From a bacterium (lineage in GTDB: Bacteria > SZUA-79 > Acidulodesulfobacterales > Acidulodesulfobacteraceae): 51,055 nucleotides of DNA. This document shows, in pieces, positions 1-51,055 of this stretch (position 1 is the stretch's first letter; each line of letters opens with the position of its first letter). The stretch covers positions 1-51,055 of the forward strand of contig JAJZBN010000012.1 in assembly GCA_021798875.1 (NCBI GenBank), in the 5' to 3' direction. The notes beneath the pieces were generated by a model. The model made no database searches. It saw only the letters and a list, made by a program, of their open reading frames with translations, and was not told the DNA's origin. The translations under genes were made by a program, and so were the position numbers.

Positions 1-36
1 CTACTACATCTTTTATAAATAATGACATTTTTAAAA

Positions 37-112
37 TGGTGGGCCCACCCGGGTTCGAACCAGGGACCAACCGGTTATGAGCCGGCCGCTCTACCAGCTG
101 AGCTATAGGCCC
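37..112 (-). tRNA. tRNA with CAT anticodon (elongator Met or Ile2)
   Basis: The minus strand folds as a full cloverleaf. The acceptor arm GGGCCTA pairs with TGGGCCC (one T-G wobble). The D arm is GCTC/GAGC, the T arm contains GGTTCGAACC, and the 3' CCA is encoded (37-39). The anticodon loop reads CTCATAA, giving anticodon CAT at 77-79. A CAT tRNA can be initiator Met, elongator Met or lysidine-modified Ile2. The A-T closed acceptor end and the loop argue against the initiator. Choosing between Met and Ile2 needs identity-element comparison. It lies 9 bases past the rpoD stop codon. Confidence 0.95.
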
Positions 113-120
113 TAAATCCA

Positions 121-2049
121 CTACTTTACAAATGTTTTAAGCCTTTTGGAACGGCTAGGATGCCTGAGCTTCCTAAGGGCTTTTGCTTCTATCTGCCTTA
201 TTCTTTCTCTTGTGACTCCAAACTCTTGCCCTACTTCTTCTAAGGTATGGTCGGATTTAATTCCTATTCCAAACCTCATGCGCAAAACTTTTTCTTCTCT
301 TTCGGTAAGCGAACCAAGAACTTTCCCTGTCTGCTCTTCAAGGTCGGAATTTATTGCCGCCTCTAAAGGCAAAACGGTCGTTTTATCTTCTATAAAATCG
401 CCAAGATGCGTATCCTCTTCTTCGCCAATGGGAGTTTCAAGAGAAATAGGCTCTTTTGCTATCTTCAAAACCTTTCTGACTTTATCTATAGGCAAATCCA
501 TTCTTTCGGCAATCTCTTCCGGAACAGGTTCTCTTCCTATCTCCTGAACTAAAGCTCTTGAAGTCCTAATTAATTTGTTTATGGTTTCTATCATATGGAC
601 GGGTATCCTTATAGTCCTTGCCTGATCGGCAATCGCTCTGGTAATAGCCTGCCTTATCCACCAAGTAGCATATGTAGAAAACTTATATCCTCTTTGATAC
701 TGGAATTTTTCGACCGCTTTCATAAGACCTATATTGCCTTCCTGAATAAGGTCTAAAAACTGAAGCCCTCTGTTGGAATATTTTTTAGCTATAGAAACCA
801 CGAGTCTCAAATTAGCTTCTACTAATTCGGTTTTTGCCGCCTTAGACTTCTCTTCGCCTATTTTTATAGCTTCGACTATTTTTTTAAGTTCGTTTTTGGA
901 TACGCCCACTTCTTTCTCGGAAGCCGCAATCTTTGCCTTATACTCGTTTATGAGCTTATTAATACTTTCCTGGCGTTTATGCTCTTGAGACTTAGACTGT
1001 TCTCCGATTTCATTTTTCTTATTATAAGCGGATTCAAGCTCTTTAATGCTTTCTTCAAATTCCGATATTTTTATATTATGATTTTTAAGCCTCATTATAA
1101 CTTTATCGGATATTTTCTTTTTGAGTCTTAAATCTTTAATGTAGCCGAGTATTTTTTTCTTTGATTCGGCCGTTAAATTTTTATGCCCTACCCAGGAAAT
1201 CGACTTTGAAGAACTGTCGGAATCTATATCTTCTATATTGTCTTCATCGGATTCTGTTTCTTCTAAACCTTCTTCCCTTAAAGAAATTTTATTTTTCTTT
1301 GATTTTTTAGAAACATTTTCGGCCTTAGATTTATCTTCTTTATATTTTACTTCTTTTTTTATTTTTTCGATAATAGATAAAAATCTGCTTTCCGCTTTTT
1401 CTATATCCTTCTCGCTTGGAAAATCGACGTCGTCGAAATCCGAAACTATGCCGGTAATATTTAAATCGCCGTTTTTTAATTTATCTCCTATCGATATAAC
1501 CCAGCGAATTAAAATATCTGAATTTAAAACGGACGAGAAAATTTCTTCTTCTCCTTCCTCTATGCTTTTCGCAATTTCTATTTCTCTTTCGCGAGTAAGC
1601 AATGCTACAGACCCCATCTCTTTTAAATACATCCTTACGGGATCGTTAGTTTTAAGAGATAAGTCTTCTTCCTCTTCCAATTCGTCGTTAAAAATTTCGT
1701 CGTCGGCAAACTTAGAAGAAGACTTGCCAAAAATAGAAGAAGCGTCTCTGCCGATTTCAATATCTTTCTCTCCCAACATACTTATTAAATCGTCTATCTG
1801 ATCGGAAGAAACTATATCCTGAGGTAAAATATCGTTAAATTCGTCGTAGCTTAATCTGCCGCTGGAACGCTCTTTAGCTTTTTCTATGCTTTTATTTAAA
1901 ATTAACGTTTCTATTTCTTTTTCCTTTTTCTGTTTTTTTAAAGTATCCGACGGTTTTTGTTCTTTAACGGTATTATTTTTATTAGCTTTATTCTTTACCT
2001 CTGCCTTATTTTTATTATCTTTTTTATTTTCTATATTTTTTTTTGTCAT
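121..2049 (-). CDS. rpoD: RNA polymerase primary sigma factor RpoD (sigma-70)
   Basis: Housekeeping sigma factor that directs core RNA polymerase to -35/-10 promoters. The 642-residue protein starts with a Lys/Asn-rich low-complexity stretch (about residues 1-50) and a region 1.1-like segment. Region 1.2 ([11 protein letters not shown], about residue 135) follows, then an acidic Ser/Glu/Asp-rich non-conserved insert. Region 2 is intact ([42 protein letters not shown]), as is region 3 ([13 protein letters not shown]). Region 4 carries the helix-turn-helix ([28 protein letters not shown]) near the C-terminus. The ATG is 6 bp after the dnaG stop codon, so the pair is almost certainly co-transcribed, the classic macromolecular-synthesis arrangement. 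Confidence 0.98.
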
Positions 2050-2055
2050 ATTGGA

Positions 2056-3915
2056 TCAGTACCCGCAAATCTTTTTTTGAAACTCTTTAGATATATATTT
2101 TAACCTGTTTAATTCCTGAAATTTAATTATTCTGTCTTTTTCGTCTAAATTACCGCTTTTAATTACTCCCAATATATCTCTGCATATCTTATCTATATTA
2201 TTAACTTTTAGCTTCATAAGAAGTTTCTTAAAATCTTCTCTATTTCCGCTATTTTCCGACATAAGACCTGAATAATAAATCCTTTTCCATTTATCGACGT
2301 TACCTGTTCCCGAAATTATTTCTTCTACAGCGCCTTTAATTATTTCTTGGCTTGCGCCGTTTTTAACGATATTTTGAATTTCTTTGATAATATATACGGC
2401 ATCTTTATCGGAAAATTCAGATATTATATCATCGCTTATATACTCTGTCAATACTAAATTACAAAATATTTTGCTTACTATAATATCTTCAATGCCCATT
2501 TCCTCTTTTACCGAAATTTCGGCAGCGGGATTTGAATTATAATCCATGCTTCCGGTTCCATTCCCGCTTTTATTAGATTCAATATACTTTCTTATTACGC
2601 TTTCGTTTAAACCGAGTTTATTGGCAAGTATATTTACGTAATGAGAATATATAATATTATTTCCGATTTTTTTAAAATACGGCACAACGTCTTGTATGAC
2701 GGATATCTTTCGTTTTAATATATTTTCCTCGTTATTTTTAATTATACCGCTTTTTTTGTTTTTTTCAACATAATAGTCTATCGCAAATTCTACCGGCGGT
2801 TTTTTGCTTTCGTTAATTAATTTTATAAGACTTTCGCTTCCGAATTTTCGCACGAAAGTATCGGGATCTTCTCCGCCGCTAAGACAGGCGGCGTAAATAT
2901 TTTTATCGGGGCTGTCCATAAACTCCCTGAACAGTTCCATTCCTCTATTGATTGCATTAATTCCTGCTTTATCTCCGTCATAAAGCAAAACAATCTCATC
3001 GCACAATCTCGATAAATTTGAAATATGATTTTTTGAAAGAGCGGTACCCATCGTAGCTACGATATTTTTTATACCGTTTGCATAAAGCGTTATCATATCG
3101 AAATAACCTTCTACGATTATAGCTGTATTGTCTTTTTTAATAAAAGGAATTGCCTTGTCTAAACCAAAAAGAGTATTATTTTTTACGAAAATTTCGGAAT
3201 TATTTGTATTGATATATTTTGGAAAGTTTGAAGATAGACGTTCCCCTTCCATAGCAATAATGCGTGAAGCCAATGCTACGGGCTCGCCGGTTCTATCCAT
3301 TATGGGAATAATCAGTTTATTGACGAATCTGTCGGCATAAACCTTATTGTAATCGTCTTTTTTAACCAAAAGGCCCATATCCACGGCAATATCAAGATCC
3401 GCCTTAACGCTTTTAAGCAGTGCGGTTAAACCGTTTCCAAAACCGGCATATCCTAATTTAAAGTCTTTTGCTACATCGGCGTTTATACCTCTTTCGGCAA
3501 GATAATTTATTATATGCCGGCTGTTGGAAACATAAACGAAAAGATTTTCGTAATAAAAATTAACGGCAAGATTTATTATTTTTTTAACCGGATTTTCCGC
3601 TTTGGACGAGCTGTCGTTTTTGCGAAATTTTATATATTCTACGGGAATATTGTATTTATTTTTAAGATAATCGACTACTTCGGCAAAAGAATCTCCCTTT
3701 ATTTCTTTAAGGAACGTTATGACATTGCCCCCCTTGCCGCATCCGAAACAGTAGTATAATCCTTTTGCTTCGTTAACGCTGAAAGAAGGGGTTTTTTCGG
3801 AGTGAAACGGACATAAACCCGTATAATTTCTCCCTGTTTTTTTTAATTTAACGAAGGCCGATATTTCTTCTACGATATTAACGTAAGACAATACGGTTTC
3901 TATATTTTTATCCAT
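2056..3915 (-). CDS. dnaG: DNA primase DnaG
   Basis: Synthesises RNA primers for replication at the fork. The 619-residue protein has the N-terminal CHC2 zinc-binding domain (CPFHSEKTPSF and YYCFGCGKGGNVI, about residues 35-70). A catalytic core with a TOPRIM fold follows (IVEGYFDMITLYANG with the conserved Glu, then LLYDGDKAG with the Asp pair, about residues 265-315). A poorly conserved C-terminal region would be the helicase-binding domain. It lies directly upstream of rpoD (6 bp gap) and downstream of rpsU and cvpA, the usual rpsU-dnaG-rpoD order with cvpA inserted. Confidence 0.97.
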   Translation of the reverse strand: MDKNIETVLSYVNIVEEISAFVKLKKTGRNYTGLCPFHSEKTPSFSVNEAKGLYYCFGCGKGGNVITFLKEIKGDSFAEVVDYLKNKYNIPVEYIKFRKNDSSSKAENPVKKIINLAVNFYYENLFVYVSNSRHIINYLAERGINADVAKDFKLGYAGFGNGLTALLKSVKADLDIAVDMGLLVKKDDYNKVYADRFVNKLIIPIMDRTGEPVALASRIIAMEGERLSSNFPKYINTNNSEIFVKNNTLFGLDKAIPFIKKDNTAIIVEGYFDMITLYANGIKNIVATMGTALSKNHISNLSRLCDEIVLLYDGDKAGINAINRGMELFREFMDSPDKNIYAACLSGGEDPDTFVRKFGSESLIKLINESKKPPVEFAIDYYVEKNKKSGIIKNNEENILKRKISVIQDVVPYFKKIGNNIIYSHYVNILANKLGLNESVIRKYIESNKSGNGTGSMDYNSNPAAEISVKEEMGIEDIIVSKIFCNLVLTEYISDDIISEFSDKDAVYIIKEIQNIVKNGASQEIIKGAVEEIISGTGNVDKWKRIYYSGLMSENSGNREDFKKLLMKLKVNNIDKICRDILGVIKSGNLDEKDRIIKFQELNRLKYISKEFQKKICGY

Positions 3916-3972
3916 AACTTCTTAATTATATAATAGATAAACCTAAAACAATTAAATAAGCCGAATGAAAAT

Positions 3973-4106
3973 TTAATATAATTTGTTCAGATACGGGGAT
4001 AAAAATTTGCCGGTTTTTAAAAAATAAGGAATTAAACTTTTAGATTTATAATTATTTAAAGTTTTAGCAGTTATTGGAATGGAAAAAAGAAAGTATAAAA
4101 TTAAAC
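3973..4106 (-). other. Detached 3' part of cvpA in the other frame (after frameshift)
   Basis: If one T is added to the nine-T tract (plus-strand A run at 4135-4143), the cvpA frame stays open past the stop at 4107-4109 to a TAA at 3973-3975. The added residues read GGFFFAGVKAFLLLSLILYF and continue with a Lys/Tyr-rich tail. A Gly-rich turn followed by a hydrophobic helix is what CvpA proteins normally have after the Asn-Arg-x-Gly-Gly turn. The restored product would be about 164 residues, the usual CvpA length. This region is therefore probably coding, separated by a real or sequencing-derived one-base deletion. Confidence 0.7.
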
Positions 4107-4463
4107 TCAATAATAAAAAGGCTTTAACTCCGGCAAAAAAAAACCGCCCATTCTATTGTAAAATCCTAATCTTATTAAATCTATAATTTTTGTAAGTATA
4201 AACGATATTATAGCAAAAATTATTACGATTAATAAAAAAACAAGCGTAAAAACAGCTATTTTTCCATATTCTTGGTTGTTAAACCGCTGCGCTATACTGC
4301 TTAAATAATAAGAACCGTAATATTTTGAAGTTACGTAAGACGCTCCGTAATAGGCAAAAAAAACCCCGAGTATAGATATAGCCTCTTTTATAAAGCCTCT
4401 AAAAAAACCTCTTATCATAATTATGACAAAAAAGACCAAAAAGGCTATATCCAAATAACTCAT
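4107..4463 (-). CDS. cvpA: CvpA-family inner-membrane protein, frameshifted near the C-terminus
   Basis: CvpA-family proteins are small polytopic membrane proteins linked to colicin V production, envelope stress and surface behaviour. The first 110 residues match the family pattern: an N-terminal helix ending in a conserved RGFFRGFIKEAISILG motif, then two more hydrophobic segments and an Asn-Arg-Met-Gly-Gly turn. The frame as written stops after 118 residues, about 45 short of normal. The break falls in a homopolymer of nine T (4135-4143), after which the missing helix continues in another frame (see 3973-4106). It lies between rpsU and dnaG on the same strand. Read as sequenced it would be a pseudogene; a sequencing or assembly indel is equally possible. 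Confidence 0.85.
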   Translation of the reverse strand: MSYLDIAFLVFFVIIMIRGFFRGFIKEAISILGVFFAYYGASYVTSKYYGSYYLSSIAQRFNNQEYGKIAVFTLVFLLIVIIFAIISFILTKIIDLIRLGFYNRMGGFFLPELKPFYY

Positions 4464-4482
4464 AGATTTTATCGGTAAATTA

Positions 4483-4677
4483 TTAATAATTGAAATAATT
4501 TTTTTTGGAATTTCTTTTTCTGGAAGCAGCCGCTTTTTTCTTTCTTTTCACGCTCGGCTTTTCATAATACTCTCTTTTTCTGATTTCAGAAAGAATACCT
4601 GCTCTTTCGCAAGATTTTTTGAATCTTCTCAAAGCATTTTCGAATGATTCGTTTTCTTTAATTTTTACGATTGACAA
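4483..4677 (-). CDS. rpsU: 30S ribosomal protein S21
   Basis: Small basic ribosomal protein needed for efficient initiation. The 64-residue sequence shows the S21 pattern ([20 protein letters not shown], then [17 protein letters not shown]). The frame begins with TTG at 4675-4677 (product MSIVKI...), because no ATG or GTG precedes the conserved start. An AGGAGG sits upstream on the minus strand at 4690-4695, slightly farther than the optimum. It leads the rpsU-cvpA-dnaG-rpoD group. Confidence 0.95.
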
Positions 4678-4710
4678 AACCTAATTTCGCCTCCTTTTTT
4701 TCTAATATAT

Positions 4711-4757
4711 GGCACCTTCACAACTCGTAACAATTCGGGCACCTTCACTTTATTGTA
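4711..4757 (-). promoter_or_regulatory. rpsU leader: -10 element and paired GTGAAGGTGCC boxes
   Basis: On the minus strand a TACAAT -10-like hexamer lies at 4752-4757. Downstream of it, the 11-mer GTGAAGGTGCC occurs twice, at 4738-4748 and 4711-4721, 27 bp apart, ahead of the S21 ribosome-binding site. One copy sits near the expected transcription start, the other in the leader. No good -35 element is visible. The boxes may be a protein or RNA control site. This is inference from repetition and position only. Confidence 0.4.
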
Positions 4758-4806
4758 GCACAACTTTGCCTTTATATAGTATCTAACATTTTTTATTAAT
4801 TTGCAA

Positions 4807-5562
4807 CTATTTTTGTTTGCGGTTATTTTTTTCGTCTATACCGGATACACCTTCCCTTTTCTTTAATTCATTGATAACGGAATAAAAATCTATTCCAGAA
4901 TATACAAGCATAACCGTATAAAAAAACAGCAAATCCGCCGCTTCATAGATAATTTTATCTTTTTCGGAATTACTTGCAACGGATAAAATAAGTTCAAGCG
5001 ATTCTTCCTGAAGTTTTTTGCCTATTTTTTCATATCCTTCCTTCATTAATTTTGCCGTATAAGATTTTTCGGTATCTGAATTTTTGCGGCCAGCTATATG
5101 GTCGTACAATAGTTTAAGCGAATAAAATATTGCATCGTTTTTATTATCGTCCGAAACATCTCCGGATGCCGATAATCCGTTGTTTACTTTAGAATAAAAA
5201 CAAGATTTATGCCCGGTATGGCATGCGGGACCGTTTTGAATTATTTTCAATAATATACTGTCGTTATCGCAATCGAAAAATATTTCTTTTACAGCCTGAG
5301 TATGACCGGAAGTTTCGCCTTTTTTCCATAATTTATTTCTAGACCTGGAAAAATAGTGCGAATAACCGGTTTCAATTGTTTTTCTAAGCGCTTCTTCGTT
5401 CATAAATGCAAGCATTAATATATCTTTGGTATAATAGTCCTGTGCAACTGCCGGAATTAAACCGCTAAGCTTTGAAAAATCTATTTTTTTTAAAAAAGAC
5501 TCGAGCGAATCTGGGTCTAATACGTCAACTATTAAAGCATTATCTTTATCGTATTCTTTCAC
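4807..5562 (-). CDS. hisIE: Bifunctional phosphoribosyl-AMP cyclohydrolase / phosphoribosyl-ATP pyrophosphatase
   Basis: Catalyses histidine steps two and three in one 251-residue polypeptide. The N-terminal HisI half (to about residue 125) carries the zinc/substrate signature: [18 protein letters not shown], then [10 protein letters not shown] and [11 protein letters not shown]. The C-terminal HisE half (about residues 140-235) carries [12 protein letters not shown] and the [14 protein letters not shown] helix typical of the pyrophosphatase. It overlaps the hisF stop by 4 bp (ATGA), so translation is coupled. It is the last gene of the his operon. Confidence 0.96.
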
Positions 5563-6314
5563 AATCTTACGTTTATCCCTTTTGATTTTAAATATTTTTT
5601 TATAGGTATTATACCGGAATTTTCATAATGAAATATTGAAGCAGCAAGAGCGGCGCCGGCATCGGCTTTTACGAAAACTTCCTCTATGTCTTTTGCATCT
5701 CTTGCTCCGCCGGAAGCAATAACCGGTATTTTTACGCTCTGAACTACCTTAGACGTTAGATTTATTTCATAGCCGCTTTTTGTTCCGTCTTTATCCATGC
5801 TGGTTAACAGTATTTCTCCCGCCCCTCTGTTATAAACCTCTTTAGCCCAACGTATAGCGTTAATACCTGAGTTTTTCTTTCCTCCGTGCGTAAAAACTAA
5901 ATATTCGTCTCCTACCTTTTTTGCGTCTATTGCTATTACTATAGTCGACGAACCGAATTTCTTTGCTGCTTCGTCGATAATTGCAGGATTAATAACCGCC
6001 GAAGTATTTATTGAAACTTTATCTGCGCCGCTATTAAGAAGATTATGAATATCTTCTATTTCCGAAACCCCTCCTCCCACGCCGAAAGGAATAAAAATAT
6101 TTTCCGAAATCTTTTCGACAAGTTTTAGAATAGTCTTTCTTTTTTCGCTTGAAGCTGTAATATCTAAAAACATCAGTTCGTCCGCAAGCTCGTCGTCATA
6201 TTTTTTAGCAAGCTCCACAGGATCGCCGGCGCTTTTTAAGTCCTCGAAATTTATACCTTTTACTACTTCGTTGTTCTTAATATCTAAACAAGGTATTATT
6301 CTTTTTGCAAGCAT
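5559..6314 (-). CDS. hisF: Imidazole glycerol phosphate synthase cyclase subunit HisF
   Basis: A (beta/alpha)8-barrel cyclase that uses ammonia from HisH to make imidazole glycerol phosphate and AICAR. The 251-residue protein has the family start [20 protein letters not shown] with the catalytic Asp, a phosphate-binding GVGGGVS loop, a second catalytic Asp in [12 protein letters not shown], and the ASGGA phosphate loop. It sits 4 bp after hisA and overlaps hisIE by 4 bp. The partner hisH is two genes upstream. Confidence 0.97.
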
Positions 6315-6318
6315 AAAT

Positions 6319-7041
6319 TTATCCTAATAAAGCATTAGTTTTTTTTAAATCTATTCTTCCGTCGTAAAGAGCTTTTCCTATTATTACGCCCTTTAAAGAA
6401 TTTATATTAAGTTCCTTAAGTTTTTTGACGTCGTCTAACCCGGAAACCCCTCCCGAAGCAATTATATCGACTTTCAATTTTGCAAGTTCGGTAATGAGAT
6501 TTAAATTAACTCCTTCCAGCATTCCGTCTTTTTTAATATCCGTAAATATAAAAGTTTCTATGCCGTATTTTTCTTTTAAGCTACTTACGGCTTCGCCCGC
6601 AGGAACTTCGACATACTCTTTCCATCCGGATATGGCTATCCTGTCGTCGTATAAATCTATACCGCCTATAATCCTGCCCTTATATTTCGCCAAAGAATCT
6701 TTAACGGAATTTATATCTTTAAACAGTATAGAGCCTAAAACTATATAAGACGCACCTGCATTAAAATAAAGGTCTATAACGTCGTTATTCCTTATTCCTC
6801 CTCCAACCTCTACGGGAATATTTACCGATTTAATTATATCTTTTATTATCTCGTAATTATCGGGATTTCCGGACTTAGCTCCGTCAAGGTCCACTATATG
6901 AAGCCTTTTAGCGCCGTTATTTTGCCAGTTAAGAGCCGCCTCGACGGGAGAAATTCGATACTCTTTTTTTACGTCGTAATCACCCATGGTAAGCCTAACG
7001 CACTTAGAACCAAGGATATCGACGGCAGGTATAATAATCAT
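6319..7041 (-). CDS. hisA: Phosphoribosylformimino-5-aminoimidazole carboxamide ribotide isomerase HisA
   Basis: An Amadori isomerase on a (beta/alpha)8 barrel, related to HisF. The 240-residue protein begins MIIIPAVDILGSKCVRLTMGDY, with the catalytic Asp in AVDI. It has the first phosphate loop VEVGGGIR, the second catalytic Asp in FTDIKKDGMLEGVNL and the second phosphate loop IIASGGVSG. It lies between hisH and hisF in the operon. Confidence 0.97.
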   Translation of the reverse strand: MIIIPAVDILGSKCVRLTMGDYDVKKEYRISPVEAALNWQNNGAKRLHIVDLDGAKSGNPDNYEIIKDIIKSVNIPVEVGGGIRNNDVIDLYFNAGASYIVLGSILFKDINSVKDSLAKYKGRIIGGIDLYDDRIAISGWKEYVEVPAGEAVSSLKEKYGIETFIFTDIKKDGMLEGVNLNLITELAKLKVDIIASGGVSGLDDVKKLKELNINSLKGVIIGKALYDGRIDLKKTNALLG

Positions 7042-7072
7042 ATTTTTTATTTAGATTTATTTTACTTAAGTT

Positions 7073-7684
7073 TTAATTTTCTATGAAATTTTTAAGCAAA
7101 GCCAGCCCCTCTTTATGACTTTTTTCCGGATGAAATTGGCATGCAAAAATATTATCTTTTTTTACGCAGGCGGTAAATTTGCCGTAATAATCGCAAACAG
7201 CGGCAGCAATATCTTCTTCCGGAACGCAATAATAAGAATGAAGAAAATAAAAAAAACTTTTGTCTTCTATTCCTTTAAACTCTTCTAATGGTTTTAATAT
7301 TTCTACATCGTTCCATCCTATATGAGGAATTAGGTTTACTGCATTTTCGTCGAACTTGACTACTTTTCCTTTAAAAATTCCGAGTCCTTCGCTATAACCG
7401 AATTCTTCCGAAGTTTCAAACAAAAGCTGCATTCCCAGACATATTCCAAGAAATTTTTTGCCTTCGATTATTGCATCTTTAATAGGATTAACCAAGTCTT
7501 TTCTTTTTAAAGTCGCCATAGCGTCCTTGAAACCGCCTACTCCCGGCAGCACTAAATGCGTCGCATTTTTTATGTCTTCAAAATCGTTTGTTATTTTAGC
7601 GGAATAACCTAAAAAGTTAAAAGCGTTTTTAACGTTTTTAAGATTGCCCATGCCGTAATCTATAACGGCTATTTTTTTTTCCAT
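7073..7684 (-). CDS. hisH: Imidazole glycerol phosphate synthase glutaminase subunit HisH
   Basis: Class I glutamine amidotransferase that supplies ammonia to HisF. The 203-residue protein contains GMGNLKNV near the N-terminus, the oxyanion segment PGVGGFKDAM, the nucleophile Cys in FLGICLGMQLLFE (about residue 81), and the His-Glu pair in QFHPEKSHKEGL near the C-terminus. All three catalytic residues are present. The amidase gene lies just upstream, 12 bp away, and hisA lies downstream. Confidence 0.97.
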   Translation of the reverse strand: MEKKIAVIDYGMGNLKNVKNAFNFLGYSAKITNDFEDIKNATHLVLPGVGGFKDAMATLKRKDLVNPIKDAIIEGKKFLGICLGMQLLFETSEEFGYSEGLGIFKGKVVKFDENAVNLIPHIGWNDVEILKPLEEFKGIEDKSFFYFLHSYYCVPEEDIAAAVCDYYGKFTACVKKDNIFACQFHPEKSHKEGLALLKNFIEN

Positions 7685-7696
7685 TTTTTTATATAT

Positions 7697-8746
7697 TTAT
7701 CTTTTATCTATTATAAAATATTTGTAAATAGCGTTGGCTATGGCATCGGCAACCATCTGCCTGAAAGTAGAAGAAGCCAAAAGATGTTCCTCGTAAGGAT
7801 TGGAAATATATGCATACTCTATTACTACGGCGGGCATAGTAGTAAACCTCAATACGTAAAGGTCGTCCCTAAGTATTCCGTCGTATTTTAAGTTTAATTT
7901 AGATGAAACGTAATGTTCTAAATATTTTGCGAATTGATACGAATTTCTGTGAAAATAATATGTCGTGGTCCCGTAAAGATATGGAACTACCTGAGAATTG
8001 CAGTATAATCCTATAAATAGATTTGCTCCGCTTTGATTGGCAAGCGCCGCTCTTTGCTGAAGGCTTACGAACACGTTAGACGTCCTGTCTATCTCCGTTT
8101 TAATTCCTTTTGCTTCAAGAAGTTTTCTTAGCTTTAAGGCAATGCTTAAGTTAACGAAACTTTCAGGAAGTCCCATAGGTCCTACTCCTCCGGGATCTCC
8201 GCCGCCGTGTCCAGCATCTATGAACACGTTAAAATTTACGCCTTTTACCGGAACATTATTTCTGCGGCTTTTAACGGCAGGTGTTTTTTTCGCAAAATAC
8301 GCTTCGGCTTTTGAAGCATAAACTACCGTCTCATATTTATTATTTCCTGCTACGACCGTTTTAACATAAGGCTTATTCAAAGAATTTTGTCTTAAAACCA
8401 AATGAACCGAATATTTAGGGGCCGTGCTAAACTGGGAATAAGAAACGGAAAATACGTCAGGAAAAGGGTTTTTTATCTTATTGCCGCGTCCAAACAAAAC
8501 TGCATGACCAAAAACTAAAATAAAATATTTTTTAAATCCGTTTTTAAACAAATAACTCTTATAAAAAGGCTTCCTGCCTGCAGTTAAAATATCTATTGTG
8601 CCGTCTGCATGATTTATAAAAATTCTGTTAATATAAGTTATATTTCGTGAAAAAGCATAAGTTTTTTGCGACTTAAACAGTAAAACTCCTATTGAAAGGA
8701 GGAACAGCGCAGAACAGAATATTAATAATTTATAGGTTTTTTTCAT
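7697..8746 (-). CDS. N-acetylmuramoyl-L-alanine amidase (AmiC/Amidase_3 type)
   Basis: Periplasmic zinc amidase that cleaves the lactyl-Ala bond of peptidoglycan. Residues 1-31 look like a signal peptide (MKK, hydrophobic stretch, then TYAFS). The next 130 residues resemble an AMIN-type targeting domain. The Amidase_3 catalytic domain (about residues 170-345) shows the zinc ligands in IDAGHGGGDPG, the Glu in LPESFVNLSIAL, RTSNVFVSLQQRAALAN, and a C-terminal VVIEYAYISNPYEE with the catalytic Glu. It is embedded between hisB and hisH with gaps of 3 and 12 bp, an unusual insertion in a histidine operon. Confidence 0.93.
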   Translation of the reverse strand: MKKTYKLLIFCSALFLLSIGVLLFKSQKTYAFSRNITYINRIFINHADGTIDILTAGRKPFYKSYLFKNGFKKYFILVFGHAVLFGRGNKIKNPFPDVFSVSYSQFSTAPKYSVHLVLRQNSLNKPYVKTVVAGNNKYETVVYASKAEAYFAKKTPAVKSRRNNVPVKGVNFNVFIDAGHGGGDPGGVGPMGLPESFVNLSIALKLRKLLEAKGIKTEIDRTSNVFVSLQQRAALANQSGANLFIGLYCNSQVVPYLYGTTTYYFHRNSYQFAKYLEHYVSSKLNLKYDGILRDDLYVLRFTTMPAVVIEYAYISNPYEEHLLASSTFRQMVADAIANAIYKYFIIDKR

Positions 8747-8749
8747 TTT

Positions 8750-9427
8750 TCATATACTTCCTTTAGTAGAAGGAATTCCGGAATCGCCGGTGATTTCAAG
8801 AGCGTCCGAAACTGCTCTTCCTGCAGATTTGAAGACTGCTTCTACCATATGATGTATGTTCGATCCGTACTGAATATTTATATGAAGACTTATAAGAGCA
8901 TTTTTGCAAACCGCATCAAAAAAAACGTTAGAATATACGTAAAAAAATTTATCTACCAATATTTCACGCGATTCCTGTTTGGAAATTCTTAACGAAGATT
9001 TTAAAAATTCTTTACCGGATTGAGATATATCTTCTCCCATAAATCTGTAAACAAAAAATGACCTGCCGCAAAAATCTGCCGTGGCTTGAACAAGAGATTC
9101 ATCCATAGGAACGGATGCGAAACCGTATCTTTTAATTCCTCTCTTATCGCCGGATAATTCTTTAAATGCAATTCCCATAACTATACCGGTATCTTCTATG
9201 AGATGATGCAGATCGACTCCTATATCGCCTTTCGCTTTAAGAGATATATCGCATCCGGAATGTTTTGAAAACTGCTCCAGCATATGATTGAAAAACGGAA
9301 CGCCCGTATCGATTTTATAGTTTCCTTTTCCATCGATATTTAATTCCAGTTTTATATCCGTTTCGGTAGTCTTTCTTATAAATTTACCTTTTCTTGCCTT
9401 TTTTTTTATAGTATTTTTTTCAGGCAT
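8750..9427 (-). CDS. hisB: Imidazoleglycerol-phosphate dehydratase HisB (monofunctional)
   Basis: Dehydrates imidazole glycerol phosphate to imidazole acetol phosphate. The 225-residue protein carries the manganese-binding motifs FFNHMLEQFSKHSG and DLHHLIEDTGI, with a second set at IHHMVEAVFKSAGRAV. There is no N-terminal histidinol phosphatase domain, so this is the monofunctional form and a separate phosphatase is needed elsewhere. A basic N-terminal extension of about 15 residues (KKKARKGK) and a somewhat long central loop make it longer than the usual 195. A GGAAGG ribosome-binding site precedes the ATG. Confidence 0.96.
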   Translation of the reverse strand: MPEKNTIKKKARKGKFIRKTTETDIKLELNIDGKGNYKIDTGVPFFNHMLEQFSKHSGCDISLKAKGDIGVDLHHLIEDTGIVMGIAFKELSGDKRGIKRYGFASVPMDESLVQATADFCGRSFFVYRFMGEDISQSGKEFLKSSLRISKQESREILVDKFFYVYSNVFFDAVCKNALISLHINIQYGSNIHHMVEAVFKSAGRAVSDALEITGDSGIPSTKGSI

Positions 9428-9472
9428 GCAGATTTTACCTTCCCGAAGAATGTATTGTTATACTTTTATTTC

Positions 9473-9501
9473 ATTATAGCATATTAAAACGGCGTAATTA
9501 T
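9473..9501 (-). promoter_or_regulatory. Possible internal promoter before hisB
   Basis: The 87-bp gap between hisC and hisB holds a perfect TATAAT on the minus strand at 9473-9478, about 45 bp before the hisB ATG. The hexamer 17 bp upstream (ATAATT at 9496-9501) is a poor -35. It could start a transcript for hisB, the amidase and the later his genes. The call rests on the -10 alone. Confidence 0.35.
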
Positions 9502-9514
9502 ATTTTTTAAAAAA

Positions 9515-10606
9515 CTATTTTTCTAAACTTTCCGAGAACTCTATAAAATAATCGGCTAATTTTTTATTTTCATTTGGGGTGCCTATGGTTATTCTATAAT
9601 AAAGATCCATATCGCCGGTAAAATTTCTTATTATTATATTGTTCCCGTTTAAAAAATTATCGAATTTAACCTTATATTTTTTGTCGTTAAGTTTAATAAG
9701 TAAAAAATTTGCGTCGGAACGATAAACTTTAATAAAAGGCAAAATGCTTAGTTTTTCGTATAAAACTTTTCTCTGTTTTACGGTCTTTTTTATATTTTTT
9801 TCGAATTCGTCGAAATTTTTTAAAAAAAATTCTATGGAACTCAATGTCAAAGAATTTATATTATAGGGTAATTTTATTTTTTTAAATTCGTTTATAAGTT
9901 TATCGCCTGAAAAAAGCATCCCAAATCTTAATCCCGCAAGCCCTATTTTGGAAAAAGTTTTTAAAACTATTAAATTTTCGTACTTCGACAATTCATATAA
10001 AAATGACTTTTCGTCGGAAAAGAATATATACGCTTCATCCACTACTACTAAATTATTTTTGTTTTCCAAAAGACCGTATATGATTTTGCGGTTAAAATGA
10101 TTGCCGGTAGGATTATTGGGATAACTGAAAAAATATAAATTTTTCGCGTTTTTATCGCTAACATCCGCTATATTATCGGGTAAATCAAAATTTTTATCGT
10201 TTAATTTTATTATTTTTGCGTTTAAATCGTTATATTTAGCTATAATTTCGTACATTGAGAAAGAAGGGGAAGGTATATTTACCGTAACGTCTTTCTTTAA
10301 ACTGAGCAGAATAATAGATATGAGTTCATCGGAACCGTTGCCGAAAATGAAATTTTTCGACGAAATCCCGTAAAATTTTTCTATGGACTGAAGCAGATTT
10401 TTAGAATTAGGGTCGGGATAAAGATTTATCAGCGTGTTTTTTATATAATCGGCATATTTCTTTTTAATATTTTTGCTTAGAATATAATTAGATTCGTTTG
10501 CGTCGAGTTTTAACGCTTTTTGAAGCGGATCTATTTCGGTAACCTTATATGCTTTTAGCTTGCGGACGCTGTCTTTAATAAAATTATTTATATTAAACGA
10601 AGACAT
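9515..10606 (-). CDS. hisC: Histidinol-phosphate aminotransferase HisC
   Basis: PLP-dependent class I/II aminotransferase converting imidazole acetol phosphate to histidinol phosphate. The 363-residue protein has the early LDANESNY motif, the cofactor region FGNGSDELI, YPNNPTGNHF, the VVDEAYIFF Asp-x-x-Tyr motif, and the PLP lysine in LKTFSKIGLAGLRFG (about residue 220). The C-terminal YRITIGTPNENKK motif is also present. The start is 2 bp after the hisD stop, so the two are translationally close. Confidence 0.96.
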   Translation of the reverse strand: MSSFNINNFIKDSVRKLKAYKVTEIDPLQKALKLDANESNYILSKNIKKKYADYIKNTLINLYPDPNSKNLLQSIEKFYGISSKNFIFGNGSDELISIILLSLKKDVTVNIPSPSFSMYEIIAKYNDLNAKIIKLNDKNFDLPDNIADVSDKNAKNLYFFSYPNNPTGNHFNRKIIYGLLENKNNLVVVDEAYIFFSDEKSFLYELSKYENLIVLKTFSKIGLAGLRFGMLFSGDKLINEFKKIKLPYNINSLTLSSIEFFLKNFDEFEKNIKKTVKQRKVLYEKLSILPFIKVYRSDANFLLIKLNDKKYKVKFDNFLNGNNIIIRNFTGDMDLYYRITIGTPNENKKLADYFIEFSESLEK

Positions 10607-10608
10607 GA

Positions 10609-11904
10609 TTATTTTATCTTTTTTATTCTCAAACTTACGGATTCGTTATGTGCGCTCAATCCTTCGATTTCGGAAAAAAAATCGACGTCTTTTGCGCTTT
10701 TTAATAGAAAATCGGGATTCGAATAAATAACGCTTGTTCTTTTAAGAAACGAGACTGTATCTAAAGGGGAAAAAAACCTTGCCGTACCGCCGGTAGGAAG
10801 CACATGGCTTGGACCTGCTACGTAATCTCCAAGCGATTCGGGAGTATTTGCTCCCATAAATACGGCGCCTGCATTTTTTATTGCAAAAAGTTTATCAAAA
10901 GGGTCTTTTATATATAGTTCTAAATGTTCCGGCGCAAGTTCGTTTACAATATCGATAGACTCGTTTAAAGAGCGCGTTATTACCAAAGATGCGTTATTAT
11001 TTATAGACTTCTCTATTATTTCTTTTCTCTTTTCGCTCTTAATTAATTTAGGAAGTATTTTTTCAATCTTTTTAATAACCGAACTGCTGTCGCTGATAAC
11101 GGTAGAAATCGCCATTTCGTCATGCTCCGCCTGGGACATCATATCTACCGCCGCAAGTTCCGGATCTGCGTATTCGTCGCACACTATCGCAATTTCGCTC
11201 GGTCCGGCTATCATATCTATATCGACGTCGCCGTAAACCATTTTCTTTGCCGTTGCTACGTAAATATTGCCGGGACCGGCAATTTTATCTACGACAGGAA
11301 TAGTTTCGGTACCGTAAGCAAGAGCGAATATAGCCTGGGGACCGCCTATTCTAAATATTTTTTCTATTCCGCACAAAACTGCAGCAGCAATAACGTAATT
11401 ATTTAACTGTTTTGACGGAGGGGTGACGGCTATGACTTCTTTAACTCCGGCCGCAGCCGCAGGTATAGCGTTCATAATAACGGACGAAGGATAGCTCGCT
11501 TTGCCGCCGGGGACGTATATGCCGACCCTTTTAAGAGGCGCTACAAGCTGACCGGTTATTAGTCCTGTTTCGGCATCGTTTGAAAACCATGTATTTAGTT
11601 TTTGTTTGGAGTGATAGTCGTAAACTCTTTTTATAGTGTCTTCGATGCTTTTTCGTTCATCTTTAGTTAAAGAATTTACGGATTTATCTTTTTCTTTTTT
11701 GCTTATTAAGAATTTTTCGGGTTTCAGACTAACTTTATCGAATTTATCGGTATATAAAGTTAAAGCTGCATCTCCGTCGGCTATAACGTCTCTGCGTATA
11801 GCTTTAAGTTCCTGCTGTATTTTATCGGCAAACTCAAACTGGCCGAGCCTTCTTTCTTTTAAAAATTTCTTAAAATCGTTTTTATTTGAATCAAATAACC
11901 TCAT
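10609..11904 (-). CDS. hisD: Histidinol dehydrogenase HisD
   Basis: Zinc-dependent enzyme carrying out the last two oxidations to histidine. The 431-residue protein shows RVGIYVPGGKASYPSSVIM, IAGPGNIYVATAKK, the signature MIAGPSEIAIV, the zinc ligand Gln-x-x-His in MSQAEHDEMA, and GPSHVLPTGGTARF with the catalytic residues. Length is normal for the family. It overlaps the hisG stop by 14 bp. Confidence 0.97.
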   Translation of the reverse strand: MRLFDSNKNDFKKFLKERRLGQFEFADKIQQELKAIRRDVIADGDAALTLYTDKFDKVSLKPEKFLISKKEKDKSVNSLTKDERKSIEDTIKRVYDYHSKQKLNTWFSNDAETGLITGQLVAPLKRVGIYVPGGKASYPSSVIMNAIPAAAAGVKEVIAVTPPSKQLNNYVIAAAVLCGIEKIFRIGGPQAIFALAYGTETIPVVDKIAGPGNIYVATAKKMVYGDVDIDMIAGPSEIAIVCDEYADPELAAVDMMSQAEHDEMAISTVISDSSSVIKKIEKILPKLIKSEKRKEIIEKSINNNASLVITRSLNESIDIVNELAPEHLELYIKDPFDKLFAIKNAGAVFMGANTPESLGDYVAGPSHVLPTGGTARFFSPLDTVSFLKRTSVIYSNPDFLLKSAKDVDFFSEIEGLSAHNESVSLRIKKIK

Positions 11905-12643
11905 TTTTATTGACCCGTTCTTTTAAGTCTTCTATTAAAGCCGCAATATCCGCCGAATTTATTTTAAGGCTTGCTCTGTTGACTATCAACCTTGAAGTAA
12001 CATGGACTATATCTTCTATAGGAATTAAATTATTTTGTCTTAAGGTTTCGCCGGTAGAAACTAAATCTACTATAAAATTGCACAGTCCGGAAATAGGAGC
12101 AAGTTCGACGTTTCCGTATAGCTTTATGATTTGAACGTTTGAAACGCCTTTTTTATTAAAAAAATCTCTGGCGATACGCACGTATTTAGTGGCAACCCCG
12201 ATATTTACCCCTGAATAATATATTTTATTTTTTATATCGTCGTCTATTTTCGGAAAACGTTCATCGGATTTTAAATTATTATCTTTTCCGAATATTAAAG
12301 TTTTACGCGCAGCAACTACTACTTTGCATTTTCCTATGCCAAGGTCTAAAGGTTCGTATATATTTCTAGGTTTTTCCAGCAAAACGTCTTTACCTGCGAT
12401 ACCGGCATCGGCTGCTCCGTACTCTACGAAAGTAGGTACGTCTAAAGGCTTTACTATAAGCAGGCTTACGGCATCGTCTTCATAATCGAAAATAAGTTTT
12501 CTGGAATCGTAATCGGCATCCGGATGTTTTATATATCCCGATTCTCTTAAAAATCTTAAGGCATCTTTAAGCACTCTGCCTTTAGGAACCGCAATTTTAA
12601 GTTTCTTGGGTTTATGATATTTTTTATTCTGAGAAATTTTCAT
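11891..12643 (-). CDS. hisG: ATP phosphoribosyltransferase HisG (short form)
   Basis: Catalyses the first committed step, ATP + PRPP to phosphoribosyl-ATP. After a basic 15-residue leader the 250-residue protein has KIAVPKGRVLKDALRFL, the AADAGIAGKDVLLE loop and the PRPP-binding segment NFIVDLVSTGETLRQNNL. It ends soon afterwards, without the roughly 80-residue regulatory ACT-like domain, so it is the short HisG-S type. That form normally needs the regulatory partner HisZ, and no hisZ lies in this window. It is the first his gene, 35 bp downstream of murA. Confidence 0.95.
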   Translation of the reverse strand: MKISQNKKYHKPKKLKIAVPKGRVLKDALRFLRESGYIKHPDADYDSRKLIFDYEDDAVSLLIVKPLDVPTFVEYGAADAGIAGKDVLLEKPRNIYEPLDLGIGKCKVVVAARKTLIFGKDNNLKSDERFPKIDDDIKNKIYYSGVNIGVATKYVRIARDFFNKKGVSNVQIIKLYGNVELAPISGLCNFIVDLVSTGETLRQNNLIPIEDIVHVTSRLIVNRASLKINSADIAALIEDLKERVNKNEVI

Positions 12644-12678
12644 TAATAATATATAAATTATAAATAAATATTTTTATT

Positions 12679-14013
12679 TCAAGCAGTCTTACTGCAAACG
12701 ACATCGCCAAATTTCGGTTCCTCGTCGGTCACCGGAGATATATCGTTTGCTTTTACCCTCGAAATTATAGCGCCGAGAGCGGTCAACTTTTTTTCCATTC
12801 TTTCGTATCCGCGGTCAAGATGATATATTCTTGAAACGGTAGTTAAACCGTCTGAAGAAGCTAATCCTGCAAGAACTAAGGAAGCGCTTGCCCTTAAGTC
12901 TGTTGCCATAACTTCGGCTCCCGAAAGTTTTTTTACTCCTTTTACTATAGCAAAATTATTTCTCACTTTAATATTTGCTCCAAGACGAATAAGTTCCGCA
13001 ACATGCATAAACCTGTTTTCAAAAACGTTTTCGGTAATAACGCACAATCCGCCGGAAAGCGTCATAAGGGACATAATCTGGGCCTGCATATCCGTAGGAA
13101 AATCAGGATAAGGGGCGGTAGAAATATCTACGCTTTTAATAGTTTTAGATCCCTTAACCCTTATAGAATTAGAAGAGTTTATAATAATTTTTACGCCTGC
13201 TTCAGAAAGCTTATCTATAACCGATTTTAGATGATGAACGTTAAGATTTTTAAGAACTATATCTCCTTTCGTTATGGCTGAAGCTACCATGAATGTTCCC
13301 GCCTCTATTCTATCGGGAAGTACCCTGTGACATAAACGGCTAAGTTTTTTAACTCCCCTTACGGAAATAACCGACGGCTCTATTCTTTTTATATCGGCTC
13401 CGCCGTTGTTAAGAGCGATAATCATATCGTCTATCTCAGGCTCTCTCGCCGCATTTTTTATAATAGTAGTGCCTTCCGCGAGAACTGCCGCCATAATTAC
13501 GTTTTCCGTTCCGGTAACAGAAGGAATGGGGAAATTTATAACTGCGCCTTTTAGCTTATCGGCAAAAACTTCTACGTATCCATGATCGACTTTAACCGTA
13601 GCGCCAAGCTGTTTTAAGGCGTTCAGATGAAAATCTATAGGTCTTGCGCCGATTGCGCATCCCCCCGGAAGAGATACCCGCGCACGTTTATATTTAGCAA
13701 TTAGCGGACCAAGTACGAGAACGGAAGCCCTCATAGTTTTTACCAAATCGTAAGGCGCATCGAAGTTATTAATACCCGAAGTATTAATAACTAACTTATC
13801 GGCGGCGTCGCTTTTTTTTATTACAGCGCCCAGACTGATTAAGAGTTTTTTTATAGTTTTAATGTCCTCGAGATCCGGAACATTTTCGATTTCGCAGTCG
13901 AACTCGTCAAACATTATAGAAGAAACTATTATCGGCAAAGATGCATTTTTAGAGCCGCTTATAGAAACTTCTCCTACTAAAGGAAACCCTCCCTCTATGA
14001 CCATTTTATCCAT
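12679..14013 (-). CDS. murA: UDP-N-acetylglucosamine 1-carboxyvinyltransferase MurA
   Basis: First committed enzyme of peptidoglycan synthesis: it transfers enolpyruvate from PEP to UDP-GlcNAc in the cytoplasm. The 444-residue sequence starts MDKMVIEGGFPLVGEVSISG, then SKNASLPII. It has the catalytic Cys loop LPGGCAIGARPIDFHL; Cys is the fosfomycin-sensitive form. Further motifs are TGTENVIMAA, the PDFPTDMQAQ substrate loop and DLRASASLVLAGL. The length is about 20 residues longer than average because of a C-terminal tail. It overlaps prmC by 8 bp. Confidence 0.97.
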   Translation of the reverse strand: MDKMVIEGGFPLVGEVSISGSKNASLPIIVSSIMFDEFDCEIENVPDLEDIKTIKKLLISLGAVIKKSDAADKLVINTSGINNFDAPYDLVKTMRASVLVLGPLIAKYKRARVSLPGGCAIGARPIDFHLNALKQLGATVKVDHGYVEVFADKLKGAVINFPIPSVTGTENVIMAAVLAEGTTIIKNAAREPEIDDMIIALNNGGADIKRIEPSVISVRGVKKLSRLCHRVLPDRIEAGTFMVASAITKGDIVLKNLNVHHLKSVIDKLSEAGVKIIINSSNSIRVKGSKTIKSVDISTAPYPDFPTDMQAQIMSLMTLSGGLCVITENVFENRFMHVAELIRLGANIKVRNNFAIVKGVKKLSGAEVMATDLRASASLVLAGLASSDGLTTVSRIYHLDRGYERMEKKLTALGAIISRVKANDISPVTDEEPKFGDVVCSKTA

Positions 14014-14941
14014 ATGTAATTTTAACCGCCCTTTCTTTATTATTTAAATCGTTAATAAAATCTATTTTCTTAAATTTTAAATTGATATTATTGAACTTTT
14101 CTTCAAATAAAATCTGAATTTCTTTTTTTTTGCGATAATCGATCTCTAAAATCAGCGTTTTATTTTTTTCACGGGCAACCGATGCGGCATCAAATATTTT
14201 TTTATAAAATAAAAGTCCGTCTTTGCCTCCGTCTAAAGCTCCGACCGGTTCATAAAATTTAATATCGTCTTCCAGAGACGCTAAATCTTCCGTATTTATA
14301 TACGGCGGATTTGATATAATTAAATCATAATTATTAAGATTATAAAAATCAAAGTCTCCGGCTACGGCGCTTGCATTGAAAGATAAATTTTCTTTATCGT
14401 TTAATTTAAGGATGTCTAAAAAAAGCGGAATTACTTTTTCCTGAACGCCGTTATTAATTATATTTTTTTTCGCAGTTTTTAAACTTGTTAAGTTGTTATC
14501 CGCAGCATAAATTATAACATTATCAAAATTCTTTGCAATAGAAATCGCAATTGCTCCGGAACCGGTACCCAGATCTATAACGTAAATCTTTTTTTTATTT
14601 ATGCCGTAAAGTCTTCGTATTTCCTCTATTGCGGCATCGACTAAACATTCGGTATCCGGTCTCGGTATCAAAACCGTTTCGTCAACGTAAAAATTTAAGG
14701 AATAAAATTCTTTATTTTGAACTATATATGCAAAAGGCTCCTTTTTAAACCTTCTTTCTATTAATTTTTCAAAAGTTTGTTTTTTTAAATCGGAAATATT
14801 ATCCCCATAAGAAACAATAATTTTTTCTAAATTTAAACCCAGAGCATACTGCATTAAACCGAGCGATTCGTTGTAGGGATTTTGTATTCCGGCTTCTTTA
14901 AGTCTGTATTCTCCGTTTTTAATTAATTCGTAAATAGTCAT
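14006..14941 (-). CDS. prmC: Peptide chain release factor glutamine methyltransferase PrmC (HemK)
   Basis: SAM-dependent methyltransferase that N5-methylates the GGQ glutamine of release factors. The 311-residue protein has a helical N-terminal domain, PRPDTECLVDAA, the SAM-binding motif VIDLGTGSGAIAISIA (about residue 125) and the catalytic NPPY motif in LIISNPPYINTEDL (about residue 215). Its substrate gene prfA is immediately upstream in transcription order, a common pairing. It overlaps murA by 8 bp. Confidence 0.96.
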   Translation of the reverse strand: MTIYELIKNGEYRLKEAGIQNPYNESLGLMQYALGLNLEKIIVSYGDNISDLKKQTFEKLIERRFKKEPFAYIVQNKEFYSLNFYVDETVLIPRPDTECLVDAAIEEIRRLYGINKKKIYVIDLGTGSGAIAISIAKNFDNVIIYAADNNLTSLKTAKKNIINNGVQEKVIPLFLDILKLNDKENLSFNASAVAGDFDFYNLNNYDLIISNPPYINTEDLASLEDDIKFYEPVGALDGGKDGLLFYKKIFDAASVAREKNKTLILEIDYRKKKEIQILFEEKFNNINLKFKKIDFINDLNNKERAVKITYG

Positions 14942-15046
14942 CCGGTGAAAAGCGAAACAATCTTATAGCAGTTAATGCTTCCTTATTTAATTTAATTCAT
15001 AAATAATTAGCGAATATTTATTAATAGTATAATAAAATAATAAACG

Positions 15047-16123
15047 TTATTGCATCTGCCTCTGCGATTCGATATAATCCGCCAAAGGTATTAAAAGTTC
15101 GTCTAATTCTCCGTCCATAAAAGAAGCCAGCTTATGTATGGTTATACCGGCACGGTGGTCGGTTATTCTGCCCTGAGGAAAATTATAAGTTCTTATCTTT
15201 TCGCTCCTGTCGCCGCTGCCTACCATACTTTTTCTGTTTTGAGCCTCTATGCTTTTTTTATCTGCTTCTATCCTGTTTAAGAGACGCGATCTTAAGATTC
15301 TAAGTGCCTTAGCTTTATTTTTGTGCTGGGATTTTTCGTCCTGGCAGGTAACGACTAATCCTGACGGAATATGCGTAACCCTGACTGCCGAATCTGTAGT
15401 GTTGACGCTCTGCCCGCCGTGTCCGGAAGACCTGTAAACGTCTATTCTTAAATCTTCGGGATTTATTTTTAAATCTATCTCTTCTGCTTCAGGCATTACT
15501 GCAACGGTAGCCGCCGAAGTATGCACTCTTCCCTGCGTTTCCGTTGCAGGAATTCTTTGAACCCTGTGAACTCCGCTTTCATTGCGCAGAAGACGAAATG
15601 CTTCTTTCCCTTTTACCGAAACTATTGCTTCTTTTAATCCGCCGGTGGAAGAAGGACTTAAAGAAATAGCTTCGAATTGAAAATTTTTTGCTAAGGCATA
15701 CTTATTGTACATTTTAAAAAGGTCGAGAGCGAAAAGTGCAGCTTCTTCGCCGCCGGTAGCGGCTCTTATCTCGAGAAGTATATCTCTGTCCTGGGAATTT
15801 TCTTTGGGATAAAAGAAATCTTTAATTTCTTCGGCTATTTTATCCGCTTTGTTTTTTAGGGAATTTATTTCTTCGTTTTCTAAATCGATAAGAGCTGCGT
15901 CAGATTCGGTTTTAATCAGCTTCTCAAGGTCTTTTATTTCTGCTTCCGTTTTATTGTATTCCGAAAATTGTTCCGCAGTTTTTTTTATAGCGTTATATTG
16001 CTTAGATAATTCTTTTATTTCCGCACTGAAACCTTTTGCACTTTCTTCCTGTATTTTATAATATAGCTCCTCGGCTTTTTCGGATAATTCCGAGGCTTTT
16101 TTTATTAAGTTATCGTCAAGCAT
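15047..16123 (-). CDS. prfA: Peptide chain release factor 1 (RF1)
   Basis: Recognises UAA and UAG and triggers peptide release. The protein has a coiled N-terminal domain, then LEIRAATGGEEAALFALDLF. The domain with the anticodon-like determinant reads VQRIPATETQGRVHTSAATV (its PAT tripeptide marks RF1). The catalytic GGQ lies in YRSSGHGGQSVNTTDSAV. An ATG three codons upstream (16130-16132) abuts the GAAGG ribosome-binding site with no spacing. The ATG at 16121-16123 has a proper 9-base spacing and gives the usual MLDDNL start, so it was chosen. Confidence 0.95.
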   Translation of the reverse strand: MLDDNLIKKASELSEKAEELYYKIQEESAKGFSAEIKELSKQYNAIKKTAEQFSEYNKTEAEIKDLEKLIKTESDAALIDLENEEINSLKNKADKIAEEIKDFFYPKENSQDRDILLEIRAATGGEEAALFALDLFKMYNKYALAKNFQFEAISLSPSSTGGLKEAIVSVKGKEAFRLLRNESGVHRVQRIPATETQGRVHTSAATVAVMPEAEEIDLKINPEDLRIDVYRSSGHGGQSVNTTDSAVRVTHIPSGLVVTCQDEKSQHKNKAKALRILRSRLLNRIEADKKSIEAQNRKSMVGSGDRSEKIRTYNFPQGRITDHRAGITIHKLASFMDGELDELLIPLADYIESQRQMQ

Positions 16124-16176
16124 TAAACACATCCTTCAAAGCAATTAAGTGCATATAGCACAAATAAAAATAAAGG

Positions 16177-16887
16177 TTAAAAGTCAAGACCGCCTTTTAA
16201 CCAGGACTTCCTCACGTCTGAAGGACTTCCGCAAGAGAATTCTCCTTCGGAACAATTTCCTCTTACGCATGAAGGACCCGCTCCGTGAAAAACAGACGGA
16301 GCTGTAGGATAGACTAATTTAAACATTTCGCGGGCTACAGACCTTATCTCCCACTGCGCCCTGTTGCAACCTCTAAGTTTAAAAAAATGAAGCAGTTCCC
16401 TTGCATTCATTGTAAAAATAATCTGGGTTTCCGTAGCGTTTGGAAGCAGATACCTGGCATCTTCCGCAGGAACGCCTTTTTCTATAAAATATCCGTAAAG
16501 CGAAAAAACATCTTCGGTTATTTTTTTATATTTTTCCAAAAATTCGGGATTACATGCTATAGAATCCGGAATAAGATATTTAGGTTTATCTTCTTTGACG
16601 TACCGCTGGCTTCTTTGAGAATATGAAGCTATTCTATGCCTTACTAATTGATGGGAAGCGCTTCTCGATAATTTTTCAACGCCGAAAGTAAAATTAGAAT
16701 GTTCGAGAACGGACTCATGTCCGGACTGTCTTATTCTTTTAATTAATTTCCTCGCCTGCTCAAGCCCTTTTTCGCCGTCGTTAAAATCTGCCTCTATTTT
16801 GTCTATGCCATAAGAACTGTAGCATAAACGCGCTGCAGTAGCAATAGTAATTTCCGGCTTAGAAGTATAATTAATAAGCTTAACCAT
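16177..16887 (-). CDS. thyX: Flavin-dependent thymidylate synthase ThyX
   Basis: Makes dTMP from dUMP using FAD, NADPH and methylene-tetrahydrofolate. The 236-residue protein carries the ThyX motif as RHRIASYSQRSQRYV (about residue 80), a variant of RHRxxSxNxxSxR. It also has VLEHSNFTFGVEKLSR before it and NARELLHFFKLRGCNRAQWEIR with the second flavin/dUMP-binding Arg cluster. A Cys-rich tail (CVRGNCSEGEFSCG) follows. The tail is seen in some ThyX proteins, and its role is unclear. Confidence 0.96.
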   Translation of the reverse strand: MVKLINYTSKPEITIATAARLCYSSYGIDKIEADFNDGEKGLEQARKLIKRIRQSGHESVLEHSNFTFGVEKLSRSASHQLVRHRIASYSQRSQRYVKEDKPKYLIPDSIACNPEFLEKYKKITEDVFSLYGYFIEKGVPAEDARYLLPNATETQIIFTMNARELLHFFKLRGCNRAQWEIRSVAREMFKLVYPTAPSVFHGAGPSCVRGNCSEGEFSCGSPSDVRKSWLKGGLDF

Positions 16888-16923
16888 TCATAAAAGGAAA
16901 AATAATTAATTAATTAATTTAAT

Positions 16924-17145
16924 TTATTTTTTAGCGGCGCCGCTTTTTACGCCGGCATATTTTTTGTTAAATTTATCTATTCTACCGGCGCTATCGACAA
17001 ATTTTTGCTTACCCGTATAAAACGGATGGCATTTTGAACATATATCGACGTGAATTTCCTCTACGGTACTTCCCGTAACGAATTCTTCCCCGCAGGCGCA
17101 TTTAACTTTAGCCTGATAAATTTTCGGGTGTATTCCCTCTTTCAT
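16924..17145 (-). CDS. rpmE: 50S ribosomal protein L31 (zinc-binding form)
   Basis: A 73-residue ribosomal protein. It retains the zinc ligands CACGEEF (residues 11-13 region) and [20 protein letters not shown], so it is the C+ type A form rather than the zinc-independent paralogue. The tail is Lys/Ala-rich. An AGGAG ribosome-binding site (AAAAAAGGAGCG on the minus strand) precedes the ATG. It lies between thyX and kdsB. Confidence 0.96.
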
Positions 17146-17190
17146 GTTTTTAACGCTCCTTTTTTATTTTTTTTATATTTTTAATATAAG

Positions 17191-17964
17191 TTAAATATTA
17201 TAAGATTTTAAAATAAAATTTTCAACCTTTTTAATATCGTCTTTAACGTCGACCGGTATAGTAGAAATATCGACGGTTTCAAGTTTTATCTTATAGCCGT
17301 TTTCTATCGCCCTCAACTGTTCCAGCATCTCTTTTTTTTCTAAATAAGACTGCTCCATTTTGCCGAATTCAAAAAGAAATTTTTTCGTATATCCGTAAAA
17401 ACCGAGATGTTTATAACCGTAAATCCCTTTAATATCCTTAAGCTTATCAGCCTGTTCCCTATCGTAAGGTATGGGGCTTCTGGAAAAATATATTCCAAAA
17501 TTTTTTTTATCCACTACAACTTTTACGTTATTAGGATCCATAAACTCGTCAAAGTCGTAAATAGGCGTTTTAACGCTCGTAAATGAAATTTCATCGTTTT
17601 CGCCGTTTTCGTTAAAAGGTTTTATTAATGCCGATATTATTTCCGAATTTACTAACGGTTCGTCTCCCTGTATATTTAGTATTATATCGGCGTCCATATC
17701 CTGAACGGCTTCGATTATCCTGTCCGTTCCCGTTTGATGCGTATCTTTAGTCATAACTACGTTTGCTCCGAATTCTTTGCATGCGTCGAATATTCTTTTA
17801 TCTTCCGTAGCTATGATAACGTCCGACAGCAATTCCGATTTTTTAACTCCTTCGTAAACATGCTTTATCATAGGTTTGCCAAGAATCAAAGCAAGAGGTT
17901 TTCCTTCAAACCTTGTCGATTTATATCTTGCGGGTATAACCGCGACTATTTTTTTCATATTCAT
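17191..17964 (-). CDS. kdsB: 3-deoxy-manno-octulosonate cytidylyltransferase KdsB
   Basis: Activates Kdo as CMP-Kdo for lipid A/LPS inner-core synthesis, so the organism makes a Kdo-containing outer membrane. The 257-residue protein has the nucleotidyltransferase start VAVIPARYKSTRFEGKPL, then MIKHVYEGV, the NIQGDEPLV metal/nucleotide motif (about residue 100) and FSRSPIPYDR. The C-terminal LEQLRAIENGYKI is typical. A Met two codons later is an alternative start; no clear ribosome-binding site separates them. Confidence 0.96.
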   Translation of the reverse strand: MNMKKIVAVIPARYKSTRFEGKPLALILGKPMIKHVYEGVKKSELLSDVIIATEDKRIFDACKEFGANVVMTKDTHQTGTDRIIEAVQDMDADIILNIQGDEPLVNSEIISALIKPFNENGENDEISFTSVKTPIYDFDEFMDPNNVKVVVDKKNFGIYFSRSPIPYDREQADKLKDIKGIYGYKHLGFYGYTKKFLFEFGKMEQSYLEKKEMLEQLRAIENGYKIKLETVDISTIPVDVKDDIKKVENFILKSYNI

Positions 17965-17998
17965 ATTTTATTACATTTAATCGTAAAATAAAATAAAT

Positions 17999-18766
17999 TT
18001 ATTCAGACCGCGTGATATAAACGTCGTAACCGTATTTTGCTATAGTTTTAGCAAAATTATAAGCATCCTGCAAATTTTTAAAGTCGCCGAATACGACTTT
18101 ATAATAGAATGTGCCTCTTACATTTTTTTCGGCAAGCTGAACTCCGGGCACAAATTTTTTCATTGCCGATATTTTTTTTAGCGCCTTTGCCTTTCTCGTA
18201 TAAGCGGCAAACTGCAGCGTATAGCCGCAAACCGGAGGCGCATGTTTTACAATCGGTACTATTCCGCTTGTACTGTAATATCTTTTGCATTGAGCTAAAG
18301 AAACGGGATTAGGACCCAAATACTGCACCCTTACCAATGCAGTCCCCGGTCCAATCATATCTAAAGCTCTTGCCGCCGCATACGAAAGATCCATAATCCT
18401 GCCGTCGGCATAAGGGCCTCTGTCGTTAACCAAAACTTCTACGCTCCTGTGATTTTCAAGATCCGTAACGTAAGCATAACTGTCTAAAGGAAGAGTCAGC
18501 GAAGCTGCGGTTAAATCGTACATATTATAAATTTGACCGCTTGCCGTCGGTCTGCCCTGAAATCCCGGACCGTACCACGAAGCTACTCCTATTTCCACGT
18601 CGTTAGATATGCGTTTAGGGGGATAATAGCCAGGAGGAGCATATCCTCCGCTGTTTTGTCCTGAATAATTTCCTCCGATTATATAAGGAACGCAGCCGGA
18701 GAGAAAAATTGCAGGCATAAAAACAAAAAATAATATTAATATTAAGGTTATTTTTTTATTTGACAT
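17999..18766 (-). CDS. rlpA: RlpA-family septal ring lytic transglycosylase lipoprotein
   Basis: RlpA proteins act on denuded peptidoglycan at the division septum. The 255-residue protein begins with a lipoprotein signal ending FLSGC (Cys about residue 25), so it is probably anchored in the outer membrane. A Gly/Tyr/Pro-rich linker precedes the double-psi beta-barrel (GVASWYGPGFQGRPTASGQ to VNDRGPYADGRIMDLSYAAA, about residues 55-150). A C-terminal SPOR domain (YTLQFAAYTRKAKAL to YKVVFGDFKNLQDA) binds septal glycan. It is divergent from the riboswitch operon. Confidence 0.94.
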   Translation of the reverse strand: MSNKKITLILILFFVFMPAIFLSGCVPYIIGGNYSGQNSGGYAPPGYYPPKRISNDVEIGVASWYGPGFQGRPTASGQIYNMYDLTAASLTLPLDSYAYVTDLENHRSVEVLVNDRGPYADGRIMDLSYAAARALDMIGPGTALVRVQYLGPNPVSLAQCKRYYSTSGIVPIVKHAPPVCGYTLQFAAYTRKAKALKKISAMKKFVPGVQLAEKNVRGTFYYKVVFGDFKNLQDAYNFAKTIAKYGYDVYITRSE

Positions 18767-18909
18767 TTTTAATATTTATACTATATAATAAAAAATAAAT
18801 GTATATTTAGGCGAAAGCCGAAGTAAATTTAATTAACTATATTATACATATCGAATTTTTATTACAATTATATAATTAAATAGACTGATAGACAAGTCTA
18901 TATTTAATG

Positions 18910-19017
18910 TTCTTATCGAGAGCGGTAGAGGGACGGGCCCTTTGAAACCGCAGCAACCGTTTAGATTATAATAAAATCGGTGCTAATTCCCGCAGGTTCA
19001 TTCCTGGAAGATAAGAA
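18910..19017 (+). promoter_or_regulatory. SAM-I (S-box) riboswitch
   Basis: The RNA shows the S-box consensus. A P1 helix forms from TTCTTATC (18910-18917) and GATAAGAA (19010-19017). It encloses GAGAGCGGTAGAGGGACGG, a GCCC..GAAACC internal region, GCAACCG and GGTGCTAATTCC. A Rho-independent terminator follows. The 3' side of P1 (AAGAAGAA) can pair with the terminator's TCTTCTT arm, so SAM binding should free the terminator and switch the operon off. It precedes thrC and the sulfur-carrier genes, linking them to methionine/SAM status. Confidence 0.95.
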
Positions 19018-19029
19018 GAAACGAGTTTA

Positions 19030-19071
19030 AAAACCTCTTCTTCCTAATTTTCGGGAAGCAGAGGTTTTTTT
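19030..19071 (+). terminator. Riboswitch expression-platform terminator
   Basis: The arm AAAACCTCTTCTTCC (19030-19044) pairs with GGAAGCAGAGGTTTT (from 19054) across a short A/T loop, with one mismatch, and ends in a run of T to 19071. It lies directly after the SAM-I aptamer and about 40 bp before the thrC start, as expected for a transcriptional OFF switch. Confidence 0.92.
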
Positions 19072-19113
19072 GTTATGGGCTTTACTTTAATAAATTAAAA
19101 ACAAGGAGACAAA

Positions 19114-20358
19114 ATGTTCGTAAAAGGTTTAAAATGCAGGGAATGCGGCAAGGAATATCCGGACAGTCCGCTTTATGTTTGCGATTATTGTTTCGGTCCG
19201 CTTGAAGTGGACTACGATTACGATAAAATAAAAAAAGAGATAACGAAAGAAAAAATAAAATCGCGTGATGCCAATATGTGGCGTTATCAGGAACTGCTCC
19301 CCATAAAAGGAGAAATAAAAATAGGCAAAAACGTGGGATATACGCCGCTCGTAAAAGCCGATAACCTTGCAAAAGCGCTCGGCGTTAAAGAAATGTACGT
19401 TAAAAACGATGCCGTAAACTTTCCTACTCTGTCTTTTAAAGACAGAGTCGTTTCGGTAGCTATTGCAAAGGCAAGGGAATTCGGTTTTAAAACCGTCGCC
19501 TGCGCATCGACCGGCAACCTGGCAAATTCAGTTGCGGCATTGGCGGCTTCTTCCGGCTACGAAAGTTTCGTATTCATACCGGCAAACCTTGAAACCGGCA
19601 AAGTATTGGGAACTCTTATATACGATACCAATCTCGTTAAAATTAACGGCAGTTACGATAAAGTCAACAGGCTCTGCACCGAAATAGCTGGCAAACACAG
19701 CTGGGCATTCGTAAACATAAATTTAAGGCCTTATTATGCCGAAGGTTCTAAATCCCTTACTTTCGAAATGCTCGAACAGTTAGGATTTAAAGCTCCCGAC
19801 AATGTCGTAGTTCCAATGGCCGGCGGCTCTTTAATAACAAAAGTCGGCAAAGCCATAGACGAGTTCGATTACTGCGGACTGCTTAACGAAAAACCGCATA
19901 CGCGAATTTTCGGGGCGCAGGCTACCGGATGCAACCCTATAACGTCAACCGTCAAAGAAAAAAGAGAATTTATAAAGCCGGTAAGAACTCCGGATACTAT
20001 CGCAAAATCCCTTGCGATAGGCAATCCGGCGGACGGCTACTATGCATCCGACCTTATGAATAAAACCGGCGGGTACGGCGAAGATGCTACCGACGAAGAA
20101 ATAATCGAAGGCATGAAACTTCTTGCAGCTACCGAAGGTATATTTACCGAAACCGCCGGAGGCGTTACGGTCGCAGTAGCAAAAAAACTTATAGAAAAAG
20201 GCTATATAAACAAAAACGAAACGACGGTTCTTGCCATTACGGGCAACGGGCTTAAAACTCTCGAGGCATTAAACGGAAAATTAAAAGAAGCGCCGGTTAT
20301 AGAAGCAAATTTAGACGAATTTGAAGGCGTTCTATCTAAAATTAAAAGAAAAAAGTAA
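19114..20358 (+). CDS. thrC: Threonine synthase-like PLP enzyme
   Basis: Threonine synthase converts O-phosphohomoserine to threonine. The 414-residue protein opens with a zinc-ribbon-like segment (CRECGKEYPDS, CDYCFGPLEVDY). The fold-type II PLP core follows, with the cofactor Lys in PTLSFKDRVVSVAIA (about residue 108), ACASTGNLANSVAA and GGSLITK. An AAGGAG site is 6 bases before the ATG. It is the first gene behind the SAM-I riboswitch and leads a sulfur-carrier operon. That context makes a role in supplying a homoserine-derived acceptor for sulfur possible, but the sequence alone says threonine synthase. Confidence 0.9.
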   Translation: MFVKGLKCRECGKEYPDSPLYVCDYCFGPLEVDYDYDKIKKEITKEKIKSRDANMWRYQELLPIKGEIKIGKNVGYTPLVKADNLAKALGVKEMYVKNDAVNFPTLSFKDRVVSVAIAKAREFGFKTVACASTGNLANSVAALAASSGYESFVFIPANLETGKVLGTLIYDTNLVKINGSYDKVNRLCTEIAGKHSWAFVNINLRPYYAEGSKSLTFEMLEQLGFKAPDNVVVPMAGGSLITKVGKAIDEFDYCGLLNEKPHTRIFGAQATGCNPITSTVKEKREFIKPVRTPDTIAKSLAIGNPADGYYASDLMNKTGGYGEDATDEEIIEGMKLLAATEGIFTETAGGVTVAVAKKLIEKGYINKNETTVLAITGNGLKTLEALNGKLKEAPVIEANLDEFEGVLSKIKRKK

Positions 20359-20399
20359 AAACTGAAAAATATAATATAAAAAATAAAGGGGGATTTAAA

Positions 20400-20915
20400 A
20401 TGCCTATAAAAGTAAGAATACCTACGCCGCTTAGAACTTTAACGGGAGGCAAGGCGGAAGTAGAGTCTAACGGTTCAAATATCATCGAAATAATTAACGA
20501 TTTAGAGAAAAATTTTTCGGGAATTAAAGAAAGAATATGCGAACAGAACGACCAGGTCAGAAGATTCGTAAACGTGTATCTCAACGATGAAGACATAAGA
20601 TTTATAGACAACATAAATTCAAAGGTTAAAGACGGAGATACCATCTCCATAATTCCTGCAATAGCCGGCGGCGCACCCGAAAAAAAAAAGTTTTATCTTA
20701 ACTATCCGCAGGAAGTAATTAAAGAACCTTTAATTTATCTTGTCGGAAAAAACTACAACGTTATTACTAATATTAGAAGCGCCAGCATATCTAACGATAT
20801 AGGAATAATAGCGATAGAGCTCGAAGGCGAAACCGCTGCTATAGAAAAAGCGGTTAAATTTTTGGAATCCAAAGGCGTAACGGTAGAGCCTATAGTTCTT
20901 GACGTAGTAGAATAA
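20400..20915 (+). CDS. Ubiquitin-like sulfur carrier (ThiS/MoaD) fused to a NIL domain
   Basis: Residues 1-91 form a beta-grasp MoaD/ThiS-like domain (KVRIPTPLRTLTGGK, VNVYLNDEDIRF, DGDTISIIPAIAGG) ending in a Gly-Gly at 90-91. Residues about 97-168 are a NIL domain (FYLNYPQEVIKEPLIYLVG to ELEGETAAIEKAVKFLESKGV), the module that senses methionine in MetN transporters. In sulfur carriers the C-terminal Gly is adenylated and thiocarboxylated, so here the GG is internal. The fusion would need proteolytic release, and a JAMM protease is encoded in the same operon. A strong AAGGGGG site precedes the ATG. Confidence 0.85.
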   Translation: MPIKVRIPTPLRTLTGGKAEVESNGSNIIEIINDLEKNFSGIKERICEQNDQVRRFVNVYLNDEDIRFIDNINSKVKDGDTISIIPAIAGGAPEKKKFYLNYPQEVIKEPLIYLVGKNYNVITNIRSASISNDIGIIAIELEGETAAIEKAVKFLESKGVTVEPIVLDVVE

Positions 20916-20952
20916 AATAATAAATATCGGTTTTTAAAGCGAGGAAATAAAA

Positions 20953-21756
20953 TTGAATTTTACCGAAGAACAGATTAAAAGATATGCAAGGCATATTATA
21001 CTTCCCGAAGTAGGAGGCGAAGGACAGGAAAAACTGCTTTCGGCTAAAGTCCTGCTTATAGGAGCTGGAGGATTGGGTGCCCCCTGCGGATATTACCTTG
21101 GAGCGGCTGGAATAGGCACTCTCGGCATAGTCGATTACGATACCGTAGATTTATCTAATCTTCAAAGGCAGATTTGGCACGGAACCGCTGACGTTGGAAG
21201 ATATAAAGTAGATTCCGCCAAAGATTCCATAGAACGCATTAACCCCGACGTAAAAGTTATCACCTACAAAGAAGGTATAAATATAAACAATATTAAAGAC
21301 TTAGTAAAAGAATACGACGTAATAATAGACGCGACGGATAATTTTCCTACGAGATATTTAATCAACGACGCCTGCCATTTTATGAAAAAACCTTTGGTTT
21401 ACGGTTCTATTTTCAGATTCGACGGACAGGCTACGGTTTTTTTACCTGATGAAGGACCATGCTACAGGTGTCTTTTTCCGACTCCTCCGCCGGCAGGACT
21501 TGTACCGAGCTGTCAGGAAGCCGGAGTTCTCGGGGTTCTTCCGGGCGTAATAGGCGCTATTCAGGCAAACGAGGCAATTAAAATAATACTCGGTATCGGT
21601 CAAACCCTCAACGGAAGGCTTCTTATTTACGACGCCTTGGATATGAAATTTACCGAAATGAAGCTAAGGCAGGATAAGACCTGTCCGCTTTGCGGCGAAA
21701 ATCCTACCGTTTTTGAATTAATAGAATACGGCGACCTGTGCGAATTTAAAAATTAA
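20953..21756 (+). CDS. ThiF/MoeB/HesA-family sulfur-carrier adenylyltransferase
   Basis: An E1-like enzyme that adenylates the C-terminal Gly of the adjacent ubiquitin-like carrier. The 267-residue protein has RYARHIILPEVGGEGQEKL, the nucleotide loop LIGAGGLGAPCGYYLG, DYDTVDLSNLQRQI, and the DATDNFPTRYLIND motif. It also has the CxxC zinc pairs (CYRC and CPLCG) and a Cys in PPPAGLVPSCQEAG. No rhodanese domain is fused. The start is TTG at 20953-20955 behind GCGAGGA. The next gene encodes TusA, a likely sulfur donor. Confidence 0.93.
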   Translation: MNFTEEQIKRYARHIILPEVGGEGQEKLLSAKVLLIGAGGLGAPCGYYLGAAGIGTLGIVDYDTVDLSNLQRQIWHGTADVGRYKVDSAKDSIERINPDVKVITYKEGININNIKDLVKEYDVIIDATDNFPTRYLINDACHFMKKPLVYGSIFRFDGQATVFLPDEGPCYRCLFPTPPPAGLVPSCQEAGVLGVLPGVIGAIQANEAIKIILGIGQTLNGRLLIYDALDMKFTEMKLRQDKTCPLCGENPTVFELIEYGDLCEFKN

Positions 21757-21768
21757 TGGAGAAAAACG

Positions 21769-22017
21769 ATGTCGGAATATAAACAAAATGAAGAACTAAA
21801 CATAAAAGGCGAAATATGTCCTTTTACTTTCGTCAGATCCAAACTTGTTTTAGAAAAAATGAAAAAGGGCGAGATTTTAAGGGTAATAGTGGATTACGAA
21901 CCGGCAATAAGAAACGTCCCCCGTTCTATGGAAGAACAGGGGCACAAGGTATTATCCGTAAATAAAATTAACAATACCGATTACGAAATTATCGTCGAAA
22001 AAGATGGAAAAAAATAA
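21769..22017 (+). CDS. tusA: TusA/SirA-family sulfur relay protein
   Basis: TusA-type proteins carry persulfide sulfur on one Cys. The 82-residue protein has LNIKGEICPFTFVRSKLVLE with the conserved Cys-Pro at residues 17-18, then the GEILRVIVDYEPA strand and a C-terminal YEIIVEK strand. An ATGGAGAAAAACG leader gives the ribosome-binding site. It overlaps cysM by 14 bp and so is translationally coupled to it. It probably hands sulfur to the thiocarboxylated carrier protein. Confidence 0.9.
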   Translation: MSEYKQNEELNIKGEICPFTFVRSKLVLEKMKKGEILRVIVDYEPAIRNVPRSMEEQGHKVLSVNKINNTDYEIIVEKDGKK

Positions 22018-22942
22018 ATCGCCCTTTAATATTTCGGATATTTTTAATTCCGCATCAAACATAGGCGGCACGGGAATAGTCCTGTTAAATAAAATAATTA
22101 AAACCTCCTCGCACGGGTCAAAATTATACGCAAAACTCGAAGGACTTAATCCGGGAGGCTCCGTAAAAGACAGGCCTGCCCTTTATATGATAAAAAATGC
22201 CGTAGAAAAAGGTTTAATTAAAGAAACTACTTCGATAATCGATTCGTCTTCCGGTAATACCGGTATTTCATATGCAATGATAGGCGCTCTTCTCGGCATA
22301 AAAGTTAAAATTTACGCTCCTTCAAATATGAGCGAAGAAAGAAAGAAAATAATGCGGCTTTACGGAGCGGAATTAATACTTACTCCCGCCGAAGAAAGCC
22401 ACGACGGAGCCATAAAACGGGCATCCGAAGAATACGCAAGGGGCGGTAAAGATATGTATTATATGCCCGACCAGTACAATAATCCCTTTAACCCTATATC
22501 CCATTATGAAACTACCGCAGTCGAAATTCTTAAACAAACCGGAGGAAATATCGATTATTTCGCTACAGGCATAGGAACCGGCGGAACTATTTTGGGAGTC
22601 GGAAAAAGACTAAAAGAGTATAACGATAAAATAAAAATTATCGCGGTCGTCCCCGACAGCGAAATGCACGGTATAGAAGGCTGGAAATACAACTATTCTT
22701 TAAATTTCGACGGATTCGACGCAGATAAAATAATCGACGACATCGTTAAAGTCGACACGGAAGGCAGTTATGCCGCTTTAAAAAGACTCGTAAAAGACGA
22801 AGGAATTTTGTGCGGTTTTTCTTCAGGCGCCAACGTTTACGGAATACTCAAACTTACGGCAAAATACAAAGGCAATTTTGCAACCGTACTTCCCGACACC
22901 GGTTCAAGATATCTTTCTACGAGAGTTTTTTCCGAATTTTAA
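22004..22942 (+). CDS. cysM: Cysteine synthase (CysM/CysK family)
   Basis: A fold-type II PLP enzyme making cysteine from an activated serine. The 312-residue protein has the PLP Lys in LNPGGSVKDRPALYM (about residue 52), the DSSSGNTGISYAMIG substrate loop, the GTGIGTGGT-type phosphate loop (ATGIGTGGTILGVG) and GFSSGANVYG near the end. In mycobacteria CysM uses the thiocarboxylated carrier CysO as sulfur donor. The operon here supplies a carrier, its activating enzyme and a JAMM protease, so a CysM-like role rather than sulfide-using CysK is likely. Confidence 0.92.
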   Translation: MEKNKSPFNISDIFNSASNIGGTGIVLLNKIIKTSSHGSKLYAKLEGLNPGGSVKDRPALYMIKNAVEKGLIKETTSIIDSSSGNTGISYAMIGALLGIKVKIYAPSNMSEERKKIMRLYGAELILTPAEESHDGAIKRASEEYARGGKDMYYMPDQYNNPFNPISHYETTAVEILKQTGGNIDYFATGIGTGGTILGVGKRLKEYNDKIKIIAVVPDSEMHGIEGWKYNYSLNFDGFDADKIIDDIVKVDTEGSYAALKRLVKDEGILCGFSSGANVYGILKLTAKYKGNFATVLPDTGSRYLSTRVFSEF

Positions 22943-23007
22943 CGACTAAACATTATTAATTACAAAATAATTTAGCATCTTCATTAATATAATAAGGACG
23001 GATTATT

Positions 23008-23439
23008 ATGGCTATTATAATTCCGAAAAGCGAACTGGAAATAATAAAAAAGCATGCGGCGGATATTTTCCCTTATGAAGCTTGCGGAGGACTTCTCGGA
23101 AAAATAGAGGGAGAAAACAAAATTATCGTAAAAGCATACCCTGCTGAAAACCGCTACGGAAAAATTACCTGGGACAGTTTTGAGATAGAACCAAAAGATA
23201 TATTGGAAATGGATAAATTCTGCATGAAAGAAAACCTTGATATTCTGGGATTTTACCATACCCACCCTAACCATCCGGCAATTCCTTCAAACTTCGACGT
23301 AAACGCTTCCTGGCCTTTTTACTCGTACGTCATTCTTTCCGTAAAAGGCAGCGCACCAGAAAACGTCGCCGACATTAAAAGCTATCTTATGCCCGACAGA
23401 ACTTCTGCTCCGACCGAAGAAGAAGTTATAATAAGCTGA
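23008..23439 (+). CDS. JAMM/Mov34-family metalloprotease (Mec+-like)
   Basis: A zinc isopeptidase-type protease. The 143-residue protein has the complete JAMM site: Glu24 in FPYEACGGLLG, then HTHPNHPAIPSNFD with His84, His86, Ser94 and Asp97 (HxHPx6Sx2D). Mycobacterial Mec+ releases cysteine from CysO-Cys, and Wolinella HcyD trims the carrier to expose Gly-Gly. Either job fits here, since the operon encodes a carrier whose Gly-Gly is buried in a fusion. An AAGGACGG site precedes the ATG. Its 3' end overlaps the convergent DUF4338 gene by 14 bp. Confidence 0.92.
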   Translation: MAIIIPKSELEIIKKHAADIFPYEACGGLLGKIEGENKIIVKAYPAENRYGKITWDSFEIEPKDILEMDKFCMKENLDILGFYHTHPNHPAIPSNFDVNASWPFYSYVILSVKGSAPENVADIKSYLMPDRTSAPTEEEVIIS

Positions 23440-24676
23440 AATTTTTAGGAGAAAACGAAGAAACCCTATTTATAACGTCCGGATTATTTTTCCTCCCGTC
23501 GTACCATCTTCCTTTCCAGTATTCTATAAGATCGTCGATTTTATAATTAAAATATTCCAATTTTTCCGTTCTTCCGTTTAAAAAATCCAAAGAATTATAT
23601 GCCAGAGGAATATAATATATATCTCTTTTAATCGAATGATTTAAAATAATATCGGAATTTAATCCATAATTTTCTAAAAATTTTAGCGCTTTTTTTATAA
23701 ACCTGAATTTATAATTTGGACCGTCTCCAAATTTATAGCCTACTTTTCCTTCTTTAACTTTTAAAAAATCTTTTAAAAGTTCGCTTGTTCGCTTGGAAAA
23801 TTGAAAAGTGCCGTAACCTTTTGTGCTGCCTATTTTTTTATAAAGCAGTCCGTCTTTGTATTTTATCCTGTTATATTGAGAGCTTTTACCGTATAAACTT
23901 GTAGTAAAAATTGCTGCAAGATTTGAAGCGTTTCTTTTATTTATTATGGTAGTCCGGCTTAAATATTTATTTTGAAAAATTTTCTGCACTTCTTTTGAAG
24001 CCATCATATAAGAAATCAGCTTACCGCCGAGAAGATATGAATATGGCGGAATTGCTCCGCATACGTATAAATCCATGCAATATACTAAATTTTTATTTTT
24101 AGTTTCCGTATTCCATCCTATAAAATCGTCTCTTTCCGGTATTCTTATTATAGAACTGCCCAGTGCCGCAATTCCTATAACCGGCTTATATTTAATTGCG
24201 TCATCCCTTATAATAAATTTGAGCCGTCTTCCGACATATTCGCTGTAAGGGCTTGACCACGTATATCTGAGCATTCTAAACAAGTCTCTTTGTTTCTGCG
24301 TTTCGCATACTTCCATAACGGGTGATATATCGGAATTAAGGCAATCGTATCCATATGCAAGATTTTTTATAAATATATCTCTGTTTTTATAAATAAAATC
24401 GGCATTCTTACGTAAAATCTCTTCTTTTCTGGGGAGCATTAAATTTCTTATGAAATCTTTATTTTTTAAATCCGAAACTGCATCTTCGAATTCAAATTTT
24501 CCGTTTTCGTAAGAAAATTTAAAATTTAACGATGAAATATCACTGTAAATAGAGGCAACGATTTCATTTTCCAATTCGGAATATCCGCATTCCAATATAT
24601 CGGGCTTATTTTCAATTTCGCCTGCCTTGATAAATATCGGCATAGCCGAGTCGTTAAAGTTATCGTCAAAAGGCAT
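23426..24676 (-). CDS. DUF4338 (DruA-like) protein of a NurA-HerA operon
   Basis: The middle and C-terminal parts match the DUF4338 pattern seen in Druantia protein DruA. The pattern is VIGIAALGSSIIRIPERDDFIGW, then SYLLGGKLISYM, TTSLYGKSSQYNRIKYK, IGSTKGYGTFQFS and a C-terminal KRDIYYIPLAYN with YWKGRWYDGR. DruA's biochemistry is not settled to my knowledge. The 416-residue gene starts 1 bp after the herA stop, so it is the third gene of the nurA-herA operon. Pairing with HerA/NurA rather than the Druantia helicase DruE is the odd feature. Family assignment is from remembered motifs. Confidence 0.7.
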   Translation of the reverse strand: MPFDDNFNDSAMPIFIKAGEIENKPDILECGYSELENEIVASIYSDISSLNFKFSYENGKFEFEDAVSDLKNKDFIRNLMLPRKEEILRKNADFIYKNRDIFIKNLAYGYDCLNSDISPVMEVCETQKQRDLFRMLRYTWSSPYSEYVGRRLKFIIRDDAIKYKPVIGIAALGSSIIRIPERDDFIGWNTETKNKNLVYCMDLYVCGAIPPYSYLLGGKLISYMMASKEVQKIFQNKYLSRTTIINKRNASNLAAIFTTSLYGKSSQYNRIKYKDGLLYKKIGSTKGYGTFQFSKRTSELLKDFLKVKEGKVGYKFGDGPNYKFRFIKKALKFLENYGLNSDIILNHSIKRDIYYIPLAYNSLDFLNGRTEKLEYFNYKIDDLIEYWKGRWYDGRKNNPDVINRVSSFSPKNFSLL

Positions 24677-24677
24677 G

Positions 24678-26807
24678 TTATTCTATTTGCATTTTTTCAT
24701 TCCATTTATCCGCCGGAACGCATACAAAAGGTTTTAACTCTTCTTCACCGTTCTTAATCATAAAATGCGGACCCTGCAATATTTCGATTTCGTCTTCGCT
24801 GCAGTCAAATATGCAGCTGAATAAAGGTATAAATAAATCGTCTTCTTTCCTTATTTCGTCTTTAAACTCTTCTTTTTCTTTAAATTCTTTAACTATATAA
24901 TATAATCTGCCCTGATAAATTCCTATTTTATTTTTATCGTGAAAGTCTTGAGTTTTAAACTTATTGTTTTTTAATTCACTTTTTATACGTTCGAATATTT
25001 TTTCCGCCATTAATTTTAACCGCTCGTTGGCTTTTTTTACTACAAGCAATGCAGGGGAATTTTCGTATTTTTGCTTACTTTCAGGATTATCTTCGCTTAC
25101 TATATACTTTTTATAAAGATTTTCAAAACTGCGTATTCTGACAGGCAGAACAAAAGGCTGGAGAGGAGCGCTCCACATATAACAATTTCCGATTATAGGC
25201 TCGTTTATAATATTTAAAATAATATCTTTTGAATAGAAAGAATTATATCTTTGTAAAACGGATGCATCGCCCTCGGATAAAACGTGAAAAACAAACCAGT
25301 TATCCGACTGGCTTAATATTTCGGGAGCAATCGAACCCGGCTGCTGGGTAACCATAATAGCGCCCAAATCATATTTTCTGCCTTCTTTTACCCACTCTAC
25401 GAACGGACTTGTTTCCGAAAGTGATTTGCCCAAGACGCTTTGCGCTTCCTCCATTATCGCAATAACCGGAATAGAAGAGCCGTCTCCCGTAAAATTTTCC
25501 TGATTATAATTAAATATATTTCTCATTATAAGTCCTGCCATATTATTACCGGCGGTTGAACTAAGCAAACTTATATCTACTATTACGACCCTGCCTTCTT
25601 TCAGTAAAGTTTCCACTTCTTCTACCAATCTGCTGTTCGGGTCATGTAAATGGCTTACTAAATTATACATATTGCTTTTTGCCGCGCTAATTTCGGCAGA
25701 CTGACCGGAAGCAGACTCTTTATTATAGCCCATTATCGTAGCTATTTCTTTTTCGTCCGCCTGCATTTTATCTCTTTCTATAATATCTACAAGTTTTGTC
25801 CATTGTTCTTTTTTAAGACTTTTTAGTTTAATTATATTTTGCTGGTCCTGTCTGTCTGGAGAAATTGCTATACCGATAACGTCCCTCGGTAAAAGCGACT
25901 TAATGTTAAGCTTGACGTTCCCCGCTTTCCAACTGCCGTAATATGTATTTATAGATTTTCTATTGGTAAAAACTGCAATATTGTCCTTAAGATGCGGCAC
26001 GTCGCACAAAGCAGGCCTGTTTTTATTATCCGGCCAAAAATATTCGCCGTCGGGATCAAATATAAGCGTTCCTACTTTTTTATTTTTATCGGTGACGGCA
26101 TACTTTCCGTTTTCCTTATATAGTTCAGAGATTAAATACTTTATAAGATTCGACTTTCCGTAGCCCGCTCTTGCGAATACTACCGACCTCTTAGAAACCA
26201 GATTGTTTATATTAAATTTTACGTTAAGGTTAGGTTCGATATATTGAAAATTAGAAAGATAGTCCTTGCCTTCTCCTTCGGCGTTTTCGCTTTTTCCGGA
26301 ATAAATAAATTCGCCCAAAACATAATTGCCAAGATTGGTTTCTCCCTGACTTAACGAACATAGTTCTTTCAATACTTCATCGCTCGGAAGCGAAACTTTC
26401 GCACCAAGATGCGGTATCCTGCGCAGCGACGGTATAAAAATAATTTTATCCTGAGAATTTTGCGTCTGCGCTATTTTAACGGCGCCAAGCAGTTTAATTT
26501 GAACCTTATATTTTAATTTGTCTTTTTTTAAATCGTCTGGGACTGTCTGCCCTCTTTTTTGAAGAGCCATAATGTAGTCTTCGCCTTCTATCGTGGACAG
26601 AAGTCCAGCCGGAGCAAAATTAGTTATTCTGGCGAGAGAAGCTTCGAGGGGATTTGCAAGTTCTATTAATAAAAATTGACCTAATTGCGGTCTTTCGAGC
26701 ATGCGCGCATCGTAAGGAGTTACTACCTCGGCGGAAAATTCGTAACCAGATTCCACCGAACCCTTAAAAATACCTATTAAATCGGATTTTGCAAACAGTT
26801 CAAGCAT
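24678..26807 (-). CDS. herA: HerA-type hexameric DNA-translocating ATPase
   Basis: HerA is an FtsK/VirB4-like translocase that works with the nuclease NurA on DNA ends and recurs in prokaryotic defence systems. The 709-residue protein has an N-terminal HAS-barrel-like region (about residues 5-165). Walker A is at 211-220 (FARAGYGKSN). There is a DPDGEYFWPD segment, a Walker B ending IAIMEEAQSVLG, and a sensor region MVTQQPGSIAPEILSQSDNW. A 150-residue C-terminal extension is charged. It overlaps nurA by 8 bp and abuts the DUF4338 gene. Confidence 0.9.
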   Translation of the reverse strand: MLELFAKSDLIGIFKGSVESGYEFSAEVVTPYDARMLERPQLGQFLLIELANPLEASLARITNFAPAGLLSTIEGEDYIMALQKRGQTVPDDLKKDKLKYKVQIKLLGAVKIAQTQNSQDKIIFIPSLRRIPHLGAKVSLPSDEVLKELCSLSQGETNLGNYVLGEFIYSGKSENAEGEGKDYLSNFQYIEPNLNVKFNINNLVSKRSVVFARAGYGKSNLIKYLISELYKENGKYAVTDKNKKVGTLIFDPDGEYFWPDNKNRPALCDVPHLKDNIAVFTNRKSINTYYGSWKAGNVKLNIKSLLPRDVIGIAISPDRQDQQNIIKLKSLKKEQWTKLVDIIERDKMQADEKEIATIMGYNKESASGQSAEISAAKSNMYNLVSHLHDPNSRLVEEVETLLKEGRVVIVDISLLSSTAGNNMAGLIMRNIFNYNQENFTGDGSSIPVIAIMEEAQSVLGKSLSETSPFVEWVKEGRKYDLGAIMVTQQPGSIAPEILSQSDNWFVFHVLSEGDASVLQRYNSFYSKDIILNIINEPIIGNCYMWSAPLQPFVLPVRIRSFENLYKKYIVSEDNPESKQKYENSPALLVVKKANERLKLMAEKIFERIKSELKNNKFKTQDFHDKNKIGIYQGRLYYIVKEFKEKEEFKDEIRKEDDLFIPLFSCIFDCSEDEIEILQGPHFMIKNGEEELKPFVCVPADKWNEKMQIE

Positions 26808-27942
26808 TTTTATATCTAACTCCCGTTAAATTACGGTGAAGGTATTTAATCCTGTATATACTTTCTCTTTCGGAATCCGACAGCGTTTTGCTTATTCCTT
26901 CTATTAACATATCTTCTATCATTTCTACTTCTATTCCGTTGATTTTTGCATGTCCGTGCGCATTTTGAATACTAAGCGGGAAATCCGGTATCGGAAACCC
27001 CAATCTAGCATCGTGAAGCAATTGTCCAAGGATCATTTCCGCATTTTCTAAGTCCCAAACGGCAATATCGACGGGCCAAACCGGATCGTAAGGACCGTCT
27101 CCGAATTTTACCAGAAATAACTTACCCATAGAAGCATAAGACTGGTTACCTTCATCGCCGGAAAACTCTTCAAAAGTATTAAACCAAGTCCTGTCGTAAT
27201 TATAACAGTATTGTTCTATTTCATCCGGAACTTTTACGTAACACGGATAAGGCAGCCTAAAAACGTTTTCCAAAGCTAGTGCAAGCGAAAGTCTGCTTAT
27301 AACTGCGCTTTCTTTTGCAACTCCTACCACGTTTACGTTTATATTTCTTTTTTGCTTATGTTCCTCGCATTTTTCTTTTATTTTTTTATCTAAAATAGGA
27401 AATAAAGTATTTTTAATAGACTTTGTGCGCAATAATCCTTCCCTTATTATTATAGTATTATTACCCCACTCGTTATATAAAAAATCATATAAGATAGCCC
27501 ATTCGACTATATCGCGATAAACCTTAACCGCCGAAGCAGTTTTTTCCGGCTGCCCCATTCCAGACAATAAATAGGAAATATCGCTTAACCTGCCTAAACC
27601 CAGATCATTGCATAAACGTTTTAAAGGCGTAATTCTTTCAACCCTTTTGTTTAAATCATCTGAATTGGAATTGCCGAAAATAGGGTCGATAGCGCACTGA
27701 ACGCCCCTTGAATCCACTACCCGTACAAGTTCCAGCACGCAAGGATTAAATTTTATATTATTGTTGCCGCCGTCCGCAGAAACAAAAGATACGGCAGTAG
27801 CAGTATAAGGTCTTAAAATTTTAATATCGTTTTTAATCTTTATCGCAAAATTCCGCAGCTCTTTTACTACCGGTTCTTCGGTAGCTTTATAAGCCGTTTC
27901 TATCTGAGATCTTATTAAATCCAAATTGTCGTCGGAAAGCAT
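26800..27942 (-). CDS. nurA: NurA-domain nuclease
   Basis: NurA is a manganese-dependent nuclease that partners HerA. The 380-residue protein has the family's first acidic motif as FVSADGGNNNI (about residue 56), ELVRVVDSRG soon after, NVNVVGVAKESAVISRLSLA in the middle and DLENAEMILGQLL plus the NAHGHAKINGIEVEMIEDML segment near the end. These correspond to the conserved Asp/Lys/His positions of the NurA fold. It is the first gene of the nurA-herA-DUF4338 operon. The nurA assignment rests on motif pattern and herA adjacency. Confidence 0.8.
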   Translation of the reverse strand: MLSDDNLDLIRSQIETAYKATEEPVVKELRNFAIKIKNDIKILRPYTATAVSFVSADGGNNNIKFNPCVLELVRVVDSRGVQCAIDPIFGNSNSDDLNKRVERITPLKRLCNDLGLGRLSDISYLLSGMGQPEKTASAVKVYRDIVEWAILYDFLYNEWGNNTIIIREGLLRTKSIKNTLFPILDKKIKEKCEEHKQKRNINVNVVGVAKESAVISRLSLALALENVFRLPYPCYVKVPDEIEQYCYNYDRTWFNTFEEFSGDEGNQSYASMGKLFLVKFGDGPYDPVWPVDIAVWDLENAEMILGQLLHDARLGFPIPDFPLSIQNAHGHAKINGIEVEMIEDMLIEGISKTLSDSERESIYRIKYLHRNLTGVRYKNA

Positions 27943-27987
27943 ATATATATTTTTTAAATATTTAATATTTTTCTATTTTGATAATTT

Positions 27988-28971
27988 TTATTCAGGAGGC
28001 TTAATATTGATAATTGCGTTAATTTGCCAAACCGTACCGAATTCGCTTTCCTGACTTACGTATAATATAGGCGTCTTCGATTTTAACGTAAAAAAAGTTC
28101 CGATTACGCTGACTGGTTTATTGCCTCCGGTTATATCAAAAGCAATCTCTTCTTCCTTAAAATTATACTTCTTTTCAAAATCTTCTTCAATTTTTTCTAG
28201 TAATTTAGAAAGAATGCTAAATTTTTCAAAACTTTCGATTTCATGTACTTTTATTCCGTCGTTGTCACGCAATTTAATAAACAAGCAGAGTATTATAAAT
28301 TTTAATTTATTTATATCGTTAACAGAACCTTTATTACTTGTATTTTTTGTACATATAAGTCTTATGTGTTCTATGGATTTAGAATTTTTAGAAAGTATAA
28401 GCAATGGGACTGCCCAACTCCATTTAATTTCGTTTATCTCTTTTAACCATTCCATGAAATTTTTAATTTTTTCGTTTTTATATTCAAATTCATTTTTTTG
28501 AAAAATTAAATATTCATGAAACTCTTTATTTTTATTACTTATATTAATAAAAATTTTTTTTATATTTTTTTTTTCAACTATATTATATATATCATCAAAA
28601 TTTTCAATATTTTCAATATCGTTTTCTTTTAAATATAATTTTTCGTCTCCATTATCGCATTCGTACGAAAAATTTATCTCCTGCCTAAGAATAGATATCG
28701 GCAAAATAAGTGCTTTAAAACTGTCATCTCTCATTAATGTTTCATTGGATAAATTATAGAATTTAAACATTTTTTTATTTTTATACAATAAATATATAAA
28801 TAAAATAAATAAAATAAATAAAATAATTATTTTAGTAATAACTATTAACAGTGTATTTTTAAAAAATACATCGAATAAGTCGGTTAAATAATTTCCGATC
28901 AGTCCTATTATTATTAACCAGCCGCTGATTAATAAAGCTAATATCGTATATTCTTTATTAATTTTTTTCAT
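27988..28971 (-). CDS. Membrane-anchored CARF-like protein (possible cOA-responsive effector)
   Basis: Two hydrophobic helices (about residues 8-28 and 40-63) anchor a cytosolic part. From about residue 185 the protein reads like a CARF Rossmann fold: WAVPLLILSKNSKSIEHIRLI first strand, then EEIAFDITGGNKPVSVIG (DITGGNKP at 279-286), then a strand TPILYVSQ. The (D/N)xTGGxK motif is typical of CARF sensors of cyclic oligoadenylates in type III CRISPR. No nuclease domain is visible, so action at the membrane, as with other TM-CARF effectors, is the natural guess. The gene is more AT-rich than the core genes. It lies 42 bp downstream of a small Csx3-like gene and near cas6. Confidence 0.65.
   Translation of the reverse strand: MKKINKEYTILALLISGWLIIIGLIGNYLTDLFDVFFKNTLLIVITKIIILFILFILFIYLLYKNKKMFKFYNLSNETLMRDDSFKALILPISILRQEINFSYECDNGDEKLYLKENDIENIENFDDIYNIVEKKNIKKIFINISNKNKEFHEYLIFQKNEFEYKNEKIKNFMEWLKEINEIKWSWAVPLLILSKNSKSIEHIRLICTKNTSNKGSVNDINKLKFIILCLFIKLRDNDGIKVHEIESFEKFSILSKLLEKIEEDFEKKYNFKEEEIAFDITGGNKPVSVIGTFFTLKSKTPILYVSQESEFGTVWQINAIINIKPPE
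28801..28827 (-). repeat. 9-bp tandem repeat in the second transmembrane helix
   Basis: Three consecutive 9-bp units of TAAAATAAA (the last diverged by one base) lie inside the membrane-anchored CARF-like gene. Each unit encodes Ile-Leu-Phe, giving ILFILFILF in the second membrane helix. Gain or loss of a unit would keep the frame and change helix length by three residues. Confidence 0.8.
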
Positions 28972-29013
28972 AAATTTTTAACTAAACCTCTTATATTTAC
29001 TATAAATATTATC

Positions 29014-29373
29014 TCAATGTTTAGCGGCGACAACTTCATACATTTCGTTTCTATACCTTACTTCGTGAAAACTATGTACTACAATATGAAACGCTACAAG
29101 ATAAACAGGAATTGCCGTAGCACCGGTTAAAACGACGCAGTCGTTAAAATCGCCGGTTTCCTTAATATCTTCATTTTTTTCGTTTTCAAAATTTCGGTTC
29201 CCTTTATTGTTTTTATATTCTTCTTTCCGCTTTTTTATATATTCGGTAATATTTTTACCTATTATATCGAGATTTTCCTGATTGACCGTAAAAGACTTGC
29301 GCCCCCCGAAACTTTCAATTTTAACGCCTTTATATATTTCTTCATTATTCAGCGACAAGTCTAATTCAATCAT
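29014..29373 (-). CDS. Small Csx3/Crn3-like CRISPR accessory protein
   Basis: The 119-residue protein ends with CVVLTGATAIPVYLVAFHIV, then HSFHEVRYRNEMYEVVAAKH. This resembles the Csx3 pattern of a hydrophobic strand, Gly, Pro, a helix with His, and a final 'valine-rich' strand. A charged Lys/Asn/Glu stretch (about residues 45-75) separates it from the N-terminal strands. Csx3 (Crn3) degrades cyclic tetra-adenylate. Next to a CARF-like effector gene such a ring nuclease would make sense. The resemblance is weak and by eye, so an unrelated small protein remains possible. It is first in the unit with the CARF-like gene, divergent from cas6. Confidence 0.45.
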   Translation of the reverse strand: MIELDLSLNNEEIYKGVKIESFGGRKSFTVNQENLDIIGKNITEYIKKRKEEYKNNKGNRNFENEKNEDIKETGDFNDCVVLTGATAIPVYLVAFHIVVHSFHEVRYRNEMYEVVAAKH

Positions 29374-29545
29374 TTATCTCATCTCCCTTATTATATTAAA
29401 TATTAATAAAAACAAACAAATAAATAAACTTTATCGTTTTTCAAAATATTTTACCCTATTTGCCGACCAATGTTTAAATTATATATCAATAAAAACAGTT
29501 ATTGCAATGAATAAATTATATAATATTTAAAATAAATTTCGCTGC

Positions 29546-29592
29546 AAACAACATTGTTTTAAGTTTTAAAAAATATTTTAATATGTTATATT
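29546..29592 (+). promoter_or_regulatory. cas6 promoter region, probably leaderless
   Basis: An extended -10 (TGTTATATT; hexamer TATATT at 29587-29592) ends 6 bases before the cas6 ATG at 29599. The transcript would therefore begin at or next to the start codon, and no ribosome-binding site is visible. A palindrome-like AAACAACATTGTTTT lies upstream at 29546-29560, around the -35 position, and could be an operator. The 225-bp divergent gap 29374-29598 also carries the promoter of the opposite unit, which I cannot place. Confidence 0.5.
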
Positions 29593-29598
29593 ACTTTT

Positions 29599-30633
29599 AT
29601 GGTGAAAGTTAGCGATAATTTATCAGATATTAAAAAGATTTTCGTGGATTTCAGAGCCGCAAAATTTAATTTTGAAATTAGAGCCGAAAACGACGTCTTT
29701 CTTCCTGAATACAAAGGCTCTACTTTCAGAGGCGTATTCGGACACATTTTTAAAGACGTAATGTGTATATCCCATACGGGAGAATGCTCAAGCTGCAGTT
29801 TCGACAAAGTCTGTATGTTCAAAAAAATATTCGACTCTCCTCCGCCGGCAAATTCGCAGAAACTGCGCAATTATTCCGCAGTTCCGCACCCTTATATCAT
29901 AGAACCGCCCTTGGACCAGAAAAATTTTTACAAGAAAGATGAAATAATAAAATTTTCCTTAATACTTATCGGACAGGCAATTTCTTTATTTCCCTATTTT
30001 GCGTATTCTTTTGGACTTGCAGGAAAAAAAGGCATAGGCAGACAGAAAAAAGGTAAATTTATAATTACTAAAATCATTAACGATAAAGACGGAGAACTAT
30101 TATATTATTATAAAAACGACGAACTGAAATCTATAGACGATACCTATTCGATTGAAGATTTTATTCCGGAAAATAAAAGCGAAAATTTTTCGGTTAGTTT
30201 AAGATTTATAACGCCCACAAGAATTATGTTTAACGAAAAGCTCGTTTCCGAGCCTGAATTTCATATGTACGTCAGAAACGCTTTAAGAAGAATATCGAAC
30301 TTAAATTTTTTCCACTGCGTCAATCTTAACGATAAAGACAGCAAAAAATCGACATCCAATAACGATTATCTGCCCGAATTAGAGTTAGACTTCAACCACT
30401 ATATAGAAAAATCAATGTCCGTAAATTCTAAAAAATCTTTAAAATGGTATTCCTTAGACAGATATTCCAACAGGCAAAAAACCCATATGAAACTAAGCGG
30501 CTTTATAGGCGATTTATCTTTCGAAAAAGTTCCGTTCGAATATTTATGGATTATTAAACTCGGCGAATTAGTGCATATCGGCAAGAACACTACTTTCGGG
30601 CATGGACAATACTCAATAACGTCTATCTTATAA
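29599..30633 (+). CDS. cas6: CRISPR pre-crRNA processing endoribonuclease Cas6
   Basis: A RAMP-fold endoribonuclease that cuts repeat RNA. The 344-residue protein has an N-terminal ferredoxin-like part with a Cys cluster (CSSCSFDKVCMFKKI, about residues 68-82) and a Gly-rich AGKKGIGRQKKGKF segment. The C-terminal RAMP domain shows LRFITPTRIM and then GFIGDLSFEKV and the signature GELVHIGKNTTFGHGQYSI at the end. It is about 18 kb from cas1 and is not next to any effector-complex gene. The predicted repeat hairpin with an 8-base 3' tag in the array fits Cas6 cleavage. Confidence 0.9.
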   Translation: MVKVSDNLSDIKKIFVDFRAAKFNFEIRAENDVFLPEYKGSTFRGVFGHIFKDVMCISHTGECSSCSFDKVCMFKKIFDSPPPANSQKLRNYSAVPHPYIIEPPLDQKNFYKKDEIIKFSLILIGQAISLFPYFAYSFGLAGKKGIGRQKKGKFIITKIINDKDGELLYYYKNDELKSIDDTYSIEDFIPENKSENFSVSLRFITPTRIMFNEKLVSEPEFHMYVRNALRRISNLNFFHCVNLNDKDSKKSTSNNDYLPELELDFNHYIEKSMSVNSKKSLKWYSLDRYSNRQKTHMKLSGFIGDLSFEKVPFEYLWIIKLGELVHIGKNTTFGHGQYSITSIL

Positions 30634-30646
30634 AAAAATTATTTTA

Positions 30647-30718
30647 TTGACTTGTTCGCCTGATGTTCGATATAATTAGATCATATATTATTATAAATAA
30701 AATATGATCTAATTATAT
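30647..30718 (+). promoter_or_regulatory. R-M promoter inside a 17-bp palindrome with GATC sites
   Basis: TTGACT (30647-30652) and TATAAT (30671-30676), 18 bp apart, form a near-consensus promoter. A perfect 17-bp inverted repeat surrounds the start region: ATATAATTAGATCATAT at 30670-30686 and its complement at 30702-30718, with a 15-bp spacer. The left arm contains the -10, and the right arm reaches into the endonuclease start codon. Each arm contains one GATC. It looks like an operator for repression or methylation-dependent control, or a hairpin over the start codon. Confidence 0.75.
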
Positions 30719-31547
30719 GAACGTTATGAACGATAAAAAATCTAAGAAAGAAATTATAGCCGAAATATTTTCAATTTGCAAAAAGAAAAACAATTTTATT
30801 TTCGATAACGATTTAATAAAAAAAATTTTAAAAAAATATGCTTCAAATGCTAATCCTTACGATATAACTAAACTTGATAATACTTCAAAATATCCTGATA
30901 TTTTATTAAAAGAAAATTATTTTATAGCTCATATAGGACAAGGCAAACATTGTTTTATTAAAGATTTAAATAAAGTATTTCATAAGTTTGAACCGATAAA
31001 TGAAGATGAGGTCATTAAATGGCCTTATCGCCCAAGCATTTTAAACGATTTTTCTATTTCGGAAAGCAGCGTATTATCTCTTTGTTTTAATCACAGGATA
31101 ATTCATGATTTTTTATATCAAGATATAGCCGCCAATCCTAAAATATATAACAGCGAACGAAAAAGGGGTGTTTCCTTTAACTATTTCATTGAAGATATAA
31201 AAATGAATTTTGAAAATCTTCAAATTGAAATAGATTTAACTATGGAGAATTATGGATTTGTTACCGTATTTGAAGGCAAAAATGCCGTTGACTCGGTAAA
31301 TTGGATTAATAATTTTAATATTTTTCAATTATATAATCCTTACAGATATTATCATAATTTAAAATTAACAAAAAAACTTGATATAAAAAAACTTACTGCA
31401 TGTTATTTATTAAGGCTTAAAACTTCAAAAGGATCAAGGATAAGACTTTATAATTATATATTTGAAAATCCTGAAGATATATCTTCAATTAAACTTATTC
31501 AAAAAAATGAATACGTGCTTGAAAAAAGGAGAATGATTAATGATTGA
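30717..31547 (+). CDS. Type II restriction endonuclease (PD-(D/E)xK type, putative)
   Basis: The 276-residue protein overlaps a DNA methyltransferase gene by 8 bp. It contains a plausible PD-(D/E)xK core: QIEIDLTMENYGFVTVFEGK, with Asp173 and the Glu-x-Lys pair 186/188. The N-terminal half has RPSILNDFSISESSVL. I do not recognise the exact family or the recognition site. The first ATG (30717) lies inside the palindrome and has no ribosome-binding site. A second in-frame ATG at 30726 is possible. The gene is visibly more AT-rich than the core block, consistent with transfer. Confidence 0.75.
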   Translation: MNVMNDKKSKKEIIAEIFSICKKKNNFIFDNDLIKKILKKYASNANPYDITKLDNTSKYPDILLKENYFIAHIGQGKHCFIKDLNKVFHKFEPINEDEVIKWPYRPSILNDFSISESSVLSLCFNHRIIHDFLYQDIAANPKIYNSERKRGVSFNYFIEDIKMNFENLQIEIDLTMENYGFVTVFEGKNAVDSVNWINNFNIFQLYNPYRYYHNLKLTKKLDIKKLTACYLLRLKTSKGSRIRLYNYIFENPEDISSIKLIQKNEYVLEKRRMIND

Positions 31548-32385
31548 CTTTATAGATAATTTATTCAACGAAGACGTCATAGATATGATGAAAAAATTGC
31601 CGGATAATTCTGTAGATATGATTTATAGCGATCCAGACTATAATGTCGGAATCAAATACAATAACAATATATATACTAAAAAATTTGAGAATTATATCGA
31701 ATGGTATATAGAACTTGCAAAAGAGTCTTTTAGAGTATTAAAAGATACGGGTAATATGTTTTTTATTAATTATCCAAAACAAAACTCTTATTTATGGGTT
31801 AAATATTTAGACCATGCCTGCTACGATGTCCATGAATATGTATGGATTTACAATACAAATATTGGACATTCGCCAAAAAGATTTACAACGGCGCATAGGA
31901 CGATACTACATTGTACAAAAACTAAGAATAATAAATGGTATAAAAATTCGGTTGCCGAAGAATATTTAAATCCAAACGATAGAAGAATCAAACAAAACAT
32001 ATTAAACGGCTCCAAAGGCAGAATGCCATATTCATGGCTATATTATAATTTGGTAAAAAACGTGTCGAAGGATAAAACAATGCATTCATGTCAGATACCG
32101 ATAGGATTAACTGAAAAAATTTTAAAAGCTTCTACAAAAGAAAATGATATTGTTTTAATCCATTTTGGAGGTTCAGGCAACGAAATATTATTGACGAAAC
32201 AACTCAAAAGACACTATATTTCGGCTGAAATAGATAAAATATATTATGATATGATTTTAAAAAGAATAAAAAATAACGGCTGCATACCCGAAGAGTATAA
32301 ACTTAAATTTAAAAAAGAAAAAATTAATAAAAATAATTTACATAAAGTTTCAACTGAATATAATGATGAATTATTCACCTTATAA
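31540..32385 (+). CDS. DNA adenine/cytosine-N4 methyltransferase (beta-class order)
   Basis: Modification partner of the upstream endonuclease. The 281-residue protein has catalytic motif IV as MIYSDPDYNVG (residues 31-34 are DPDY instead of the usual DPPY), followed by YIEWYIELAKESFRVLK. The SAM-binding motif I is at the C-terminal end (HFGGSGNEILLTKQL, about residues 207-217), then YISAEID. Motif IV before motif I marks the beta class of amino-methyltransferases. An AAAAAGGAG site lies within the end of the endonuclease gene, so the pair is coupled. Confidence 0.88.
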   Translation: MIDFIDNLFNEDVIDMMKKLPDNSVDMIYSDPDYNVGIKYNNNIYTKKFENYIEWYIELAKESFRVLKDTGNMFFINYPKQNSYLWVKYLDHACYDVHEYVWIYNTNIGHSPKRFTTAHRTILHCTKTKNNKWYKNSVAEEYLNPNDRRIKQNILNGSKGRMPYSWLYYNLVKNVSKDKTMHSCQIPIGLTEKILKASTKENDIVLIHFGGSGNEILLTKQLKRHYISAEIDKIYYDMILKRIKNNGCIPEEYKLKFKKEKINKNNLHKVSTEYNDELFTL

Positions 32386-32448
32386 TACTTATAATTAACA
32401 TGCTAAAAACGATTTTTTAAATTTACAATTAAATTAAACTAATATTAT

Positions 32449-33240
32449 ATGATAAGCAAAAGACAAAAAAATATTATCGATTTTATAATAGATTACGAAG
32501 GAAAAAAAGGTTATGCTCCTTCTTATGATGAGATATGTCAAGGAATCGGCATTTCTTCTAAATCTACAGTTTCTAAGCATATAAAATCTTTAAAGGACCG
32601 AGGTTTAATAGATACAATTCAGGGCAGAAAAAGATCTCTGTTTTTAACGGAAAAATATATTAACTCTAAAATTAATAACGTTATGCTAAAAAAAACAGAC
32701 TGCGCAAAAGAATTTAATTATCTTAATTTTACAAATACTGATTCGGATGCTTCTTGCATAAACAATATAAAAAAGAAACAATATGGCTTTCTATCAATTC
32801 CTGCTGCGGTTTCTTTTGAGAAGGAAGAAGATAAAGTATATCAAGGGCATCATACTAATTATATACACTTATACGGCTATATTCAGGCGGGTTATCCCGT
32901 GGAAGCAGTTCAAATAAAAGAAACTATAACTATACCGAATTGGCTCGTTTCTAAGCATTCAGGAGAATTGTTCGCTCTTAAAGTTAGAGGCGATTCGATG
33001 ATTGAAGACATGATTGCCGACAAAGATATTATTATCTTAAAAAAAACGGAAGAAGTCTCAAACGGTAAGATAGTGGCGGCTATAATTGAAGGCTATGAGG
33101 CTACTCTTAAAAGATACTATAAACTAAAAGACGGTACCGTTAAACTTATGCCGGCAAACCCCTCATTTAAACCTATAATTCTTAAAGAAACCAGCATTAA
33201 AATAATAGGCGAACTAGTAGGCTTAATCAGAAAATATTAA
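32449..33240 (+). CDS. lexA: LexA-type SOS repressor with an unusually long linker
   Basis: Represses SOS genes and self-cleaves when RecA is activated. Residues 1-66 are the winged helix (KRQKNIIDFIIDYEGKKGYAP, then GISSKSTVSKHIKSLKDRGLI). The C-terminal S24 domain (about residues 135-263) has the Ala147-Gly148 cleavage site in IQAGYP, catalytic Ser183 in VRGDSMIEDMI and Lys221 in EATLKRYYK. Between them lie about 70 residues of low-conservation sequence, making 263 residues rather than the usual 200. It follows the R-M genes and is convergent with the BI-1 gene. Confidence 0.9.
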   Translation: MISKRQKNIIDFIIDYEGKKGYAPSYDEICQGIGISSKSTVSKHIKSLKDRGLIDTIQGRKRSLFLTEKYINSKINNVMLKKTDCAKEFNYLNFTNTDSDASCINNIKKKQYGFLSIPAAVSFEKEEDKVYQGHHTNYIHLYGYIQAGYPVEAVQIKETITIPNWLVSKHSGELFALKVRGDSMIEDMIADKDIIILKKTEEVSNGKIVAAIIEGYEATLKRYYKLKDGTVKLMPANPSFKPIILKETSIKIIGELVGLIRKY

Positions 33241-33248
33241 TTTGTTTC

Positions 33249-33995
33249 TTACCTTCTCCTTCCCCCGCCGCCAAATAACGTAAGCAGCATAAGGAACAGG
33301 TTTATAAAATCCAAATAAAGGGTAAGAGCGCCCATAACGGTTTCTTTTCTTGTATCGAACGACCCGCTTAAATAAATCTGTTTAAGTTTCTGCATATCGT
33401 AAGCCGTAAGCCCCAAGAAAATTACTACCCCAAGGATGGATACTACATACATAAGCGTCGAACTGTGAAGGAAAAAATTTACTACCATAGCTATGATTAT
33501 GGCAAAAAGCCCTACCATCATAAAATTACCCATTTCGGTAAGGTCTCTTTTGGTCGTATATCCTAAGAACGCAAGAAGCCCGAAAGAAGCGGCGGTTAAA
33601 AAGAACACTATTTCTATAGACTGATTTGTATATACTAAAAAAATAAACGAAAAAGTCACGCCTGTAAGAGCGGAATAAAATAAAAATATAGCCTCGCTAA
33701 TATCCGCGGGCAGTCTGTTTATTCCGAAAGACAAACCCAAAACGGCCGCCAATTGAATCCCCATTAAAACATAAAACAACATAACATGCGAATAAAGATA
33801 GCCTACCAAAGGTTTATCCATAGCGACGAAATAAGATATGAAACCTGTCAACATAAGTCCTATGGTCATCCAGGTAAAAACTCCCCTGAAGAAATCAGAT
33901 AACCCTTCCTGCGTCATAGCCCTTCCGCGCGTAATATCGTAATCGTAACCTCTCGGTCCAGTTCCCATACCAAAATTATTATTTCCAAACGGCAT
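33249..33995 (-). CDS. Bax inhibitor-1 / YccA-family membrane protein
   Basis: A 248-residue polytopic protein with about seven hydrophobic helices. The family core follows an N-terminal Gly-rich segment: GLSDFFRGVFTWMTIGLMLTG, ALTGVTFSFIFLVYT, FFLTAASFGLLAFLGYTTKRDLT and a C-terminal TAYDMQKLKQIY plus ALTLYLDFINLFLMLLTLFG. Bacterial members (YbhL, YccA) sit in the inner membrane; YccA modulates FtsH, and others affect calcium flux. An AAAGGAGAAATTA leader gives the start. Its 3' end is 8 bp from that of lexA. Confidence 0.93.
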   Translation of the reverse strand: MPFGNNNFGMGTGPRGYDYDITRGRAMTQEGLSDFFRGVFTWMTIGLMLTGFISYFVAMDKPLVGYLYSHVMLFYVLMGIQLAAVLGLSFGINRLPADISEAIFLFYSALTGVTFSFIFLVYTNQSIEIVFFLTAASFGLLAFLGYTTKRDLTEMGNFMMVGLFAIIIAMVVNFFLHSSTLMYVVSILGVVIFLGLTAYDMQKLKQIYLSGSFDTRKETVMGALTLYLDFINLFLMLLTLFGGGGRRR

Positions 33996-34216
33996 AATTA
34001 ATTTCTCCTTTATTAATACTTATAAAATTTTTAAAATAATAAATATTATTACTTTATGATTTTTTTTCAATATTTAAATATTTATTTAATTGCTTATGAT
34101 TTTTACTATATTATAATATTATAAATCGACTTTTGGTTTAAAGTCAAATAATTCTGACGCTGTTATTAAAAATGTAATAGCCTATCAATATAGCCGCAAC
34201 TATAAAAAATATGATA

Positions 34217-35530
34217 TCATATTTCATTATCTTCAAAAAATTTTAAACCGTATGTATAGTTCATCTTTTTAAAAATATTTATTAACTCATTGATATCCTT
34301 ATTTTTTTCTTCAAATTTATGTTTAATTAAATCTTTTATATTTAAACGCTGGCCTTTTAAATTTCTCTGCTTATTATATCGGAAAAAGTTTTCTATATTT
34401 GCATATTCCCTTATTATATCTACTTCATTTTTTAATATATCTTCGTCAGCTATAAAATTTAAAGGATATCCGTTTAAAATTTCCTGTTCGCCTAATTCAC
34501 CTTTATTTAAATTATTGCCGCTTTTATGTACGAAAAATTTCCCTATGGCAACTGGAGTATAGTTATCGTTGCCGAATAGAAAAAAATAAGGTTTATTATA
34601 AGGAAAAAAATATTCTTTATAAAAAGCATTATCTATTCGTTTTACATATACATTTACAGGATCTTCTATATTACCGCTATATTTAACTTTATTAACGGTG
34701 CATCCTATTGAATGCAATTTCTCGACTATCAAGTTTATTATATTTTCGGTATTATGCCCTGTATCAAAACCGAAAGGCAATAAATTATTAATAATAAAAT
34801 TCATATATCTTGGACCATTCATAGTAAGAAATTCAGAATTTTTTATACCCAAAGTAAAAACGGAAGACCTGTTTTTTTGATTTTTATCTATATAAATTAT
34901 TAAAAAACCTGGGAAAAATTTTGGAGATGAATTTTTTGTTAATTGAATGTCTATTGCCTCATCCGGTATATTGAACTTTCTTTTGTTTTCTATAAATGAT
35001 TTAAAATTAGAATTTATAGATAATTGCTCTGAATTTTCAATTAAAAACCTGCCAACTATTTTTTCAGGCAGTAAATCGACGCCTATCGGTTGAATTGAAT
35101 AAAATTTAGCCGGCATCAATTGTCCGGTAATTCCGCAAAAATAAAAAGACCTTGTCGTTTTTACTACCATTGCGCCTTCGTCTATAGCCATTTTGCCTAA
35201 TTCTGTCAATAATAAAAATTCTTTTTTATTTAAAGCGTTAAGGCTTTCCGTTATTAATCCAGTGCCTAAAAAATTTTCAATTATCTTTTTAAGTTTTATA
35301 ACAGGTATCCCTACAATTTTGGATATATCAGAAATATAACCGACTTTTTCCTTGACTAATTTTAAAATAACTAATTCAAGACCGCCTAATTCCTCTCTGT
35401 TACGCTCAATTAATTCAGCTTCTATTTCTAATGCCGGATAAAAAGATTCTTTTGCAAGAATTATTTTTTGTCCTTCGTTTATCACGCTCAATACATCGTC
35501 ATAATAGCTTACGAATGTTTTATGAATCAT
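34217..35530 (-). CDS. Winged-helix-containing protein, last gene of the kinase/NERD/helicase operon
   Basis: I do not recognise the family. Of 437 residues, about 50-125 look like one or two winged helices (LELVILKLVKEKVGYISDISKIVGI, KKIIENFLGTGLITES, then LLTELGKMAIDEGA). A mixed region with SFYFCGITGQLMPAKFYS follows, then a strand-rich segment with FFPGFLIIYIDKNQ and a C-terminal helical tail. The start is 9 bp from the helicase stop, so the two are surely co-transcribed. It may be a DNA-binding or adaptor subunit. The 220 bp after its stop and before the BI-1 gene hold no gene that I can see. Confidence 0.6.
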   Translation of the reverse strand: MIHKTFVSYYDDVLSVINEGQKIILAKESFYPALEIEAELIERNREELGGLELVILKLVKEKVGYISDISKIVGIPVIKLKKIIENFLGTGLITESLNALNKKEFLLLTELGKMAIDEGAMVVKTTRSFYFCGITGQLMPAKFYSIQPIGVDLLPEKIVGRFLIENSEQLSINSNFKSFIENKRKFNIPDEAIDIQLTKNSSPKFFPGFLIIYIDKNQKNRSSVFTLGIKNSEFLTMNGPRYMNFIINNLLPFGFDTGHNTENIINLIVEKLHSIGCTVNKVKYSGNIEDPVNVYVKRIDNAFYKEYFFPYNKPYFFLFGNDNYTPVAIGKFFVHKSGNNLNKGELGEQEILNGYPLNFIADEDILKNEVDIIREYANIENFFRYNKQRNLKGQRLNIKDLIKHKFEEKNKDINELINIFKKMNYTYGLKFFEDNEI

Positions 35531-35539
35531 ATATATGTC

Positions 35540-38500
35540 CTATTCTATATTATTTAATATATCGTTAACATCTATGAGCATATTGTGCATTTTGCAAAAC
35601 TCTTTTAAAAAATTCATAGACTCCCGAAACTTTACTTCCATAGGATCTATTCTGTTTTTATTTTGTTTCTCCGAAGAAAGCATATTGAGATCTCCTATCA
35701 TGAACAATTGCTGTTTTACTCTTGTCATAGCCACGTTTAATCTGCGCCAATCTCTTAAAAAACCTATAGCATTTCGTTTATTCGACCTTACGAAAGAAAA
35801 AATTATTATATCTCTTTCCTGACCTTGAAAACTATCTACCGTTGCAACTATATCTTCTAAATCATTTATTTGTTTTATATTTTTTTTATTCATTCCCGCC
35901 TTGATAGCTTTTTTAATTTCATTGACATGATTTTTGTAAGGCGATATTATGCCTAAATCAAATTCGTCGTCATCCGAGCTTGCATTCTGAATCATTTTTA
36001 TAATATAAAGAATTATTTTAGTTTCTAATGTATTGCCCGTTACGCTTAGCATATCATCCTCCCCCTTAGAAGAAGACTCTTGCTTTATGCTCTCGGGAAC
36101 ATTTGAAGTATCGAAAAAAATTAAAGGCGACTTATATAAATCTTTAAAAGGTTTTCTTTTTGAAGTCGATTCATGGGAAAAATACTTATTTTCATAAAAT
36201 GCTTCGGAAATATAATCTACTACAATTTTTGGACATCTAAATTGTGTATCCAACATTACTTTCCTGCTTTCGGGAGAATTATTCCACAATACTTCAAAAA
36301 AGCTTTTTTCTAATAAATCTATGGTATACTTATCGTCGTCGCCTATGCGCGATACGACTTCGTCCTTTAATGCATTATCTATTACAGGAGGCAATTGCTT
36401 ATGGTCTCCTACTAAAATTGCTCTTGGAGCTCTTGAAAGCGGCACGATAACGTTTTGTATCTGTATTTGTCCCGATTCATCGACAATCGTAACATCAAAG
36501 TTTACGTTACTGAAACTCTTAGTAGTATTAATACCTATACATGTTGCGCCAACCACGTCAACCAACGACAATAGCATATTATACATAGATTGCTGTCTAA
36601 TGTTCTGCAATTCATTTCGCCATCCTTTAATTATCTCATAAACTCTTAGGTAATCGTTTCGCTGTTCATTAATAACCGCAATGTCTTCTTCGATTTTTCC
36701 CGATATATCCGAAGGAAATTTATATAAGTTTAACGACTCCAATGGTATAGGATATTTTATTTCATTATAATCATGCAATTTATTATTTATATCTTGGATT
36801 CTTCTTTCTAAATCGAATTTAATTTTATTTTGATCTTCTAAATTTTTTTCAGTATCATATTTTTCAGTATCATATTTTTCAGTTTTTTTGATATATTTTC
36901 TTTCATTAAATTGATAATAAGTTTTTTTAGCGCTCAAATATGCTTTATTAAAAAAGCTGAAAATTTTATTTAATAAATTTTCTTCAATGTTTTTTGCTTT
37001 TAAAGTTGATATTTTATCGTTATTTTCAATAATTTTTTTATTATTTTCTATTTTTTTGGACGACAAATTTTTTAATTTTAGATAATAATTTTCAAGTTTA
37101 TTTCTTATTTTATTTATTGTAATTATTAATTTGTTTAGGCTGTCGTTAAATTCTGCTAATTCTTTTTGGCTTTTTAAATAATCTGGCAAAGCTTCGCTTG
37201 TTTTTTTTAGATAATTTATTGCCTCGATTATTTCATTTATGGTTTTTTGTACTTGATTTGATATTTTTTCTTGTATATTTACGGCATAATTATCTATCAA
37301 TAAATCTTTTACGTCTTCGCTTAGCTTAGCTTCATTCCCTATTCTGACGCATTGAATAGATTTATCCTTTTTTAATCTGGCAAGCACGTTATCGACGGCT
37401 TTATTATTTTGAGAGGAGACCAAAACTCTCATTCCATAATCGGTAAAAAATTTAACCCATTGAGCTATAACGGTCGTTTTGCCAGTGCCTGGAGGACCTA
37501 AGACCAAAGAATAATCGGGAGTGTTAATGCCGTTTATTACGGCTTTTGCCTGCGATGGATTAAGTCCCATATTTATCAAGACCTGATCGTTTTCATAATT
37601 CATTATGTTTTTTAGAGGAATATAAGTATATTCATTGCTAATTACCTTAGATATCCATTTATTTACCGAAAGATTCCTTTTTAAATTATCCAATACCGAC
37701 AATCTGACATTTTTTAAAGTCGGCAAAGCAGATAAATATAAATTGGCGTTGGAGGGGATCTTTTCTAAACTTATCTGTTTATCGATAATTCCGATAATTT
37801 CAAAAATATTATTTTTATTTGTAATTTCATAAACTTCTACAGATATATCTTCATCATCATTCTTGCCATTTTTCAAGTCTATTCTTAAAAAAGAAGGTTT
37901 TATTTCTTTTATTCGCTTAAAATCGCTTTCTCCTAATTCAAATGAAAAATATTGCTTATATGAAGAAAGATGTGGCAAAGGTTTTACGGTAACATAAGAA
38001 AATGGAGGTATTGAGGAAGCGGCATTTTTTTCTACTTCGTATTCCGCTTCGACAAATTGACTAATATTTTCTAAATACTGGGTTTCGCTTTCGCTAATCT
38101 CTTCTGTTTCGTCTAGTTCGCCGTCAATTTTATCGCTTTTGTTAATATTTTCCTTTCGTAAATTGTGTGATTCGGCTAATTTTAACAAAGACAAACAATA
38201 ATCCGAACCGTTCCAAAATTTATTATTTTCAAATTGCGTCCTAAAATAGTCGCCGGTAACCAAGAAAATACCTTTATGTCTTAATCTAAAACCATTTCTA
38301 ATTATATTAGCCTTTTTCCTTGATGTAGCGAACTGTATACCTTTAAAAAAAAATAGCCTTAGCTTACCATCAGCATTATTTATACTACCTTGAATTAAAT
38401 ATAAGCCGTAAATTATTTGTACTAAAAAATTCTCTTTTATGCTATCTTTGAATTTATTAATGCTGATAAAACACGAACCGCTTTTTTGTATATCTCTTAA

Positions 38501-38632
38501 AACTTCATGAAATTCCGGTTGACGAGTCGGCCATTCGCATATTTTTGCAAATTTGGCATGATAAATAAAAACTATAGGGTTATTAAAATCGTCAATTTTA
38601 TTACCCCAAAAATCATAATCTATATTATTCAT
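35540..38632 (-). CDS. Large superfamily 1 (UPF1/Dna2-like) helicase
   Basis: The 1030-residue protein has about 380 residues of unassigned N-terminal sequence, then the helicase. Walker A is LVLGPPGTGKTTVIAQWV, followed by VLVSSQNNKAVDNVLARL (motif Ia). A roughly 200-residue coiled-coil insert is rich in Lys, Asn and Glu and contains a doubled EKYDT. Motif II is TIVDESGQIQIQ with GDHKQLPPV (motif III). The C-terminal AAA_12 half contains FRCPKIVVDYIS, TVDSFQGQERDIIIFSFVRSN and RLNVAMTRVKQQLFMIGD (motifs IV-VI). All catalytic motifs are intact. It lies 22 bp after the kinase gene. Confidence 0.9.
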   Translation of the reverse strand: MNNIDYDFWGNKIDDFNNPIVFIYHAKFAKICEWPTRQPEFHEVLRDIQKSGSCFISINKFKDSIKENFLVQIIYGLYLIQGSINNADGKLRLFFFKGIQFATSRKKANIIRNGFRLRHKGIFLVTGDYFRTQFENNKFWNGSDYCLSLLKLAESHNLRKENINKSDKIDGELDETEEISESETQYLENISQFVEAEYEVEKNAASSIPPFSYVTVKPLPHLSSYKQYFSFELGESDFKRIKEIKPSFLRIDLKNGKNDDEDISVEVYEITNKNNIFEIIGIIDKQISLEKIPSNANLYLSALPTLKNVRLSVLDNLKRNLSVNKWISKVISNEYTYIPLKNIMNYENDQVLINMGLNPSQAKAVINGINTPDYSLVLGPPGTGKTTVIAQWVKFFTDYGMRVLVSSQNNKAVDNVLARLKKDKSIQCVRIGNEAKLSEDVKDLLIDNYAVNIQEKISNQVQKTINEIIEAINYLKKTSEALPDYLKSQKELAEFNDSLNKLIITINKIRNKLENYYLKLKNLSSKKIENNKKIIENNDKISTLKAKNIEENLLNKIFSFFNKAYLSAKKTYYQFNERKYIKKTEKYDTEKYDTEKNLEDQNKIKFDLERRIQDINNKLHDYNEIKYPIPLESLNLYKFPSDISGKIEEDIAVINEQRNDYLRVYEIIKGWRNELQNIRQQSMYNMLLSLVDVVGATCIGINTTKSFSNVNFDVTIVDESGQIQIQNVIVPLSRAPRAILVGDHKQLPPVIDNALKDEVVSRIGDDDKYTIDLLEKSFFEVLWNNSPESRKVMLDTQFRCPKIVVDYISEAFYENKYFSHESTSKRKPFKDLYKSPLIFFDTSNVPESIKQESSSKGEDDMLSVTGNTLETKIILYIIKMIQNASSDDDEFDLGIISPYKNHVNEIKKAIKAGMNKKNIKQINDLEDIVATVDSFQGQERDIIIFSFVRSNKRNAIGFLRDWRRLNVAMTRVKQQLFMIGDLNMLSSEKQNKNRIDPMEVKFRESMNFLKEFCKMHNMLIDVNDILNNIE

Positions 38633-38654
38633 TATTTAAGTAGAAAATAAAAAG

Positions 38655-39602
38655 TTAATAATCTTTTAAATATTTATTAATTTTATTTATTATATTAGAA
38701 TTAAAAAAACTATAAAGTTCTTTACTTGAAGGTCTTGCATGCGGGTCAAAAGACAAACATTGTCTTATGGCGCTATTAAAATCAGTATTAATATTTTCTA
38801 TATTTTTTATTTTTTCTTCGGAAAAATTTTTTTTATTTTTACAATATTCTAAAAATAAGCCTAATAAATTTATTTCAGGTACCGATTTCCAATCCTTAAG
38901 GCTGTCGTTGGGATATAAATTTATGTTTTTAAAGTCAAATAAATTACAAATAATTTTTGCTAAAGAAAAAACATCGGTTTTTTCGGTTAAATTGAAATCT
39001 CTTTTACAAAACTGCTCGGGAGATTGAAATTCCGGCGTTCCTTCTTCATCTCTGTTTCTTTTTTGAGTTGCAAGACCAAAATCTATTATCATTATCTTTT
39101 GAAACTCTTTTTTATCATTAAATTGAACTATAATATTTTCAGGCTTCAAATCCCTATGGATTAATTTTGAATTATGTATAAACATCACGGATTCAATAAT
39201 TTTTTTTGTAATATTTAATCTTTTTCTAAATTCATTTAAGTCTAATTCTTTGTTTTTATTCAGCAATGTAAACTCATCTATATATTTTTTTAATGCAATG
39301 CCTTCGCACCAATCTATCAACAAATAAGCAAATCCGTGGTCCTGATAAATTAACCTTGCTTTAGGAAAAATTTCAGGTTTATTGATAGATATATTTAGGG
39401 CAATCATTTCTTTTTTGATTTCACTAAGGCTATTTAAAGAAAGATCAAAAACCTTAAGAGAATAAAAAATTTGCGTGTCTAAATCTTTTACTTTATATAA
39501 ACCCCTTCCGGTTTGTGCATTCATAGGATACAACTCATCCAAAATAAAAAATTTAATGATTTTATCGAATTTAATTTCGTCTTTTATTTTTAAAGAAATC
39601 AT
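38655..39602 (-). CDS. Ser/Thr protein kinase (Hanks type), active-site intact
   Basis: The 315-residue protein is a cytosolic eukaryotic-like kinase with no membrane helix. It has an N-lobe with TGRGLYKVKDLDTQIFYSLK, the catalytic loop LIHRDLKPENIIVQF (HRD with Asp and Asn) and the metal-binding IIDFGLATQ (DFG). The activation segment reads GTPEFQSPEQF, followed by KTDVFSLAKIICNLF and SFDPHARPSSKEL. Both catalytic Asp residues are present, so activity is expected. It lies 29 bp after the PP2C-NERD-pseudokinase gene, whose kinase-like domain lacks these residues; the pair may act together. Confidence 0.92.
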   Translation of the reverse strand: MISLKIKDEIKFDKIIKFFILDELYPMNAQTGRGLYKVKDLDTQIFYSLKVFDLSLNSLSEIKKEMIALNISINKPEIFPKARLIYQDHGFAYLLIDWCEGIALKKYIDEFTLLNKNKELDLNEFRKRLNITKKIIESVMFIHNSKLIHRDLKPENIIVQFNDKKEFQKIMIIDFGLATQKRNRDEEGTPEFQSPEQFCKRDFNLTEKTDVFSLAKIICNLFDFKNINLYPNDSLKDWKSVPEINLLGLFLEYCKNKKNFSEEKIKNIENINTDFNSAIRQCLSFDPHARPSSKELYSFFNSNIINKINKYLKDY

Positions 39603-39631
39603 AGTATATTAAATTAAAATAAAATAAATTA

Positions 39632-41845
39632 TTAATTCCAATTGGACAAAATGTCGACAAGCTGTTCTCCTACCGGTCTTTCAGCAGGATCCATAGAAAG
39701 CATTTTTTTCAAATTATCCAATTGACTTTCATCTATGCCCATTTTTTTTATATAATCCGACCATGCATTTTGTTTTCTTATAAACTTATTTAGGTCTATA
39801 TATGAGCCAAAGGGGATAGAATTATCTTCGCTTAAAGTATAACAAACAATCTTCCCAAAACTATAAACATCAGCAGAGGTAGTTAGAATATCGCCAGGAG
39901 TATTGACTTCCCTTGCTTGAAATTCTATATCTATCGATCTCCTGTTTTCCGGAGCTATAGTAGGCAGATATTCAAGGTGGCATAATTCAAAATTTGTGAG
40001 ATAAGGCAAAACTGCGCCTGCCGCATTAGTTTCTTTAATAATTATATTTTGAGGCGTTATCGCTCTATGGGTAATATTTTCCATGTGAAGCGCTAACAAA
40101 ATTTCGGACAATTTTTTTAAAACATTTATTTTTAAAGATCTTTCAGGGTTTGTTTTTAACCAATCGGCAAGCGTTATGCCTCCTATATCTTCCAGAATTA
40201 CATAAAAGCAGCCTTCTTCGTAAAATTTATCTATATAACTCTGCAATCCCTCAACATGTCTTAAATCCTGCAAAGCCGAAAGCTCTCTTTCTAATCTTTT
40301 TCGTTCATCTTCTTCGTTGCCTTTTGCCATAGAAGTCAATTTATATTCTTTAACTATTATTTTTTTATTTTTATTTTCTATATAATGGCCGCGATAAATT
40401 TTTAAATATTTATAAACCCCTTCGGCAGTTTTCAGGTTAAATTTAAATCTTCCTATTATTTTAAAATCAGTCTCGTTGTCGATAGTTCTTTCTTCCAATA
40501 TTAAATTATTTAAAATTTCACCTAATAAATTTATTTCTTTTTCCGTTAATTTGTATTCATCTTTGATATTAGAATCACTAAAATTTTTCTTTAACACTTC
40601 TGGTATATCAACGGTTTTAGTTATAGTTACTTCTCCAAATTTGAAAGGAATGCCACAAGAGACTTGCTGTTTTAGGCACTCAACCGTTAAATCATTATTC
40701 GTATAAATGAATAGTCCGTTTTTTATACAATTGTTAGCAATTTTATCTAAACCATTTTTTTTTGCGGTTACGTTTATATTGCTAGCAAAAATATTAATAA
40801 TTTCAATTATAGACTTGACTTTGCTATTTGTCTTCTCCTTGCGCAATTCACCGTTATTATTTTTATATTCCGTGTACTCTTTGTAATTGTCTAAATCGAT
40901 TATTATTTTTCCGCTATAATTTTTTAATTCAAGTAAGTATATGCCTAACGGAGATATTAAAATTCCGTCGAATCTTCTTATGCTTCCGTTTTTGTTTATA
41001 ATAGGATTAGATCCTACTATTTTAAAACCGCGGAAATCCGCATCTTCAAATAAAACATTAGCTATATCCGATAAACCTTTTTTTTCATGTTCGTATTCTT
41101 CCTGTTTCCCTATAAAAGGATTATAAGGCCATTCAGGATTTATATAGCCCAGTCTATTTTCGTATGGAAAAACTATAAAAGCCCAATCTTTTTCCGAGGC
41201 GATATCTTTTCCTAAATCTTTCCATTCTTTCTCGGTTGTTTTTGAGTTTAAAATTTTAACATCTATTTTCTTTAACTTTTCATAATCTATTCCGTCTGTA
41301 GATAGCATAAAAAATGAATCGCTGTTTTTTTCTAAATCGATAGTGTTATGATTCGGAAGTATATTCTCATTAAGCCCTATAACTTCTATAGGCTGACTCT
41401 CTAAAGGAATAACGTTCATTATTTGATCGTCTTTTGGGGAATATGGATTTATTTGGTACAAACGTGGATTGCCTACCCAAGCAAACTCGACTTTCTTTCC
41501 TATTCTTCTTATTATTACTACTACGGCATACAATTTAAGATTTTCGGCATTGGATTTATTTATTAAATGTTTGTTTAACTTTAATATTATTTCGTCAAGG
41601 GGAGTTTTAAAAAAATCTACTTTGTTTTCTTTATTGTCTCCCTCATAACAAAAATTTTTTAATATTTCAACCGTATAATCTGCGGATTTAACAGGATCCG
41701 AAGAACCCGATACTCCGTCTACAAGCACTGCTATATCGCCTGAATCGTGAATCCATACTTTATCGGCGCTTTTCATATAGCCTATAGCCGTACTATCCGG
41801 AACAAAAGCTTTAAAAAAAAGATACCGTAAATCGTCTTTTATCAT
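39632..41845 (-). CDS. PP2C phosphatase-NERD nuclease-pseudokinase fusion
   Basis: Three domains in 737 residues. Residues 10-230 resemble a PP2C phosphatase: AVLVDGVSGSSDP with Asp43, MLSTDGIDYEK with Asp184, and a degenerate last motif EKDWAFIVF. Residues about 250-320 are a NERD domain (RRFDGILISPLGIYLLELKN), with Asp293 and the Glu-x-Lys of a PD-(D/E)xK-like nuclease. Residues about 465-735 are kinase-like, but HRD is HRA (THRAITPQNIII) and DFG is NFE, so the domain is a pseudokinase. NERD-kinase combinations occur in phage-defence protein PglW. This tri-domain order is one I do not recall. Confidence 0.8.
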   Translation of the reverse strand: MIKDDLRYLFFKAFVPDSTAIGYMKSADKVWIHDSGDIAVLVDGVSGSSDPVKSADYTVEILKNFCYEGDNKENKVDFFKTPLDEIILKLNKHLINKSNAENLKLYAVVVIIRRIGKKVEFAWVGNPRLYQINPYSPKDDQIMNVIPLESQPIEVIGLNENILPNHNTIDLEKNSDSFFMLSTDGIDYEKLKKIDVKILNSKTTEKEWKDLGKDIASEKDWAFIVFPYENRLGYINPEWPYNPFIGKQEEYEHEKKGLSDIANVLFEDADFRGFKIVGSNPIINKNGSIRRFDGILISPLGIYLLELKNYSGKIIIDLDNYKEYTEYKNNNGELRKEKTNSKVKSIIEIINIFASNINVTAKKNGLDKIANNCIKNGLFIYTNNDLTVECLKQQVSCGIPFKFGEVTITKTVDIPEVLKKNFSDSNIKDEYKLTEKEINLLGEILNNLILEERTIDNETDFKIIGRFKFNLKTAEGVYKYLKIYRGHYIENKNKKIIVKEYKLTSMAKGNEEDERKRLERELSALQDLRHVEGLQSYIDKFYEEGCFYVILEDIGGITLADWLKTNPERSLKINVLKKLSEILLALHMENITHRAITPQNIIIKETNAAGAVLPYLTNFELCHLEYLPTIAPENRRSIDIEFQAREVNTPGDILTTSADVYSFGKIVCYTLSEDNSIPFGSYIDLNKFIRKQNAWSDYIKKMGIDESQLDNLKKMLSMDPAERPVGEQLVDILSNWN

Positions 41846-41909
41846 ATTCTGCCAAATTTTAATTTGATATTAAAAATATTTTTGAAATATTTTTTGCATA
41901 TAATAATCT

Positions 41910-42404
41910 CTATTTAACTATATTACTCTCAATATAAAATATAATCTTATCGTAAATGGAAAATATTTTAGGAATTAATTTTTCATAAACAATATTAATA
42001 TTAATAACTAATTCATTTTCTTCCGAAGAATATTCATGCGATAGAGAGTTTCTGGATTTTCTAAGTTCATCCCAATCATTTGCGCTTTCTATAATCTCTA
42101 ACTTTTCTAATCTGTCAATTAAATCGCGGAACGGTTTATTCTCAAAATTTTCTTTTAAATTTTTTAATATTGTAGGAAATAGTTTTTCTCCCATAGCATC
42201 TTGCAATTTTGAATATCTGAATATAAATTGGTCTATGTGTTCTTTGTCGTCCTCTGATAAAGACCGATAATCGTCTAACGTCAGCGGCATAAAATTTTTC
42301 ATTTTCGATATAGCATGTTTTATTTTTACTATATGCCTGTCGCATTCTTCTATGTAATTTAAAAGCTTTAAACGGTCTACGTCTATTTCATGGTTATTTT
42401 CCAT
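41910..42404 (-). CDS. hepT: HEPN-family toxin-like RNase (HepT)
   Basis: The 164-residue helical protein carries the HEPN RNase motif RNSLSH (R-x4-H) near residue 120 in ELRKSRNSLSHEYS. The start codon overlaps the mntA stop by one base (TAATG), giving the standard MNT-HEPN (type VII toxin-antitoxin) arrangement. HEPN toxins cleave RNA and are silenced when the MNT partner polyadenylates them near the motif. Its position between CARF and kinase genes suggests island context, though pairs like this are also common alone. Confidence 0.88.
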   Translation of the reverse strand: MENNHEIDVDRLKLLNYIEECDRHIVKIKHAISKMKNFMPLTLDDYRSLSEDDKEHIDQFIFRYSKLQDAMGEKLFPTILKNLKENFENKPFRDLIDRLEKLEIIESANDWDELRKSRNSLSHEYSSEENELVININIVYEKLIPKIFSIYDKIIFYIESNIVK

Positions 42405-42706
42405 TATTTAAGCAGCACCCCCTGCGATTTGGCTATTTTGTATATAGGCAAATTTTCATCGGAATCAATATTTTTAATTATCACGTCAATTTTTCGTTCG
42501 CCTATTTTTTTTTCAAGCTCGACTAAAAATTTTATTTTATTTTCAAAAATATCTTTATTTTGATCGGTTTCTATAAATATATCTATATCTCCGCCTTTTT
42601 TAGCATCGTCTACCCTTGAGCCGAATAAATATGTATTTGAGTTTGCGCCAAAAAATTTTACAGTTGTTTCTTTAATCGCCTTAATTTCATATTCCTTTAA
42701 TCTCAT
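42404..42706 (-). CDS. mntA: MNT-family nucleotidyltransferase antitoxin (MntA)
   Basis: The 100-residue protein has the minimal nucleotidyltransferase active site: TYLFGSRVDDAKKGGDIDIF, a GS-x9-DxD motif with the metal-binding Asp pair, then LEKKIGERKIDVIIKNID with the third Asp. MntA neutralises HepT by transferring AMP from ATP. It precedes hepT and overlaps it by one base. Fifty-five bases separate it from the upstream CARF gene. Confidence 0.9.
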   Translation of the reverse strand: MRLKEYEIKAIKETTVKFFGANSNTYLFGSRVDDAKKGGDIDIFIETDQNKDIFENKIKFLVELEKKIGERKIDVIIKNIDSDENLPIYKIAKSQGVLLK

Positions 42707-42761
42707 ATACTTTATTTATATCTTAATTATATTTATATTATATACAATTATAATTTATTAT

Positions 42762-43907
42762 CTATAATTTCTTATCTATCTTAATATTTCTTTTGTCGGT
42801 GAATACGCCGTATCTTTTACCGTAGCTTCCAGTCTTCGATATTTTGTAAACCGCATATTCAAAAGGATTTAAATGTTTTTTAATCTTTTTGTTGATATTT
42901 GAAATATTCTGCATAAAAAATTCGTCGCCTTTGTCCTGCTTTTTAAAAGACTCGGCAAGCCTTTCATATTGTCCGCTGTTTTTTGAATAAATCTTTTCAT
43001 AAACGTTCAAAATAATTTTAATATTATCGTCGGACGAAAGGTCGTTTACTGAGAGATAACAGTCCGTGCAGTCTCCGCAAAAATCGTTTCTACATTTAAT
43101 TTTTAAATAATGAAAAAGATAATAAATGGATAATTCAATAGGACGAAGCGTAATTTTTTTGCTTCCCAAAAGAACGGATGTATTTTTAATATCGAAAGCG
43201 ACTATCTTGTCTCCGCAATAATCGATTTTTTTCTGGGCTATTCCTACTAAATCATCGTAAAACAGGTCGTCTTTGATATTTAAAAGTTTGCGCAATTTTA
43301 AAAAAACTATTTCCGAAGAATAAATTTTAGCGTCTTTAGTTTCCAAAATTTTTAACGTGCTTCCGGATACGTCTTTAACCTCTATTTTTTTGTTATAAGG
43401 CGGAATATAATAAAAATCCTTATTTGACTCAAATTCGGGGCTTACTAAAATATGACACAGTATATCGTCGTCTTTTGCATATAGCTGTGCCGCGAGGGCA
43501 AGATACGCCGTCATAGTTTTTCTGCCTCCGGCTGCGGAAAATATACATTTAGAATCTGGAATTAACGTAATTTCTTTAACGTACTGAACTATTTCGTTTC
43601 CGATTATTGCGCTGTCTTTATCGGAAATTATATCTTCTACCGGAGCATCCGAACCCAGAACGGTAATTGAACTTTCGTCGAATTTAATATTTGCGGGGTC
43701 TATATTGTAATCTTTGCAAAAAGCATAAAACTTGCCGTTATTTTTATCTAAAAGCGTATTAATTATTTTTTGTTTTCCGGGGCTTGTCGTTAAAACTTTT
43801 ATTTCGTCTATCCAAAATGGCGGCTTTCTGTCTATTAAATAATAATATAAAGTCTCCGTAACTATCTGCGGACTTAAACCGGCTATACTTACCAATATTG
43901 TTTTCAT
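42762..43907 (-). CDS. CARF-domain CRISPR-associated protein, NE0113/TIGR02584 family
   Basis: The start MKTILVSIAGLSPQIVTETL and SAAGGRKTMTAYLALAAQLY (residues 124-143) are the two hallmark strands/loops of this CARF family, which is linked to type III CRISPR and cyclic-oligoadenylate signalling. The 381-residue protein also has a Cys cluster, KCRNDFCGDCTDCYL (Cys 272, 277, 280, 283), spaced like a metal site, in its C-terminal half. No cas10 is nearby. It is the first gene of the minus-strand run that includes MNT-HEPN and, further on, the kinases. Confidence 0.82.
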   Translation of the reverse strand: MKTILVSIAGLSPQIVTETLYYYLIDRKPPFWIDEIKVLTTSPGKQKIINTLLDKNNGKFYAFCKDYNIDPANIKFDESSITVLGSDAPVEDIISDKDSAIIGNEIVQYVKEITLIPDSKCIFSAAGGRKTMTAYLALAAQLYAKDDDILCHILVSPEFESNKDFYYIPPYNKKIEVKDVSGSTLKILETKDAKIYSSEIVFLKLRKLLNIKDDLFYDDLVGIAQKKIDYCGDKIVAFDIKNTSVLLGSKKITLRPIELSIYYLFHYLKIKCRNDFCGDCTDCYLSVNDLSSDDNIKIILNVYEKIYSKNSGQYERLAESFKKQDKGDEFFMQNISNINKKIKKHLNPFEYAVYKISKTGSYGKRYGVFTDKRNIKIDKKL

Positions 43908-44004
43908 ATTTTTAAATATAATTATATATTATCAATAACCCTCATTCAATATTTAAAATTTAAAATATCTTACCCATAAAAAATCTTTCATAATTCGCAA
44001 TAAT

Positions 44005-44050
44005 AAAAAAACGGGCAGATTATAATTCCATATATAATCAACCCGTTTTA
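44005..44050 (-). terminator. Rho-independent terminator after the BamE-like gene
   Basis: On the minus strand AAAACGGGTTGATTATA pairs with TATAATCTGCCCGTTTT (two mismatched bases in the stem), with a short loop and a T run at the end (plus-strand A run at 44005-44011). It lies 24 bp after the stop of the gene at 44074 and isolates the lipoprotein/outer-membrane pair from the CARF gene downstream. Confidence 0.85.
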
Positions 44051-44073
44051 TTTTAAAGACAATGCATTTAAAC

Positions 44074-44475
44074 TTACATTCCAAAAGAGATACTGTTAGC
44101 TGAATTACTGAAGGCATAATTTTTTACTACGCCTTTTTTATTGAATAGAATAACGAGCGTTTTTTTATGTCCTTTAACATCTTTAGCGAACCAATTTACT
44201 ACCGGAATATAGGCTGCCACCGTATCATGATCATGCTGATATTCGTATGTCCACATTAAATCGCCCTTGCTATTAAAGGTAGTTTTTTCGGGGTCTCCGA
44301 ACATCTGCCTGATTTGCGATTTAGTTGTTTTTCCTTTTATTATCTTACTTGAAAGCGTATTATTTGATTGATTTGCGATTCTGCCGTTTCCAATACCGGC
44401 GGCGCACCCTGAAAGAGCTACCGCCGATACTGTAAGGACTAAAACTATCAACAAAAAAATTTTTGATTTTTTCAT
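44074..44475 (-). CDS. BamE/SmpA-like outer-membrane lipoprotein
   Basis: The 133-residue protein has a lipoprotein signal (MKKSKIFLLIVLVLTVSAVA, Cys in LSGCAAG at residue 24). A short SmpA/OmlA-type domain follows (KIIKGKTTKSQIRQMFGDPEKT with the typical Gly-Asp-Pro, then LMWTYEY and LVILFNKKGVVKNYAFS). BamE is part of the beta-barrel assembly machine. Distant homologues in this family are simple stabilising lipoproteins, so BamE function itself is not certain. It is 19 bp after the outer-membrane protein gene, with an AGGAGG site, so they are co-transcribed. Confidence 0.85.
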   Translation of the reverse strand: MKKSKIFLLIVLVLTVSAVALSGCAAGIGNGRIANQSNNTLSSKIIKGKTTKSQIRQMFGDPEKTTFNSKGDLMWTYEYQHDHDTVAAYIPVVNWFAKDVKGHKKTLVILFNKKGVVKNYAFSNSANSISFGM

Positions 44476-44494
44476 TTTCTATTTTATTATCCTC

Positions 44495-45142
44495 CTAAAA
44501 ATTATAATCGATTCCGATCGTAAAATTATTAACTTTATCGCTACCGGATAATGAACCCCCAAAATACTGCGCCGTTAATCCCCAACTTGGATTAAATAAA
44601 TATTCGACGCCTGCACCGTATAACAAACCGCCTTCGGAACTCATACTCGATACATACTGAGCATTATCGCATTCGGTATCCCCTTCTATATCAAAACATT
44701 GAGTGCCAGTGCTCGCAGTGCCTACAAAAGCATAATCTATGTATCCCAATTTAACAAACGGCATAAAATTATGGTAATCATATCCGCCTTTTAAAAATAT
44801 CCCATAATACATAGAATGGAGGCTTGCGCTTACGCCTGAGTAAGAATAAGAACCGTTGTCCGCATAACCCAATAACAAACCTCCGCCAACGATTATATGA
44901 TTCATGTTAAAATTTTTACCTAGCGTAATATTGTAAGTCCCGCCAGATTTAGAAGATAATCCGCTTGGACTCGTTTCGGCAAGTCCTCCGTTAAGACTTA
45001 CGTAATAATCGTTAAAATTTGAATAGGAACTTGCATAAACCCTGCCTGCAGATAAGCCAAGCAAAAACATAGCCGCTGCTAAAACCGCAAAAGCCGATAA
45101 CTTAGCATACTTAAATCTTGTTTTGAATTTCGTTTTTTCCAT
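44495..45142 (-). CDS. Outer-membrane beta-barrel protein (OmpW/OmpA-like porin family)
   Basis: The 215-residue protein has a signal peptide (hydrophobic residues about 14-37 ending GRVYASS). Alternating amphipathic strands follow (YYVSLNGGLAET, GGTYNITLGKNFNMNHIIVGGG, YYGIFLKGGYDYHNFMPFVKLG). The terminal strand NFTIGIDYNF ends in Phe, the usual outer-membrane insertion signal. A ribosome-binding site CCAGGAGGG precedes the ATG. No specific ligand can be named. Confidence 0.86.
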   Translation of the reverse strand: MEKTKFKTRFKYAKLSAFAVLAAAMFLLGLSAGRVYASSYSNFNDYYVSLNGGLAETSPSGLSSKSGGTYNITLGKNFNMNHIIVGGGLLLGYADNGSYSYSGVSASLHSMYYGIFLKGGYDYHNFMPFVKLGYIDYAFVGTASTGTQCFDIEGDTECDNAQYVSSMSSEGGLLYGAGVEYLFNPSWGLTAQYFGGSLSGSDKVNNFTIGIDYNF

Positions 45143-45208
45143 TTTACCCTCCTGGTAAATTTAAAAGTTAATTTAAAAATTTAATGAACTATAATTTATT
45201 CTCCGTTC

Positions 45209-45278
45209 AATCGAACGTTTGATTAAATTATAAATCATTAAAATGCGGTTGTAATTCAAAACAACATTGTTTTTAATT
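45209..45278 (-). promoter_or_regulatory. Promoter and two palindromes upstream of the outer-membrane gene
   Basis: On the minus strand, TTACAA (45249-45254) and TATAAT (45227-45232) are 16 bp apart, with the start of transcription near 45220. AATCGAACGTTTGATT (45209-45224), a near-perfect palindrome, covers the start site. An 11-bp inverted repeat with one mismatch and an ACAT centre (45253-45278) abuts the -35. Both positions are typical of repressor or activator sites. The regulator is unknown. Confidence 0.5.
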
Positions 45279-45330
45279 GCTAATGAGAGTATGGAGAATT
45301 CTATAAAGGCGGGACTTATTATTTGATTTT

Positions 45331-46896
45331 TTAAAACAAATCGATAGTCAGCTTCAAATTATCTCTGTTACCTTCTTTTTTTAAAGTGCCATATCTTGTG
45401 TCAATTTTATCGGAGTTTACCGAATCAAATAATTCGCTCAATCGGTCTTTTGATTTTTTATAATTTTCGGCTGCAACTGCTAACGCTTTTTTATGTTTTA
45501 AAAATTCTATGATTATTTCCTCGTTATCGTAATTTAAAACATTCGTATTTATATTATTTATATTAGCGCAAAGACTCATAAAATAATTAACCATGTCTTT
45601 GCCGTCCCGAGCATGTCCAAAGTTATCGTTTCTTACTATATATTCGCCGACCGTCGTAACACCGTTAATATGCGATATAACGGCTTCTTTATCTAATGGG
45701 CTATCTACTTTGGAATATGATACTTTTCCTTCTTGCGTAACTGCGCCTATTGCATAAAAATTGTCCGAACCGGTAAAAAGCGATAAAAATTTTGGAACTA
45801 TTAATTTTAACATGTCCGGCTTTTTTGCTTCTTGCACAGCTAAATCAATAATCTTTAAATCTTCTTTTATATCGTTATCTATGTTTTCATTTTCTTTATC
45901 ATTAGGCTCGCTTTCAAAATCGTCAATTTTTTCATTTTTAGACGCCAAAAAATATTCTTTCATCTTCCCCGCTAAACCGTTTAAGCCCATTTTGCCGTAT
46001 ATGTAAGACAGTTTATCGTAAGCTTCATCGAAATATGGGTTTTTTTCTGTAAATCTGTTTATAAGCCTTATAGCTTTTTCGTAATCCCCTTTTTCTAAAA
46101 AATAGTCCGAAATCTTAAGAATTCTTTCTCCATCGTCTTGGTCTTTTGATATAAAATCAAAGGAATCTTTTTCAAGATCAAGTTCGTTCGATAAAATTGC
46201 GGCATCTAATTTCACGTCTCTCGTATATTTATAAGCGTCAGGACTTGATGGACTTGTTACATCTTCGCTGATTTTTTCAACCCCTTCATCCGACAATATT
46301 TTATCTTTTATGGATTTTATAATAAAAGACGAAATATCTTTTTGATAACTTTTAGCAAGCAATGCGCTTTTTAAAAGCGATAATCCTATATGTAATTCAG
46401 GTTTTTCTTTTGAGCTTTTTTCCTTAGACAAAGTTAGCATAACTTCGTTTTCCAAATATTTAACCGCCGTATCTCTTAGTTTTTCGCAATTTTCCAGAGT
46501 GCCGGCAAACATTACGAAATCGTCTGCATAACGCAAATATTTAGAACCGGATTCTTTAAACACAAGTTTATCAAAATCGTTAAGATAAATATTGCCGAAC
46601 AAAGGAGAAGTTGGGGAGCCGAGACTTATTCCTTTCGGCGAATATTCAGAAGAACTTTTAATAATTATAGAAAGAAGATTTATAAGAGGTTTTTCTTTTA
46701 CGACTTTTTTAATTTTTTCAAGTAAAAGTGCCGTATCTATAGAATCAAAAAAAGAATGTATATCGGCGTTAAAAGCAAAGTTAATCTCCTGTTCTTTACA
46801 CAAATTTTCGGTCTTAATAACCGCCTGCATAGCTGATTTTCTTGGCCTGTAACCATAAGAACACCTTAAAAACAATTTCTCGAATAACGGTTCCAA
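45331..46896 (-). CDS. CRISPR-associated reverse transcriptase, 5'-truncated, with TPR and primase-like C-terminal parts
   Basis: Reverse-transcriptase core in the first 130 residues: SYGYRPRKSAMQAV, catalytic ADIHSFFDSID (Asp at 45), GISLGSPTSPLFGNIYLNDF and YLRYADDFVMF (YADD at 123-126). TPR-like helices follow (YFLEKGDYEKAIRLINRF, about residues 265-320). The C-terminal region (GSDNFYAIGAVTQEG, PLDKEAVISHINGVTTVGEY) resembles the start of an archaeo-eukaryotic primase. The only start codon is TTG at 46894-46896, yet the frame continues upstream to 46998 with clear RT residues, so the true N-terminus is lost. It adjoins truncated cas2 and intact cas1. Confidence 0.88.
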   Translation of the reverse strand: MEPLFEKLFLRCSYGYRPRKSAMQAVIKTENLCKEQEINFAFNADIHSFFDSIDTALLLEKIKKVVKEKPLINLLSIIIKSSSEYSPKGISLGSPTSPLFGNIYLNDFDKLVFKESGSKYLRYADDFVMFAGTLENCEKLRDTAVKYLENEVMLTLSKEKSSKEKPELHIGLSLLKSALLAKSYQKDISSFIIKSIKDKILSDEGVEKISEDVTSPSSPDAYKYTRDVKLDAAILSNELDLEKDSFDFISKDQDDGERILKISDYFLEKGDYEKAIRLINRFTEKNPYFDEAYDKLSYIYGKMGLNGLAGKMKEYFLASKNEKIDDFESEPNDKENENIDNDIKEDLKIIDLAVQEAKKPDMLKLIVPKFLSLFTGSDNFYAIGAVTQEGKVSYSKVDSPLDKEAVISHINGVTTVGEYIVRNDNFGHARDGKDMVNYFMSLCANINNINTNVLNYDNEEIIIEFLKHKKALAVAAENYKKSKDRLSELFDSVNSDKIDTRYGTLKKEGNRDNLKLTIDLF

Positions 46897-46998
46897 AACA
46901 TTCAGAACGGCCGTTTGAACGACTCTGTCTCTAACGCATGGAACGCTTAGCGTTCTAACCTTTTCCGAAAAATGCGCTTTATGCTGAAATTTTACTTC
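46897..46998 (-). other. RT coding sequence upstream of the first usable start
   Basis: Read in the reverse-transcriptase frame, these 34 codons give EVKFQHKAHFSEKVRTLSVP and then CVRDRVVQTAVLNV, directly continuing into LEPLFEKLF. That is the conserved RT segment before the catalytic motifs. There is no start codon here and a stop (TAA at 46999-47001) closes it. About 60 residues that usually precede it in RTs are absent. It overlaps the truncated cas2 by 20 bp in another frame. Confidence 0.75.
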
Positions 46999-47149
46999 TT
47001 ATTTCCTGAAACATTTTATCAAACTGTTTCTTCTTAAGCGTAGCTTCAAATACGCTGAACTGAACGTGCGTTCCATAGTCCTTAAGAAGTTTAAATAACT
47101 TAAGTCTTGTCTTATCGTCCTTAATGTCGTATGAAATAATATAAAACAT
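46979..47149 (-). CDS. cas2: Cas2, 3'-truncated
   Basis: The ATG at 47147-47149 directly follows the cas1 stop. The frame encodes 56 residues: MFYIISYDIKDDKTRLKLFK, then LLKDYGTHVQFSVFEATLKK and KQFDKMFQEIRSKISA, then TAA (46979-46981). These are the first two thirds of Cas2: the beta1 strand with the catalytic-type Asp in YDIKD and the VQFSVFEA strand. The C-terminal strands (normally about 30-40 more residues, ending in a Cys-rich or hydrophobic strand) are missing. It joins straight into the RT coding sequence. Confidence 0.88.
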   Translation of the reverse strand: MFYIISYDIKDDKTRLKLFKLLKDYGTHVQFSVFEATLKKKQFDKMFQEIRSKISA

Positions 47150-48160
47150 TTAATTACCGTATTCTGTTTTATAAATTATCGACTTTCTTAGCATATTGAC
47201 TTTTTCTTTAATATACAACCTATTTGATTTTATTTTTGCGCTTAAGGTTGCGTCGTTGCTGCTTGGATCGCCTGTATCGCCGGAATTAGTCGCATACATC
47301 AGCTTATCGTAAAAAATAAAATATTTTTTCATTGCTTCCGGTTTCAAAAAAGTACCGTCTGACGTAGTTATAAAATCATTTTCGGTTAAAATAGATTTGT
47401 TCAAAAGTTTTAACGTAAAACCATCGATAGCGCTTCTAAATTCTTCTACTACGTCAAGCGCAAGAGAAGGCCGTCCGTAATTTATACCGTGCAGAAAACC
47501 TATATAAGGGTCGAAACCCTGTCCTATCAATACGCTCAATATCTCGTTTGTGACAAGAGTATATCCAAAACTCAATAATGAATTTATAGGATCTACCGAA
47601 GGATTTTTTTGGCGGACGCTAAATACCAAGTTTTCGTTACGAATCATCATCTTAAATGCTTTAAAAAAATATGAAGCTGCTATTCCCTCTATTCCCATAA
47701 CGGAATTTATAGTACTCTTATTTTTTAAAAGCTCTCTGCATTTTTTAATTGCTATTAAAATTTCTTTAAATCTTGATATTCCGTAATTTTTTGTAAAAGC
47801 ATAAATCAAATCGATTTCGTTGCCTAATTTTATATCTACAATTTTTTTAGCTAAATTAACTTGAAATTCTTTATCCAAATATCTTTCGTACTGCGCGAGT
47901 CTTAAAAATATATTTTTAGAATCTATAGCCGCCAATCTGCCGTGGCATTTTCCGCCCATAGTAAAAAATGAGACGTCTATATTGCTCTCTAGCAGAAAAT
48001 TCATTGCCTGCGTCGTTAATTGAACATTTCCAAATATAAAAATCCTTTCCACTTTAAAAATCGGAACTTCTAAAATAATCGCAGAATCTTTGGATATGAC
48101 GATCCTGCGCGAAGTTTTAGAAATAACCGCACCTTGTTCCGAAATATAAATTGTGGACAT
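47150..48160 (-). CDS. cas1: CRISPR-associated endonuclease/integrase Cas1
   Basis: Cas1 with Cas2 inserts spacers at the leader end of CRISPR arrays. The 336-residue protein has an N-terminal beta-rich domain (MSTIYISEQGAVISKTSRRI to HGRLAAIDSKNI) and a helical catalytic domain. The three metal ligands are visible: Glu158 in MGIEGIAASYF, His224 in GFLHGINYGRPSLALD and the acidic group Asp236/Glu239 in LALDVVEEFR. It is complete, about normal length, and not fused to RT. It is first in the minus-strand order cas1-cas2-RT. Confidence 0.97.
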   Translation of the reverse strand: MSTIYISEQGAVISKTSRRIVISKDSAIILEVPIFKVERIFIFGNVQLTTQAMNFLLESNIDVSFFTMGGKCHGRLAAIDSKNIFLRLAQYERYLDKEFQVNLAKKIVDIKLGNEIDLIYAFTKNYGISRFKEILIAIKKCRELLKNKSTINSVMGIEGIAASYFFKAFKMMIRNENLVFSVRQKNPSVDPINSLLSFGYTLVTNEILSVLIGQGFDPYIGFLHGINYGRPSLALDVVEEFRSAIDGFTLKLLNKSILTENDFITTSDGTFLKPEAMKKYFIFYDKLMYATNSGDTGDPSSNDATLSAKIKSNRLYIKEKVNMLRKSIIYKTEYGN

Positions 48161-48230
48161 AACCTGCTATATTTCCATAATTTTTATTATTACATGTAAT
48201 CCTTAATTAATATTTTAATTTATTTGTTTT

Positions 48231-48262
48231 ATTATAACAAATAAATTTAACATTGTTGACAA
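48231..48262 (-). promoter_or_regulatory. Possible cas1 promoter (extended -10)
   Basis: On the minus strand TGTTATAAT, an extended -10 (hexamer 48231-48236), lies about 70 bp before the cas1 ATG. A TTGTCA hexamer (48257-48262) is 20 bp upstream of it, longer than the ideal spacing, so the extended -10 may be what matters. The call is tentative. Confidence 0.4.
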
Positions 48263-48286
48263 TCTTTTTATTTTATTGAAAATTAT

Positions 48287-48619
48287 TTATATCTTTTCAA
48301 TAATTACCGCAGTGCCGTAAGCAACAACTTCACTCATTGACTGACCTTGCCCCGAATCAAATTCATTGCTGTCAAAACGCATCATTATAATAGCATTAGC
48401 ATTTAAATTTTGTGCTTCGCTAATCATGGCTTGAATTGCTTCGTCTCTTGTCTGAATTACAAGTTTAATATAGCCGTCCTGATTTCCCCCAAACATTGCC
48501 TTTAAATTTCCAAACATGTTTCCAAAAACCGACCTTGATTTTATACACGCACCCTGCACAATGCCTTTTGTCTCAATAATTTTGTAGCCAGGTATGTTTT
48601 CAGTAGTTACAACAAGCAT
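48287..48619 (-). CDS. YbjQ family (UPF0145) protein
   Basis: A small family of dodecin-like beta/alpha oligomers with unknown role, sometimes annotated as heavy-metal binding. The 110-residue protein matches it: TTENIPGYKIIETKGIVQG start, KSRSVFGNMFGNL, then ARDEAI-like TRDEAIQAMISEAQNLNANAI, MMRFDSNEF and GTAVIIEKI at the end. An AAAAGGAGG site precedes the ATG. It is 43 bp from the low-complexity gene upstream. Confidence 0.92.
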   Translation of the reverse strand: MLVVTTENIPGYKIIETKGIVQGACIKSRSVFGNMFGNLKAMFGGNQDGYIKLVIQTRDEAIQAMISEAQNLNANAIIMMRFDSNEFDSGQGQSMSEVVAYGTAVIIEKI

Positions 48620-48662
48620 TTTTACCTCCTTTTACTTTTAATTGAAATGTTATTGCATAATG

Positions 48663-48977
48663 TTAAAAATCATCGTCAAAACCCGAACTACCGCCGCCAA
48701 AGCTATCGTCGTTGCCGAAACTATCGTTTGTTCCGAAATCGCTGTTATTGCTTAACGTATCGTTGTTCATAAAATCGTTGTCAGAATTCATAAAACTATC
48801 GTCGCTATTGTTGAAATCGTCAGAGTTGTCCATCCCATAAGGATTTCCGCCAACATCAAAACCGCTAGTATCTCCGTTAATCATTGGAAGTCCCGAAGCA
48901 GGATTAATAGTCGTGCCGCTATCAATAGTTCCGCTATCGTCGTTAAACAAGCCGTTAAGCCAACTAAATAAGCCCAT
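48663..48977 (-). CDS. Asp/Asn/Ser/Gly-rich small protein with NPxxGLPM and NPYG motifs
   Basis: The 104-residue protein opens MGLFSWLNGLFNDDSG. It has NPASGLPMINGDTSGFDVGG followed by NPYGMD, a motif pair I recall from small hypothetical bacterial proteins. The tail is long and built of Asn, Asp, Ser, Gly and Phe (repeated NDxF/DSF units). An AGGAGGGGT site precedes the ATG, so it is expressed. No function can be stated. The tail looks intrinsically disordered. Confidence 0.75.
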   Translation of the reverse strand: MGLFSWLNGLFNDDSGTIDSGTTINPASGLPMINGDTSGFDVGGNPYGMDNSDDFNNSDDSFMNSDNDFMNNDTLSNNSDFGTNDSFGNDDSFGGGSSGFDDDF

Positions 48978-49220
48978 ATTAATACCCCTCCTATTATTTA
49001 ATAATTACCGCATTGTTTTATTTATACCGCCGTTACAAAATACTTTCAACTACTTTTTTGCTTTTTTGCTTGTTAATTTCTTTTCGCTGTTTAAAATCAA
49101 TGCTATTAATAAATTTTAAAATCTATATATCAATAAAATATTTATAAATGTCAAGATTTCTATTTTTTAACCAGCAATATTTTCTTTATAAAACTAAAGC
49201 AATCTTTTTTCAGACTTAGG
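48978..49220. other. Gene-free stretch between the low-complexity gene and the CRISPR array
   Basis: These 243 bases are AT-rich. They carry the ribosome-binding site and presumably the promoter of the minus-strand gene at 48663 (no good -10/-35 pair seen), and T-rich runs near 49050-49080. I find no convincing ORF, RNA gene or repeat here. The stretch ends at a degenerate CRISPR repeat (49221). Confidence 0.5.
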
Positions 49221-49256
49221 ATCATAATCCATAATAAATCGGGTAAATATTCTTAC
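49221..49256 (-). repeat. Degenerate terminal CRISPR repeat
   Basis: These 36 bases match the array repeat at 28 of 36 positions without gaps. The differences are at repeat positions 1, 4, 5, 11, 13, 21, 24 and 34. A 41-base spacer-like stretch (49257-49297) separates it from the first perfect repeat. Decayed repeats mark the trailer end of arrays, which places the leader at the opposite, right-hand side. Confidence 0.85.
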
Positions 49257-49297
49257 TTAAAAAAAGCTAAAGCGGAATGCTTCTGAAAAAATGAGGA

Positions 49298-50965
49298 GTC
49301 GCAATCCCTTATAAATCAGGGAAATATTCTAACACTTTTAATCCCATTGCGACATTTGTATTTTTTCGTCGCTCAAAGTCGCAATCCCTTATAAATCAGG
49401 GAAATATTCTAACGTCACTGTGCGCCAAGCGCACGTTGACTGCGATGAGGAAGGATATGAGTATCTTTCCGATTATAGTCGCAATCCCTTATAAATCAGG
49501 GAAATATTCTAACAAAGATAAAAATTAACATTAAATTAAGTAGGAAAAAATGGAAAAGGTCGCAATCCCTTATAAATCAGGGAAATATTCTAACATAGTC
49601 AATGATAAGGGTATCCAAAATATTGACTATGTGTCGCAATCCCTTATAAATCAGGGAAATATTCTAACCAACCGTCAACAATAAACTGCCCCTTAATAGG
49701 GGTTGTGTATGTCGCAATCCCTTATAAATCAGGGAAATATTCTAACGTCTCGACTACCTCTCTTGAAGATGGCTCTTTCGAAGGGATTGTCGCAATCCCT
49801 TATAAATCAGGGAAATATTCTAACCTTAATGATAGGGGATTCGTAGATCAATATGGCAACTTCCTGTCGCAATCCCTTATAAATCAGGGAAATATTCTAA
49901 CCTTAATGATAGGGGATTCGTAGATCAATATGGCAACTTCCTGTCGCAATCCCTTATAAATCAGGGAAATATTCTAACGGTTTTTTATCCCAGATCAAAG
50001 ATCTTGGTCTGGGGTATTAGTCGCAATCCCTTATAAATCAGGGAAATATTCTAACTTGTGCGACCTTTGGTTTTACGGTAAAACCATAAAAAAAGTCGCA
50101 ATCCCTTATAAATCAGGGAAATATTCTAACATAAAAAAGGAACAAATAAAGGCATGTAAAAGAGAACAAGGTCGCAATCCCTTATAAATCAGGGAAATAT
50201 TCTAACATTTTGAGGAGGTGAGAGTAAATGGATAAGTTAATTGGGTCGCAATCCCTTATAAATCAGGGAAATATTCTAACGGTTTTGTAAGGAGAAAAAA
50301 ATGATAATAGTAAATATATTGTCGCAATCCCTTATAAATCAGGGAAATATTCTAACCAATCGTTTTGAAAGTTTCAGAAGTCTAGTCTGTATCTTTTGGT
50401 CGCAATCCCTTATAAATCAGGGAAATATTCTAACGAAACCAAATTCTGATATGATAGAATATATTTTAAATAAGGTCGCAATCCCTTATAAATCAGGGAA
50501 ATATTCTAACTTTCGGAAGAGGCGGAGAAAGACCGCAGGCGTTTTACGGGTCGCAATCCCTTATAAATCAGGGAAATATTCTAACAAAAATTAAATTAGC
50601 CCCGCGCAAGTGCCAGCAATGGGTCGCAATCCCTTATAAATCAGGGAAATATTCTAACCTAACATTAATTAAGGAGGGTTAAAATGTCATTAGAAAATGT
50701 CGCAATCCCTTATAAATCAGGGAAATATTCTAACATGTTTGAAAAAATCGAAAATTTCATAGCCGGAAACGGCTATGGTCGCAATCCCTTATAAATCAGG
50801 GAAATATTCTAACTGGTTTTGCAAGGAGAAAAAATGACAGCAAATGAAACGATTGGTCGCAATCCCTTATAAATCAGGGAAATATTCTAACAAAATGTTA
50901 GAATTTATAATCGTTGCTACCTTATTGGTGTCGCAATCCCTTATAAATCAGGGAAATATTCTAAC
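49298..50965 (-). CRISPR. CRISPR array: 22 identical 36-bp repeats, 21 spacers
   Basis: The repeat on the plus strand starts GTCGCAATCCCTTATAAATC and ends AGGGAAATATTCTAAC, 36 bp, identical in all 22 copies (starts 49298, 49378, 49478 and onward to 50930). Spacers are mostly 37-45 bp, with one of 64 bp (49414-49477). On the minus strand the repeat has a CCCT-AGGG hairpin followed by exactly eight bases, ATTGCGAC, the classic Cas6 product tag. I therefore assign minus-strand transcription. Two adjacent spacers (49825-49865 and 49902-49942) are identical. The effector type is not encoded here; Cas6, CARF proteins and RT suggest type III. Confidence 0.98.
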
Positions 50966-51055
50966 ACTACCCTTTGTAAGTAGTTGCAATTATTAAGTTA
51001 TTTGAACCGTTTTTCGTAATGTCCGAGTTATCCACAGGTTATCAACAGTTTTTTT
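50966..51055 (-). promoter_or_regulatory. CRISPR leader (partial, cut by the window edge)
   Basis: The 90 bases right of the last perfect repeat are AT-rich and lie upstream of the array in the inferred minus-strand orientation. They contain no repeat and no ORF. They should hold the array promoter and the Cas1-Cas2 integration site, but no clear -10/-35 is visible in the part that is present. Two DnaA-box-like 9-mers lie at the outer end. Confidence 0.6.
51028..51047 (+). promoter_or_regulatory. Tandem DnaA-box-like 9-mers
   Basis: TTATCCACA (51028-51036) is a perfect match to the DnaA box consensus TTATNCACA. TTATCAACA (51039-51047) differs by one base and follows after two bases in the same orientation. 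A T run begins at 51049. They might belong to an origin or a DnaA-controlled promoter that continues beyond the window, or be part of the CRISPR leader. Confidence 0.6.

Follow-up and report, generated by a model that had tools for sequence, protein, structure and literature searches.

Four adjacent genes in a genome of the Acidulodesulfobacteraceae combine a phosphatase, a nuclease domain, two kinase-fold domains and a helicase, and raise the question of whether they encode a new kind of immune system or a version of one already described. They lie within a stretch of 51,055 nt (the window; contig JAJZBN010000012.1, assembly GCA_021798875.1) and are arranged as follows:

39632..41845, minus strand: gene 1, PP2C-NERD-pseudokinase protein of 737 aa (Pfam, homologue alignment; gene order shared with relatives at five further loci)
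38655..39602, minus strand: gene 2, active-type Ser/Thr kinase of 315 aa (Pfam, PADLOC, homologue motifs)
35540..38632, minus strand: gene 3, SF1 (UPF1/IGHMBP2-like) helicase of 1030 aa (Pfam, PADLOC MkoA match at 1e-106, motifs)
34217..35530, minus strand: gene 4, MkoB-like protein of 437 aa (PADLOC, profile comparison, AlphaFold)

The ORF list confirmed the coordinates of these four genes and the intergenic gaps of 29, 22 and 9 bp that had been reported in a preliminary description of this DNA. The same description had placed the operon in an AT-rich defence island. Its GC content was indeed 27-30%, compared with 33-40% across much of the window, and the island was upheld on the basis of the defence genes identified around it using Pfam and PADLOC, namely Cas6, CARF, MNT/HEPN, an RM-like pair, DruA/HerA and RT/Cas1.

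Some of these neighbours merit a separate comment. A DUF6996/DUF6997 protein and an N6/N4 DNA methylase (window 30717-32385, plus strand) probably constitute a restriction-modification pair. A DruA-like protein (DUF4338), a HerA-like ATPase and a 380-aa protein, the last NurA-like by eye and with no PADLOC match, are encoded at 23426-27942 on the minus strand; a trio resembling this block was found at another place in a sister genome, G011 (L046:12915-17444), and may also move as a unit. The reverse-transcriptase gene beside Cas1 (45331-46896, minus strand) is an eroded copy when compared with its 980-aa homologue in the sister species G014 (L004:51-2990), of which it lacks residues 220-300, 556-772 and 795-884; residues 556-772 appear primase-like by eye.

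Three domains were delimited in the product of gene 1:

41156..41845, minus strand: PP2C (PPM, RsbX-like) domain, residues ~1-230 (six-homologue alignment and PDB profile search)
40841..41101, minus strand: NERD (PD-(D/E)XK) domain, residues ~249-335 (Pfam, profile comparison, six-homologue alignment)
39656..40378, minus strand: pseudokinase domain (Pfam and six-homologue alignment)

Pfam recognised the NERD domain (1.3e-6) and a kinase domain (Pkinase, 8e-15) in this protein and gave no match for its PP2C domain. Comparison of a six-homologue profile of the latter region with the PDB returned RsbX (3w40) as the best match, with tPphA and PPM1K weaker, and the metal-site-type aspartates D43, D184 and D220 were found to be invariant in the six homologues. 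The match to RsbX is weak (6.9e-6), but the assignment as a putative PP2C is supported. Both the first acidic position (D34) and the glycine of the DG pair (G44) are changed in the Vibrionaceae, and phosphatase activity could therefore be weakened or abolished in that family. In the NERD domain D293, E306 and K308 are invariant among the six homologues and the D/E-K signature is intact. The kinase domain has lost its catalytic residues in 6/6 homologues, with HRD replaced by HRA, HRG or HRS and DFG by N/G-F-E, and it retains the beta-3 lysine (K499) and the alpha-C glutamate (E521) in the six sequences; we therefore regard it as a pseudokinase.

Gene 2 encodes a kinase of the active type (Pkinase, 6e-29) carrying HRDLKPEN and DFG, and HRD and DFG are present in all six homologues. 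It matched the PADLOC MkoA kinase at 9e-21, and for the kinase domains of genes 1 and 2 alike the best PADLOC matches were the MkoA and mad6 kinases. The product of gene 3 was matched by the AAA_11/AAA_12 families (1e-45; SF1, UPF1/IGHMBP2-like) and contains a complete set of helicase motifs (the Walker A GPPGTGKT, DES, GDHKQLPP and NVAxTR), which is retained in all homologues. Specifically, it is a COG1112-type helicase of the MkoA family, matching PDLC03920 at 1e-106 across the C-terminal half of the model.

Gene 4 had been described as an unknown fourth protein, a view superseded by the homology of its N-terminal half to MkoB (PADLOC 8e-7; profile-profile 5e-12 across residues ~19-220). Its winged helix lies at residues ~50-118, where MarR-like matches were obtained (E ~0.02, probability ~1); AlphaFold modelling with five sequences gave a pLDDT of 52 overall and of ~86 at the winged helix, and with three sequences a pLDDT of 35. 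Profile comparison of the C-terminal half with PLD halves gave scores no better than those of unrelated pairs. The HKD motif is absent from all six homologues, gene 4 included, and for these two reasons a PLD domain concealed in the C-terminal half was rejected. All the domain calls of the preliminary description (PP2C, weak but supported; NERD; pseudokinase; active-type kinase; SF1 helicase; winged-helix protein) were thus retained.

The order of the four genes is identical in six loci from three lineages, comprising the window and five other genomes: the sister species G014 (L004), plasmid AZO_p1 of Azospirillum lipoferum (L003), Vibrio aestivus (L005) and two further Vibrionaceae (L051 and L052). 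This recurrence indicates that the arrangement is more than chance. Only four genes are present in G014, as in the window, and five in the Azospirillum and Vibrionaceae loci. The product of the fifth gene is ~400-430 aa in length with two C-terminal hydrophobic segments, and the Azospirillum and V. aestivus copies were matched by PADLOC CorA-like models; no such gene adjoins the operon in the window or in G014. In V. aestivus the MkoB-like gene is apparently broken near its 5' part, with pieces in two frames (L005:15819-17148), which appears to be a draft error or a pseudogene; the L051 and L052 copies are intact.

The operon was detected in 2/386 genomes drawn as relatives, both within the genus (2 of the 16 genomes of the genus), and in three of 248 Vibrionaceae. 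A Pseudomonadota sample yielded one carrier among 399 genomes, V. aestivus, which was the centre of that draw; it was also the draw centre, and the only genome with a convincing match, among evenly drawn Gammaproteobacteria, two of which gave weak PP2C-only matches that were excluded from the relatives. A scan of genome contigs returned one relative, Azospirillum was the sole full match in a tblastn search of plasmids, and no relative was found in the viral contigs searched. These low counts (0-1% of genomes in the samples) identify the system as rare. Defence genes adjoin it in the window and in Azospirillum, where the neighbours are BrxL and PglZ; no other defence gene lies nearby among the ORFs of L052. 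As to whether the gene set recurs in defence contexts, a point raised in the preliminary description, we found that it does.

Comparison with G011 revealed an empty site:

34033..41911, no strand assigned: block absent from sister genome G011 (window-G011 comparison)

G011 carries CARF, MNT, HEPN and BaxI-like genes in the matching order, with HEPN and the BaxI-like gene adjoining each other and the operon missing. Homology between the two sequences ends at 41912, the HEPN stop codon, and restarts at 34032, with 88 bp in between in G011. The ~7.9-kb block is therefore either wholly present or wholly missing; inspection of the block ends by eye found no obvious target-site repeats. Beyond gene 1, G014 has a different flank (AAA/DUF234 ATPase), whereas the BaxI-like side is unchanged. 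The MNT nucleotidyltransferase and HEPN-like pair, which in the window immediately adjoins the operon on its upstream side (41910-42706, minus strand), was observed on the opposite side in G014, near Cas6.

The preliminary description had found no system that it could name for this gene combination. The absence of a match did not hold, as the PADLOC models for MkoA and MkoB of Mokosh type I matched the helicase, the kinases and the N-terminal half of gene 4, and the idea of an operon unlike any catalogue entry was rejected on these matches. NERD has also already been given under Mokosh type I (PMC10952713). The catalogues and literature searched contain no description of the division of these parts among separate genes, of the PP2C fusion or of the fifth, CorA-like gene.

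Plasmid records revealed two forms of Mokosh type I. In the short form (PDLC03920 and PDLC03922), MkoA is a kinase-helicase and MkoB has a PLD domain; in the long form (PDLC03921 and PDLC03923), NERD, pseudokinase, kinase and helicase form one MkoA chain, accompanied by another MkoB without the PLD motif. The long form shares with the operon the order NERD-pseudokinase-kinase-SF1 helicase, the division into a dead and an active kinase and a MkoB partner devoid of HKD, and the long-form NERD profile matched that of gene 1 at E ~1e-7. It differs in having a single fused MkoA in place of three genes and no PP2C, and its helicase belongs to a separate clade with ~23% identity to that of the operon. 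The short form is the closest in sequence, with ~36% identity across the helicase C-terminal half, an active kinase and a homologous MkoB N-terminal half (5e-12), and both helicase and kinases of the operon are nearer to it than to the long form. However, its kinase is fused to the helicase, it has neither NERD nor pseudokinase, and an HKD-bearing PLD nuclease forms the C-terminal end of its MkoB.

Phylogenies were then consulted, with four members of the PP2C-bearing clade in the helicase tree and its full six in the kinase tree. The helicase analysis recovered the PP2C clade (100/99) and the long form (100/100) as separate monophyletic groups; in the kinase tree, the PP2C-clade pseudokinases grouped with the first kinases (K1) of the long form with a support of only 74/85. 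Having its own clade in both trees, the operon is more than a fragmented long-form MkoA, and that explanation is weakened by a helicase clade that is not nested within the long form. The NERD-pseudokinase-kinase module was either ancestral, with a later loss from the short form, or acquired on more than one occasion.

The distribution of NERD and of the HKD motif is largely complementary. HKD is absent from the MkoB-type protein in 14/14 NERD-bearing systems (eight of the long form, covered by PADLOC PDLC03923 or relatives thereof by tblastn, and six of the PP2C clade, the V. aestivus protein being incomplete) and present in five of six NERD-less kinase-helicase systems. The exception is Mycobacterium marinum pRAW (L030:6486-8339), where MkoB has an S1 RNA-binding domain and another residue in place of the His of HKD, and may be a PLD variant that is no longer active. 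A seventh NERD-less helicase locus, from Cyanobacterium HL-69, has no recognised kinase domain and retains HKD. This pattern, which derives from few independent lineages, suggests that NERD may replace PLD as the nuclease; the pairing of NERD-bearing MkoA with HKD-less MkoB, and vice versa, suggests that the nuclease has moved between subunits. Two plasmid loci are worth recording here. On a Pantoea plasmid (L024:1490-6442), a separate NERD ORF lies just upstream of a kinase-helicase MkoA, reflecting a natural split or a frameshift of a long-form MkoA, and on Pseudomonas aeruginosa plasmid pF011 (L019:10823-15650) the long form lies beside three tandem tyrosine-recombinase-type genes, which suggests a dedicated mobile element.

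Based on these homologies, the operon is very probably related to Mokosh type I, and we predict with only slightly less assurance that it is a defence system. We do not class it as Mokosh type I proper because a fused MkoA and a PLD motif are lacking: kinase and helicase are separate genes here and in the five homologous loci, and the gene adjoining those for the MkoA components resembles MkoB in its N-terminal half, with no match for the C-terminal half. The PLD motif is, however, also missing from accepted members, namely from the eight long-form MkoB proteins. We regard the operon not as an entirely new system but as a rare new version of an established type of defence, and on balance we favour a relative of Mokosh type I that acts against invaders on its own and is spread laterally.

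Its domains recur in other known systems. In Nhi, NERD is fused to an SF1 helicase; the same pair occurs together in the operon, but in genes 1 and 3 and with kinases and PP2C added. The KKP system (PfkA-PfkB-PfpC) has established that a PP2C can act as a brake on defence kinases (PMC11341870), and like the operon it sets a PP2C phosphatase against kinases within one operon. KKP differs in having two active kinases with CSD/FHA domains and no nuclease or helicase, and its phosphatase is separate, whereas that of the operon is fused to NERD-pseudokinase. No description of PP2C together with NERD in defence was found in the literature searched. KKP is the closest tested precedent (PMC11341870) for the PP2C brake that we propose in the present operon.

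From the sequences, a phosphorylation-controlled nuclease-helicase is the most likely reading. We tentatively put forward a scheme, with somewhat less than an even chance of being correct in its particulars, in which immunity would depend on a phosphorylation-gated NERD nuclease-helicase with PP2C as the off switch. Helicase and winged-helix partner would together sense the nucleic acid of an invader; the kinase would then phosphorylate the complex via a docking surface on the pseudokinase, and NERD, the only recognisable nuclease left in the operon, would be released onto DNA or RNA. PP2C, in one chain with NERD, would undo the phosphorylation, and the system would stay off as long as the cell is healthy. 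In Azospirillum and the Vibrionaceae, the CorA-like protein with its two TM segments is probably a second, membrane effector.

A phospho-toxin resembling KKP, in which the kinase, activated by the pseudokinase, would be toxic by phosphorylating host proteins, PP2C would be the antitoxin and NERD, helicase and winged-helix protein would only sense or amplify, appears improbable. KKP, with two kinases and a PP2C, acts in this manner (PMC11341870), and the operon has a PP2C and two kinase-fold domains in adjoining genes. However, the CSD and FHA domains that are the hallmark of KKP gave no Pfam match in the operon proteins, one kinase of the pair has lost its catalytic residues in every homologue, and a mere sensor would have no need of the strictly conserved NERD active site.

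Less probable still is a PglW-like front end for a BREX/Pgl-type or other island system, dependent on neighbouring modification genes. PglW (PMC12839542) and the NERD-kinase protein DndF (PMC10853773) do show the NERD-inactive kinase-active kinase order seen here, the PglW profile aligned along residues 249-621 of gene 1, and the Azospirillum copy adjoins BrxL and PglZ. Of the 1403 positions of the PglW model, however, only 12-363 were matched, and its C-terminal half has no counterpart in the operon. The C-terminal halves of PglW (type 2 BREX) and DndF (wHTH/iSTAND, P-loop kinase) are both missing, the partners differ, and no PP2C is reported for either protein (PMC12839542, PMC10853773). No PglX, PglY or PglZ was present among the 20 window proteins scanned, the ORFs of L052 include no further defence gene in the vicinity, and the helicase and MkoB-like partners indicate Mokosh. 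An equally remote non-defence role, in stress or in the repair of nucleic acid under a switch of kinase and phosphatase akin to RsbX partner switching, would fit the PDB search, in which RsbX scored best against the PP2C domain, and the cellular roles of UPF1-like helicases, but is countered by the patchy distribution (2/16 genus genomes; 1/399 in the Pseudomonadota sample, at the draw centre), the presence or absence of the block as a whole, the defence neighbourhood and the MkoA/MkoB homology.

Returning to the phosphorylation-controlled nuclease-helicase, the literature consulted does not explain by what means the nucleases of Mokosh, PglW and DndF are controlled by the kinase domains of these systems. 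The natural split with an attached phosphatase means that each component (kinase, pseudokinase, nuclease, helicase and phosphatase) can be mutated, swapped or omitted gene by gene, which makes the phosphorylation question directly testable. It is possible, although we consider it rather unlikely, that the operon represents an immune system in its own right, sister to Mokosh, in which the nuclease chain carries its own off-switch phosphatase along with the pseudokinase and is acted on in trans by a free kinase, the helicase and the winged-helix sensor. If so, reversible phosphorylation, rather than oligomerisation or a nucleotide signal, would set the threshold of the nuclease, and the proteobacterial members would have gained a membrane effector.

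Follow-up and report, generated by a model that had tools for sequence, protein, structure and literature searches.

Fusions of a reverse transcriptase (RT) to a primase-polymerase (prim-pol) encoded near Cas1 and Cas2 are named CART-CAPP in PMC10415136, where structure 8BGJ is assigned to the RT domain of the CART-CAPP protein from Caloramator, and a CAPP-RT type is among those listed in PMC8211822. The family is therefore already known. According to these papers, the CART-CAPP genes of Caloramator australicus (CCJ33120) and Geobacillus lituanicus adjoin cas1-cas2 and encode an N-terminal RT, then a prim-pol, then a C-terminal domain. Intact relatives of the gene analyzed here share this location and this order, but they are longer (965-1110 aa versus 713) and have a TPR-like stretch separating the RT from the prim-pol.

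The window, meaning the whole stretch of DNA that we analyzed, is 51,055 nt long and belongs to a 126-contig draft genome (G000). Compared with CART-CAPP, its copy of the gene is missing four parts: the start of the RT, motif 7 together with the thumb, the core of the prim-pol, and the region that follows. The remnant adjoins cas1 and cas2, as expected of CART-CAPP. The features are as follows, with residue numbers taken from the intact protein of a congener, G014:

29599..30633, plus strand: cas6-like gene
42762..43907, minus strand: intact gene for a CARF-domain protein (Cas_NE0113/Csx1-like)
45331..46998, minus strand: remnant frame of the RT-TPR-prim-pol (CART-CAPP) gene, from PF00078 RVT_1 and a six-way protein alignment
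45523..45561, minus strand: junction J4 region, after the prim-pol, with ~112 codons fewer than G014, frame kept
45619..45622, minus strand: junction J3, where ~217 codons of the prim-pol core (G014 residues 595-811) are lost in frame
46410..46411, minus strand: junction J2, where 81 codons (G014 residues 259-339) are lost in frame
46979..47149, minus strand: truncated cas2, 56 codons and a stop, 92 aa in relatives
46985..46998, minus strand: junction J1, cas2 codon ~50-54 fused to RT residue ~64, from alignment and flank comparison
47150..48160, minus strand: intact cas1, 336 aa, PF01867 E 6.6e-85
49298..50965, minus strand: CRISPR array, 22 repeats of 36 nt, 21 spacers
50966..51055, minus strand: leader-side flank, similar to that of the G014 array, up to the contig end

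With the remnant as query, a search of G000 and its relatives, 99 genomes in all, found matches in 24, the closest in the same genus. In G014, cas1, cas2 (92 aa), and a single 1018-aa gene follow one another, and the large protein runs from a reverse transcriptase through a TPR-like stretch and an archaeo-eukaryotic primase (prim-pol) to a C-terminal domain. Its Pfam matches are RVT_1 (71-275), TPR models (~437-481), AEP-TOTE (567-753), and, under the cut-off, Mu_Gam-TOTE (957-1017). Among solved structures it matches group II intron RTs, the Cas6-RT-Cas1 structure 7kft, the RT 8bgj, and, at residues 536-740, 7nqf/7nqd, which are listed as a TPR_REGION domain-containing protein and which we take to be chains of a CAPP. 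The G014 gene thus follows the CART-CAPP layout already described for CRISPR adaptation loci. The CAPP of Marinitoga piezophila shows the same order of TPR, prim-pol, and C-terminal domain in PMC8211822, but it is without the RT of the G014 protein; its catalytic core is what is missing in the window. The Pfam names AEP-TOTE and Mu_Gam-TOTE in the G014 protein match those expected of a TOTE conflict system, but the gene lies in a cas1-cas2 locus, and a literature search on TOTE found nothing.

Other relatives with the gene include G003 (cas2 of 92 aa, RT gene of 965 aa), G027 (RT frame of 1101 aa), G021 (1097 aa), and G016 (1110 aa). A scan of genome contigs with the remnant found only three RT loci, at 35-39% identity, and IMG/VR held no RT-prim-pol relatives. 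No relative with this cas2-RT joint was seen among the 99 genomes searched with the remnant. At two loci, G003:C4 (L027 4198-8913) and G006:C184 (L033 1-2979), transposase and helper genes, presumably of IS21 type judging from their translations, abut a 5'-truncated RT-prim-pol gene.

The original prediction had cas2 ending after 56 residues with its last strands missing, and the comparison confirms this. The cas2 frame (47149-46982) closes with TAA at 46981-46979, and its product matches positions 1-54 of 74 in the Pfam CRISPR_Cas2 profile (PF09827), versus 1-73 for the intact Cas2 of G014, so that the last ~36 residues, and with them the C-terminal strands of the full domain, are absent. A working type III adaptation module has intact Cas1 and Cas2 in one operon; here Cas1 is whole and Cas2 is truncated. 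Likewise, the RT frame was said to overlap cas2 and to begin mid-RT with no start codon before 46896; it is open from ~46998 to 45331, overlaps the cas2 end, and aligns from its first residues to residue 64-65 of the 1018-aa protein. Its first ATG, GTG, or TTG is the TTG at 46896, and the 20 bases ahead of this codon contain no Shine-Dalgarno-like stretch. Relative to G014, ~0.35 kb is absent at J1 (the cas2 end and RT residues 1-64). We considered a programmed frameshift yielding a Cas2-RT fusion and rejected it, because the RT frame is +1 relative to cas2 and a -1 slip cannot reach it; no slippery site was seen by eye at the TAA.

The original prediction explained this joint by one deletion and proposed a comparison with relatives carrying intact cas1-cas2-RT. 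Full cas2 and RT are indeed present in G014 (where cas1 is frameshifted), and loss of the cas2 end together with the RT start is supported, the arrangement being intact in G014, while G003 too has cas2 and a long RT gene. That there was a single deletion is not supported: the G014 DNA and protein alignment and a six-way protein alignment (window, G014, G003, G027, G021, and G016) reveal four gaps, with 243, ~651, and ~336 nt also missing from the gene by G014 coordinates. These further junctions, at 46411/46410, 45621, and 45561-45523, go beyond what had been noticed, as does the identity of the gene as an RT-prim-pol fusion. The loss at J2 includes the GFDFLGY motif, and we take the missing residues, going by the RT literature, to be RT motif 7 and the thumb. 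J4 is given as a region rather than an exact point because the linker is variable; the loss falls between SLCAN and EEIIIEF. The remnant still matches RVT_1 at positions 6-191 of 205 (E 5.6e-25) with the catalytic YADD kept, and it has a weak Pfam match to Mu_Gam-TOTE. Complete RT fingers, motif 7, and thumb are not in the window (G014 residues 1-64 and 259-339 being absent), and the remnant has no match to the prim-pol (AEP) catalytic domain at E 0.05.

We also compared the 13 window frames between 35.5 and 49 kb with a 19-kb stretch of G014. Two of them (42404-42706 and 41910-42404) have no counterpart there, and among the 11 that do, only the RT frame is split into separated pieces by sequence that the window is missing. 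Only 1 gap position separates the kinase from its counterpart and 2 the helicase, and frame 48663-48977 aligns over 78/104 residues. The first 264 aa of the window Cas1 can be aligned to the G014 Cas1, whose gene (L025 8526-9569) has a 1-nt frameshift after residue 264 that is either a lesion or a sequencing error; this G014-side frameshift is the only split in cas1, and a variable C-terminal linker also differs. Neighbors common to the window and another congener, G011, have similar lengths. Searching all of G000 with the full G014 protein found no second copy of the missing parts anywhere, only the remnant pieces on the window contig (C85), one distant RT, and one distant primase-like match. 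Pieces are missing from the gene, then, that have intact counterparts in relatives, lie between intact neighbors, and occur in no second copy.

Several genes of other kinds lie nearby. A nucleotidyltransferase (Polbeta) and an NTase_sub_bind-like gene form a pair at 41910-42706 beside the CARF gene, presumably of the MNT/HEPN toxin-antitoxin kind. At 35540-41845 are an MkoA-like helicase and two protein-kinase genes, one with a NERD domain, in a gene order shared with G014 that resembles a defence cluster, and at 23426-26807 a DruA-like (DUF4338) gene adjoins a HerA-like ATPase.

We consider it probable, at roughly three chances in four, that the locus is an adaptation cassette of the CART-CAPP kind, belonging to a type III CRISPR system and inactivated only recently. 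Its ancestor would have had cas1, cas2 at full length, and a CART-CAPP gene, whose reverse transcriptase fused to prim-pol may have converted invader RNA or DNA into prespacers for Cas1-Cas2. Of the four deletions proposed, one would have taken the cas2 C-terminus together with the RT start, one RT motif 7 and the thumb, one the prim-pol core, and one the region following it. We infer that these losses are recent and took place in the cell. The remnants would not be expected to fold as Cas2, to prime, or to polymerise; the locus has therefore most likely stopped acquiring spacers, and adaptation here is likely lost, judging from the missing parts. Counting against this loss is a second cas1-cas2 on contig C124, though it lies beside arrays with different repeats. 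This would be ordinary gene decay of a known kind, such genes and their loss being known already. Counting against decay is that all three internal losses are in frame, which has a chance of 1 in 27, and that the remnant has zero stops or frameshifts across ~1.65 kb; neither is typical of a freely decaying gene. Three in-frame internal losses alongside no small indel or nonsense change are the one oddity of this reading. In G016, a five-contig genome, the RT-prim-pol protein (L032) lacks an in-frame stretch of ~18 residues that would lie between RT motifs 2 and 3; in-frame losses in this gene are therefore not confined to the window.

The main rival, although an unlikely one, is that the gaps are an artefact of assembly, scaffolding, or clone selection and that the organism has the whole gene. 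G000 is a draft, the four gaps fall within one gene whose neighbors are whole, and the unbroken frame and constrained-looking RT core resemble a correctly copied gene with pieces skipped. However, the missing parts are on no other contig of G000, the window contains no N, and comparison with the flanks in relatives shows very few shared bases at the joins (at most ~8 at J1 and ~1-3 at J2 and J3), too little for ordinary k-mer overlap joins; long direct repeats are likewise absent there. A mild excess of replacements in the window lineage also hints at real relaxation.

That excess emerged from codon comparisons. Relative to G014, the RT core has a dN/dS of 0.061, the next stretch one of 0.138, and the C-terminal 64 residues one of 0.199, compared to 0.046 for cas1 and 0.055 for NE0113; the AEP N-terminal stretch was left out as misaligned. 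These low values indicate that the gene was constrained for most of the time since the split from G014. With G003 as the third sequence to assign changes to branches, the RT-prim-pol gene has 47 replacement and 51 silent codons on the window branch versus 25 and 46 on the G014 branch, a difference that is not significant against this fairest control, the same gene in G014 (Fisher p 0.12). On the window branch, cas1 and NE0113 together have 23 replacement and 62 silent codons (p 0.004 versus the RT-prim-pol gene). Four other relatives agree with one another at 251 columns; the window departs from them at 31 of these and G014 at 18 (p 0.085), while at invariant columns of cas1 the two depart at 10/186 and 11/186, respectively. 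The two genes do not differ significantly in this respect (p 0.29). Overall, the replacement excess in the window lineage points to relaxation without proving it.

These data also bear on whether the shortened frame encodes a working mini-protein, with the RT core, TPR-like stretch, and C-terminal domain serving as a Cas1 scaffold; selection would have preserved the frame as the polymerase and primase parts were lost. All three internal losses are in frame, and a Marinitoga prim-pol fragment without the CTD (TPR and AEP) interacts with Cas1 in yeast two-hybrid, according to PMC8211822. However, no start codon with a ribosome-binding site heads the frame, RT motif 7, the thumb, and the prim-pol core are missing, and replacements tend to be in excess. 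In addition, cas2 is broken too, so the window locus would yield no Cas1-Cas2 integrase, and we regard a working mini-protein as very unlikely. To the stronger proposal, that selection pruned the frame into a catalytically dead scaffold serving Cas1 and that the RT-prim-pol protein is now a structural part of the CRISPR locus, we give a smaller chance still. Most improbable is a single event in which a template-jumping, reverse-transcribed copy of the cas2-RT transcript recombined into the chromosome: the gaps are limited to the cas2-RT stretch, with none in the flanking genes, and the affected gene itself encoded a reverse transcriptase, but template jumping usually leaves short repeats at joins, and J2 and J3, so far as this can be judged from relatives, have no more than one to three shared bases.

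Elsewhere in the genome, a Cas10/Cmr2 protein is encoded on contig C87, next to an array whose repeat is almost that of the window array, and a further array with a variant repeat is on contig C107. Because Cas10/Cmr2, the Cas6-like gene, and arrays are present, interference from the window array is plausible, and with Cas1, the array, Cas6, and the Cmr effector persisting, interference from stored spacers may continue. Adaptation from the window's own cas operon is not plausible. The arrays beside the second cas1-cas2 on C124 have unrelated repeats. That second Cas1 (L056) is 100% identical in protein sequence to a Cas1 of congener G011:C79 (L104), which suggests recent exchange between species. 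The locus would represent a CART-CAPP cassette shedding its acquisition enzymes while array and effectors persist, and the same module is damaged in other species of the genus (G003 and G006 with IS21-type genes, G014 with the cas1 frameshift). Compared with intact relatives that have near-identical repeats, such natural knock-outs could be used to probe the role of the RT and prim-pol in the spacer repertoire.

The window array, whose leader side is the high-coordinate end, is accompanied by a degenerate repeat at ~49219-49256 and includes an exact duplicate of one repeat-spacer unit at 49789-49941, with identical neighboring spacers. We examined spacers of the window array (49298-50965) and of arrays in L025, L026, L028, L030, L031, L032, L058, L063, L064, and L106, scoring the strand complementary to the predicted crRNA for a ribosome-binding site plus ATG, a motif that is post hoc because it was defined after spacer inspection. 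In the RT-prim-pol set of nine arrays from seven species, 45/357 spacers carry the motif (shuffled mean 16.6), versus 1/357 on the opposite strand; for the control set of eleven arrays, from loci that do not have the gene and with orientation taken as found, the counts are 14/347 and 5/347 (shuffled 6.5 and 5.7). The mean folding z-score is -0.71 (s.e. 0.08) for CART-CAPP spacers and -0.06 (0.05) for controls (Mann-Whitney p 2e-7). Spacers of CART-CAPP arrays are thus richer than the controls both in the one-strand motif and in RNA hairpins. The C107 array was placed in the CART-CAPP set by its repeat only, and some repeat consensuses are too short (C87, G003, and above all the C124 control, at 22 nt), so bits of repeat lie within those spacers. 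The only control that is clearly a type III locus, G041 (with no RT in the stretch read), has the start-codon and strand signal (5/23 versus 0) and no hairpin signal.

According to PMC9048733, RT-free type III adaptation favors secondary structures of single strands, the terminator hairpins of riboswitches, and sequence that follows closely after start codons. The spacer pattern thus fits published type III preferences and is no proof of RNA origin. Snap-back synthesis by RT-Cas1, described in PMC11014452, is not decisive for this case, and literature searches on spacer bias in RT systems, Record-seq, and cas2/RT pseudogenes found little. Among the four leader-nearest spacers of the window array, the motif is present in two (1 and 3), and the other two (0 and 2) start at or near an ATG. 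That the usual pattern extends up to the newest spacers is weak evidence, fitting loss of the enzymes after the last acquisitions. When we searched IMG/VR for protospacers with three spacer stretches from the window, two patterns had no match, and the loose ribosome-binding-site pattern from a window spacer had one (L109).
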